Source of the DNA: Flavobacteriales bacterium
Lineage (GTDB): Bacteria > Bacteroidota > Bacteroidia > Flavobacteriales_G > Salibacteraceae
Length of the DNA stretch: 43,785 nt
NCBI GenBank assembly: GCA_020435995.1
Contig: JAGQYO010000015.1
Coordinates: 15,140 to 58,924 of the forward strand
Direction: 5' to 3'
Below, in pieces: positions 1-43,785 of the stretch. Numbering within the stretch: the first letter of the stretch is position 1; every line of letters begins with the position of its first letter. Position numbers and translations under genes: made by a program. Below the pieces are notes generated by a model that did no database searches, had not been told where the DNA came from, and saw only the letters and a program-made list of their open reading frames with translations.

Positions 1-1920
1 CCCGGAGTGGGGCTGCCTCCACTTAGTGCTACCAAGCCATTGTCGATACATACTGATGTCAGGTTGTTCATGCTTACCGTAGGTTGTGCATGGACTACTT
101 GTGTTTGTGTTGCTGTATTCGAACAGCTATTACCATCGGTATAGCTATAGCTTATCGTGTGGCTTCCTGCTCCTGCGGTTGATGGGTTGAAGTTACCTGA
201 ACTTACGCCTGTGCCTGTGTAGGTTCCGCCGGCTGGACTGCCTCCTGATAGTGCAAAGCTCGGACTGCCTGCGCATACTGCCGTTAGGGATGCTAATGTT
301 ACCGTGGGTTGTGCATTTACAGTTATCGTTTTGCTAGCACTGTTGCTGCAACTGTTGCCATCGGTGTAGCTGTAAGTTATGGTGTGGGTGCCTACTCCGG
401 CTGTGGCAGGGTTGAAGCTTGTGCCTGTTACGCCTGTTCCACTATATGTTCCACCGGCTGGACTGCCACCCGTTAGGGTAATCGAACTGGCGTTTACACA
501 TACTGAACTGAGGTTGCTTAGCGATACTACTGGCAATGCATGGACTGTGATCGTTTTGCTTGCGCTATCGGTACAGCTATTAGCATTGGTGTGTTTGTAG
601 GTAATCGTATGGGTGCCTACTCCGGCTGTTGCTGGGTTGAAGTTTGTGCCTGTTACGCCTGTGCCTGTGTAGGTTCCCGGAGTGGGGCTGCCTCCACTTA
701 GTGCTACCAAGCCATTGTCGATACATACTGATGTCAGGTTGTTCATGCTTACGGCTGGCGCGGCATTAACAACTATATTCTTGCTAGCAGTGTCTTTACA
801 TCCATTTGCATCTGTATAGGTATAGTTAATGGTGTGGCTTCCTGCTCCCGCTCCACTTGGGCTAAAAGAACCTGAAGATATATTGTTTCCAAAATAAGAG
901 CCGCCACTTGGGTTACCACCAGACAAAGTAAAGTTGGAGCTATTGGAACATATAGCTGCAAATGCACCCAACGAAACTATTGGTTGTGCATTTACAGTTA
1001 TGGTTTTTGATGCCGTATCGGATCCACAAAAATTACTTACTGCATATTTTATAGTGTACACACCTGCTCCAACAGAACTAGGATTAAAGGTAGTAACCGC
1101 ACTGTTGTTATACAGGTATGTTCCACCTGCTGGACTTCCGCCGCTCAAAGTAAATACACCATCATTGGCACATCTTGCTGAAAACGCCGATAAAGTAGCG
1201 ACAGGAACAGGGTCAACTTCTACAGTAGTTGACGCCGTATCTGAACAAGTACCATTGGATTTTGTGTAATAAACTGAATGGGTACCCGCTCCAGCGATAA
1301 AGGGATAAAAATTAGTTCCAATCACTGCAGAACCAAAATAAGAACCGCCAGCCGGCGAACCATAAGTACTAAGTGATACCGGACTAAAATTAGAAGCACA
1401 TTGTTTTGGAATAGACGATAAGGATAATGTGGGAGTTGATAATACTGTAATGGTTTGGGTAGCGGTATCAGAACATCCTAAATTGGTAGCAATATAGCCA
1501 ATGGTATGTGTGCCTGCTCCTGCAACACTCGGATAAAACTTGTTGGCAGAAACTCCTGTACCAATGTAGGTTCCTCCTGTAGGAAAGCCCCCCGCTAAGT
1601 TGAATGGAGCTGCGTTTTCACATACAGAACTTAATGCTGCGAAAAAAGCTTGGACTCCACCCACCGAAATGTTCTTATTGGAAGAATCAGTACAGCTATT
1701 GGTATCGGTATAAACATAATTGATATTAAACGAACCCACACCAGATGTAGTGGCACTAAAAATCGTGTCATTCTTTATTCCTATACCCTTGTAAATACCT
1801 CCTTGCGGATTTCCTTGTGTAAGCCTAAAATCAGGTTGACCAGCACAAGTAGTAGGGAAATTAGAAATGGTAACATTAGGAAGTGGGTTTATTTTGACTC
1901 TGATTACCTTGGAAGTATCC
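1..1920. repeat. Coding tandem repeat, 225-bp unit with 675-bp higher-order period
   Basis: Bases 1-77 are identical to 676-752, an offset of 675 bp or three 225-bp units. The same 675-bp offset is seen at 157 versus 832 (GTGTGGCTTCCTGCTCC) and at 311 versus 986 (GTGCATTTACAGTTAT). A single-unit offset of 225 bp is seen at 386 versus 611 (GGGTGCCTACTCCGGCTGT). The unit encodes one 75-residue PKD-like repeat of the minus-strand protein. DNA similarity is highest towards base 1 and decays into protein-level similarity beyond about 1300. Confidence 0.85.
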
Positions 1921-3584
1921 AAGCAGCCTTCATCTGAAATAGCCACCCGATAGTCGTCTGTTGCATAGGCTTTAAAGGTAGTATCGGTAGCTTGATAAAT
2001 TCCGAAACCACCTCTAAGCCAGCGATATTCCAGGTTAGGATCATTATTAGACCACAATTTTATGCTGTCACCCAAACATGCACTTGTGCTATTTCCTACA
2101 AAGATTTTAGCCTTTTCCGCTTCACTGCAATCGGCGAGTTTTAAAATATATGCATCGGTTAATCCTCCAAATCCTGAAGGGCCCTGCCATACTGTGTTTT
2201 CAAAAACCAAAGGTGGGCTACCTATACCAGTAATATAGATGTTCTTTGAAGTATCTAATGCGATGCCATTTCCATTGTTGTAATACCAAGTACCTGAGGA
2301 CACTCCTCCAACGGTCCAAATAAACTTACCAGAAGAGTCTATCAAGGATGAAAATATCCCACGATTCCAATAACTCGCAGAACGCGCAATGGTATCCTCT
2401 CCAAATTTTGATTTTGACCCGCCAAATTCACCCGTAACTCCTACGTTACCTTTTTGATCTATTTCAACACCATAAATGTTATCATTTTGGGAATAAGTTC
2501 CCGTGAAACCACCAACGGATTTGCCCCACACAAAATTTCCGCTAGAATTTAGTCGGATAATAAAAGCGTCAGCGCTGTTACCCGCTCCTGTATTGTTTGC
2601 TAATGACGAGGTTCCAATGGTCAATGTCCCATAAGACCTTCCAGCAATATAAACATTGTTGAATTTATCTACCGCAATACCGTTTAGTTCTTGCGTGCTC
2701 GACCCAGATACTCCTTTCAACCAAAGTACACTATTAGTCGGGCTTATTTTAGCTATATATCCATCATAGCCAGATCCATATATAGTTGTAGATCCAAGGG
2801 TGATGCTCCCAAAAAACCTCCCTGCTAAATAGGCGTTCCCTGCGGTATCAATTGTAACATTTGGCGAATAAAAATTAGAATTGCTCCCAGAAACATTTCT
2901 TACCCACTGTTGGGTTCCTGCATTATTATATCTAACCAGAAAGTGCCCATAACCACTTGTTGTTGTAGAAATCGATGTTGTGCCAAAGGTCGCGGTATTC
3001 TGAAATATACCACTCACAACTACATCGCCACTTTCATTTACGTCAACCTTTGGGTTATATAAGTTAGAATAATAATAAAAATAGGTTGTGCTCAATGAAG
3101 CTGTTCTAAGCCACTGAATAGTTCCAGATGTATCAAATTTTGCTACAAATAAATTATAACCAGAAGTCGGGTTTGGTGCGCTAATATTTCCAAACTTAGC
3201 GTTTCCCGCACCGTATAATCCAACAACGACAAACGCAGTATCTCCAATCATTTCGATATCCGACGCCACATCATTTACAGAACCACCTAATGAAATAGAC
3301 CATAGTTGCTTGCCTTTTACATCATGTTTTACTACGTATCCATCGAATCCGTAAGTTGATCCATTCGCTTTTATCGTATCGTTTCCCCAGATTGGAAGGG
3401 GTTGATAGCTTGCATAATTTCCTACCGATCCACAACTATAGGAATATCCATTCTGATCAACAGCAATTCCATTGCCTGAATCATAATAGCCACCTCCACC
3501 AAACTTGACCCAATCCACTTGTTGAGCAGATAATCCCGTAAAAAACAACAAACCTAAAATCGAGAGTAGAAACCTAATTCCCAT
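1..3584 (-). CDS. Giant secreted repeat protein (SBBP beta-propeller + PKD-like repeats), C-terminus cut off by window edge
   Basis: The frame opens at an ATG at 3584 and stays open to base 1, giving 1194 residues with no stop, so this is the N-terminal part of a larger protein. Residues 1-20 form a signal peptide ending in LSA before QQ. Residues about 21-485 contain repeated blades of the type 'GNAYLAGRF' and 'KNIYITGIG', which I recognise as SBBP (beta-propeller) repeats. From about residue 495 there are about ten repeats of roughly 75 residues, each with the pattern C..N....LSGGSPxGGTYxGTGV...FNP...AGxGTHTITYxYTDxNxC. Each has one Cys near its start and one near its end. Such architectures in Bacteroidota normally finish with a T9SS sorting domain or gliding-motility C-terminal domain, which would lie off the left edge. 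It is probably an exported cell-surface or adhesive protein; the ligand is unknown. A TATCTTTG element lies upstream. Confidence 0.9.
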   Translation of the reverse strand, partial: MGIRFLLSILGLLFFTGLSAQQVDWVKFGGGGYYDSGNGIAVDQNGYSYSCGSVGNYASYQPLPIWGNDTIKANGSTYGFDGYVVKHDVKGKQLWSISLGGSVNDVASDIEMIGDTAFVVVGLYGAGNAKFGNISAPNPTSGYNLFVAKFDTSGTIQWLRTASLSTTYFYYYSNLYNPKVDVNESGDVVVSGIFQNTATFGTTSISTTTSGYGHFLVRYNNAGTQQWVRNVSGSNSNFYSPNVTIDTAGNAYLAGRFFGSITLGSTTIYGSGYDGYIAKISPTNSVLWLKGVSGSSTQELNGIAVDKFNNVYIAGRSYGTLTIGTSSLANNTGAGNSADAFIIRLNSSGNFVWGKSVGGFTGTYSQNDNIYGVEIDQKGNVGVTGEFGGSKSKFGEDTIARSASYWNRGIFSSLIDSSGKFIWTVGGVSSGTWYYNNGNGIALDTSKNIYITGIGSPPLVFENTVWQGPSGFGGLTDAYILKLADCSEAEKAKIFVGNSTSACLGDSIKLWSNNDPNLEYRWLRGGFGIYQATDTTFKAYATDDYRVAISDEGCLDTSKVIRVKINPLPNVTISNFPTTCAGQPDFRLTQGNPQGGIYKGIGIKNDTIFSATTSGVGSFNINYVYTDTNSCTDSSNKNISVGGVQAFFAALSSVCENAAPFNLAGGFPTGGTYIGTGVSANKFYPSVAGAGTHTIGYIATNLGCSDTATQTITVLSTPTLSLSSIPKQCASNFSPVSLSTYGSPAGGSYFGSAVIGTNFYPFIAGAGTHSVYYTKSNGTCSDTASTTVEVDPVPVATLSAFSARCANDGVFTLSGGSPAGGTYLYNNSAVTTFNPSSVGAGVYTIKYAVSNFCGSDTASKTITVNAQPIVSLGAFAAICSNSSNFTLSGGNPSGGSYFGNNISSGSFSPSGAGAGSHTINYTYTDANGCKDTASKNIVVNAAPAVSMNNLTSVCIDNGLVALSGGSPTPGTYTGTGVTGTNFNPATAGVGTHTITYKHTNANSCTDSASKTITVHALPVVSLSNLSSVCVNASSITLTGGSPAGGTYSGTGVTGTSFNPATAGVGTHTITYSYTDGNSCSNSASKTITVNAQPTVTLASLTAVCAGSPSFALSGGSPAGGTYTGTGVSSGNFNPSTAGAGSHTISYSYTDGNSCSNTATQTQVVHAQPTVSMNNLTSVCIDNGLVALSGGSPTP

Positions 3585-3612
3585 ATTAATGTCTTAAAAT
3601 TTGATCAACGTA

Positions 3613-3620
3613 CAAAGATA
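3613..3620 (-). promoter_or_regulatory. -7 promoter element TATCTTTG for the giant repeat protein
   Basis: On the minus strand 3620-3613 reads TATCTTTG, matching the Bacteroidota -7 consensus TAnnTTTG, with 28 bp to the ATG at 3584. No TTTG -33 element is visible at 17-23 bp upstream. Confidence 0.5.
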
Positions 3621-3739
3621 GCAAGTGCTTTATCATTCTATCTTTTTTCGTCAAATGGAAAGACGGCTAAATTAGAGTAAAGGTTGGTCTTCGTGGACTT
3701 TAATTTACGAATAGCCTCATTCACATCAAAAAGAATTGT

Positions 3740-3747
3740 TTCTTTTG
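3740..3747 (+). promoter_or_regulatory. Possible degenerate -7 element before galE
   Basis: TTCTTTTG differs from TAnnTTTG at one position and lies 27 bp before the galE ATG at 3775, the same spacing as the perfect elements in this window. No -33 element was found. Confidence 0.2.
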
Positions 3748-3774
3748 AAGTTCAATAATTGAAGGCGCAATTTG

Positions 3775-4797
3775 ATGAAGAAAATTCTCATTACTGGTGG
3801 AGCAGGCTACATAGGTTCACATACTATTTTAGAAATACTCGAAAACACAAACTGGGAAGTCGTTTCTGCCGACAATTTTCTGAATTCAAGTGCAAGCACA
3901 TTTGATCGAATCGAAAAAATTTCAGGAAAAAGGATTAGAAATTACAATGTTGATTTAAGGAATCTCATTTCTACAAAAAAGATCTTCGAAGCGGAAGGAA
4001 AAATTGATGGGGTTATACATTTTGCAGCTTTAAAAGCGGTAGGAGAATCCGTTGAAAGACCGCTCTGGTACTACGATAACAATTTCAATAGCCTCTTGAG
4101 CATCTTAAGATGCTGTCGTGATTTTAATGTACCTGATTTAATTTTTTCTTCCTCTTGCTCTATTTACGGCAACGTAGATCACCTGCCAGTGGATGAAAAT
4201 ACGGCCTTGGGAGAAGCCGAATCACCTTATGCTCATACCAAAGCTGTGGGTGAAGACATGCTCAGGCATTTCGTTAAAACAAGCCCTACACGTGTTATCT
4301 CATTAAGATATTTTAATCCTGTTGGGGCCCATAAAACAGGTCAAATAGGAGAAAATCCGATCAACAAACCCAACAATCTTGTGCCAGTAATAACCCAAAC
4401 TGCTGCGGGAATAAATGAAAAAATGTGGGTGCATGGAAATGATTACAAAACACGAGATGGTTCATGCATTCGCGATTACATACACGTAACCGACATTGCT
4501 GATGCTCATATTAAAGCATTGCAATACCTTCAGGGGAATAAAAATTCGCAACCTATCGAATTTTATAACCTTGGAACGGGAAACGGTATTAGTGTATTAG
4601 AAGCTATTGATATGTTTGAGGAGATTTCGGGTCTGAAACTCAACTTTGAAATGGGTCCCAGAAGGCCTGGCGATGTGGAGGCAATTTATAGTGACTCTAC
4701 CTTAGCAAAAAATAGACTTGGGTGGGAAACCAAGTTTGGCCTAAAAGAAATGATGCAAACTGCCTGGAAATGGCAACAGGAAATATCATCCAAATAA
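3775..4797 (+). CDS. galE: UDP-glucose 4-epimerase
   Basis: This cytosolic NAD-dependent extended SDR interconverts UDP-glucose and UDP-galactose, feeding galactose into surface polysaccharides. The 340-residue product starts MKKILITGGAGYIGS, with the GxxGxxG NAD fingerprint at residues 8-14. The SSSCSIYG strand is followed by the catalytic YxxxK as YAHTK near residue 150, then RYFNPVGAH and NLVPVITQTAAG, which are characteristic of GalE rather than other epimerases. Length matches the family (about 338). I chose the ATG at 3775 over the TTG one codon earlier because it sits at the usual distance from the Rossmann strand; GAAGG at 3761-3765 is a weak ribosome site. The next gene begins 10 bp downstream and is also an SDR, so the two probably form one transcript. 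Confidence 0.93.
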   Translation: MKKILITGGAGYIGSHTILEILENTNWEVVSADNFLNSSASTFDRIEKISGKRIRNYNVDLRNLISTKKIFEAEGKIDGVIHFAALKAVGESVERPLWYYDNNFNSLLSILRCCRDFNVPDLIFSSSCSIYGNVDHLPVDENTALGEAESPYAHTKAVGEDMLRHFVKTSPTRVISLRYFNPVGAHKTGQIGENPINKPNNLVPVITQTAAGINEKMWVHGNDYKTRDGSCIRDYIHVTDIADAHIKALQYLQGNKNSQPIEFYNLGTGNGISVLEAIDMFEEISGLKLNFEMGPRRPGDVEAIYSDSTLAKNRLGWETKFGLKEMMQTAWKWQQEISSK

Positions 4798-4807
4798 AAA
4801 AAATTCA

Positions 4808-5731
4808 ATGACTAAAATATTAATTACTGGCGGCGCCGGGTTTATACCAGGTTCATTAGCTGCCGAATTGGCTAAAAACCCAGATTACTTCATCGTTATA
4901 GTCGATAACTTTCTTACGGGTAAGAAAAAAAACATCCCAAAAGGCAAGAATATTCGTTTTATCAAATGTGACGTGAATGACTACCTCGACATTGCTCCAG
5001 TAATGACTTCGCATCGCTTCGATTTCGTATTTCATTATGCCGCCGTGGTAGGAGTAAAACGCACCTTAGCCAATCCCACACTCGTTCTTCACGATTTACA
5101 AGGCATAAAAAATATTCTAAGGTTGTGCAAAAACACTGGGGTGAGAAGGGTGTTTTACTCTTCGAGTTCTGAAGTTTATGGAGAGCCCGTCGAAATGCCT
5201 CAACACGAGCAAACAACCCCGCTCAATTCTAGACTTCCCTACGCCATTGTAAAAAATGCAGGTGAGGCTTTTTGTAAGGCATTTCAAGATGAGTTTGATT
5301 TAGACTACACCATTTTCAGATTCTTTAATACTTATGGCCCCTTGCAAAGTACCGACTTTGTTATGTCAAGATTTTTAAGAGCAGCTTCGAGAAATGAGGC
5401 CATCACCATCTATGGCGACGGGTTGCAAACAAGAACCTTCTGCTATATCAGCGATAACTTAGAGGCGACTATTTCTTGCTTAGAAAAGGACCTATTCGTG
5501 AATGACGTTATCAATATGGGAAACGACCAACAGACTCACATAGTTGATTTAGCCAAACTCCTGATAAAAAAGACAAAATCGAAATCCAAACTTGAGTTTC
5601 TTCCACCATTGGCCGAAGGAGACATGAAAAGAAGGCAACCTGATATCACCAAAATGAAGAAGGTACTGAACCGAGAACTGATATCCTTGGAGGACGGTAT
5701 TGATCTCCTACTCGAAAAAATTAAATTCTAA
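4808..5731 (+). CDS. NAD-dependent epimerase/dehydratase (extended SDR, sugar nucleotide)
   Basis: This 307-residue extended SDR probably acts on a nucleotide sugar, with UDP-glucuronate decarboxylase or a dTDP/UDP-sugar epimerase as nearest types; the substrate cannot be read from sequence. It opens MTKILITGGAGFIPGS, where the usual third glycine of GxxGxxG (residue 14) is a proline followed by glycine 15. The FYSSSSEVYGE strand and YAIVK catalytic motif (YxxxK, near residue 150) are present, as is RFFNTYGPLQ with the phosphate-binding region after it. It follows galE by 10 bp, is probably co-transcribed, and its stop codon overlaps that of convergent rlmH by 4 bp (CTAA). It likely serves surface-glycan precursor synthesis together with the glycan genes further right. 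Confidence 0.85.
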   Translation: MTKILITGGAGFIPGSLAAELAKNPDYFIVIVDNFLTGKKKNIPKGKNIRFIKCDVNDYLDIAPVMTSHRFDFVFHYAAVVGVKRTLANPTLVLHDLQGIKNILRLCKNTGVRRVFYSSSSEVYGEPVEMPQHEQTTPLNSRLPYAIVKNAGEAFCKAFQDEFDLDYTIFRFFNTYGPLQSTDFVMSRFLRAASRNEAITIYGDGLQTRTFCYISDNLEATISCLEKDLFVNDVINMGNDQQTHIVDLAKLLIKKTKSKSKLEFLPPLAEGDMKRRQPDITKMKKVLNRELISLEDGIDLLLEKIKF

Positions 5732-6201
5732 GAATGATGGTATGGCTCACCTCGCATGATGGTGAATGCCCGATAAATTTGCTCCACCAAAAACAACCTG
5801 GCCATTTGATGCGAAAATGTCATTTTGGAAAGCGCAATTTCTTCTGTTGCCTTTTCATGTAATTCTTGATCAAAGCCATAGGCGCCTCCAATTACAAAAA
5901 GCATGTCGGTATTGTGGTGGCTAACCATTTTTTCCAAGTGAATAGAAAATTTTTCACTCGTAAACTGCTTGCCATTTTCATCCAATAAAACCAACCTATC
6001 ATTTGGTTTTAGTTCTTTTAAGATAAGTTCCTTTTCGGCTCTTTTTACTTCCTCAACGCTCAGTTTATTGGTTTTTTTAAGGGCCTCCTTTTCTATCCAG
6101 TCCACTTGAATGTAATGCTTTAGACGTTTTAAATAAACATCAACACCTTCTTTCAAATAAGAATCACTGGTTTTGCCGATACTTACTATTTTCAATTTCA
6201 T
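5728..6201 (-). CDS. rlmH: 23S rRNA (pseudouridine1915-N3)-methyltransferase RlmH
   Basis: RlmH is a SPOUT-class SAM methyltransferase that methylates pseudouridine 1915 in helix 69 of 23S rRNA on the 70S ribosome. The 157-residue product carries the family hallmarks: a GG-YG segment (VIGGAYGFD) for SAM binding in the trefoil knot, the block SKMTFSHQMARLFLVEQIYRA, and the C-terminal GEPYHH with one residue after it. I placed the start at the ATG at 6201 (MKLKIVSIGK), which matches the known family start. A TTG at 6222 would add seven residues and run into the promoter element at 6220-6227. It is convergent with the upstream epimerase and divergent from nadC. Confidence 0.95.
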   Translation of the reverse strand: MKLKIVSIGKTSDSYLKEGVDVYLKRLKHYIQVDWIEKEALKKTNKLSVEEVKRAEKELILKELKPNDRLVLLDENGKQFTSEKFSIHLEKMVSHHNTDMLFVIGGAYGFDQELHEKATEEIALSKMTFSHQMARLFLVEQIYRAFTIMRGEPYHHS

Positions 6202-6219
6202 AAGGGAGAAGAAATCTCC

Positions 6220-6248
6220 CAAAAGTAAAACAATACTTTTGCCTCAAA
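6220..6248 (-). promoter_or_regulatory. rlmH promoter (TTTG-N17-TACTTTTG)
   Basis: On the minus strand TTTG at 6248-6245 is followed after 17 bp by TACTTTTG at 6227-6220, a full Bacteroidota -33/-7 pair, with 18 bp to the rlmH ATG at 6201. It is the only promoter in the window where I find both elements at good spacing. Confidence 0.6.
6234..6241 (+). promoter_or_regulatory. nadC -7 promoter element TACTTTTG
   Basis: TACTTTTG at 6234-6241 lies 18 bp before the nadC ATG and is the exact reverse complement of the rlmH -7 element six bases away, so the two promoters are divergent and overlapping. No -33 element is visible for this direction. Confidence 0.55.
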
Positions 6249-6259
6249 TTGAACGCCCG

Positions 6260-7102
6260 ATGATGAATCGCTCAGTAGAAGAACATATCAAATATTCGTT
6301 GGAGGAAGATATAGGAACAGAAGACCATTCTGCGGCTGCTTGTATTCCTGAAAACTCAGTATCTGCAGCCCAACTTATTATTAAACAAGATGGCGTTTTG
6401 TCAGGTATTTCAGTTGCTAAAAAGGTATTCGAAATCTTGGATTCTGACATTCAATTTGATGTATTGATTGAAGATGGCACACCTATACGGTACGGGCAAA
6501 TTGCTTTTAAAATCAAGGGCCGAGCGCGAAATCTTTTGAAAGGAGAACGACTGGCGCTCAATTACCTTCAGCGAATGAGTGGAATAGCTACCACTACTCA
6601 GAAATATGTAAAGGCCATAAGTGGTACAAGCACTAAAATATTGGACACGCGAAAAACGAGTCCTGGGTTGCGAATTTTTGAAAAATCTGCCGTACTTCAT
6701 GGCGGTGGATACAACCACCGAATGGGCCTTTATGATATGATTATGATTAAAGACAACCACATCGATTTTGCTGGTGGGATAAATGAGGCGATGGATGCAG
6801 TAGCCCGCTACCAAACAGAAAATGGATTGAACCTAGCCGTAGAAGTGGAAGCTCGAGACTTAAATGAGGTAGAACAAATCTTGAAAAACGGGAAGGCAAC
6901 TCGAATTATGTTCGACAATTTCGATTATGCTCATACCCAAAAGGGCGTTGACCTAGTGGACAGGACCATGGAAACTGAATCGAGCGGTGGAATCACCTTG
7001 GAAACCATTAGGGGATACGCGGAATGTGGTGTAGATTTCATTTCGGTGGGTGCACTTACACATCAAATTCAATCACTCGACATGAGTCTAAAAGCCATAT
7101 AA
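6260..7102 (+). CDS. nadC: Nicotinate-nucleotide diphosphorylase (quinolinate phosphoribosyltransferase)
   Basis: NadC converts quinolinate and PRPP into nicotinate mononucleotide, CO2 and pyrophosphate in de novo NAD synthesis. The 280-residue product shows the N-terminal alpha/beta domain with EDIGTEDHS, then the phosphoribosyl- and quinolinate-binding barrel: LDTRKTSPGLR, the block HGGGYNHRMGLYDMIMIKDNH, AVEVEARDLNE, and C-terminal SVGALTHQ. Arg, Lys and His residues in these blocks form the known active site. I start it at the ATG pair 6260/6263; an upstream ATG at 6173 in the same frame lies inside rlmH and upstream of the -7 element, so it is unlikely. Its TAA overlaps the ATG of the next gene by one base (TAATG), suggesting translational coupling. 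Confidence 0.95.
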   Translation: MMNRSVEEHIKYSLEEDIGTEDHSAAACIPENSVSAAQLIIKQDGVLSGISVAKKVFEILDSDIQFDVLIEDGTPIRYGQIAFKIKGRARNLLKGERLALNYLQRMSGIATTTQKYVKAISGTSTKILDTRKTSPGLRIFEKSAVLHGGGYNHRMGLYDMIMIKDNHIDFAGGINEAMDAVARYQTENGLNLAVEVEARDLNEVEQILKNGKATRIMFDNFDYAHTQKGVDLVDRTMETESSGGITLETIRGYAECGVDFISVGALTHQIQSLDMSLKAI

Positions 7103-8016
7103 TGTCTTTCAAAAAGATATTACATAAGCAACTTAAACAAGTTGTTGGGTACTCCAAAAAAATCACCTTTCCGGGTTTCAATAAAGCTTCATTGTATGAT
7201 GTACTCAAATTTTTATTTGACAGTATCATAAATGGGGATATTCTCAACCGATCAGCATCGATGGCCTTCAGTTTTTTTTTGGCACTGTTTCCAGCCATTA
7301 TCTTTCTTTTTTCTCTAATCCCCTACATTCCGGTGGATGATTTTCAGGCTAACTTGCTCCTCCAAATACAACTGGTGTTGCCCGGCCCAGCTTATGTTTT
7401 TGCCCAGCAAACCATTGAAGAGTTGGTTACCAATTCACGCCTCGATTTATTATCGTTCGGTTTTTTGGCCAGTATATTCTTCGCTTCCAACGGGGTAAAT
7501 GCGATGATCGACAACTTCAACAACTCTATTCATGTGGTAAAAAGGAGATCCATTCTAAGCATGAGACTCACATCCATCTATTTGATATTTATGCTGGGCA
7601 CGCTCATAATTATCAGTATTGTTTTGCTCCTGTTTGGAACGAAAATCATATCGCTTCTTGGCTCTTACGATCTCATTCAACCTGCAACGAAAATTATGTT
7701 GTTGTTTGTCAATTGGATTATTACCATAGGCTTTATCTACTTCAGCGTTTCGTTTTTCTACTACTACGGCCCCAACAAAAGAAGCAGATGGAGGTTTTTA
7801 AGTGCTGGTTCATCCCTGGCCACATTTCTTATTATTTCGGTTTCAGTCATTTTTGGCGAATACGTCAATCAGTTTGGAACCTATAATAAAATCTATGGGT
7901 CGATAGGTGCCATGATGGTTATCCTACTCTGGATTTATTTTAATTGCGTGGTGCTAATTTTGGGGTTTGAACTCAACGTGAGTTTGAAGAAGGTCAATTC
8001 AATTACTTTGAATTAA
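7102..8016 (+). CDS. YihY/BrkB family inner-membrane protein
   Basis: A 304-residue integral membrane protein of the YihY/BrkB (UPF0761, once called RNase BN) family, whose molecular function is not settled. The N-terminal cytosolic part is followed by the family signature GDILNRSASMAFSFFLALFPA near residues 50-70, then about six hydrophobic helices, including FGFLASIFFASNGVNAMI and a late YGSIGAMMVILLWIYF segment typical of the family. Length matches (about 290-310). The start at 7102 overlaps the nadC stop codon (TAATG); longer in-frame starts would lie within nadC. It is co-transcribed with nadC, an arrangement with no obvious functional logic. The 60 bp after it contain no recognisable terminator. 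Confidence 0.88.
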   Translation: MSFKKILHKQLKQVVGYSKKITFPGFNKASLYDVLKFLFDSIINGDILNRSASMAFSFFLALFPAIIFLFSLIPYIPVDDFQANLLLQIQLVLPGPAYVFAQQTIEELVTNSRLDLLSFGFLASIFFASNGVNAMIDNFNNSIHVVKRRSILSMRLTSIYLIFMLGTLIIISIVLLLFGTKIISLLGSYDLIQPATKIMLLFVNWIITIGFIYFSVSFFYYYGPNKRSRWRFLSAGSSLATFLIISVSVIFGEYVNQFGTYNKIYGSIGAMMVILLWIYFNCVVLILGFELNVSLKKVNSITLN

Positions 8017-8076
8017 AACTTCTGTACAACTCTTTTCATCAGTATTTCATGAAATTAGAATAGGAAGCTAGCAACG

Positions 8077-9252
8077 TTACAATCCTCTCAAAAATTCCAT
8101 TCTGGAGTTAAACTTTACCATGTGAGGTGAATCGCTGGCAACGGAATAAAATTCGTGACCCTTTTCTTTCTCCGATTCTTTTAATAAAGACAAATACTCT
8201 TCACCTTCAAAGGCCCGCTCGGTACGCCAAATTCTATAATCAAATCGACCCCGATCATCCAACGATTTCTGAATTTGAATTTTAGGGCTGTCTTTTTCAA
8301 CCGACGACAAAATGTCTGAGTTGATTACCTGAAGCCAGTGAAATACTTTTTCTTCAGATAGGTTTTCCAATATTTCCTCAATTTTACCCACCTTGTTGGT
8401 AAACCCAATGAGTCTCATTTCTTTTAGCCAGGGTGCAAACGAATGAAATGGGTATCCTTTATACTCGTTTGGTTTTAAACTATCATTGGGCGTAAATTCA
8501 ATTGGCTCATCGCCCAAATGGATTCGTGTAATGGATCGTGATTCGCCTATTAACCAAGCTTCCTCTCTTTTCACTGTATCAGGTAGTAAAAAAGCGCTTT
8601 CACCGTCCCTCCAGCAAATTGAAATTTCAGTAGGGGATTCCGCCACTGTTTTATTCCATCGCTCTGCTTCATAGAAATGTATTCCCTCCAAAAAACCTTT
8701 GGTAAGCGGGCCATAAAAGGGCAAGCATTGTAAGTTACTTCCGAGCACTCCTCTCAAAATATAGGGTTGCGTGGGAATTCGTTCCTTTGCTTCGGGCGAA
8801 AATCGTTCGGGGTTTACAAACGTTCCTTTTACACCATTTTTATGCAACACATACACCTGTTCGCTATTGAGCATAAATTCAGGCGGTAAATAATAGTCTG
8901 GAACTTTTCCAAAGAGTTTTTCAGTAGTCCTTATGCCAAATTCAAGATTTTTTTCGAACCCGTATCTGTTGCGCAACAGCGCATTATCATGAGCAAAAGG
9001 CCGAAGGATTAGCTCAAAAATTGAAGGGTTGGCTTTAATAAGTTCAATGCTTTCAGGGTTGAATTGGGCAATGTCGCTCAGTGTTGCACCAGGAATTCCC
9101 AGCGATACTCTTTTATCGAGCTCAACATATAATTTGAGCCACTGGTAGAATACAGAATTTGGTCCCCCTTTAAGCGAATCAAACCAATGGCTGCACTCTA
9201 AACACGATGCATCAGCATTGAAGTTTACTATGTCGATAACCTTATTACCCAT
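8077..9252 (-). CDS. Putative GH57/NodB-like barrel protein in sugar cassette
   Basis: I do not firmly recognise this 391-residue protein. It has no signal peptide or membrane segment, so it is probably cytosolic. Several short segments resemble (beta/alpha)7-barrel glycoside hydrolase family 57 or polysaccharide-deacetylase proteins: an early strand IVNFNADASC with an Asp, LILRPFAHDNALL with a His-Asp, and DYYLPPEFMLN followed by VLHKNGVKGTFV, reminiscent of the PPE region of GH57. I cannot point to the GH57 catalytic Glu with confidence. It is the last gene of the five-gene minus-strand cassette; its ATG shares one base with the stop of the Ldh-family gene. It might hydrolyse, deacetylate or isomerise an intermediate of the same sugar pathway, but this is inference. 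Confidence 0.55.
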   Translation of the reverse strand: MGNKVIDIVNFNADASCLECSHWFDSLKGGPNSVFYQWLKLYVELDKRVSLGIPGATLSDIAQFNPESIELIKANPSIFELILRPFAHDNALLRNRYGFEKNLEFGIRTTEKLFGKVPDYYLPPEFMLNSEQVYVLHKNGVKGTFVNPERFSPEAKERIPTQPYILRGVLGSNLQCLPFYGPLTKGFLEGIHFYEAERWNKTVAESPTEISICWRDGESAFLLPDTVKREEAWLIGESRSITRIHLGDEPIEFTPNDSLKPNEYKGYPFHSFAPWLKEMRLIGFTNKVGKIEEILENLSEEKVFHWLQVINSDILSSVEKDSPKIQIQKSLDDRGRFDYRIWRTERAFEGEEYLSLLKESEKEKGHEFYSVASDSPHMVKFNSRMEFLRGL

Positions 9253-10292
9253 TATTTGATAGCCCTTTTAAAGTTTGGAGAAACTTCTAAAAATTCGTTG
9301 AAAATTCCTGGCAAAATTGGTATTCCAGTTTCAAGCCTAATCGCCATTGTCTTCTTTTCTGGGTCTCCGGGCGCCATCACCTCTTGACCTTCAAGTGTCG
9401 GCATTTTTCGAATGCGATCTACCATGTCTTGCATGTTTTCTACAAACGTGTTCAAAGGCAAAAACTTGGTTGGGTCTATTACCATAAAAAAATGTCCCAC
9501 TTTTCTTTTCGCCTCTATGGGTGAATCATACATTGCCATAAGGTCCTTGCTGATAAAACCATTGGCCAATATGGCGCAAAACACGTCTACCATCATACCC
9601 AAACCAAATCCTTTGTAATCACCGGCTGGGGCCAAACTTCTTGCAATATGTGGGTCTGTTGTAGGTTGGCCTTCAGCATCAAAAGCCCAATGATCGGGAA
9701 TGCTGGCATCCTCCCTTCGGTAGTTTTTTATTTTATTCCACGACACAAGCGATGTAGCCATATCCAAGCAAAATGGCTCTTCGTTTTTAAGTGGAGTGGT
9801 AAAACAAATAGGATTGGTTCCGAAAAACGCCTTGGTACTTCCAGTGGCTTTAACTAGCGCATCAGCATTGGTAAACGCCATACCAATCATGTTGCGCTCA
9901 GCGGCTTGCAATGCGAAATAAGCTGCGGCTCCAAAATGGGTGGAGTTGCGCACACTCACAGCAGCCATGCCCGTTTCAGCGGCCAAGTCGCAGGCTTTGT
10001 TAATTGCATCAGAGCCTACATGATGGCCAAACGCATCGATTGCATCTATATATCCAACAGAAGGGGCGGTTTGGGTAAATGTAAACGGAGGATTGTTATT
10101 GATTCTACCAGCATCTACTGCCCTACAATAATGTGGAAACAAATGAATACCATGAGAATCCACACCCCTAAGCGAAGTCTGGATCATGGAGGAAGTAACA
10201 TGATGAACGGCAGGTTCACATACGTTTTTTGAAGAAAATGCATGTGCCATTTCTTCTTTTAAGATCTGATGATCGAGATGAATTATTTCCAT
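9252..10292 (-). CDS. Ldh family oxidoreductase (malate/L-lactate dehydrogenase superfamily)
   Basis: A 346-residue NAD(P)H-dependent reductase of the Ldh_2 superfamily (malate/L-lactate, ureidoglycolate, 2,3-diketogulonate and piperideine-2-carboxylate reductases), which reduce 2-keto acids or imines next to a carboxylate. Visible family motifs are RGVDSHGI with the conserved His near residue 46, VRNSTHFGAA with the catalytic His near residue 117, FFGTNPI, DMATS and a C-terminal GDYKGFGLGMMVD. It is in an operon with a CMP-sugar cytidylyltransferase. Nonulosonic acids are themselves 2-keto acids, so a role in modifying such a sugar is attractive but unproven. It overlaps the upstream Gfo/Idh/MocA gene by 10 bp and the downstream gene by 1 bp. 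Confidence 0.87.
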   Translation of the reverse strand: MEIIHLDHQILKEEMAHAFSSKNVCEPAVHHVTSSMIQTSLRGVDSHGIHLFPHYCRAVDAGRINNNPPFTFTQTAPSVGYIDAIDAFGHHVGSDAINKACDLAAETGMAAVSVRNSTHFGAAAYFALQAAERNMIGMAFTNADALVKATGSTKAFFGTNPICFTTPLKNEEPFCLDMATSLVSWNKIKNYRREDASIPDHWAFDAEGQPTTDPHIARSLAPAGDYKGFGLGMMVDVFCAILANGFISKDLMAMYDSPIEAKRKVGHFFMVIDPTKFLPLNTFVENMQDMVDRIRKMPTLEGQEVMAPGDPEKKTMAIRLETGIPILPGIFNEFLEVSPNFKRAIK

Positions 10293-11464
10293 TTTATTTC
10301 TTCAATTTCTGGAACATTAACCCATGCTCCATTTTTATTTAAACTTTGATTTACAGCATCAATCACGGCGGTAGAAACCAAGGAACTTAGTAGATCAGGT
10401 CTTGTTTTACCTAGTTTTTCGCTTGTAGTTTTACCATTGTTTAGGTCTACAATATCCGTTAAAAATTGAGCTATACTTTTATGTCCATATCCTTGGAACT
10501 GAATAAGACCATCGGCATCAGCCAAATATTCAGAAAAGTATGGATTCAATTGCTGGATACCCTCTGATTCGGACACGAACTCCACTCCTCTGTTTTTCTG
10601 GTCTATTTCTAACCGTCCTTTGGTACCCACTACCTTATACCGCTGGTCCGACATAGCCGAAGAAGTATTTGGATCAATCCAGTTGGTGTTGAAATTCGAA
10701 ACCACCCTGCTGCCATCGGAAGGATTTTCCCACTCCAACATCACATGAACCGAATCCCAGCTTTCAACTCCTTTTTCCCGCAACACTCCATTAGTTCCGA
10801 GTGCGCTGCATCTCAGCGGTTTGTAGCCTGTGAGGAAGTAAAACAAATCGACGTAATGAACTCCCAAATATTGAAAGATGTTGGATTTATCAGACCATCC
10901 CTTAAACGTTTCCAAAGGAATGGAAATACGCTGGCTGTAACCCACCTCGTAATAAAGCACTTGGCCCAATTTCCCCTCTTGAATATATCTTCTGGTAATT
11001 AAATTGGTTTCATCCCACCGTTTGTGAAATTCCACCGCAGCGTACGTATCAGTAGCCTTTTGAGCGTTCAACAGTTCAACACCTTCATTCAAAGTGGGTG
11101 TTAAAGGTTTTACCACAAGCGACTTAACTCCATTATCCAGCAAAGCCTTGGTGTATTGAAAATGCAAATGATCGGGTATGGAAACGATGGCACAATCAAA
11201 TTTATTTGCGCTCAAATAATTGGTGAGTTCCGCCGGAGAAGCCAACGATTGATAATTTGCCTTCAGGTTTGAACCTATGGTCTTGTTAATTCGAGCAACA
11301 GACTCTGCCACCACTGAAGCATTATTCTGGCTCCTAGCCACAACTGTAACTTGCTCAACATTAGCGCTTTTTGAATACTGTGCGATGGAAGATAGAATCG
11401 TTCCGGTGCCTGTATTGTTTCGGCCAGTGACGTACATTCCGGCCCCTATGATAAGTATTTTCAC
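10283..11464 (-). CDS. Gfo/Idh/MocA family oxidoreductase
   Basis: A 393-residue NAD(P)-dependent sugar oxidoreductase. The N-terminal Rossmann domain begins MKILIIGAGMYVTGR with a somewhat unusual insertion after GAGM (VTGRNNTGTGTILSS). The domain includes VSIPDHLHF and the EKP-like motif as VVKPLTP, where Lys-Pro are conserved. The C-terminal domain has AVEFHKRW and YLGVHYVDLFYFLTG, where the GxHxxD-type His and Asp are expected near the substrate. The substrate cannot be read from sequence; the neighbours (cytidylyltransferase, Ldh-family reductase, UDP-sugar epimerase) point to biosynthesis of an unusual sugar acid. It overlaps the following gene by 10 bp and is 50 bp downstream of the cytidylyltransferase. 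Confidence 0.88.
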   Translation of the reverse strand: MKILIIGAGMYVTGRNNTGTGTILSSIAQYSKSANVEQVTVVARSQNNASVVAESVARINKTIGSNLKANYQSLASPAELTNYLSANKFDCAIVSIPDHLHFQYTKALLDNGVKSLVVKPLTPTLNEGVELLNAQKATDTYAAVEFHKRWDETNLITRRYIQEGKLGQVLYYEVGYSQRISIPLETFKGWSDKSNIFQYLGVHYVDLFYFLTGYKPLRCSALGTNGVLREKGVESWDSVHVMLEWENPSDGSRVVSNFNTNWIDPNTSSAMSDQRYKVVGTKGRLEIDQKNRGVEFVSESEGIQQLNPYFSEYLADADGLIQFQGYGHKSIAQFLTDIVDLNNGKTTSEKLGKTRPDLLSSLVSTAVIDAVNQSLNKNGAWVNVPEIEEIKWK

Positions 11465-11514
11465 TCCCTAATTTTGGGGGCTAAAATACAATAAATGAAA
11501 ACCGAGAAGTTGAC

Positions 11515-12210
11515 CTATTTGAATACACTTCGCGCAATAAGTAAGTCGCGCTCCGAATCAATATCAATAACTTCATCGGGATTCATGATGTAGGGAAAAA
11601 GTTTAGATCCGGTCATCGATTCTAAGTCGTAAATCGTGGATGGTTTGGTTACGTCAATCACACAATTGTAAAAATACATGGGAGGCAAATCTTGTCTTCT
11701 AAGCAGAAATGGCTCGGGGTGTTTGTGCTTCATGATGGGGTCGAGGTAGCCATCTTTATCTATTTCAAAAGTTCGGTACGGGTGCATATTAGGTTCCGAA
11801 ACAGACCTAACCGAATGCGCTTCGGGGTGCATGAGCAATAATTCAACAGCTTCATCAATCCACTCCGGCTTTCTATAAGGAGCGGTAGGTCGCAAATGCA
11901 CCACAATATCCGATTCGAAATTTTCATTTTCACGAAGCCAGTCAAGCGCATGTTTAAATACTGGATAATCCAATACGTGGTCTTCGGCCAATTCGGCGGG
12001 GCGAAGGAAGGGCACCTCGGCGCCATATTTTCGGCTAACTTCAGCTATTTCTTCATCGTCGGTGGATACAATCACACGTGTAACTATTTCGCTTTCTAAG
12101 GCATGAATAATAGAATGCGCAACCAGGGGCTTTCCTTGAAAGTCAACAAGGTTTTTTCTTTTAATTCCCTTTGATCCGCCTCGTGCGGGTATGATAGCAA
12201 CCGTGTTCAT
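11515..12210 (-). CDS. Acylneuraminate-type cytidylyltransferase (CMP-sugar synthase)
   Basis: This 231-residue enzyme belongs to the NeuA/KdsB fold that transfers CMP from CTP to a 2-keto-3-deoxy sugar acid, giving CMP-sialic acid-like donors for glycosyltransferases. The nucleotide-binding signature IPARGGSKGIKRKN is at residues 7-20. VIVSTDDEEIAEVSRKYGAE, HLRPTAPYRKPEWID (counterpart of the NeuA LQPTSPLR block) and the C-terminal VIDIDSERDLLIA are also present. It groups better with NeuA/PseF/LegF-type enzymes than with KdsB, but the sugar is unknown. No synthase (NeuB type) is in the window. It starts one base after the stop of the upstream UDP-sugar epimerase gene, so the two are almost certainly co-translated. 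Confidence 0.88.
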   Translation of the reverse strand: MNTVAIIPARGGSKGIKRKNLVDFQGKPLVAHSIIHALESEIVTRVIVSTDDEEIAEVSRKYGAEVPFLRPAELAEDHVLDYPVFKHALDWLRENENFESDIVVHLRPTAPYRKPEWIDEAVELLLMHPEAHSVRSVSEPNMHPYRTFEIDKDGYLDPIMKHKHPEPFLLRRQDLPPMYFYNCVIDVTKPSTIYDLESMTGSKLFPYIMNPDEVIDIDSERDLLIARSVFK

Positions 12211-12211
12211 G

Positions 12212-13165
12212 TTATACTTCTACGTTTAACCACTCCGCAAAAGCCTTTAAACCTTCTTCGATGGAAGTGGTGGGTTGGTAATTCAATAATTTTTGAGCTT
12301 TGGCAATATTGGCATAAGTGATATCCACATCACCGGGTTGCATGGGCATGGGTTCAATTTTGGCTTCTTTTCCAAGGGTCGCTTCAATAGCCGCAATCAA
12401 TTCATTCAGTTTTACTGGGCTGTTGTTTCCCAAATTGATCACCTCAAAACATGGCGAATGCCCCAATACATAATCCATTGAAGAAATTACTCCCGAAACT
12501 ATATCGTTGATAAAAGTATAATCGCGAGCTGTGCTCCCGTCGCCAAACATTTGAATAGGTTCGCCGTTCGATATTTTTTTTATGAATTTATGGATCGCTA
12601 AATCTGGCCTTTGACGAGGGCCATACACAGTAAAAAATCGAAGGTTTACAATGTCAATTTTTTCGAGATGGTGGTAAGTGAAATTCATCATTTCGCAGCC
12701 TCTTTTGGTAAACGCATACGGAGAAATGGGCTGATCTAAGGACTCGGTTTCGGTAAAAGGAATATTTGGGCAATTGCCATATACCGAACTTGAGGATGCA
12801 AAAACCATTTTTTTAATTTCCCTTTGCTTCAATAGCTCTAGTAAGTTGTTGGTACCCGTATAGTTTGCATCGATATATGCCTTGGGGTTTTCTATTGAGG
12901 GTCTAACGCCTGCTTTGGCCCCTAGATGAATCAATACATCAAATAAAGGAAGGTGTTGAAGTTTTGCTTTATCCTTAAAAAAATCGATTTCATAAAAATC
13001 AAATTTTTCATGTTGTAAGCTTAATTGGAGATTTTCTTCCTTTACCGTTCGGTTATAGAATGGATCAAAATTGTCAATTCCAATAACCGAATGACCCATT
13101 GCCAAGAGTCTTTCACTCACATGAGAACCAATAAATCCAGCTGCTCCGGTTAATAGAATTCGCAT
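12212..13165 (-). CDS. NAD-dependent UDP-sugar epimerase, UDP-glucuronate 4-epimerase-like
   Basis: First gene of the five-gene sugar cassette, encoding a 317-residue extended SDR. The Rossmann fingerprint is GAAGFIGSH at residues 7-15; FASSSSVYGN carries the catalytic Ser region; YAFTKRGCE supplies the YxxxK pair. LRFFTVYGPRQRPDLAIHKF and GDGSTARDYTFINDIV closely match UDP-glucuronate 4-epimerases and WbpP-like UDP-N-acetylglucosamine 4-epimerases. The IDNFDPFYNRTVKEENL segment after the first strand favours the UDP-glucuronate 4-epimerase group. Its product, UDP-galacturonate or a related sugar, would go into surface polysaccharide. A one-mismatch -7 element (TATCTTCG) lies 25 bp upstream of the ATG at 13165. 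Confidence 0.87.
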   Translation of the reverse strand: MRILLTGAAGFIGSHVSERLLAMGHSVIGIDNFDPFYNRTVKEENLQLSLQHEKFDFYEIDFFKDKAKLQHLPLFDVLIHLGAKAGVRPSIENPKAYIDANYTGTNNLLELLKQREIKKMVFASSSSVYGNCPNIPFTETESLDQPISPYAFTKRGCEMMNFTYHHLEKIDIVNLRFFTVYGPRQRPDLAIHKFIKKISNGEPIQMFGDGSTARDYTFINDIVSGVISSMDYVLGHSPCFEVINLGNNSPVKLNELIAAIEATLGKEAKIEPMPMQPGDVDITYANIAKAQKLLNYQPTTSIEEGLKAFAEWLNVEV

Positions 13166-13190
13166 AAATACCTTTGAATTTTAAAGCGCG

Positions 13191-13198
13191 CGAAGATA
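13191..13198 (-). promoter_or_regulatory. Possible -7 element of the sugar cassette, TATCTTCG
   Basis: On the minus strand TATCTTCG differs by one base from TAnnTTTG and sits 25 bp before the epimerase ATG, the same distance as perfect elements elsewhere in the window. The remaining 170 bp up to the next gene show nothing I can name. Confidence 0.3.
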
Positions 13199-13372
13199 AA
13201 GGAAAAGGCAGATAAAGGAGAGTAAAAAAGTGTCTTGGGTTTTGAGTTGAAATGAAATTGTTCTTGAGGTACCTAAAGCCTTGGACTCGCAATTTCACTA
13301 AGTTGAACTTCCAACTAGCACAAGCGGAAATCTAAGAGTTGTAGGGCTTCCCTTTAAATTGAATTTAGAGGC

Positions 13373-16300
13373 CTACTTGATAATAAATTTCTCAATAAAA
13401 GTCTCACCATCAAGGGTGATTTTTACAACATATACTCCAGCTCCATCGTCCATAAACACATTGTAATAATTGCTCCCAGCTTTTAATTCCAAGGTTCTTT
13501 TTCGAATGGCCTGGCCCAAACTTCCAGTAATTTCCAGATCCACCTCTTTTTCACTTTGAGAAAGAATCACGATGTTAAATTGTCCATTGTTAGGATTAGG
13601 CCAAAGACGAAACGGTTTTCCGCAATTGGATACAGTTACATCTGTTGTTACACTACCCGAACATCCACTAGAATCCACAACCTTTAAGTCAAAAGACTTG
13701 GTACCGTATGGCAATTTTGGTGGAATAATTACATATCGGTTGTTTGCCGTATCTGAATTCCAATAGTAATATTTGAAGGTTTCCTCGCTCTGCAAGCGTA
13801 AAGTGTCAGTTGAACAAATCGTCGTTTTGCCACTAATTGTAGGGTTCGGGGTTTGGTAAACCTCCACCATAAGAGAGTCAGCTCCAGTACAGCCTTCGTT
13901 GGAAACCAAGATATAATTTACCTTATTATTTCTTGGAACCCTTAAATCAATTCTATCGCTGTTCGTGTGATTAACTAAATAGGTTCCTCCTACAGGTTTG
14001 GCAATGTTTAATACAATAGAACTATCGTAAGAACATAGAACTGGCAATGAATCAAATGTAATTTCAGGAATTTGGTAAATTAAATACGGCGCGCTCATAG
14101 TATCTGATCCGCAATGATTTGTGATTGAATAATACAATGTATTTGCCCCTGCCAATCTAGACGAAGAGACCAGAACAGAATCGAAGTAAACATTTGTTCC
14201 AAAATATTTTCCACCGAGAGGAAATCCTCCTTTAAGTATTATTGAATCACCATTGCCGCAAAAATTAGATGTGCTTAACGAGTCAACTTTAAGAATACTA
14301 TCGACACTTAACAATTTAGTTACACTATCCATGCAGCCTTTAGTACTTGTAAATTGATAGGTAATTTGATAAGATCCATAACCCGTAGATGGTGAAAAAA
14401 TTGAATCATTTGACACACCCACTCCGGAATATATTCCACCCGATGGGCTACCCTCCTTTAAAAGATAATCGGATTGATGTTTACACAAAATTGGGAAAGA
14501 GCCGAGAATAGGGGTCACCACTGAATCAATCCGAACCTTGTGAACAATAGAGTCTTTACAGCCATTTGTGCTTTTAAACATATAGCTTAAGACAGTTGTG
14601 TCAGAAACAAGCATGCTAGCTCGAAAGAGAGTATCGTTAACCACTCCGTTTCCGAAGTACTTTCCACCTGATGGTGAACCCACTTTTAAAACAAAGTCAG
14701 GTGTGTTCCTACAAACTACCCCTAACGAAGAGATATTTACCAATGGAGTTTGAAGTACCACAACAGTGTCGCTAATGGAGTCTGTGCAAGCGTGTGAATC
14801 GGTAAATTGATATTGAATGTGGTGTGTGCCAATTGTACCTTTTGGGTTAAACACGCTACCCGAAACATACATTCCACTATAAATGCCTCCTGATGGAATC
14901 CCATGATTCAAGTTCAAGCTATCCGAACTACAAATTGACCCAAATGACAATAATCTTAAAACTGGGACCGTATCAACCCTTACTGCCTGAAAAGTAGAAT
15001 CTGAACATCCAAATTGATTGGTATAAATATATCGAACTGTATCAAAACCCAGTGATAGTGCATTTGGCTGATAAGCACTTCCAAAAACCCCATTTCCTCT
15101 GAAATGGCCACCCAATGGAGAGCCCGAAAGCTGCGTTGATGCCGAGTTTTGACAAATGGAATCTAAAAATAAAAACGTTGGGTTTGTGATCGAGTCTACC
15201 CTAATCGAATCATATTTCGTTTCAACACAACCATTGCCTCCTGTGTAGGTGTACAATATTGTTTTCATTCCTAGGCCAGCCAAGGTGGGTACAAAGTAGT
15301 TACCTCGAATACCAATTCCTGATAAAACGCCCCCAATTGGTGAGCCTGTTAATAGAACTGAATCCGCATTTATACAAATACTATCCCCTCCCATATTAAA
15401 GGTGACTATTGGTAAAGAATCAACATAGATGGTTTGATTTACAGAATCTTTGCATCCATGAGAATTGCTTAAAACGTATTTTATTACATTGATTCCGAGT
15501 GCTCCCAAACTTGGATTGAACAAAGAATCATTGACTACACCCGCCGCATAATACCGCCCTCCTGTTGGCTGCCCATAATTGATATTAACCGGATTTGAAT
15601 TCACACACACATTTGAAATACTTGAATAGGATACCAATGTGACTGAATCTAATTTCAAGATTCTTTGAAGACTATCGGCGCATCCTTTTCCATCTGTGAA
15701 AATGTATCGAATATTATGACTTCCTAAAGCTTGATTAGCAGGGTTAAAACCAGAAGCCATATTGCTATTCAACTTATAAATACCGCCAATTGGGGTACCT
15801 CCACTAAAGGTAATGCTATCCGAGTTTGCACAAATTGAATCAATCATTGTAAAGCTAACAAGTGGCACCGAATCCACTACAATGATTTTGCTTACCGTAT
15901 CTGAACAACCATTGCCATCGGTATATCGATAATTTATGGAATGACTGCCTGCCCCGGCTGCGGCTGGATTGAACTTGCCTGCACTGATATGGCTCCCAAA
16001 ATAGCTTCCACCACTTGGACTTCCACCGCTTAAGCTCAGCAGACCTGCATTGCTGCATATTGGGCTTGGATTGGTGAGTGTTACGATGGGTTGAGGTCTA
16101 ATTATCAGATTTTTAGTTGTCGAATCGGACATACATCCATTCGTAAATTTATACTTAACCGAATGAGTCCCTACTCCTAACGATGCTGGATTTATTACCA
16201 CCATAGGTACGCCATTTACGTAATATGTTCCACCTGCCGGTAATCCGCCAAATACAGGAAAGGAAGGGTCTGTTGAACAAACGCTAGGGTAACTAGAAAG

Positions 16301-17962
16301 GCTAATTACAAAAGTTGTATCAACCTGAATGAATATGTCGGCGGTATCTGAACATCCCAAACTGTCTACCTTTAAATAAACCTTGTGATTTCCGGTGCCA
16401 ACTATGGTTGGATAAAACCGATTTGAAAATACGGTTGGGCCAAAAAATGTGCCTGACGAATGACTGCTGTAAGGAGCAAGGTTGATCCAAAAAGTAGAGA
16501 CACATTGTGGAGGAATAGCAGAAATAGAAGCACTGGGTCTTTGGGAAACTACAATAACGGAAGTATCTGAAGCAGAGCAAGCGTTGAGATCGGTGTATGT
16601 ATAAGTAATCACATGGGAGCCAATGCCCGCGCTATTTGGACTAAAAGTTCCACTTGAGACGCCTGAACCTGTATAAGTTCCTTGAGTCGGCGAGCCACCA
16701 TAAAGGGCAAAAGACCCACTACCAGAACAAATGGGAGGTAAAGATGCAAAGCTGACGACTGGAACTGAATCAACCTTAACACTTGTGGTATCCGAAGTAG
16801 CACAATTGTTACTATCAGTTGCAGCATAATAAACGGAATGAGTTCCCAATCCCGCAGTCGACGCGTTAAACTTACCAGAACTGACACCTACCCCTGAAAA
16901 CACACCTCCTGGTGGCGTTCCAGCAAGCGTTAATAGAGGACTGTTTAAACATTGGCTCGAATAAATCCCAGCACTGGCTTGCGCCGGAACAACCACTTTG
17001 GTATTGGCTGTGTCTTTCCAAACACAAGAATTTGAATCCGTGTAGGTGTAAAACACCGCGTAATTTCCCGCACTCAAATTTTTTGGCGAGAATATGCTGT
17101 CTGTAAGACCTGGCCCACTATAAGAGCCACCCTTGGGTATGGCTCGAAGCGTATCTTTTGATGCATTGGTGCAATAAAGGGAATCTAAATTAGATATGGT
17201 TGGATTGACAGTGTATTTGGAGCAGGTGTCACAAGTATTCTGTTGGTAAACCGCACTAATTTGGCTCGCATTAAGGGCACATCTATAGATTTTTACATCG
17301 TCGATTTTACCATGAAAATATTGACTATTATTATATCGAGCTCCTATGTAAAAAAAACTCGAACTAGCGTACCCCGCATTGAGCCCGGTTAATGAAGTCG
17401 AATCTACCGCAGTCCCATTTACATACAATACCGCTTTTGAATTTGTACGTGTCATTGCAATGTGGTACCAATTATTTAATGCAGGAAGGGAACCAACCGA
17501 CTTATTTCCAACTGTACCATTAACATCTCTTGTACTCAATGCAAACCCGTAAAGACCAAGCCCACTGTGATTGACGATGTTAATCATTTGATCTAACCCA
17601 AAGCCGCCAATGTTTAAAATACATGTCGCTTGCAGGTTCCCAGGATTAGTTTGAGGATATACCCACAAAGCATAAGTGTAGTTATTTAACTTAAACGAAT
17701 CCACAGGTACCGAAATTTTCGCATTTGATCCATTAAAATAATAGGCTGAGTTTGAGCTACTAAACCTATCTGAAGTACGAACTGCGTTTGATATGGTACC
17801 ATTGAAACCATTCCCGGATAAATCTTTAGCGCTACCATTAAAACAGTACTTGGCAAATTCTTTTGAACAACTCTGGCTTTTTGACTGATTAGCACAAAAC
17901 AGTAACAAAACGGCCGTGATGTAAAATAAAAAAGAATCTAATGATTGACTTGACGTTTTCAT
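13373..17962 (-). CDS. T9SS-secreted LamG plus PKD-like repeat surface protein
   Basis: A complete 1529-residue extracellular protein. Residues 1-30 are a signal peptide (hydrophobic FYITAVLLLFCANQSKS). Residues about 32-240 form a laminin-G/concanavalin-like domain (Laminin_G_3 type), ending in HGKIDDVKIYRCALNASQI. Residues about 250-1380 hold about 15 divergent PKD-like repeats of roughly 70-76 residues, each with a Cys near its start (SICSN, QCVST and so on) and another in a C-terminal GCxD or ACxD motif. Residues about 1452-1529 are a type A T9SS sorting domain: LWPNPNNGQFNI, then LEITGSLGQ, GVYVVKI and the terminal FIEKFIIK. The protein should be exported by Sec, then across the outer membrane by T9SS and anchored. 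It is probably an adhesin or glycan-binding surface protein; the ligand is unknown. No -7 element was found directly upstream. Confidence 0.92.
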   Translation of the reverse strand: MKTSSQSLDSFLFYITAVLLLFCANQSKSQSCSKEFAKYCFNGSAKDLSGNGFNGTISNAVRTSDRFSSSNSAYYFNGSNAKISVPVDSFKLNNYTYALWVYPQTNPGNLQATCILNIGGFGLDQMINIVNHSGLGLYGFALSTRDVNGTVGNKSVGSLPALNNWYHIAMTRTNSKAVLYVNGTAVDSTSLTGLNAGYASSSFFYIGARYNNSQYFHGKIDDVKIYRCALNASQISAVYQQNTCDTCSKYTVNPTISNLDSLYCTNASKDTLRAIPKGGSYSGPGLTDSIFSPKNLSAGNYAVFYTYTDSNSCVWKDTANTKVVVPAQASAGIYSSQCLNSPLLTLAGTPPGGVFSGVGVSSGKFNASTAGLGTHSVYYAATDSNNCATSDTTSVKVDSVPVVSFASLPPICSGSGSFALYGGSPTQGTYTGSGVSSGTFSPNSAGIGSHVITYTYTDLNACSASDTSVIVVSQRPSASISAIPPQCVSTFWINLAPYSSHSSGTFFGPTVFSNRFYPTIVGTGNHKVYLKVDSLGCSDTADIFIQVDTTFVISLSSYPSVCSTDPSFPVFGGLPAGGTYYVNGVPMVVINPASLGVGTHSVKYKFTNGCMSDSTTKNLIIRPQPIVTLTNPSPICSNAGLLSLSGGSPSGGSYFGSHISAGKFNPAAAGAGSHSINYRYTDGNGCSDTVSKIIVVDSVPLVSFTMIDSICANSDSITFSGGTPIGGIYKLNSNMASGFNPANQALGSHNIRYIFTDGKGCADSLQRILKLDSVTLVSYSSISNVCVNSNPVNINYGQPTGGRYYAAGVVNDSLFNPSLGALGINVIKYVLSNSHGCKDSVNQTIYVDSLPIVTFNMGGDSICINADSVLLTGSPIGGVLSGIGIRGNYFVPTLAGLGMKTILYTYTGGNGCVETKYDSIRVDSITNPTFLFLDSICQNSASTQLSGSPLGGHFRGNGVFGSAYQPNALSLGFDTVRYIYTNQFGCSDSTFQAVRVDTVPVLRLLSFGSICSSDSLNLNHGIPSGGIYSGMYVSGSVFNPKGTIGTHHIQYQFTDSHACTDSISDTVVVLQTPLVNISSLGVVCRNTPDFVLKVGSPSGGKYFGNGVVNDTLFRASMLVSDTTVLSYMFKSTNGCKDSIVHKVRIDSVVTPILGSFPILCKHQSDYLLKEGSPSGGIYSGVGVSNDSIFSPSTGYGSYQITYQFTSTKGCMDSVTKLLSVDSILKVDSLSTSNFCGNGDSIILKGGFPLGGKYFGTNVYFDSVLVSSSRLAGANTLYYSITNHCGSDTMSAPYLIYQIPEITFDSLPVLCSYDSSIVLNIAKPVGGTYLVNHTNSDRIDLRVPRNNKVNYILVSNEGCTGADSLMVEVYQTPNPTISGKTTICSTDTLRLQSEETFKYYYWNSDTANNRYVIIPPKLPYGTKSFDLKVVDSSGCSGSVTTDVTVSNCGKPFRLWPNPNNGQFNIVILSQSEKEVDLEITGSLGQAIRKRTLELKAGSNYYNVFMDDGAGVYVVKITLDGETFIEKFIIK

Positions 17963-18084
17963 TGCTTGGAATTATCTAGTTTGATTTATTTTCCAGACAT
18001 AAACGACTGGATGATTCTAATTTCATCTCAAATTTCTTGGTCAAGCAACCATTTGAATCGGTTAGAATAGGTGTCAATTTCAAC

Positions 18085-19062
18085 TCAATGAGATAAGTAT
18101 ACTTTTTTTCTAACCGGTACAGAAAGATTTATTGAAAAAGCATTAATAAAATACATTCCCTCTGAAAGGTTCATAGATAATTCGAATTCATCATCAATAT
18201 CATTTTGTTTCTCAAAAACCTTAAATCCAGAAGAGTTGTAAACCTCTAAATGCACATCTTTAAGCTGTTTATTTGATTTTAAAAGCAGACTTCTTCCAAA
18301 ACTTGATATAACTAACTCGTCTCTTTCTACTCCTTCAGTTGTAGAATTTGGCAAATTGGTTGAGGAATTATATAAATCAAGAATCTGACTATCGCTTAAC
18401 TCACATTTGTAAATTTTCACATCATCTATTTTTCCATGAAAAAACTGATAACCTCCCCATCTCGATCCTACACTTGCTATAGTACTAGCGCCATAATCTG
18501 GTAATGTTCCCTTGGAAGGCATTACACCAAACAACTGTCCATCCAAATAAAACTTTGTGTAGATATTATTTCTTACAGATGCTAAATGGTGCCATAAGGA
18601 TGTGTCGCCAATTGCACCAATTGTTGTGTCAGTTGGAAAACCATTGGAATAACTACTACAACCCCATCCAACCTGCCCAAATGCGGGGTAAAACGTGAAA
18701 ATTATCTGCTGATCTCCGCCGTTTTGGCCTATTGAGAGAGCGATATAACCATGGGTTGCAACTGGAATTGAATATGTTTTTGCCCAAAGTGAAAAAGTAT
18801 AAATCTCGTTCCTAACTCCAGTGGTGTCAAATTCGATCCAATCATCCTTACCGTCAAACTCGTATGCGCTTGCTGCTGTTCCAAAGCGATCAGTAGTTAA
18901 TGTTGCACCATGAACTATTCCGTGGTTGACATATTGAGTTTGATCATTCGCATTGCCATTAAACGGAAAATCTACAATTAAACAATCTTCGAACGGGAGT
19001 ATTTGGCAGAAGATCAGAAGGCTGTTCAAAACAAATGTAACAACAAGGAGTAATTTTTCCAT
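18085..19062 (-). CDS. Small LamG-domain secreted protein with T9SS-like C-terminal domain
   Basis: A 325-residue secreted protein: signal peptide at residues 1-20 (LLLVVTFVLNSLLIFCQ), a laminin-G/concanavalin-like domain over about residues 28-235 ending in HGKIDDVKIYKCELSDSQI, and a C-terminal beta-sandwich of about 80 residues (HLEVYNSSGFKVFEK, LSEGMYFINAF, RKKVYLSH). The latter resembles a type A T9SS sorting domain but lacks the usual PNP opening. The LamG part is clearly paralogous to that of the neighbouring 1529-residue protein, with the same IDDVKIYxC block, so this is effectively a version without the PKD-like repeats. It has its own TACTTTTG element. It probably binds glycans or other surface ligands. 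Confidence 0.85.
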   Translation of the reverse strand: MEKLLLVVTFVLNSLLIFCQILPFEDCLIVDFPFNGNANDQTQYVNHGIVHGATLTTDRFGTAASAYEFDGKDDWIEFDTTGVRNEIYTFSLWAKTYSIPVATHGYIALSIGQNGGDQQIIFTFYPAFGQVGWGCSSYSNGFPTDTTIGAIGDTSLWHHLASVRNNIYTKFYLDGQLFGVMPSKGTLPDYGASTIASVGSRWGGYQFFHGKIDDVKIYKCELSDSQILDLYNSSTNLPNSTTEGVERDELVISSFGRSLLLKSNKQLKDVHLEVYNSSGFKVFEKQNDIDDEFELSMNLSEGMYFINAFSINLSVPVRKKVYLSH

Positions 19063-19086
19063 CCTAGTAAATTAGAGTTAGTCTTC

Positions 19087-19094
19087 CAAAAGTA
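19087..19094 (-). promoter_or_regulatory. -7 promoter element TACTTTTG for the small LamG protein
   Basis: On the minus strand 19094-19087 reads TACTTTTG, a perfect TAnnTTTG, 24 bp before the ATG at 19062. TTTG at 19110-19107 is only 12 bp upstream, too close for a canonical -33. Confidence 0.5.
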
Positions 19095-19184
19095 TCATTT
19101 TTTCACCAAAACCATCATGTTCAAAAATTAATGTTACGTCATTATTTTTTTGTAGGTAACTCTTCTCCTAACAGCCACTTTACA

Positions 19185-20225
19185 CTAGTAAACCTTGCCT
19201 TTGATAATGCCGGCGATTTTTCTTTTGGCATAAATTGGATTAGTTATTTTTTTATATTTCTTAGAGGTCAACGCCAAATGCGCTTTCAATTTTGCAAGAT
19301 ACTGAGGGTCTTTCGGAACATATTCAAATTTCGAATCGAAGTTTGTGTTTTCCGTTTTTTGAACAATGAAAGTGCAATGCTCATCTCCGTATTTTACGGA
19401 TGTTCCAAAATGCTCGAACATTGCAGTTAGAAAATCCTGATTATAAAAGTTAACTACATGTGCAAACTGACATCCTGATAGAGGATATCCATTATTGAGA
19501 TTTGATTCGGCGTAAACACCAGGAACCTCCATAATTAAAATTCCCCCTATCCTTAACTTTCTAAAAATTTCCTTTAAATATTGATATGGATTTACCAAAT
19601 GCTCATAAACATGAGCTAAAATAAAAAAGTCAAACTTATCCTCTTCGGCATCTTGGTTGGCTTGCATATCGCCGTACGCTAATTTCATTCCTTGTGAATT
19701 TCCGTAGGCAAGATATTCTTTAGAGAAATCATTCCCAAAGCACTTCATGCCAGCCTCGTTAAAATAATGCATAACGCCTCCTGCCCCACAGCCCATATCA
19801 TATATATGCTGTCCTTTTTGAGGTTTTGCATATTTGTTTGCCAATTCATAAAATTGTTTACCCCTGGACTTCTGTGATTCATAGTACTCTTTAGCCCCTA
19901 CATCTTGAAGGTTATAATTTATTGGTTTATAATCTATGTTGTAATAGTTTGACAGACTGTTCTCTTTTAAAACCTTCTGACTTCTTATAAGCCCACAATT
20001 GCCACATAGCAGGTTCACATTTGGAATCCCAAACATATCTTTTTCAGTAACTATAAGATCATCATGAGTACTGGTCGCACCGCACTGACAAGAATTCTCT
20101 TCGAATGAATATTTGCCAGATCGAATTTTAGACACTAAAACCTGAACAGCATTTCTTTGATTTGAATTTAATGAAAGAATGGTGTATCCATCATCTTTAT
20201 AAACTGGAAAAAAAGCGTTTTTCAT
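19185..20225 (-). CDS. Class I SAM-dependent methyltransferase with N-terminal zinc-binding region
   Basis: A 346-residue cytosolic methyltransferase. The N-terminal part has four cysteines, C46-x-C48 and C74-x2-C77, that look like a zinc ribbon similar to those preceding sugar C-methyltransferase domains. From about residue 125 there is a Rossmann-type SAM domain with motif I YDMGCGAGG, then the acidic second strand CFGNDFSKEY and a post-motif DFFILAHVYEHLVNPYQYL, typical of Methyltransf_23/11 proteins. The terminal 60 residues are basic and lysine rich. It lies divergently from the flippase gene and beside other glycan genes, so it may methylate a nucleotide sugar or polysaccharide end; this is inferred from context only. 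A TAATTTTG element lies 27 bp upstream. Confidence 0.82.
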   Translation of the reverse strand: MKNAFFPVYKDDGYTILSLNSNQRNAVQVLVSKIRSGKYSFEENSCQCGATSTHDDLIVTEKDMFGIPNVNLLCGNCGLIRSQKVLKENSLSNYYNIDYKPINYNLQDVGAKEYYESQKSRGKQFYELANKYAKPQKGQHIYDMGCGAGGVMHYFNEAGMKCFGNDFSKEYLAYGNSQGMKLAYGDMQANQDAEEDKFDFFILAHVYEHLVNPYQYLKEIFRKLRIGGILIMEVPGVYAESNLNNGYPLSGCQFAHVVNFYNQDFLTAMFEHFGTSVKYGDEHCTFIVQKTENTNFDSKFEYVPKDPQYLAKLKAHLALTSKKYKKITNPIYAKRKIAGIIKGKVY

Positions 20226-20252
20226 ATTGTATACAACGAATTAATAGTGTGA

Positions 20253-20260
20253 CAAAATTA
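20253..20260 (-). promoter_or_regulatory. -7 promoter element TAATTTTG for the methyltransferase
   Basis: On the minus strand 20260-20253 reads TAATTTTG (TAnnTTTG), 27 bp before the ATG at 20225. No -33 element at standard spacing. Confidence 0.4.
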
Positions 20261-20351
20261 CCAAAATAGCATTCGAATGTTGATTAAAATTAACGTCCAT
20301 TAAATACCCTATCAGATTAAATACGTTGTTTTGATTTTTCAAAAAGTAAGA

Positions 20352-21860
20352 ATGGGCATTATTCACAAACAAGGTTTTAACTCCACTCTATTAAACTATT
20401 TGGGGGTTGGTTTTGCATACGCTAACCTCATCTTTGTTTTACCCTACTTTTTGGATTTAACCGAGATAGGATTGATGCGCCTCATAATCGAAATAGCTTC
20501 ACTGTTAATGCTCGTTTTTCAGCTAGGCGCCCCATACTTGGTGATTCGTTTTTTTCCCTTCTACAAAGATTCTGACCTAGATACTCGATCATTCTATACG
20601 CTTTCATTGGGTATTGCGGGAATTGGAATAATTCTAATGCTTCTATTCTATATCCTATTCAGATCTCCTTTTATTACCTATTTCTCGGCCAAATCTGAGC
20701 TGATATCGGATTATGAAATGGTCTTTCTTTCTATGGCGATCGGGCTAATTCTTTTTAGTTTATTCGAACGAATTTTCGGAAGTAAAAAAATAGTAATTCT
20801 TCCAACCTTCATTAGAGAAATAATAAATAGGGTAGGCTTGTCAGTCGTTGTTGTTCTTATCGGATTAGGAATATATAGCTTTAACGATGGAATGGTGGTC
20901 TGGGTAGGCATCTTTTTTGTAGGTCCATTGGTTCTCCTATATTTATATAAAAAACAATTTGGCCTCCGATTGGCATTTTCTAAAAACGTTTGGAATAAAG
21001 TAAATTACAAAAAATACATAAGCTACTCTGGTATTGTTACAATGGGTGCAATCGGAGGTGGCCTAAGCCTGAAAATTGATATGTTGATGACAGGTTCTAT
21101 GTTGGGATTAGAACAACTTGGGATATATGCCACAATGGTTTACATAGCAACTGTAATTGAGGTTCCTAAACGAGCATTAACTCAAATTTCTGATCCATTT
21201 ATTTCAGAGTACTATGCAGACGGAAGGATTGACAAAATCGAAGAATTATACTCCAAAAATAGTATGGCGCTTCTCGTGTTCGGGCTCCTACTTTTTCTTT
21301 TAATCTATTCAGGCCTACCCTATTTATTTGAAATCATGCCTAAAGGCGATCAATTTGCGACTGGTATCAATGTGTTTTTAATTATTGCCGGAGTCAAAAT
21401 CCTTAGCTTGTTAGGTGGAATAGCGAATCAAATACTTCTAAACTCAACGGAAGCTTGGGTAAGCTCAATGACTATCATTATACTAGCTATAATGTCCATA
21501 GGGCTCAATTATTTGTTGATTCCAATTTATGGTTTGGAAGGTGCCGCATTTGCAACGCTTATTTCAGTCGGAGTCAATTCCATTCTTATCATGATGCATG
21601 TTTTTATCAAATTTAAGATTCACCCCTTTTGCCGAGAAATGATATATCTCTCAGCCATCACTTCAGTATTATTTGCCGTTGTATTATTTTTTCCAAAAAT
21701 TGCCAACCCTTATTTAGGATTGTTATTATCATCTGCATTAATTAGCCTCTTGTATGGCATTTTGGTTTACTACTTAAAACTTTCCGAAGATGTTAATGTG
21801 CTGATAGAGAATATAATAGTCAGAGGAAAAATCTTCTTCAAAAATTCTAGGTATCAATAA
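20352..21860 (+). CDS. Wzx-like polysaccharide flippase (MOP superfamily)
   Basis: A 502-residue polytopic inner-membrane protein with about 12-14 hydrophobic helices, typical of the oligosaccharide flippase/Wzx branch of the MOP superfamily that moves undecaprenyl-linked glycans to the periplasmic face. The N-terminal stretch LLNYLGVGFAYANLIFVLPYFL and the mid-protein GLEQLGIYATMVYIATVIEVPKRA segment fit this family. The later LNSTEAW and YGLEGAAFATLISVGVN segments also fit. I start at the ATG at 20352; a TTG seven codons earlier (20331) is possible but less likely. It is divergent from the methyltransferase and convergent with the MptE-like gene, overlapping it by 14 bp. It probably exports the glycan made by the surrounding genes. 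Confidence 0.87.
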   Translation: MGIIHKQGFNSTLLNYLGVGFAYANLIFVLPYFLDLTEIGLMRLIIEIASLLMLVFQLGAPYLVIRFFPFYKDSDLDTRSFYTLSLGIAGIGIILMLLFYILFRSPFITYFSAKSELISDYEMVFLSMAIGLILFSLFERIFGSKKIVILPTFIREIINRVGLSVVVVLIGLGIYSFNDGMVVWVGIFFVGPLVLLYLYKKQFGLRLAFSKNVWNKVNYKKYISYSGIVTMGAIGGGLSLKIDMLMTGSMLGLEQLGIYATMVYIATVIEVPKRALTQISDPFISEYYADGRIDKIEELYSKNSMALLVFGLLLFLLIYSGLPYLFEIMPKGDQFATGINVFLIIAGVKILSLLGGIANQILLNSTEAWVSSMTIIILAIMSIGLNYLLIPIYGLEGAAFATLISVGVNSILIMMHVFIKFKIHPFCREMIYLSAITSVLFAVVLFFPKIANPYLGLLLSSALISLLYGILVYYLKLSEDVNVLIENIIVRGKIFFKNSRYQ

Positions 21861-22701
21861 CCTCCTTCAACCCCACCCTAGGAAAAACATTAAGTAGGCC
21901 TACTTCACTAGCATTGGCTATTTGAATGTTCTGGCTTATAGCGTAGTTATCTATCATATTGAGTTGCCGCCAAAGCTTATAATGCTGAAAATAAATATCT
22001 CCTGACCTGAGCATTGAATCTTCTAAATCCTTTTCTGCCTGGTTTCTTGTAATTTTAGAAACACCATACCACCTTACATGATCGCGCCTTCCCTTGCCTG
22101 ACGTGAAATCAACAATTTGGCTTAGGTCCATCCCAAGGATATAAATTTCGCTAAATCCTAAGTACACTGCTGTCATCAAACATTGTGTAATTACAGTGGG
22201 AACGTTCATAATTCGCTTCGAAATATCGCAGTCGGTGGTAGTTTTAAACAATGGATTTAAACCCTGTTCATGATAAAATGTCCGCTCTCCCATCTTTGTT
22301 TCTCGCTCTATGAGGTATTTTGTGTTTTTTCCGAAAAACAATAGACAATCGGCGGGTAGTCGTGTTTCCATATCCCTAATCCACTCCACCCAATCTTGAT
22401 CGAATTGAGCCGATTGATACTTGGGTACAACCACATGAAATTTTGGTTTTAATTCTCCAATTTCATCGTGCATGTGAAAATTATTTTGGGTCATAATATT
22501 CTGACCGTAAAGCAGGCTAAGGTTTTCTTGTTTAATGGAAGGGCCCGAACCCAGAATAAAACATTTCTGCCCCTTGTATTTTCCCTTGAGTTTTTTATTC
22601 CTTGCCAACACCGAATCTGGAAAAAAATTTAAAATAGAAAACAGCGTGTGGCTCATGCTTTTTCTGATCAAATAGGGTGTTAAATTAAGTACGTTATCCA
22701 T
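21847..22701 (-). CDS. MptE-like/DUF115 protein, possible GT42-like glycosyltransferase
   Basis: A 284-residue soluble protein. Near residue 50 it has KCFILGSGPSIKQENLSLL, followed by NNFHMHDEIGELKPKFHVV. Near residue 170 it has VPTVITQCLMTAVYLGFSEIYILGMDLS. This pair of blocks is shared by the MptE-like/DUF115 family (PF01973) and by GT42 sialyltransferases of the CST type, which use the GxGPS loop and the Y-LGMD/GxDF strand to bind CMP. In surface-glycan loci such proteins are probably transferases rather than pterin enzymes. The window also encodes a CMP-sugar synthase, so a CMP-sugar transferase role is plausible but unproven. It ends inside the flippase gene (14-bp overlap, opposite strand). 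Confidence 0.65.
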   Translation of the reverse strand: MDNVLNLTPYLIRKSMSHTLFSILNFFPDSVLARNKKLKGKYKGQKCFILGSGPSIKQENLSLLYGQNIMTQNNFHMHDEIGELKPKFHVVVPKYQSAQFDQDWVEWIRDMETRLPADCLLFFGKNTKYLIERETKMGERTFYHEQGLNPLFKTTTDCDISKRIMNVPTVITQCLMTAVYLGFSEIYILGMDLSQIVDFTSGKGRRDHVRWYGVSKITRNQAEKDLEDSMLRSGDIYFQHYKLWRQLNMIDNYAISQNIQIANASEVGLLNVFPRVGLKEVIDT

Positions 22702-22832
22702 TTTGTTTAGAATCTGGCTGCAAAGAAAGTGATATTCATGGCTAAGTCAAGATGCATTTCGACTGCTGATAATTTAAAGATTTGAATTAAATTTTATATC
22801 GCTTTTTGGCTTTCAAAAGCAGATGATATGAA

Positions 22833-22840
22833 TAGCTTTG
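22833..22840 (+). promoter_or_regulatory. -7 promoter element TAGCTTTG for the YfhO-FkbM-GT4 operon
   Basis: TAGCTTTG at 22833-22840 is a perfect TAnnTTTG, 20 bp before the ATG at 22861. A TTTG at 22805-22808 lies 24 bp upstream, slightly longer than the usual -33/-7 spacing. Confidence 0.5.
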
Positions 22841-22860
22841 GCCCTCAATAAAAACTTCTT

Positions 22861-25356
22861 ATGGATTTAAAGCAAATGAGACCCCATATTATAGCAATAG
22901 TGGCCTTTTTAGCCATTACTTTAGCTTACTTTGCTCCTGTAATTAAAGGAAAGCGATTGGCTCAACATGATGTTGTGCAATCCCACGCGATGGCCAAAGA
23001 AGCCATCGATTACCATGAAAAAACAGGTGACTACGCGCTCTGGACTGGCCGAATGTTCAGCGGAATGCCCGTTATCCAGATTTGGATGGGTACTAAAACC
23101 AATATTTTTCGAGAAACGTGGGTCGTTGTAAGAAGCTTTTTTGTATCCCCCATTGATGTGGTTTTGCTCTACTTGCTGGGATTTTATTTGTTTCTTTCAA
23201 TTCTGGGCTTTTCGCCCGTTTTCGCTGCCTTAGGGTCCATCGGATTTGCGTTCTCGAGCTACAATTTCATCATTATTGAGGCTGGTCATTTGGCCAAAGT
23301 GATGGCCTTGGCCTATGCAGCTCCCATCTTAGGAGGGATCTATCTGATTCTCAAAGAAAAGTACCTCAAAGGACTCGTATTAACCAGTATCGCTGTGGGA
23401 TTGGAAATACACGCAAATCACATTCAGATTACTTATTACTTGTTCTTTGTTATTGTTATTTGGATGTTGTTTGAACTCTACGATGCGTTTAAAAATGGAT
23501 CATTTAACAAGTATCTTAAAGCCGTAGGTGTCATGGCTCTTGGTGCTGTTTTGGGAGTTTTGCCCAATACCACCCCTCTTTTAACAACAAAGGATTATGC
23601 CGAAGAAACCATTCGAGGTGCGCAAGAATTAACTTCTAAAAAAATTGATGGCAATGGTCTGGATAAAGATTATGCCTTGAGTTGGAGTTACGGCAAATTA
23701 GAAACCTTCACGCTTTTCATTCCCAATTTTATGGGTGGTGCCTCAGGTGGCTCTCTAGATACCGATTCCGAATCCTATCAAGAGCTGTTGAGGCAAGGAG
23801 TTCAGAAAAAACAAGCGACTGGATTTCTAACAAGTTTGCCCCTCTACTGGGGATCACAGCCATTTACTAGTGGGCCTGTATATTTTGGTGCCATTATTAT
23901 TTTGTTAGCCTTAATGGGGTTTCTGCTTTCAAACGACCGAAATCGTTGGTGGCTTTTGGCGGCTACTCTGTTTTGCTTGTTTATCTCATGGGGTAAAAAC
24001 ATGGATTGGTTTTACAGCATTTTCTTCGACTACTTCCCGCTATTTAATAAATTCAGATCGCCTTCAATGATGCTGGCTGTAGCCAATGTAACTACTATTT
24101 GGTTAGCTATGATTGGAGTAAAAGCGATAGTTGATACCAAAAAACAGGACATCAAAAAGGTGCTTCAAATTGGAGGTTCGTTTGCGGGTCTTTGTTTAGT
24201 AATGGCATTAATGGGTGGCGCGATTTTCGATTTCACTTCGCAATCCGAAAAAAATGGCCAAACTGGCGATGACCAATTTGAACAACAATTGGTTCAAATG
24301 ACAAAAAACAAAGATTTTGCTAGCGGATTGGTTGCAAGTATCAAAGAAGACCGAGCTACCATGATGAAAAATGATGCGTGGCGAAGTGTCCTCTTTCTTA
24401 TTTTGGCATTGGGACTAATCTACTTTTTTATTAAGGGAAAAATAAAAGAACAATATTTAGGAATTGCACTTGCAGCTCTCGTTTTAATAGACTTATGGGG
24501 AGTGGACAAACGCTACCTCAATGAGGCTGATTTTGTTAAAACCAAGGACGTTGCTAAAAATTTCTCACTATCTCCTGCGGAAACGCAAATGCTCCAGGAT
24601 CCTGACCCACACTATAGGGTACTCAATACAACAGTAAATATCTTTAATGATGCTGGGCCAAGTTATTACTACAAGACAATTGGTGGTTATAACGCTGCAA
24701 AATTAAAGCGCTATCAAGATTTAATTGAGCGTCATATAGGTCCCGAAATCCAGCAATTAAACAATGGATTTGAAGGCGTAAACGTACTCAACATGCTTAA
24801 CATGAAGTATGTCATTTTCGGAACCGAAGCCAATAAAGTTGCCTTAAACGACCAGGCACTTGGCAACGCTTGGTTTGTAAATAGAATAATTGAAGTTGAA
24901 AATGCCGATTCCGAAATTGCAGCTTTAAATGAATTCAACCCAAGGGAAGAAGCAGTAATTGACAGGCGGTTTTCGGATATCTACAAATCTCATGAATTTA
25001 AAAGGGATGCAGCGGCAACTATTGAATTGAAATCTTACGACCCAATGGTTTTAACTTACGATTTTAATTCTAGCCAAGATGAAATGGTCATTTTTTCTGA
25101 GATCTTTTATAAGGGAAACAAAGACTGGGTGTCGTATATTGATGGAGAGGTTGTGCCTCATTTTAGGGCAAATTACGTGCTGCGCGGTATGGTTGTGCCC
25201 AAAGGAAAACACCTCATCGAATTTAAATTCGAACCTAAGATTTATGCCCTAAGTGAAAAGATTTCATTGGCCGGAAGTATCCTAATTGTGTTGTTGGTTA
25301 TAAGCTTCATTGTCATCACTTTCAAAAACAAAAAAGAGGAGGTAATTAAAGAATGA
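22861..25356 (+). CDS. YfhO-like multi-spanning membrane protein
   Basis: An 831-residue polytopic membrane protein of the YfhO type (PF09586), related to GT-C-fold lipid-dependent sugar transferases and common in Bacteroidota. The N-terminal helix IIAIVAFLAITLAYFAPVI is followed by a loop with AQHDVVQSHAMAKEA, whose Asp resembles the first-loop acidic residue of GT-C enzymes, and FSGMPVIQIW. About ten further helices extend to roughly residue 530, then comes a soluble C-terminal domain and a final anchor helix with a basic tail. In Gram-positive YfhO the role is glycosylation of teichoic acid; here a sugar transfer to a lipid or polysaccharide is inferred. It overlaps the FkbM gene by 4 bp (ATGA), so they are coupled. 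Confidence 0.82.
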   Translation: MDLKQMRPHIIAIVAFLAITLAYFAPVIKGKRLAQHDVVQSHAMAKEAIDYHEKTGDYALWTGRMFSGMPVIQIWMGTKTNIFRETWVVVRSFFVSPIDVVLLYLLGFYLFLSILGFSPVFAALGSIGFAFSSYNFIIIEAGHLAKVMALAYAAPILGGIYLILKEKYLKGLVLTSIAVGLEIHANHIQITYYLFFVIVIWMLFELYDAFKNGSFNKYLKAVGVMALGAVLGVLPNTTPLLTTKDYAEETIRGAQELTSKKIDGNGLDKDYALSWSYGKLETFTLFIPNFMGGASGGSLDTDSESYQELLRQGVQKKQATGFLTSLPLYWGSQPFTSGPVYFGAIIILLALMGFLLSNDRNRWWLLAATLFCLFISWGKNMDWFYSIFFDYFPLFNKFRSPSMMLAVANVTTIWLAMIGVKAIVDTKKQDIKKVLQIGGSFAGLCLVMALMGGAIFDFTSQSEKNGQTGDDQFEQQLVQMTKNKDFASGLVASIKEDRATMMKNDAWRSVLFLILALGLIYFFIKGKIKEQYLGIALAALVLIDLWGVDKRYLNEADFVKTKDVAKNFSLSPAETQMLQDPDPHYRVLNTTVNIFNDAGPSYYYKTIGGYNAAKLKRYQDLIERHIGPEIQQLNNGFEGVNVLNMLNMKYVIFGTEANKVALNDQALGNAWFVNRIIEVENADSEIAALNEFNPREEAVIDRRFSDIYKSHEFKRDAAATIELKSYDPMVLTYDFNSSQDEMVIFSEIFYKGNKDWVSYIDGEVVPHFRANYVLRGMVVPKGKHLIEFKFEPKIYALSEKISLAGSILIVLLVISFIVITFKNKKEEVIKE

Positions 25357-26054
25357 GTATTTTAAAACTAAAGGCTATTTCTTCTCGGTATAAAAAAATT
25401 CTCTTTGGTCAAGACGTTTACTTTCCCATTCAGCACCATTGCGAGAAAACCTATTACGGCAACCATACCAATGGTTGGTCCATAAATCCAAGTATCTTGA
25501 ACAAGGAGAGTGTAGTTTACTCACTTGGAATTGGAAATGATATAAAATTTGATTTAGCCCTCATTGAGAAGTACGGGTGTGAGGTTCATGGATTTGATCC
25601 CACTCCCATTACCTTGGAGTGGCTTAAAAAACAAAAAATCCCTTCACAATTCCATATTCATCCTGTTGCTATTAGTGATAAAGATGGCGAAGTTACGTTC
25701 TATCCGCCTGAAGAAAGTTATGGTTGGTCGTCATCTATGGTCCAAAAAGATGGAACTATAGACAAGTCGTATCAAGTACCTGCAAAACGCATTTCAACGC
25801 TCATGAAGGAATTAGGGCACAGCCATATTGATCTTTTAAAAATGGACATTGAAGGAGCAGAATACCCTGTGGTTACTGACTTTTTGAAAGAAGGGATTCG
25901 TCCTACTCAAGTTTTAATTGAAATTCATCATAGGTTTCAACATTTGTCGCTAGACCACACCAAAAACATGGTGAAGGAACTCAATGATGCGGGATACAAA
26001 ATCTTCTCAATTTCACCCTTTGGCCAAGAGTACTCGTTTATTAAAGTAGATTAG
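25353..26054 (+). CDS. FkbM family SAM-dependent methyltransferase
   Basis: A 233-residue methyltransferase of the FkbM family. A SAM-binding first strand VVYSLGIGNDIKFD lies near residue 55, the acidic second strand is CEVHGFDPTP, and the family signature is LLKMDIEGAEYPV near residue 165, followed by VLIEIHHRF. FkbM proteins typically O-methylate sugar hydroxyls in glycans or secondary metabolites, and a glycan target is suggested by the YfhO-like gene overlapping it upstream and the glycosyltransferase gene 18 bp downstream. Start at the ATG at 25353 within the ATGA overlap. No ribosome-binding oddity noted. Confidence 0.88.
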   Translation: MSILKLKAISSRYKKILFGQDVYFPIQHHCEKTYYGNHTNGWSINPSILNKESVVYSLGIGNDIKFDLALIEKYGCEVHGFDPTPITLEWLKKQKIPSQFHIHPVAISDKDGEVTFYPPEESYGWSSSMVQKDGTIDKSYQVPAKRISTLMKELGHSHIDLLKMDIEGAEYPVVTDFLKEGIRPTQVLIEIHHRFQHLSLDHTKNMVKELNDAGYKIFSISPFGQEYSFIKVD

Positions 26055-26072
26055 TCTGTTGCGCGTAGCGAA

Positions 26073-27332
26073 ATGAAGGTTTTACTCTTGAGTACTTATA
26101 TGGGAGGTGGTGCGGCTAACTGTGCTATCCGATTGGGCGAGGCGCTTCAATCCTCATCACTCGGCCTTTCTGTCAAAATGATGGTGAGAAAAGGAACCAA
26201 GAATAACTGGGTATTTCCACTCGAAGGGCTAGACAAACTTAAAGGCGATTTTTCTTTTGTTGCCGAACGGGCTTATTTTCTTCCTTTTGAAAAAAACAAG
26301 AAGATAAGATGGGCCTTTTCACCAAATAACGTTGGAGTAGACATAACACATCACCCGCTTGTAAAAGAAGCAGATGTAATTCATCTGCACTGGGTTAATC
26401 ATGGCTTCATAACCGTAGATACCATTAAAAAATTAGCGGCGCTTGGCAAACCAATTATTTGGTCCATGCACGATATGTGGATATTTACTGGCGGATGTCA
26501 TTACTCTGGTTCGTGCCGAAACTTTGAACAAGCATGTGGCAATTGTCAATTCTTAAAAATTCCATCGGAAAACGATATTACAAAAGGTATATTGGCTGAA
26601 AAACTTTCTAAACTCAAGAATAAAAACATTCGATTTGTTGGATCTAGTAAATGGCTAGCCTCAGAAGCAAGAAAAAGTAAGCTGCTTAAAAACGAACATG
26701 TGACCGATATGGTGACGCCAGTTAATACCAGCTTTTTTCGTCCAATCGAAGGTCCAACACTTCGCAGCGAACTAGGTATTTCAAGTAGTAAAAAAGTTAT
26801 CTTGTTTTTGGCAATGAGTGCTGAAGATGAGAGAAAAGGGTTTCAATACCTGCTTCAAGCACTCATCTTACTAGGGCAGCAAAGCACCAAACCCGATTTT
26901 GAAATAATTATAGTTGGAAAAAGCAATTCGAAGCATTTTACAGAAGTTCCTTTTCCGATTCATTTGCTTGGCCTTGTTTCAGACAAAAGCCGAATAGTTG
27001 AGGCTTATAACGCCGCCAACGTATTTGTTATCCCTTCTTTGGAAGACAATTTGCCCAATACCATAATGGAAAGTTTGGCCTGTGGAACTCCTGTAGTGGG
27101 TTTCAATACGGGAGGAATTCCCGAAATGATTGATCACAAAAAAACAGGGTATGTTGCGGAATTTAAAAATGCTCAAGACCTTGCCCGTGGTATACAATGG
27201 GTACTTGATGAGGAGGGCGTTACAAGTGCTGAACTTAAATCAAACTCTAGGATAAAAGCCGAATCACATTATTCATATCCAGTAGTGGCCAAAAAATACT
27301 TCGACCTATACAACGAGGTCTTAAAAAGCTAG
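26073..27332 (+). CDS. Glycosyltransferase family 4 protein
   Basis: A 419-residue GT-B-fold retaining glycosyltransferase, cytosolic or membrane-associated. The N-terminal domain has the GGGAANCAIRLGEAL loop for acceptor binding and HLHWVNHGF, then a cysteine-bearing segment GGCHYSGSCRNFEQACGNC seen in colanic/amylovoran-type GT4 enzymes. The C-terminal donor domain has KVILFLAMSAEDERKGFQYL, VFVIPSLEDNLPNTIMESLACGTPVVGF, with the E(x7)E motif (the first Glu in SLEDN, the second in IMESLA) that binds the nucleotide sugar. It is third in the YfhO-FkbM-GT4 operon. Its TAG is shared, in the palindrome CTAG, with the stop of the convergent GT2 gene. Confidence 0.9.
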   Translation: MKVLLLSTYMGGGAANCAIRLGEALQSSSLGLSVKMMVRKGTKNNWVFPLEGLDKLKGDFSFVAERAYFLPFEKNKKIRWAFSPNNVGVDITHHPLVKEADVIHLHWVNHGFITVDTIKKLAALGKPIIWSMHDMWIFTGGCHYSGSCRNFEQACGNCQFLKIPSENDITKGILAEKLSKLKNKNIRFVGSSKWLASEARKSKLLKNEHVTDMVTPVNTSFFRPIEGPTLRSELGISSSKKVILFLAMSAEDERKGFQYLLQALILLGQQSTKPDFEIIIVGKSNSKHFTEVPFPIHLLGLVSDKSRIVEAYNAANVFVIPSLEDNLPNTIMESLACGTPVVGFNTGGIPEMIDHKKTGYVAEFKNAQDLARGIQWVLDEEGVTSAELKSNSRIKAESHYSYPVVAKKYFDLYNEVLKS

Positions 27333-28087
27333 TCTAATCTTTTGTTTTTACCAAAGAACATAAGCGCCCTGAGGCCCACCTTTAAATGTATCCATAGCGT
27401 ATCGAACCACCCAAAGTGAAGAACCATAATCTCAAAACGCTCTTTTAATGTCTTTTTTATTTGTTGTTTGGACACTCCACCATGAAGAAATATAGAAATT
27501 GGTTCCACTAAGTTTGTTGACGACTTTGCGTTCTTGATACAATACAACATCCAATTGTAATCAGCGCTTATGCGATATCTTAAATCGAACATTGGCGCAA
27601 TGTCCTTTCTAACAATAAAGGATTGATGAGAAACCCGCTGACCCATTTTATAACTCGACAAAGTGAGCTTTTGTGGCAAACTCCGTGAAGTAAAAGTAGA
27701 GCGCAACCCTAGATCGTTCCTAACCTCATCCACATAAAGCGCATCGCCATATATGATATCTGATGATATCCCTTCTCTAAAAATTCTTTGAATGGGTGGA
27801 GCTAGTATTTCATCCCCTGCATTAATAAAAAGTAAGTACTCACCATGAGCCAACTTGATGGCCTTATTCATAGCATCATAAATTCCCTTATCCGGTTCAG
27901 AAACAAGCTGATCGATGATGTCCTCATGTTTCTTTAGCACCTCAAGGGAGCCATCCTTCGAGTGGCCATCAACCACTATGTATTCAATTTGAGGCGTTTT
28001 TACCGCTCGTATGCTATTCAGTGTAACTTCCAACAAGGGTTCGGCATTGTAAGTAACCGTAATAATTGAAAGCTTGAATGCAGCCAT
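27329..28087 (-). CDS. Glycosyltransferase family 2 protein
   Basis: A 252-residue inverting GT-A glycosyltransferase of the WcaA/colanic type. It opens with KLSIITVTYNAEPLLEVTLNSI, followed by EYIVVDGHSKDGS, EPDKGIYDAMNKAI and the acidic strand LLFINAGDEI, where the usual DxD is NAGDE; this variation is common in this GT2 subgroup. No transmembrane segment is visible. It starts three bases after the stop of the DUF4834 gene, so it is the third gene of a carB-DUF4834-GT2 transcript, an odd link between pyrimidine/arginine metabolism and glycan synthesis. It converges on the GT4 gene with a 4-bp overlap. Confidence 0.9.
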   Translation of the reverse strand: MAAFKLSIITVTYNAEPLLEVTLNSIRAVKTPQIEYIVVDGHSKDGSLEVLKKHEDIIDQLVSEPDKGIYDAMNKAIKLAHGEYLLFINAGDEILAPPIQRIFREGISSDIIYGDALYVDEVRNDLGLRSTFTSRSLPQKLTLSSYKMGQRVSHQSFIVRKDIAPMFDLRYRISADYNWMLYCIKNAKSSTNLVEPISIFLHGGVSKQQIKKTLKERFEIMVLHFGWFDTLWIHLKVGLRALMFFGKNKRLD

Positions 28088-28090
28088 AAG

Positions 28091-28381
28091 CTATTTTTCT
28101 ACTTCTTCGAAGTCTACGTATTCTCCTCCATCCAAATCTTTTGGTGTTTTCGAATCACTTTTAGGTCTTTTTACATAAACATTTCCCGCTTGCTCAAACC
28201 CATCATTGGGTTGGCGGTATTGGTTATTCATTTGATTGTTGATTTTTCGCTCGACTTTCTTTACGAAAAGTTTAAGCAGCCATGGCAATACAACACGTGC
28301 AAAAATCTTAAACCCATAATAAATGAGCAATAGAATTAATACGGTTCTAATCAATCCAACCATCTCGGCGTGTTCAAACAT
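28091..28381 (-). CDS. DUF4834 small membrane protein
   Basis: A 96-residue protein with one N-terminal membrane helix (VGLIRTVLILLLIYYGFKIF), a basic stretch (KLFVKKVERKINNQM) and a charged, probably disordered tail with a GGEYVDFEEVEK ending. This layout matches the DUF4834 family of Bacteroidota, whose function is unknown. Its ATG shares a base with the carB stop codon (TAATG), so its translation is likely coupled to carB. The YVDFEEV end is conserved in family members I remember, suggesting a binding segment. Confidence 0.82.
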   Translation of the reverse strand: MFEHAEMVGLIRTVLILLLIYYGFKIFARVVLPWLLKLFVKKVERKINNQMNNQYRQPNDGFEQAGNVYVKRPKSDSKTPKDLDGGEYVDFEEVEK

Positions 28382-31200
28382 TACTTACTCAAATAAAGAT
28401 TTCTTTCAGAGTAAATCTTTCTAAAATAAGGGTCACGAAGGTCGCTAATAAAGCGAATAGCCTCACCAGTAGACTTCATTTCAGGGCCCAATTCTTTGTT
28501 AACATTTGGAAATTTATCAAAGCTAAAGACCGGAATTTTAATGGCGTATCCTTCTTTTCTAGGTGTAAAATTAAAGTCTTTTACTTTTTTGTCCCCAAGC
28601 ATCACCTTCGTAGCATAATTCACATAGGGTTCATTATAGGCTTTTGCAATAAAAGGAACGGTTCGCGAGGCACGTGGATTTGCTTCAATTACATAAACTA
28701 GGTCATCTTTGATGGCAAACTGAATATTAATTAACCCAACCGTGTTAAGCGCTACGGCCAGTGTTTTTACATGGTCCTCAATCTGTTGAAGCACAAAATC
28801 GCCGAGATTATAAGGCGGAAGCACAGCATAAGAATCACCTGAGTGAATTCCCGCAGGTTCTATGTGCTGCATGATACCAAGAATATAAACATCCTTGCCA
28901 TCGCAAATGGCATCGGCCTCAGCTTCTATGGCACTTTCGAGAAAGTGATCCAACAAAATCAGGTTATCTGGCATATCTCGCAGAATATCTACAACGTGAT
29001 GTTCTAGTTCTTCACGATTGATAACAATTTTCATTTTCTGACCACCTAGCACATAACTGGGTCTTACCAACAATGGAAATCCCAATTCTTCTGAAAGCGT
29101 TAGAGCCTGCTCGGCAGATTCCACCACACCAAATTTCGGAAACGGTATTTTCTTTTCAGAAAGAAGGCGAGAAAAGCGCCCCCTATCCTCGGCCAAATCT
29201 AGAGCCTCGAAGGAAGTTCCCATAATTTTAATCCCATATCGCTCTAATTTTTCTGCCAACTTCAGGGCCGTTTGACCTCCCAACTGCACAATTACACCTT
29301 CGGGTTTTTCATGTCGAATGATGTCATAAATATGTTCCCAAAAAACGGGTTCGAAATACAGCTTATCAGCGGTATCAAAATCCGTTGAAACAGTTTCTGG
29401 GTTGCAATTGATCATAATGGTTTCATATCCAGCCTCTTTAGCAGCAAGCACTCCATGCACGCAACTGTAGTCAAATTCAATACCCTGTCCTATTCGATTT
29501 GGCCCAGATCCGAGCACGACCACTTTCTTTTTTGAAGTAACAATGCTCTCGTTTTCTTCCTCAAAAGTGCTGTAGTAAAAGGGCGTTTTAGCTGGAAACT
29601 CGGCGGCACAAGTATCAACCAATTTATACACCCGCTGTATGCCCATTTCGCTGCGTATGTTGTACACCTCGCTTTCGAGACAGCTAAGCAGGTGAGCTAT
29701 TTGCCTGTCCGCATATCCCATTTGTTTAGCTTGAAACAACAGGTCCTTGGGCAATGTACCAACTTTGTACTTTTCTATTTCTTTTTCAAAAAGCACCAGC
29801 TCTTCAATTTGCTTGAGGAACCAGAAATCAATCTTTGTTCTATTCTGAATGGTTTTGAAAGGGATTCCCAATTTAATGGCATCGTAAATATGAAAGATTC
29901 GATTCCAACTGGGCCTACTCAACGACTCCAAAATTTGGTTTTGATTGGTTAATTCTCGTCCGTCAGCACCGAGGCCGTTTCTTCTTACTTCTAAGGATTG
30001 ACAAGCTTTTTGAAGTGCCTCCTGAAACGAGCGACCTATGCCCATTACCTCTCCTACTGATTTCATTTGAAGGCCCAATTCACGGTCCGCACCTTTAAAT
30101 TTATCAAAGTTCCATCTAGGTATTTTTACAATAACATAATCTAAGGTAGGTTCAAAATAGGCAGAAGTAGACTTGGTAATTTGGTTTTGTAATTCATCGA
30201 GATGATACCCAATGGCCAACTTAGCCGCAATCTTTGCAATAGGGTATCCAGTTGCTTTTGAAGCTAGTGCCGACGACCTAGAAACACGGGGATTAATTTC
30301 AATAGCTATAATATCTTCATTTTCATCGGGGCTCACCGAAAATTGAACATTACATCCCCCGGCAAAGTCGCCTATGGCCCTCATCATTTTGATAGCCATA
30401 TCGCGCATTCTTTGATAGGTTTTGTCCGAGAGCGTCATCGCTGGTGCCACTGTAATCGAGTCTCCAGTATGAATTCCCATTGGATCGAAATTCTCTATGG
30501 AGCAAATGATAATCACATTGTCGTTTTTATCTCGAAGTAATTCAAGCTCAAATTCTTTCCAACCCAAAAGCGCCTTATCTATCATCACCTCGTGAATGGG
30601 AGATTTGTGCAAGCCGGCATCTAAAAGTTTTTCAAAGTGCTCATTGGTCCAAACGAAAGCTGCACCAGACCCGCCTAGAGTAAAGGAAGGGCGAATGCAA
30701 AGCGGAAATCCAAATTCCTGGGCTACTTCTTTTCCTTCTAAGAGCGATTTAGCCGTTTGTTGAGGGGCCATCGGAATTCCTATCTTAACCATCAAGTCAC
30801 GGAATTTCAATCGGTCTTCTGTGATGTTTATAGCTTCTATATCTACCCCAATTATTTTTACTCCGTAATCGGCCCAAATGCCCATTTCATCGCATTCAAT
30901 TGCAAGATTTAGCGCCGTTTGCCCGCCCATAGTTGGCAACACTGCATCAATATCGGGGTGTTGTTTTAGAATAAATTCGATACTCTCAGCATCAAGTGGC
31001 TTCAAATAAACATGGTCAGCCGTTACGGGGTCTGTCATGATAGTCGCTGGATTCGAATTAATCAACGTAACTATGATTCCCTCTTCTCTGAGTGATCTTG
31101 ACGCTTGTGACCCTGCATAATCAAATTCACAGGCTTGACCAATTACGATGGGTCCACTACCAATAATGAGGATGTGCTTAATGCTATTATCTCTGGGCAT
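28381..31200 (-). CDS. carB: Carbamoyl-phosphate synthase large subunit
   Basis: CarB makes carbamoyl phosphate from glutamine-derived ammonia, bicarbonate and two ATP, for pyrimidine and arginine synthesis, with the CarA glutaminase (not in this window). The 939-residue product starts MPRDNSIKHILIIGSGPIV and has two ATP-grasp halves: GQACEFDYAGSQA and RPSFTLGGSGAAF in the first, then GSGPNRIGQGIEFDYSCVH, NCNPETVSTDFD, RPSYVLGGQKM and IEANPRASRTVPF in the second. It ends soon after the second half, at the position where the roughly 130-residue C-terminal MGS-like allosteric domain of the E. coli enzyme (1073 residues) would begin. Shorter CarB proteins of this kind are known from Flavobacteriia. 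No promoter element was identified in the 174 bp upstream. Confidence 0.95.
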   Translation of the reverse strand: MPRDNSIKHILIIGSGPIVIGQACEFDYAGSQASRSLREEGIIVTLINSNPATIMTDPVTADHVYLKPLDAESIEFILKQHPDIDAVLPTMGGQTALNLAIECDEMGIWADYGVKIIGVDIEAINITEDRLKFRDLMVKIGIPMAPQQTAKSLLEGKEVAQEFGFPLCIRPSFTLGGSGAAFVWTNEHFEKLLDAGLHKSPIHEVMIDKALLGWKEFELELLRDKNDNVIIICSIENFDPMGIHTGDSITVAPAMTLSDKTYQRMRDMAIKMMRAIGDFAGGCNVQFSVSPDENEDIIAIEINPRVSRSSALASKATGYPIAKIAAKLAIGYHLDELQNQITKSTSAYFEPTLDYVIVKIPRWNFDKFKGADRELGLQMKSVGEVMGIGRSFQEALQKACQSLEVRRNGLGADGRELTNQNQILESLSRPSWNRIFHIYDAIKLGIPFKTIQNRTKIDFWFLKQIEELVLFEKEIEKYKVGTLPKDLLFQAKQMGYADRQIAHLLSCLESEVYNIRSEMGIQRVYKLVDTCAAEFPAKTPFYYSTFEEENESIVTSKKKVVVLGSGPNRIGQGIEFDYSCVHGVLAAKEAGYETIMINCNPETVSTDFDTADKLYFEPVFWEHIYDIIRHEKPEGVIVQLGGQTALKLAEKLERYGIKIMGTSFEALDLAEDRGRFSRLLSEKKIPFPKFGVVESAEQALTLSEELGFPLLVRPSYVLGGQKMKIVINREELEHHVVDILRDMPDNLILLDHFLESAIEAEADAICDGKDVYILGIMQHIEPAGIHSGDSYAVLPPYNLGDFVLQQIEDHVKTLAVALNTVGLINIQFAIKDDLVYVIEANPRASRTVPFIAKAYNEPYVNYATKVMLGDKKVKDFNFTPRKEGYAIKIPVFSFDKFPNVNKELGPEMKSTGEAIRFISDLRDPYFRKIYSERNLYLSK

Positions 31201-31374
31201 AATAAGAATGTTTTGAAAGATCTTTGTGAAGAAAAACGAAAGCGAAATCCTTTGCCGAAGCGTAGAAATTGTAGAAGGACTTTTGAGAAAGTAAAATCAC
31301 CCTGTTTTAGGCTGCGAATTTAAATGAAAACACGCTGTTAGAAGGAAGATACTTTTCAACGATATGTTAAGAAC

Positions 31375-32670
31375 TTAAGCGTTAACCAGCTTGTGTTTTG
31401 GAACAAAAAAGATCAAGATTAAGCCAATGATAAAAAACACACCTAAGGCGAAAATTGAATTTCTGATAGAACCTGTCATTCCTTCGATAAATCCATAGGA
31501 AAAAGTACCTATAACAATTCCTAATTTTTCGAGCACATCATAGAAACTAAAATAAGAAGCGTGGTCCTTTGTTTCTGGAAGCATTTTAGAATAAGTGGAA
31601 CGAGATAAGGCTTGGATTCCGCCCATTACAAAGCCCACCAATGCGGCAGTAATATAAAAATCGGTGGGCGTGTGAATGAAATAAGCCCAAATACAAACCA
31701 AAAACCATATAAAAATAGCAACCTTCAAAACGCTGATGTTGCCCCACCTTTTCGACATCCGACTAAAAACGCCAGCCCCAAAAATGGCTATAAACTGAAT
31801 AATTAAAACGGAAATAATTAAGCCTGTTTTACTTTTAGAATCATCTCCCCAATTAATCTCTTTTGCAGCGAAGAGCACAGCCATTAAGAGCACCGTTTGA
31901 ACACCCATACTGTACACAAAAAAAGAGGCTAGATATGACTTTATGACTGGAATATCTTGAATCTCCAAAAACACTTTTCTTAGCTCTTGCAAACCCTTCC
32001 AAATTTGACCTCGAGCCATTTTTTTCTTTTGGGAATAATGCGGCAAAACAAAAAATGTGTATTGCGCAAACCCCACCCACCAAAGCATCACGAGTACAAA
32101 CGCCCATTTAGCTGCCATGCCAAATACCATGATAAGTACCAATATTATGATAAGTAAAATAGAACTCCCAAGATATCCCAGCGAAAACCCTTTTGCACTT
32201 ATTCTATCATGCTCACTTGGATAAGCAATTTCGGGCAAGTAGGCATTATAATAAACCAAGCTTCCCCAAAAGCCGATGCTCGCCATAAAAACGGACAACA
32301 TGCTCCGTTCCAAATGTTGGACATCAAAAAAGTACAATGAACCACAACTCAAAGCACCCAAATAACAAAATGCTTTTAAAAAGAATTTTTTATTCCCTAG
32401 ATAATCTGCAACGCCAGATAACAGGGGGCTTAAGAAAGACACTATTAAAAAAGAAGCTGAAATAACATAGGAGTACAATTCTGAATTAGAAAATGAATAT
32501 CCAAAAAAGAGAACCCTATCTGTTATGCTTCCATCGGCCAGTTCTGTTGTGGTAACAGCTTGATAAAAAGTTGGAAATATTGCAGTGGTAACCACTAGGG
32601 GATAAACTGAGTTGGCCCAATCGTAAAATGACCACGCCCACTCGACCTTTTTATTTCCTTTTTCAATCAT
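31375..32670 (-). CDS. MFS transporter of the UMF1 (Atg22-like) family
   Basis: A 431-residue major facilitator protein with about 12 transmembrane helices. The opening VEWAWSFYDWANSVYPLVVTTAIFP is the signature of UMF1/Atg22-like permeases (PF11700), and the second half has FVMGGIQALSRSTYSKMLPE, another family block. Substrates of bacterial members are mostly unknown; yeast Atg22 exports amino acids from the vacuole. Its ATG overlaps the stop of the upstream OmpA-like gene (ATGA), so it is the last gene of hemE-OmpA-OmpA-MFS. The 174 bp before carB hold nothing I can name and no clear terminator. Confidence 0.9.
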   Translation of the reverse strand: MIEKGNKKVEWAWSFYDWANSVYPLVVTTAIFPTFYQAVTTTELADGSITDRVLFFGYSFSNSELYSYVISASFLIVSFLSPLLSGVADYLGNKKFFLKAFCYLGALSCGSLYFFDVQHLERSMLSVFMASIGFWGSLVYYNAYLPEIAYPSEHDRISAKGFSLGYLGSSILLIIILVLIMVFGMAAKWAFVLVMLWWVGFAQYTFFVLPHYSQKKKMARGQIWKGLQELRKVFLEIQDIPVIKSYLASFFVYSMGVQTVLLMAVLFAAKEINWGDDSKSKTGLIISVLIIQFIAIFGAGVFSRMSKRWGNISVLKVAIFIWFLVCIWAYFIHTPTDFYITAALVGFVMGGIQALSRSTYSKMLPETKDHASYFSFYDVLEKLGIVIGTFSYGFIEGMTGSIRNSIFALGVFFIIGLILIFFVPKHKLVNA

Positions 32671-33698
32671 TGCTTTTCAGTTACAAGAATAGAAACTCTT
32701 CTGTCCCGAAAGTCTAATTTATTGGTTGCATCGGTCTTTCCTTTTGGAATCATTTCAATATTTTGCGAGGGCAAGTTAAGTTTTATAATGGAATATACTT
32801 TTTGTAGCCTTCGTTCTGATAAGCTTAGATTATATGATTCTCCCCCTTTACAATCTGTATGTCCAGTCATGCGCCAATCATAAAGAGCGGGTGTCGAAAT
32901 ACCATTCATAAAGGCCATCAAACTATCGATGCCGCCAATCGACAACTCATCTTCATCAGAATAAAAGTAGAGATCAATTTTATATTCCTTGGGCAGCTCA
33001 ATTGGCGCTAAAACCGCCACTTCGTGAGGCGATTGACAACTTTGGCCAGGTGCTATTTTCTCAACCCTTACATCATCAACATAGAAATAGGTATTCCAAC
33101 CAGGTGAATAAGACCTTGCAAACTCGTTCAGATGAATCAGATGGGCATCGTCTTCCATAAAGTTGCCTATGGTTAGATATGATTCTCCTCCCTTGGCAAT
33201 ATACTCCTTGCTCACCCGTACCCATCCCAATTCTGGTGTAATTGGTTGTTCAGCAATTGATACAAGCTGGGCATTTTGAATAATAGGCTTCCACTGTCCA
33301 ATAGATAATTTTTCATTTGAAAGATACATTCCCACTTGGTCTATATACATAAACGCATCTTCTGCCCTAACCCAAAACTCAAGGCAGTATTTATTTTGTG
33401 CTTTTAGAGGTTCAGTCAGTTTGGTTTCGATATATTCCAAGGTTTTGGAATAATCCCCGAATAATATAATTCCCGCTTGGCCTAAACCGGAACGGGGATT
33501 AGCCTCATTCATTGGGCAGGCAAGGTGGAAAAATTCAGGAGTTCCAGGGTTAGGCGAAAACCAACCCGTAGCTTTGGTGAGTTCTCCTATTTTGGTTGGG
33601 CACTCACTAAAAAGCTCAAAACCCGGATTTGAAACCAGGTTTTGAGCTTTAATTTGATAGATTAAAATGGCGAATACAACGCCAAGTATGTTTTTCAA
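32667..33698 (-). CDS. OmpA-family outer-membrane/cell-wall protein (second tandem copy)
   Basis: A 343-residue protein with an N-terminal signal peptide (ILGVVFAILIYQIKAQ), then a beta-rich domain of about 200 residues starting NLVSNPGFELFSECP with GWFSPNPGTPEF and YCLEFWVRAED, resembling carbohydrate-binding-like jelly rolls. The C-terminal OmpA-like domain has MTGHTDCKGGESYNLSLSERR and ends DRRVSILV. The Asp of HTD and the Arg of the last block are the peptidoglycan-binding residues. It is paralogous over its whole length to the next gene upstream, 4 bp away. The MFS gene overlaps its stop by 4 bp. Probably anchors the outer membrane to peptidoglycan and exposes the N-terminal domain in the periplasm or at the surface. 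Confidence 0.85.
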   Translation of the reverse strand: MKNILGVVFAILIYQIKAQNLVSNPGFELFSECPTKIGELTKATGWFSPNPGTPEFFHLACPMNEANPRSGLGQAGIILFGDYSKTLEYIETKLTEPLKAQNKYCLEFWVRAEDAFMYIDQVGMYLSNEKLSIGQWKPIIQNAQLVSIAEQPITPELGWVRVSKEYIAKGGESYLTIGNFMEDDAHLIHLNEFARSYSPGWNTYFYVDDVRVEKIAPGQSCQSPHEVAVLAPIELPKEYKIDLYFYSDEDELSIGGIDSLMAFMNGISTPALYDWRMTGHTDCKGGESYNLSLSERRLQKVYSIIKLNLPSQNIEMIPKGKTDATNKLDFRDRRVSILVTEKQ

Positions 33699-33702
33699 GA
33701 GA

Positions 33703-34839
33703 TTACTTCACTTTAAATTCTACCCTTCTATTTTCGGCATTTGATTGCGCATCAGTTCCTTCTTTCTTGGGCTCATCATAGCCTTTTCCAGCATAATCCA
33801 TGCGATTTGCATCAATCTTTTTATCTGTTACCAAGTATGTGAATACCGCTTTGGCGCGATCAATACTTAAGTCATATTCTTCTGCTTCTGCCGTATGTCC
33901 AACTATCATGATATTCAGAGTTGGGTCTTCCATCAATAAGCCAGCTATGTCATCCGCCTTGGCCTTATCTGATCCCGATAAAGTTTTAGAATTGTTATCA
34001 AACTGAACAACAACAAGCTCGATTCTCTCACTTACAGTACCTTCCATTCCTTCTGATACGTTTTTGGTGTAAACTACGTCAAGCTTTGGTCCTTCATCAT
34101 CCTTTACTGAACAATCGCATGGAGAATCTAAATGATCGAGCGCAATTACCGAAACTGCATCAACGAAGTAATAAGCGTCTCTTGTTTGCGGCACTTTAAA
34201 CTCTCGTGGGCGTCTCATCTTTCCCAATTTCACCGCAGATTGTGGTGCAAAATTTCCAATAGCAATGTATCTTTCTGACCCATCAGCCTCATATTTTCCA
34301 CAAACTTTCACCCAGTCGAACATTTCATCAACGATCCGGTTTTCGAAATAGGTAATTTGAGGTGTAATACTATACTCTTCAATATCCTTCTTCTTAACAT
34401 CCTTAGAAGAAAGGTAAATACCGACATTGTCGCAAGAATATTTAGATAGATCACTCAGCGATAAATACATGCTTACACAATATTTTTTACCTGCCACTAG
34501 CTTTTTGTCCATCTTGTTTACCAAATAGGTTCGGGGACTAGCCTCTCTTTCACTATAGGCTAAAATACCAGCGTAATTCATTCCTTCAACGGTTTCGGCT
34601 CTTCCCCTGATATTTTCAGGAATCATTACTTCACCTTTTTTTACCTCAGATGAAAACACATCCGCAGGTGTCATTTCTAAGGGCGAATACCAACCCACGA
34701 GATTCTCAGCTCCACCCAAATCCTTTATTTTTTTTGTAACTTCATCAAAGTTTGGATTGATAACTTTGTTCACTTGTGCTTCTAATCCCATGGAGGTGAT
34801 TAGCAAACCAAACAATCCTAAATAAACAACTCTTTTCAT
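33703..34839 (-). CDS. OmpA-family outer-membrane/cell-wall protein (first tandem copy)
   Basis: A 378-residue paralogue of the following OmpA-like protein. It has a signal peptide (VVYLGLFGLLITSMGLEAQ), the same beta-rich N-terminal domain (VINPNFDEV, GWYSPLEMTPADVF, YCVSMYLSLSDLS, ERYIAIGNF), then a C-terminal OmpA-like domain with IMIVGHTAEAEEYDLSIDRAKAV and NRRVEFKVK. Where the family usually has HTD in the peptidoglycan-binding loop this copy has HTA, while the NRRV Arg is kept, so its grip on diaminopimelate may be altered. It starts 4 bp after hemE ends, so it belongs to the hemE operon although its function is unrelated. Confidence 0.85.
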   Translation of the reverse strand: MKRVVYLGLFGLLITSMGLEAQVNKVINPNFDEVTKKIKDLGGAENLVGWYSPLEMTPADVFSSEVKKGEVMIPENIRGRAETVEGMNYAGILAYSEREASPRTYLVNKMDKKLVAGKKYCVSMYLSLSDLSKYSCDNVGIYLSSKDVKKKDIEEYSITPQITYFENRIVDEMFDWVKVCGKYEADGSERYIAIGNFAPQSAVKLGKMRRPREFKVPQTRDAYYFVDAVSVIALDHLDSPCDCSVKDDEGPKLDVVYTKNVSEGMEGTVSERIELVVVQFDNNSKTLSGSDKAKADDIAGLLMEDPTLNIMIVGHTAEAEEYDLSIDRAKAVFTYLVTDKKIDANRMDYAGKGYDEPKKEGTDAQSNAENRRVEFKVK

Positions 34840-34843
34840 CTTC

Positions 34844-35869
34844 TCAATTTTTAAAATCCTTAACTGTATTAATAAATAACTTAACCTTTTCGGGATTTGT
34901 ATCTGGATATACTCCGTGGCCTAAATTAGCAATATGCCGTCGACTACCAAAGGATGAAAGCATTTTTTTTGTTTCAGAAACCAAAACCTCATCTTCTGCA
35001 TACAATAAACACGGATCCAAATTACCCTGTATGGTTTTATCGGGTCCTACCAATGTTCTTGCCAAGTCAGCGGAAACCATCCAATCTATCCCAATGGTAT
35101 TGCATGATAAATTACCTTGTAAATCCAAAGTATTCCATGCTCCTTTAGCAAAAACCGTGACAGGCACTTCGTTGATTTCGTCACAAATCTCTTTTATATA
35201 TTTCAAACCGAAAGTTTCGTATTGGTTCTTTGGAAGGATACCAGCCCAGCTATCAAATATTTGAACCATATCCGCCCCGGCCTTTATTTGCATCTTGAGG
35301 TACAAGATGGTTGTTTGGGTAATTTTTTCTAAAAGCTGGTGAGATAAAGTTGGGTTTTGGTACAACATCTTCCTTGCTTTCGAAAAAGTTTTGGATCCCC
35401 CTCCTTCTATCATGTAAGAAAATATCGTCCAAGGTGCACCCGCGAAACCAATAAGTGGTACTCGATTTTGCAACCTCCCTTTGGTTATTTCAATGGCTTC
35501 TTTTACGTAGTGCAACTTGTCTTCCGGATTGGGCACATTAAGCTTTATAACATCAGATGACGAACTAATTGTTTTTCTGAAATAAGGGCCTACAGACTCT
35601 TTAATTTCATACGGAAGGCCCATCGCCTCAGGCACAACCAATATGTCTGAAAAAATAATTGCGGCATCTACCCCTAAAATATCTACAGGTTGAACGGTCA
35701 CCTCGGCAGCCATTTCAGGGTTTTCTACTAATTCCTTAAATCCCCCTACACCAGCACGAACTTCGCGATACTCCTTAAGAATTCTACCCGCTTGTCGCAT
35801 TAACCAGACGGGAGTTCTTTCGGTCGAAATGCCGCGAGCTGCTCTTAAAATAAGATCGTTTTCAATCAA
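34844..35869 (-). CDS. hemE: Uroporphyrinogen decarboxylase
   Basis: HemE removes four carboxyl groups from uroporphyrinogen III to give coproporphyrinogen III in haem synthesis, as a cytosolic dimer. The 341-residue protein has the family signature near its start, [19 protein letters not shown], whose Arg residues bind the acetate groups, followed by [17 protein letters not shown] with the catalytic Asp. Other family blocks are [29 protein letters not shown] and [13 protein letters not shown], the last containing the conserved His. Length matches the family. It is the first gene of hemE-OmpA-OmpA-MFS. Its start lies 17 bp after the terminator of the small lipoprotein gene, leaving little room for a promoter, so read-through or a promoter in the lipoprotein region may drive it. 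Confidence 0.95.
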
Positions 35870-35885
35870 CTTTTAAATTTTCGGC

Positions 35886-35924
35886 AAAAAAAAAGGTTTT
35901 ACTCCAATGAAGAAGTAAAACCTT
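35886..35924 (-). terminator. Rho-independent terminator after the small lipoprotein gene
   Basis: An 11-bp perfect inverted repeat (AAGGTTTTACT at 35893-35903 and AGTAAAACCTT at 35914-35924) with a 10-base loop is followed, in the minus-strand direction, by a run of nine T (35894-35886). It lies 22 bp after the lipoprotein stop and 17 bp before hemE. The stem is A/T rich, so it could be leaky. Confidence 0.75.
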
Positions 35925-35946
35925 AATATTTATTCTAGTCAAGGTA

Positions 35947-36075
35947 CTAACCCTGATTATCAGTCTTTTCAACAGCAGTTTTACTGTAGGCTGGACATCT
36001 CTCATGACTTTTACATGATGAAGCGGTAACTGCAACTAACAAAACCGCCGCTAATACAATCGATAATTTTTTCAT
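35947..36075 (-). CDS. Small (42-residue) predicted lipoprotein
   Basis: A 42-codon frame from an ATG at 36075 to a TAG at 35947. The product begins MKKLSIVLAAVLLVAVTASSC: a lipoprotein signal peptide with a lipobox (ASSC) and Cys21 as the acylation site. The mature part is only 22 residues, KSHERCPAYSKTAVEKTDNQ plus Gly. A second Cys sits in CPAY, a motif I associate with tiny lipoproteins of Bacteroidota, though I cannot search for it. A perfect -7 element lies 25 bp upstream and a hairpin terminator 22 bp downstream, so this is very likely a real, independently expressed gene. Function unknown; probably anchored to the inner leaflet of the outer membrane. Confidence 0.8.
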   Translation of the reverse strand: MKKLSIVLAAVLLVAVTASSCKSHERCPAYSKTAVEKTDNQG

Positions 36076-36100
36076 GGTGTTTATTTACTTACTTTGAAAA

Positions 36101-36108
36101 CAAAAGTA
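36101..36108 (-). promoter_or_regulatory. -7 promoter element TACTTTTG for the small lipoprotein
   Basis: On the minus strand 36108-36101 reads TACTTTTG, 25 bp before the lipoprotein ATG at 36075. No -33 TTTG at standard spacing. Confidence 0.5.
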
Positions 36109-36172
36109 TCCTAACCTCTATATAGGGTTTGAATACGACTCGCTAAAATTACTAACAATTGGTAAATAAAAC

Positions 36173-37492
36173 ATGTTTTCTTCTAAGTTTCTAATATTTA
36201 GTACCCTAACAATTGTTTCTTTAATAGTTTCCACCATTTTTTTCTCGTGCAAAAAAGAAAAGTCCCCTAACCCGTCCATCCGTTTTATTTCTCCCGAAAA
36301 AGGCGAATCATTTTCCTCAACTGAAGCCGTTTCGCTTAAAGCAATTATTTTTTCGAATGAGGAAATACTTGCTATAGAAATGGGTATTGCTTCACCTTCG
36401 GGAAGGTCATTTCCTGTGCCTTACCAAATTCCAACAAATTCCACTTCAGTCCTGATTGAAAAAAATTTAACCTACTCTGCTTTCTCCAATGATCCTGGGG
36501 AGTACACTCTAGTTATTCGGGTAAGGTCCAAATCCCATGAAATAAAATTTGAGCGAAAATTTAGTTGGGGGCTCCAGCAGCTAGAATCTGCACAATTGTT
36601 AAGGTTGATAGACAACCTTGGACGTATTTCGACTACAGACTCTGCTGGAAACGAAATTTCTCATTTGAGCCTTTACTCGCAAGTAACCCATGCTGCAGGC
36701 CAACTGGGCTACACCTATTTAATGTGTCCAGAAAAAGGAATTATTCGTATTCCGAATGACTCTTCTATGGCTCATGAAGTATTTGTTTCGAATTCTGACA
36801 TTGAAACCTTTTATAGTTTTAACCCGATCTCTGAAACTCACCTAGAATTGGCTGCGCGCATTGGAGGAAGGTACAAGCTATTGGAAATTAAATCGAACAG
36901 ACTTGACAACGAAATAAATAATACCAGATATATAATTAAAAACAGCACCTACCTCGATGGATTGATCTTTACACTTGAGCAGCACGAATCCAATGGAGAC
37001 GATAGTCAGATGGGATATTACGAAGGTTCAACTGCGGGATTTATTGCTGGTCAGCACATTGGTTTGAGCTTGTTTTCTGGAATTTCACATTTTGGAAATT
37101 CAAATGAAATCATTGCCGTAGGAAGTTCATCGGGCAAAAACAGCACGGAAATATATAGGTTTAATAAATCACAAAATAGCGTGGCTTTTCTGCATTCTGT
37201 TGAAGGAAAAACAATAGAAAATTCACTCCTCAAACTTACAGCGTCTCAGCTTCTACTTCAAACAACTCGTGGCGTTTTTATCTTCAAGTCATCGTTGGAT
37301 AAACCACAACAATTATCGAATCTTCCTCAAAATATTATCGGAATTAAAAACCATTTAAAAGCTGGATATTTTGGGTTGCTTTATCAAAAAGACAACAAGA
37401 AATATATTCGGTTATTAGACAAGGCTAGCCTTGATGCCATCAATGAAATAGAGGTAAACTTCGGGATTATAGAATTTGAGTTTTTGCTTTAA
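36173..37492 (+). CDS. Hypothetical lipoprotein with Ig-like and possible beta-propeller regions
   Basis: A 439-residue protein of unknown function. The signal sequence ends in a lipobox (TIFFSC) with Cys26 followed by KKEK. Residues about 35-130 look like an Ig-like fold: [24 protein letters not shown] and [24 protein letters not shown] alternate hydrophobic and polar residues as in beta-sandwiches. The rest is a series of short strands ([31 protein letters not shown]) that could be a degenerate beta-propeller, as in DUF4249/DUF4221-like or NHL-like lipoproteins; I cannot assign a family. It stands alone between the divergent small lipoprotein gene and convergent accA, whose stop codon overlaps its own (TTAA, 4 bp). 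Confidence 0.72.
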
Positions 37493-38442
37493 TCCTCAAC
37501 CACTCCCATTTTCGAAAATTTTTCAATCCGCTCCTCAATCCTTTTTTCAGCATCCATAGAAATAAGTTCTTTCAGGTTGCTCAAAATGGCTTTTTTTACA
37601 TTCTCGAACATTTCTTCGCGGTTGGAATGAGCTCCACCCACAGGTTCCTTTATAATACCATCAATCAATTTATTCTCCAACATATTTTCGGCTGTAAGTT
37701 TTAACGCCGAAGCCGCTTGCTCCTTGTGCTCCCAGTTTCGCCAGAGAATAGCCGAACAATTTTCAGGAGAAATAACTGAATACCAAGAATTTTCAAGCAT
37801 GAGAATTCGATCACCAACGCCAATTCCCAAGGCTCCACCTGAGGCTCCTTCCCCTATTACAATGCAGATTACAGGTACTTTTAACTGAGCCATTTCGAAG
37901 AGGTTTCTTGCAATAGCTTCACCTTGGCCGCGCTCTTCTGCCTCTAAGCCAGGGTAAGCCCCTGGGGTATCAATTAAAGTTACAATGGGCTTGTTGAATT
38001 TTTCGGCCAATTTCATCAATCGCAGTGCCTTTCGATATCCTTCAGGATTGGCCATTCCGAAGTTTCGGTATTGGCGCATCTTGGTGTTTTCTCCTTTTTG
38101 TTGACCGATAAACATAATTGAATGTCCGTCAATTTTGGCAAAACCACCAATCATCGCCTTATCATCATTTACATTTCGGTCGCCATGAAGCTCAACGAAA
38201 TCCGTAGTCATATTCTTAAGATATGACATGGTATAAGGCCGCTCGGGATGACGTGAAACCTGAACTCGCTGCCACGGATTTAAATTTGAATAAATCTCTT
38301 TTTGGGTTTCGCTAATTTTCTCTTCAATGTCCTTTATCATTTCAGAAACATCAACTTTTCCTTTGGCTTTTATTTCTAATGCCTTTTCAAGTTGTTCGTT
38401 CAAATCAGCGATGGGGGATTCAAAATCTAAAAATGTTGCCAT
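37489..38442 (-). CDS. accA: Acetyl-CoA carboxylase carboxyltransferase subunit alpha
   Basis: AccA with AccD moves the carboxyl group from carboxybiotin to acetyl-CoA, giving malonyl-CoA for fatty acid synthesis. The 317-residue protein has the N-terminal helical part ([16 protein letters not shown]) and [18 protein letters not shown]. The carboxyltransferase core shows [38 protein letters not shown], and [31 protein letters not shown]; the GASGGALG oxyanion loop is intact. The final helix-rich EERIEKF tail is also typical. Length matches Bacteroidota AccA. It is divergent from ispE and preceded by a TAATTTTG element 25 bp upstream. Confidence 0.96.
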
Positions 38443-38467
38443 AGTGGGCTCTTTTTTATTGAGGCCT

Positions 38468-38475
38468 CAAAATTA
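38468..38475 (-). promoter_or_regulatory. -7 promoter element TAATTTTG for accA
   Basis: On the minus strand 38475-38468 reads TAATTTTG, 25 bp before the accA ATG at 38442. No -33 TTTG at standard spacing. Confidence 0.45.
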
Positions 38476-38529
38476 ACTAAATCGCATAATCCAGCCTTCT
38501 TTCTACATTTGACATCTATCTTTCGGCGA

Positions 38530-39339
38530 ATGATTTCATTTCCAAACTGTAAAATAAATCTTGGATTGCGTATCTGCTCCAAACGAGCAGATGGTTTTCA
38601 CAATTTAGAAAGTGCTTTCTATCCTATTCCTTTGTTCGATTCATTGGAATTTGTGGAATCAACCAAAACTACGCTAAGTATTCACGGAACTGAAGTAGAC
38701 GGCTTACCATCGGATAATTTAATTCTAAGGGCTTATGACCTTTTGAAGCTAGGTTTTGACCTCCCCGCGCTTGAAATTCACCTGCTAAAAAAAATACCAA
38801 TGGGTGGTGGATTAGGTGGTGGTTCGAGCAATGGTGCGCACATGCTTACCATGTTAAACCAGCATTTCAAACTTGGACTTGGGTTTAGTCAATTGGAAGA
38901 ATTGAGCGCTGAACTCGGTAGTGATTGTCCCTTTTTTATTCGAAATCAGCCAACTTTTGTAACTGGTCGTGGTGAAATAATGAAACCCATTTCCACTGAC
39001 TTACAGGGGCTTTACTTGGTTCTCATTTTATCGGGAATACATGTTTCTACCAAGGATGCTTTCTCGGGAATCCACACCTTTAGTCCGCATGGGGAGGTTG
39101 ATTCGCTTGTAGCTGATAATACCCCCAAGAATTGGAAAGGTTATTTAAAAAATGACTTTGAAAATAGCGTGTTTTCCATTCATCCTGAGCTAGATGAAGC
39201 TAAACAATGGCTTTATCAAAATGGAGCAGATTACGCATCCATGACGGGCACTGGTAGTACAATTTATGGCATTTTTGCTAAGAAACCTAACTTGGCCAGA
39301 CTCCCAATTAAAGGGGAAATTAAAGTTGTAAAACTCTAA
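38530..39339 (+). CDS. ispE: 4-diphosphocytidyl-2-C-methyl-D-erythritol kinase
   Basis: IspE phosphorylates the 2-hydroxyl of CDP-methylerythritol in the non-mevalonate (MEP) isoprenoid pathway. The 269-residue GHMP kinase has the N-terminal CKINLGLRICSKRADGFHNLESAFYP block, the ATP-binding glycine loop IPMGGGLGGGSSNGA near residue 95, ELGSDCPFF with the catalytic Asp, and C-terminal MTGTGSTIYGIF. I start it at the ATG at 38530 (MISFPNCKINLG), as the earlier TTG at 38509 only adds seven residues. Its stop codon directly abuts that of the convergent LptF/LptG gene. It is divergent from accA. Confidence 0.95.
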   Translation: MISFPNCKINLGLRICSKRADGFHNLESAFYPIPLFDSLEFVESTKTTLSIHGTEVDGLPSDNLILRAYDLLKLGFDLPALEIHLLKKIPMGGGLGGGSSNGAHMLTMLNQHFKLGLGFSQLEELSAELGSDCPFFIRNQPTFVTGRGEIMKPISTDLQGLYLVLILSGIHVSTKDAFSGIHTFSPHGEVDSLVADNTPKNWKGYLKNDFENSVFSIHPELDEAKQWLYQNGADYASMTGTGSTIYGIFAKKPNLARLPIKGEIKVVKL

Positions 39340-40419
39340 TTACTTAGGAGCTTTGTTGAAAATATAAAGCGCGAGGCCCGCAAACATAAAATTCGGAAGC
39401 CAACAAGCCAATAAGGGAGAAAGGCCAGCGTTGGTGGCATACACCGTTGTTACTTTAATAGCGAATATATAAAGAACAGCAATAAACAGCCCGAGCGCCA
39501 GGTGGGCGCCTATTCCACCACGAACTTTTCTGCTCGAAATGCTCACTCCAATTAAAACCAACACAAATGTTGAAAAGGGAATACTCGTTCTGGAGTGTTT
39601 TTCAATCAGATGATAAATCAAATTCTCCGAACCAGATTGTCTTTCTTTTTCGATATAATCTTCTAGTTCTATGGTATTCATCATTTGAGTGGTGTACTCC
39701 AATCTTTCTTCAAATTCGCTGGGGTGCAGGTTGATTATTGTGTCCATTTTTGCCCCTACTTCTAGTCTTTCGGTTTCTCCGTCTATATATCTTTTCTTAT
39801 AATTATACACGACCCAACTTTGTGATAAACTATCGAATTGGGCATAATCCGATTGAAGTTTAAAAATTAAAAGATCGTTTTCCCATTCTTCCAAGGTAAA
39901 CTTATATCCGATGTCGGCATCGGCGTTGTACTTCTCAAAATAGCTAAAAGTAGTTGGCCCTATTTGTTTATGGATATTTTTATCATAATTATTGAAGCTT
40001 AGCTTAAAATAGTTTTCTTCAAATTTTATCCTCGTTTTGTTGGCATATGGAATTACAAAATGATTGAATGCCAAGGAAATAATGGCCAGAAAAGTAGATG
40101 CCAAAAAGTAAGGCAGCAACATTCTTTTAAAGCTGATTCCACTACTCAATATCGCTACAATTTCAGTGCGCGCAGCCATTTGAGAAGTAAAGAATATAAC
40201 TGAAATAAAAATCAGAAGAGGGCTAAAGAGGTTGCCATAAAAGATGATGAAGTTGACGTAATAATCAATGATAATTCCCCAAAACGGTGCATTTCGATCC
40301 AGAAAATCATCCATTTTCTCACTAAAATCAAAGATGGAAGCTATGAGCATAATGATGCCCATCATAAAGAAAAATGAGAAAATAAATTTCTTAAAAATAT
40401 AGAGGTCGAGTTTTTTCAA
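39340..40419 (-). CDS. LptF/LptG family LPS export permease
   Basis: A 359-residue inner-membrane protein of the LptF/LptG (YjgP/YjgQ) family, which with the LptB ATPase extracts lipopolysaccharide from the inner membrane and passes it to LptC. It has an N-terminal coupling helix and TM (KKLDLYIFKKFIFSFFFMMGII), TM2-TM3 with GNLFSPLLIFISVIFFTSQMAARTEIVAILSSGIS, of which ARTEIVAILSSG is the family signature. A periplasmic beta-jellyroll of about 150 residues follows, then three C-terminal helices with VRGGIGAHLALGLFIAVLY. Whether it is LptF or LptG cannot be told. It follows tgt by 4 bp and is surely co-transcribed with it. Confidence 0.92.
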   Translation of the reverse strand: MKKLDLYIFKKFIFSFFFMMGIIMLIASIFDFSEKMDDFLDRNAPFWGIIIDYYVNFIIFYGNLFSPLLIFISVIFFTSQMAARTEIVAILSSGISFKRMLLPYFLASTFLAIISLAFNHFVIPYANKTRIKFEENYFKLSFNNYDKNIHKQIGPTTFSYFEKYNADADIGYKFTLEEWENDLLIFKLQSDYAQFDSLSQSWVVYNYKKRYIDGETERLEVGAKMDTIINLHPSEFEERLEYTTQMMNTIELEDYIEKERQSGSENLIYHLIEKHSRTSIPFSTFVLVLIGVSISSRKVRGGIGAHLALGLFIAVLYIFAIKVTTVYATNAGLSPLLACWLPNFMFAGLALYIFNKAPK

Positions 40420-40423
40420 CTTC

Positions 40424-41554
40424 CTAAATTTTTTGGGCTAATTTGGTAACCATAACCGATTTCCAATCTTTAAAATCACCTGCAATAATTCTCCTTCTGG
40501 CTTCCTTTACCAACCACAGGTAAAAGCCGAGGTTGTGCAAAGTGGCTATTTGAGCACCCAGTATTTCTCTAGAAACAATCAGATGACGCAAATAAGCCTT
40601 GTTGTATTCTTGATCTACATAGGTGTGCCCATTTGGGTCGATGGGAGAAAAATCACTTTCCCATTTTTTATTTCGAATGTTAATCACGCCTTCGCTTGTA
40701 AATAATTGACCATTTCTCGCATTGCGAGTAGGCATTACACAATCGAACATGTCAATTCCTAGATCAATACATTCTAAAATGTTTGATGGGGTGCCAACCC
40801 CCATTAAGTAGCGCGGTTTGTCTTTCGGAAGTATCCCGCACACGAGTTCGGTCATTTCATACATATCCTCGTGAGGCTCACCCACCGAAAGGCCACCTAT
40901 TGCGTTTCCATCAGCACTTCTAGAAGCTATATATTCTGCCGATTTTTGTCTCAAATCCTTATAAGTGCTACCTTGAACAATGGGAAATAAGGTTTGCTGG
41001 TGACCGTATAATGGTTTTGTTGATTTCATCTGCTGAATACATCTGTCGAGCCAGCGATGGGTCATGTCCATGGATTTTCGAGCATATTCATAATCGCATG
41101 GATAAGGTGTACATTCATCAAAAGCCATCACAATATCAGCGCCAATACTTCTTTGAATATCGATTGCCCTTTCAGGTGTGAAAAAATGTCTTGAACCATC
41201 AATATGAGACGCGAACTTCACACCTTCTTCAGTTATTTTTCTGCTGTCTGATAGGGAGTATACTTGGTATCCACCGCTATCAGTGAGAATTGGCTTTTCC
41301 CAATTTATAAATTTGTGTAGCCCGCCCGCAGCTTCTAATATAGGAAGACCAGGACGAAGAAAAAGATGGTAAGTATTCCCTAAAATAATCTCTGCTTGAA
41401 CATCTTCTTTTAATTCCCTCTGATGAACCGCCTTTACAGAACCTGCTGTGCCAACAGGCATAAATATCGGGGTTTCAATTCGACCGTGTTCTGTTATTAG
41501 TTCCCCTGCTCGCGCATTGGAGTCTCCTAGGGTGTTGTGAAGCTTAAATTCCAT
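40424..41554 (-). CDS. tgt: tRNA-guanine transglycosylase
   Basis: Tgt replaces guanine 34 of Asp, Asn, His and Tyr tRNAs with preQ1 in queuosine synthesis. The 376-residue barrel has IETPIFMPVGTAGSVKAVH, ILGNTYHLFLRPG, TDSGGYQVYSLSDSRKITEEGV, QRSIGADIVMAFDECTPYP, GGLSVGEP and the nucleophile block DMFDCVMPTRNARNGQLFT. Unusually, the C-terminal zinc site is missing: where E. coli and Zymomonas enzymes have CxCxxC, this one reads DPNGHTYVDQEYNKAYLRHL, with Gly, Thr and Asp in place of the three Cys; the His of the HL pair remains. I believe related Bacteroidota enzymes share this. A TATCTTTG element lies 23 bp upstream. Confidence 0.93.
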   Translation of the reverse strand: MEFKLHNTLGDSNARAGELITEHGRIETPIFMPVGTAGSVKAVHQRELKEDVQAEIILGNTYHLFLRPGLPILEAAGGLHKFINWEKPILTDSGGYQVYSLSDSRKITEEGVKFASHIDGSRHFFTPERAIDIQRSIGADIVMAFDECTPYPCDYEYARKSMDMTHRWLDRCIQQMKSTKPLYGHQQTLFPIVQGSTYKDLRQKSAEYIASRSADGNAIGGLSVGEPHEDMYEMTELVCGILPKDKPRYLMGVGTPSNILECIDLGIDMFDCVMPTRNARNGQLFTSEGVINIRNKKWESDFSPIDPNGHTYVDQEYNKAYLRHLIVSREILGAQIATLHNLGFYLWLVKEARRRIIAGDFKDWKSVMVTKLAQKI

Positions 41555-41577
41555 GTAATTGTTTCCTCAAAGGGCGC

Positions 41578-41585
41578 CAAAGATA
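41578..41585 (-). promoter_or_regulatory. -7 promoter element TATCTTTG for the tgt-lptF/G operon
   Basis: On the minus strand 41585-41578 reads TATCTTTG, 23 bp before the tgt ATG at 41554. No -33 TTTG at standard spacing. Confidence 0.5.
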
Positions 41586-41659
41586 CATTTCCATAGTTTG
41601 TTAAAAAGTTAATTATACTTAGTCTAAACTACCCTGAGAATTACAAATATTTGTACCTG

Positions 41660-42781
41660 ATGGATGGATTTGATTTCCCGTTGCTACTCTTCGTTTTGTG
41701 CGCAATTTGCGCCATCCGATTGTCATATCTGGCGCTTGTTTTTATGTTGGGAATAAAGAAAGATGTTTACCCCGAAAACATTGACCTTGTTCCTGTATCC
41801 ATTGTTATTAGTGCCCGAAATGAGGCGGATAATTTAATGACCTTTCTACCAATAGTCTTAGAGCAAGATTATCCAAACTTTGAAGTTATTGTAGTAAATG
41901 ACCGTTCGGTGGATGAAACCGAAGATATTTTGCGAGCATTCAAAGTAAAATATCCCCGTTTATTTACCACAGCTATTGCACCTACTGACCAACATTGGGC
42001 TGGAAAAAAATACGCACTTACCATTGGAGTAAAAGCTGCGAAGAACGATTTTCTACTTCACATTGACGCTGATTGTTATCCTCAGTCTAAAAACTGGATT
42101 AGAGAAATGGTGAAGCGCTATACTCTGGGGAAAGAAATTATTGTGGGATACGGCCCTTATTCCAAAACATCGGGACTACTGAATGCACTCATCCGATCCG
42201 AAACCTCATTAATTGCATCACAATATCTCTCATTGGCCAAAATAGGAATACCATATATGGGAGTTGGTCGGAACCTATCTTACAAAAAAGACCTGTTTTT
42301 TCAAAACAAGGGATTTGCCTCACACATGGAGCTTATGTCGGGCGACGATGATTTGTTTATAAATGAAGTAGCCAAAAACAAAAATGTGGGAGTTGCATTT
42401 GACTCAGACGCCAATACAGTGTCGGTACCCGAATCCTCTTTTTCTGCTTGGCTCGAACAAAAAAGGCGTCATCTAACTACATCTATTCATTATAAATGGT
42501 CCACACAAATTGTATTGCTTTTACAATACTTTTCTGCTTACTTGTTTTACATTTTAGCCATCATTTCAATTTTTGTTTATCCAAGTTGGTATCCCATTTA
42601 CGGGGTTATACCTGTGTTTTGGCTACTTATGATTGGTGCACTTTATCCTTTGTATAAAAGAATGGGACAACTTGACTTGCTTATTTGGGCGCCAATTACC
42701 GATGTTTTTATTCTTTTGTTTTACCCCGTTGCCTATTTCCAAAATTTGATTTTAAGCGGAAATCCATGGAAGAATTATTAA
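41660..42781 (+). CDS. Membrane-associated glycosyltransferase family 2 protein
   Basis: A 373-residue processive-type GT2 with an N-terminal membrane helix (LLLFVLCAICAIRLSYLALVFML), then a GT-A domain: VPVSIVISARNEADNL, VIVVNDRSVDETEDIL, the DxD motif as HIDADCYP near residue 130, and SGDDDLFINEVAK. A later EQKRRHLTTSIHYKW takes the place of the QxxRW acceptor motif of cellulose-synthase-like enzymes. Two or three C-terminal helices follow. It may synthesise a glycolipid or polysaccharide; the product is unknown. I start at ATG 41660 (MDGFDFPL); a TTG at 41651 adds three residues. Its last 16 bases overlap the start of the sigma-factor gene, so expression is linked. Confidence 0.87.
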   Translation: MDGFDFPLLLFVLCAICAIRLSYLALVFMLGIKKDVYPENIDLVPVSIVISARNEADNLMTFLPIVLEQDYPNFEVIVVNDRSVDETEDILRAFKVKYPRLFTTAIAPTDQHWAGKKYALTIGVKAAKNDFLLHIDADCYPQSKNWIREMVKRYTLGKEIIVGYGPYSKTSGLLNALIRSETSLIASQYLSLAKIGIPYMGVGRNLSYKKDLFFQNKGFASHMELMSGDDDLFINEVAKNKNVGVAFDSDANTVSVPESSFSAWLEQKRRHLTTSIHYKWSTQIVLLLQYFSAYLFYILAIISIFVYPSWYPIYGVIPVFWLLMIGALYPLYKRMGQLDLLIWAPITDVFILLFYPVAYFQNLILSGNPWKNY

Positions 42782-43383
42782 ACGAACATTTTTCAGATAG
42801 AGCCAAGTATGACTACGTGCTGGTACAACGTGCGTTGAACGATAACGACGAAAAAGCCTACGCCGAAATAATGGAGCGGTATAGAGAGCCCATCTATTAT
42901 ATGTTGTACAAAATGATTCGAAATGCCGACGATGCCGAGGACTTGGCTATTGAAGCTTTTGGAAAAGCCTTCCGAAACCTTCATCAGTATGTGCCTAGCC
43001 ATGCCTTCAGTACCTGGCTATATAAAATAGCCACCAATAACTGCATCGACTTTATTAGAAAAAAGAAAATGAAAACCTTTTCTCTTGATGCTGAAGTTGG
43101 CGGAAACTCCGACAAAGGAGGCTATAAAATCGAGCCTGCTTCCAATACACTCGACCCTGAAGAGAAAACTATTAGAGACCAAAAAATAGAGGTAGTAAGA
43201 AAGGTTGTTACCTTCCTAAAACCACGTTATAAAAGACTTATAGAATTGAGGTATTTTGAAGAATATTCCTACCAAGAAATTTCGGAAGAAATGAACCTAC
43301 CGTTGGGAACAGTAAAAGCCCAGCTTTTTCGGGCCAAAGAATTACTCTACGAGATTCTCAAAAACAGAAAAGGAAGTATTTAA
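42766..43383 (+). CDS. RNA polymerase sigma-70 factor, ECF type
   Basis: A 205-residue ECF-type sigma factor. Region 2 spans about residues 35-95, with YREPIYYMLYKMIRNADDAEDLAIEAFGKAF (core binding; DAEDL is the 2.1/2.2 signature) and FSTWLYKIATNNCIDFIRKKK for -10 recognition. Region 4 spans about 145-200 with KRLIELRYFEEYSYQEISEEMNLPLGTVKAQLFRAKELL, a helix-turn-helix for -35 binding. I start at ATG 42766 (MEELLNEHF), inside the end of the GT2 gene (16-bp overlap), because longer starts lie deep within GT2. No anti-sigma gene follows; rsmG starts 7 bp after it, suggesting a GT2-sigma-rsmG transcript. Such constitutive sigma factors of this length are common in Bacteroidota. Confidence 0.92.
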   Translation: MEELLNEHFSDRAKYDYVLVQRALNDNDEKAYAEIMERYREPIYYMLYKMIRNADDAEDLAIEAFGKAFRNLHQYVPSHAFSTWLYKIATNNCIDFIRKKKMKTFSLDAEVGGNSDKGGYKIEPASNTLDPEEKTIRDQKIEVVRKVVTFLKPRYKRLIELRYFEEYSYQEISEEMNLPLGTVKAQLFRAKELLYEILKNRKGSI

Positions 43384-43390
43384 TAATTGT

Positions 43391-43785
43391 ATGGAATTGG
43401 TTCTCAAATACTTTCCCAATCTTAAGCTACGTCAAAAGGAGCAATTAGAGGCACTTTTAGATTTATATGCTGACTGGAATGAGAAAATCAATGTGATATC
43501 TCGAAAGGATATTGAGCATCTTTATTTGCGGCATGTGCTTCACTCCTTAGCTATCGCAAAATTTATCCAATTTAAACCTAACACTCAAATTATCGATGTT
43601 GGTACTGGTGGAGGTTTCCCTGGAATACCCTTGGCTATTCTGTTCCCTGATTCTCATTTTACCTTGCTAGATGCAATTGGGAAAAAAATCAAAGTAGTAA
43701 ACGCAGTTTCAGAGGGTTGCGGATTACGAAACGTAAAAGGGATTCACAATAACGTAAGTAATATCCACGAACAATTTGATTTCGT
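43391..43785 (+). CDS. rsmG: 16S rRNA (guanine527-N7)-methyltransferase RsmG, C-terminus cut off by window edge
   Basis: RsmG (GidB) methylates N7 of G527 in the 530 loop of 16S rRNA using SAM. The first 131 residues are visible. They include the N-terminal helix pair LLDLYADWNEKINVISRKD and LRHVLHSLAIAKF, then the SAM-binding motif I IIDVGTGGGFPGIPLAI and the acidic second strand TLLDAIGKKIKVV, all characteristic of the family. The remaining 75 or so residues lie beyond the right edge. The ATG at 43391 is 7 bp after the sigma-factor stop, so it is probably in the same operon. Loss of this gene is known to give low-level streptomycin resistance. Confidence 0.93.
   Translation, partial: MELVLKYFPNLKLRQKEQLEALLDLYADWNEKINVISRKDIEHLYLRHVLHSLAIAKFIQFKPNTQIIDVGTGGGFPGIPLAILFPDSHFTLLDAIGKKIKVVNAVSEGCGLRNVKGIHNNVSNIHEQFDF

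Follow-up and report, generated by a model that had tools for sequence, protein, structure and literature searches.

The window analysed here (the whole stretch of 43,785 nucleotides from a Flavobacteriales bacterium) carries a compact cassette of sugar-related genes whose products, judging from sequence comparisons, could make a 2-keto sugar acid (an ulosonic acid) and activate it with CMP without a NeuB-type condensation, a reading that we favour with some reserve. The cassette contains the following genes:

12212-13165, minus strand: SDR epimerase (GalE / UDP-GlcA 4-epimerase-like), first gene and optional cassette member; Pfam Epimerase 177.7 bits
11515-12210, minus strand: CMP-sugar synthetase (CTPT), PF02348; CTP_transf_3 82.7 bits against a cut-off of 22.6
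10283-11464, minus strand: Gfo/Idh/MocA oxidoreductase (GFO), GTG start; GFO_IDH_MocA N and C domains
9252-10292, minus strand: Ldh_2 family oxidoreductase (LDH2); Ldh_2 354.7 bits
8077-9252, minus strand: GH57-like protein, last gene; weak Glyco_hydro_57 match, 23.8 bits against a cut-off of 21.2

Gene content and conservation of the cassette

All five ORFs are real, and their coordinates and junctions (-1, -10, +50 and +1 bp in coordinate order) agree with the original prediction. The family labels proposed there also hold at the Pfam level for the SDR, CTPT, GFO, LDH2 and GH57 proteins, but not for the alternative NodB-like label of the last gene. Similarly, the predicted five-gene unit is indeed a conserved set, but it is really a four-gene core with an optional SDR. 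In a second Crocinitomicaceae genome all five genes are found at 69-92% identity, together with shared flanks (nadC, a YihY-like gene and a T9SS-type adhesin), and the core CTPT-GFO-LDH2-GH57-like recurs in the same order, at 35-67% identity, in two MAGs, one of Betaproteobacteria and one from a distant member of the Bacteroidetes, so that the co-occurrence beyond the strain and across phyla that a neighbourhood search had been expected to reveal is there. Loci L016 and L019 keep the core order with gene overlaps of 4-25 bp, and L018, L021, L138 and L139 hold partial or rearranged sets. The grouping of these genes is more than chance. Most cassette genomes are MAGs for which no completeness is stated, two of the 12 whole-genome search samples were identical and hence count as one result, and no DNA match to the cassette was found among 5,426 E. 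coli genomes.

The optional status of the SDR follows the same loci. A homologue adjoins the cassette in L010 (80%), L018 (51%), L138 (52%) and L139 (55%) and was not found next to it in L016, L019 and L021, the adjacency being limited to some Bacteroidota. The domain match is Epimerase/GDP_Man_Dehyd (Pfam), and the best NCBIfam matches (GalE, LegB and TviC) are all under cut-off.

A reduced form of the cassette exists in phages, where contigs hold a minimal GFO-LDH2-CTPT set beside clamp-loader genes; the phage CTPT is 22-25% identical to that of the window. Among annotated phage records, the LDH2 matches have 27-35% identity, and several look like host DNA. No relatives of the GH57-like protein were found in plasmids or viral contigs.

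Enzyme families and active sites

The predicted CMP activation by the CTPT is well supported. Cassette CTPTs form one clade (support 100/99), in which sequences from distant hosts are 57-68% identical and no outsider exceeds 48%. KdsB forms a separate clade (support 100/100) and KdsB models score the window CTPT at 42-54 bits, far under their cut-offs, in line with the earlier expectation that this is not a plain KdsB. The closest NCBIfam model is PseF (TIGR03584), at 170.3 bits under an equivalog cut-off of 205.7. More specifically, R172, Q173, D216 and D218 align with R165, Q166, D209 and D211 of the N. meningitidis CMP-Neu5Ac synthetase, and cassette CTPTs retain the Mg2+ ligands of that enzyme and the residues with which it contacts the carboxylate of the sugar. 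Arg107 (in HLRPTAPYR), which corresponds to Gln104 of the N. meningitidis enzyme, was weighed as a possible mark of a second carboxylate on the substrate and dropped, since NeuB-linked phage CTPTs share it. A plasmid CTPT from Azospirillum (48%) proved to belong to another cluster, in which GFO and LDH2 are missing.

The active site of Gfo/Idh/MocA enzymes combines a Lys and a His, with an Asp four residues ahead of the His. The GFO, a Rossmann plus C-terminal domain protein with an AlphaFold2 model of pLDDT 89.3, keeps both Lys119 (in VKP) and His203 as invariant residues, and has Tyr199 where the family motif has Asp. Its best Foldseek matches are 1,5-anhydrofructose reductase, inositol and levoglucosan dehydrogenases and glucose-fructose oxidoreductase. 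The start 'GAGMYVTGR', which had seemed unusual, is not peculiar to this protein, as G-x-G-x-Y-V-x-G is invariant in 11 homologues. Plasmid Gfo/Idh matches (Rhizobium and Neorhizobium, about 25-27%) were set aside, the two examined adjoining sugar ABC-transporter genes rather than sugar-activation genes.

LDH2 is the sole Ldh_2 in the host genome, and its catalytic H119 is invariant in the five cassette LDH2 sequences. Where AllD and YiaK have the Arg of HGxxR, LDH2 has Leu; this was dropped as a marker because the solved structure 1z2i and L027 also have Leu. On the AllD model LDH2 reaches 233.9 bits against a curated cut-off of 496.2. The original prediction assigned to Ldh_2 the reduction of a 2-keto acid, but oxidation of a 2-hydroxy acid better fits a swap seen in related loci. 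The L021 cassette is without LDH2, but its GH57-like gene is followed at a distance of 16 bp by a GD_AH dehydratase gene, the sole member of that family in the genome and most similar to galactarate dehydratase. At L026, a distant GFO/CTPT locus, an unrelated enolase-type dehydratase is encoded (best model talarate/galactarate dehydratase); the dehydratase matches at these related loci are under curated cut-offs. This one cassette, together with L026, whose genome has NeuB, suggests that a dehydratase may replace LDH2 as the keto-acid maker.

The predicted structure of the GH57-like protein (pLDDT 81.2) has a GH57 (beta/alpha) barrel fold: GH57 enzymes are its best VIA-align matches, with a Z of 25.9 to a GH57 amylopullulanase and of about 14-16 to CE4 deacetylases. 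The CE4 Asp-His-His metal motif (TFDD, HxxxH) is missing from the alignment, which has one conserved His (H88) and no DD motif and in which L019 lacks D14, so that the NodB-like label falls. No NCBIfam match was found for this protein. All six GH57-like sequences compared share E125 (LPPEF) and D216 (WRDGES), candidates for the nucleophile Glu and the acid/base Asp of GH57 enzymes, which by sequence position would lie near E123 and D214 of the T. litoralis enzyme. The fold result also weakens a lactonase role.

NeuB and rival explanations

The statement that no NeuB-type synthase is present holds within the window, but a search of the genome finds NeuB on another contig. It lies in a legionaminic-type cluster, separate from the cassette, and as the missing step of the cassette it was rejected, being paired with a CTPT of its own. 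The cassette cluster itself has no NeuB-type PEP condensing synthase, such as a nonulosonic acid cluster would contain. True NeuB was found in none of the six cassette genomes outside the family (mostly MAGs, so that missing sequence may partly account for this), a weak match in G340 being KdsA-like, and NeuB is present in 59 of the 80 viral CTPT loci.

Three other readings have to be weighed against synthesis by the cassette. GFO and LDH2 might oxidise and reduce ready-made Kdo or legionaminic acid, so as to epimerise or oxidise it, for re-activation by the CTPT, much as two proteins carried by phages, EpaA (an aldo-keto reductase in fusion with CTP_transf_3) and EpaB (an SDR), convert pseudaminic acid (Pse) to 8-epi-Pse (PMC12053666). 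EpaA/EpaB resemble the cassette as a phage-carried cytidylyltransferase with dehydrogenases acting on a CMP-type acid sugar, the phage contigs found here hold GFO-LDH2-CTPT, the host encodes genes for both a legionaminic-type sugar and Kdo, and Gram-negative hosts probably all make Kdo. However, EpaA/EpaB come from other protein families and modify an existing NeuB product, and the sugar-acid dehydratase of L021 has no place in an epimerisation; as true NeuB is lacking from the six cassette genomes, Kdo would be the likely precursor. Such remodelling seems unlikely.

Alternatively, a NeuB-type nonulosonic pathway encoded elsewhere might draw on GFO and LDH2 for a rare precursor, with the CTPT as its LegF/PseF. 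The legI/NeuB of the host and the closeness of the CTPT to the PseF model are in keeping with this, as are more distant GFO homologues (37-43%) in genomes having NeuB, in some (L023, L027) within the same locus, which means that the GFO step is not confined to routes without NeuB. But with the score under the PseF cut-off, a separate CTPT in the host NeuB cluster and no NeuB in the six other cassette genomes, an accessory role of this kind appears rather improbable. Finally, the oxidoreductases could serve sugar acid or purine breakdown and adjoin the CTPT incidentally, since LDH2 shows family-level similarity to ureidoglycolate dehydrogenase (238.2 bits, under the cut-off of 356). This is very improbable, given that the overlapping arrangement with the CTPT recurs in two phyla and in phages, that no NCBIfam catabolic model reached its cut-off with the cassette oxidoreductases, and that the branches of the E. 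coli catabolic Ldh_2 enzymes are very long and fall outside the tight cluster that cassette and phage LDH2 form. The cassette oxidoreductases group separately from those characterised catabolic Ldh_2 enzymes that were compared, in a tree whose deep branches are weak. Of the outcomes named beforehand as counting against the original prediction (failure of the genes to co-occur elsewhere, or a CTPT grouping with KdsB and oxidoreductases with catabolic enzymes), neither occurred.

A candidate pathway and its known relatives

For synthesis of the ulosonic acid by the cassette itself, the order of steps, the substrate and the role of the GH57-like protein are inferred. Where present, the SDR would provide an epimerised nucleotide sugar such as UDP-GalA, and the GH57-like protein might, speculatively, free a sugar from its alpha-glycoside; in nonulosonic-acid pathways NeuC, LegG and PseG have a sugar-releasing role. 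GFO would then oxidise the sugar; the simplest case would be oxidation of C1 to give a lactone or an acid, a reaction of several Gfo/Idh enzymes. LDH2 would oxidise the 2-hydroxy acid to a 2-keto acid; in the variant without LDH2, the swap suggests that a galactarate-dehydratase-like enzyme would form a 2-keto-3-deoxy acid. In the best supported step, the CTPT would attach CMP to the keto acid in its cyclic form, at the C2 hydroxyl, for use by a transferase. Two loosely linked genes of the window are candidate partners:

20331-21860, plus strand: polysaccharide flippase-like protein (Polysacc_synt)
21847-22701, minus strand: MptE-like (PF01973) protein, loosely linked candidate CMP-sugar transferase

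A flippase relative adjoins the cassette in L019 (28% over 489 aa), with a weaker one in L016, and the MptE-like protein is 25% identical over 251 aa to an MptE-like protein just downstream of the L016 cassette. These two genes, the only pointer to the location of the product, hint at a surface glycan. The claim that the cassette serves a non-standard CMP-activated ulosonic acid keeps its conserved gene set and its non-KdsB CTPT; the reductive Ldh_2 and the NodB-like protein are not supported.

No described pathway with this enzyme set was found in the literature, as the original prediction had held. Nonulosonic clusters (neuABC, leg, pse) are likewise compact sugar clusters with a PF02348 CMP-sugar synthetase; they share an SDR with the cassette and, with some cassette loci, flippase and MptE-like neighbours, whereas the cassette has GFO, LDH2 and the GH57-like protein in place of NeuB/LegI/PseI. 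In the Kdo8N pathway (KdnA/KdnB with KdsB) an ulosonic acid is also oxidised ahead of CMP activation, but by an iron alcohol dehydrogenase with an aminotransferase, and homologues of that set occupy a separate locus in the host genome. Relatives of the dehydratases of uronate/galactarate catabolism replace or accompany LDH2 in related loci, linked there to a CMP-sugar synthetase and not to an aldolase/kinase pathway.

Taken more broadly, and more tentatively, these loci may represent a NeuB-independent class of pathways to CMP-ulosonic acids, in which the keto acid would arise from a common hexose or uronate through Ldh_2 oxidation or a galactarate-type dehydratase, spread in Bacteroidota and Proteobacteria and with a reduced form in T4-like phages. 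To our knowledge, the well-known CMP-activated ulosonic acids (sialic, legionaminic and pseudaminic acids and Kdo) all come from condensation of a sugar with phosphoenolpyruvate. If the proposal is true, CMP activation of a keto acid that stems from oxidation or dehydration would be a new entry in rare-sugar biosynthesis. It would also offer a candidate origin for capsule hexulosonic acids, such as the 4-deoxy-2-hexulosonic acid of E. coli K3, work on which is cited in PMC10433991, and would suggest that phages bring such sugar chemistry along.

Cassette genes and their families

An ORF check bore out the five minus-strand genes of the original prediction, with their junctions of +1, +50, -10 and -1 bp, in the following setting:

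1-3584 and 13373-17962, minus strand: adhesin-like proteins, very long and rich in repeats, flanking the cassette region (likewise in L010, the cassette locus of a second Crocinitomicaceae genome)
8077-9252, minus strand: GH57-like protein
9252-10292, minus strand: Ldh_2 protein (LDH2)
10283-11464, minus strand: Gfo/Idh/MocA protein (GFO)
11515-12210, minus strand: cytidylyltransferase (CTPT)
12212-13165, minus strand: SDR
6 to 10 kb upstream of the cassette, in the window: methyltransferase, flippase-like and MptE-like proteins

The Pfam families are GH57 (weak), Ldh_2, GFO_IDH_MocA, CTP_transf_3 and Epimerase, while none of the five proteins reached an NCBIfam cut-off, the nearest approach being that of CTPT to PseF (170.3 bits against 205.7 needed); each therefore belongs to a known family and none has a named function. 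The NodB-like label once attached to the last gene has to be dropped, since CE4 motifs are absent and the fold scores GH57 well above CE4: the model (pLDDT 81.2) matched GH57 amylopullulanases across 327 residues with Z 25.9, against about 14 to 16 for CE4 deacetylases. E125 and D216 are invariant in the GH57-like proteins and presumably lie near the expected positions of the GH57 catalytic residues. Speculatively, and by analogy, the protein might hydrolyse an alpha-linked nucleotide sugar, in parallel to NeuC, LegG and PseG.

NeuB and the cytidylyltransferase

The host is related to Crocinitomicaceae, its nearest cassette genome being G328 (PAVO01000027.1, Crocinitomicaceae SAT141), and the window is contig C65 of its 3.76 Mb assembly (98.9% complete). 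The absence of NeuB from the window stands, but the genome does hold one, on contig C187, beside a separate cytidylyltransferase (PF02348 match) and what we take, from reading translations, to be a LegC-like aminotransferase, a LegG/NeuC-like epimerase, a NeuD-like protein and a UDP-sugar dehydrogenase. This locus (L012) is a legionaminic-type cluster of legC, legI, legG, neuD, UDP-sugar dehydrogenase and cytidylyltransferase genes. On contig C22 (L013, C22:17000-28000, 2438-6509), KdsB and KdsA adjoin presumed KdnA- and KdnB-like genes (named from translations, apart from the PF02348 match), and an 8-amino-Kdo pathway is likely in the host. Contig C180 carries a further protein that we take, on the same footing, to be KdsB-like; its gene is clustered (L014, C180:6000-15433) with HpcH aldolase, Gfo/Idh, SIS, dehydroquinate-synthase-like and D-2-hydroxyacid dehydrogenase genes, possibly another unusual CMP-sugar set. 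With these enzymes accounted for, the window CTPT brings the PF02348 enzymes to four, and no NeuB partner is evident for it; its neighbour LDH2 is the sole Ldh_2 of the genome.

In G328, two NeuB homologues lie on contigs other than that of the cassette. Among six cassette genomes outside the host family (G337, G339, G340, G342, G746 and G747; mostly MAGs, completeness unstated), a NeuB search gave no match in five and a weak one in G340 (E 8.8e-8), to a protein whose best relative in this analysis is KdsA; by contrast, a NeuB homologue occurs in the fetched DNA of 59 of 80 viral CTPT loci. The cassette route is probably independent of NeuB; a less likely alternative is that the cassette remodels Kdo or a nonulosonate.

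Cassette CTPTs share 57-92% identity, against at most 48% with the 68 other CTPTs examined, and form a single clade (support 100/99) separate from KdsB. Aligned to N. meningitidis CMP-Neu5Ac synthetase (1eyr), CTPT keeps Arg165 and both of the aspartates that bind metal; docking and mutation work has linked Arg165 to the sugar carboxylate (PMC2901514). This conservation favours a 2-keto acid sugar as the acceptor of CMP, and we are fairly confident that CTPT would activate such a substrate. The Arg of the window enzyme at the Gln104 position was rejected as a substrate clue, being uninformative because NeuB-linked phage enzymes have it too.

Possible source of the keto acid

The AlphaFold2 model of GFO is confident (pLDDT 89.3), and among its nearest neighbours in fold are anhydrofructose reductase, inositol and levoglucosan dehydrogenases, glucose-fructose oxidoreductase, and an L-glucose dehydrogenase with bound gluconolactone. 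Lys119 and His203 are invariant, and a Tyr stands four residues before His203, where the family usually has Asp. Oxidation at C1 to a lactone is only one of several Gfo/Idh/MocA activities, so that step (c) of the proposed scheme, in which GFO would oxidise sugar C1 to the lactone, is a guess within the known range.

Enzymes of the LDH2 kind convert 2-hydroxy acids to 2-keto acids and back. Among the matches listed, locus L021 (in a MAG doubtfully labelled Klebsiella pneumoniae) has CTPT-GFO-GH57 without LDH2, and 16 bp after the GH57-like gene comes a GD_AH protein that most resembles galactarate dehydratase, though below cut-off (378.5 against 730.85 bits); it is the only one in its genome, and none was found in the other eight genomes tested. 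At the distant locus L026 (GFO 46%, CTPT 43%) there is a protein of the enolase superfamily whose best match is talarate/galactarate dehydratase. Two unrelated dehydratase families adjoin GFO and CTPT, both known to yield 2-keto-3-deoxy acids in sugar-acid breakdown; from these, one cassette and one distant locus, and from LDH2 chemistry, we infer that LDH2 and dehydratase are alternative makers of the 2-keto acid. The full oxidation/dehydration scheme, in which LDH2, or the dehydratase in an L021-type set, would supply that acid, is given slightly less than an even chance.

Phage relatives, surroundings and distribution

Six T4-like phage contigs from IMG/VR (L124 to L128 and L134) carry GFO (43-44%) and LDH2 (53-55%). 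On L124 to L127 a PF02348 protein follows LDH2 with a 4 bp overlap, and L128 and L134 stop inside LDH2. The overlapping GFO-LDH2-cytidylyltransferase genes lie near replication genes; at L125:3818-6676, for instance, they are surrounded by clamp-loader, ClpP-like, exonuclease and glycosyltransferase genes, and neighbours match PHROG families (clamp loader, head maturation protease, exonuclease), whereas none of the three matches one. In the LDH2 tree the phage and cassette proteins stand close together, and E. coli AllD, YiaK and HcxB have much longer branches; support at the deep forks is weak. EpaA/EpaB provide a precedent for phage-borne CMP-sugar chemistry (PMC12053666). On viral contigs L129 to L133 (IMG/VR), the same LDH2 subfamily occurs with acetolactate-synthase-like TPP enzymes, DJ-1/PfpI, HpcH aldolase and SDRs (CTPT in one), which suggests that phages have a sugar pathway of a branched or unusual kind. 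NeuB is encoded together with a cytidylyltransferase and LegC-like aminotransferases on many phage contigs among L044-L082 (IMG/VR), so that genes for nonulosonic acids appear to be widespread among viruses.

When 84,980 species genomes were scanned with the Gfo/Idh pair, at least 14 loci emerged, and the cassette genes proved to co-occur beyond the host. Among the matches listed, the order CTPT-GFO-LDH2-GH57 is kept in L016 (Betaproteobacteria MAG; 67, 55, 56 and 47% identity) and L019 (Bacteroidetes MAG; 62, 48, 54 and 35%), with junction overlaps of 4 to 25 bp, and L018 (labelled Chitinophaga) has GFO-LDH2-GH57-SDR with CTPT 6 kb off; two further cassette genomes (L138 and L139) came from a search among relatives of the L018 genome. 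Flippase and MptE-like families adjoin the cassette in L016, and a flippase in L019; in the window an adhesin gene intervenes, so the linkage there is loose. The MptE-like family, PF01973, formerly included the Maf flagellin transferases, users of CMP-nonulosonates.

GFO was found in the host only among 296 genomes of its phylum and in two of 42 of its order, and the GH57-like protein in the query genomes only among 398 of their phylum. The cassette family is rare, and its patchy, cross-phylum occurrence points to horizontal transfer.
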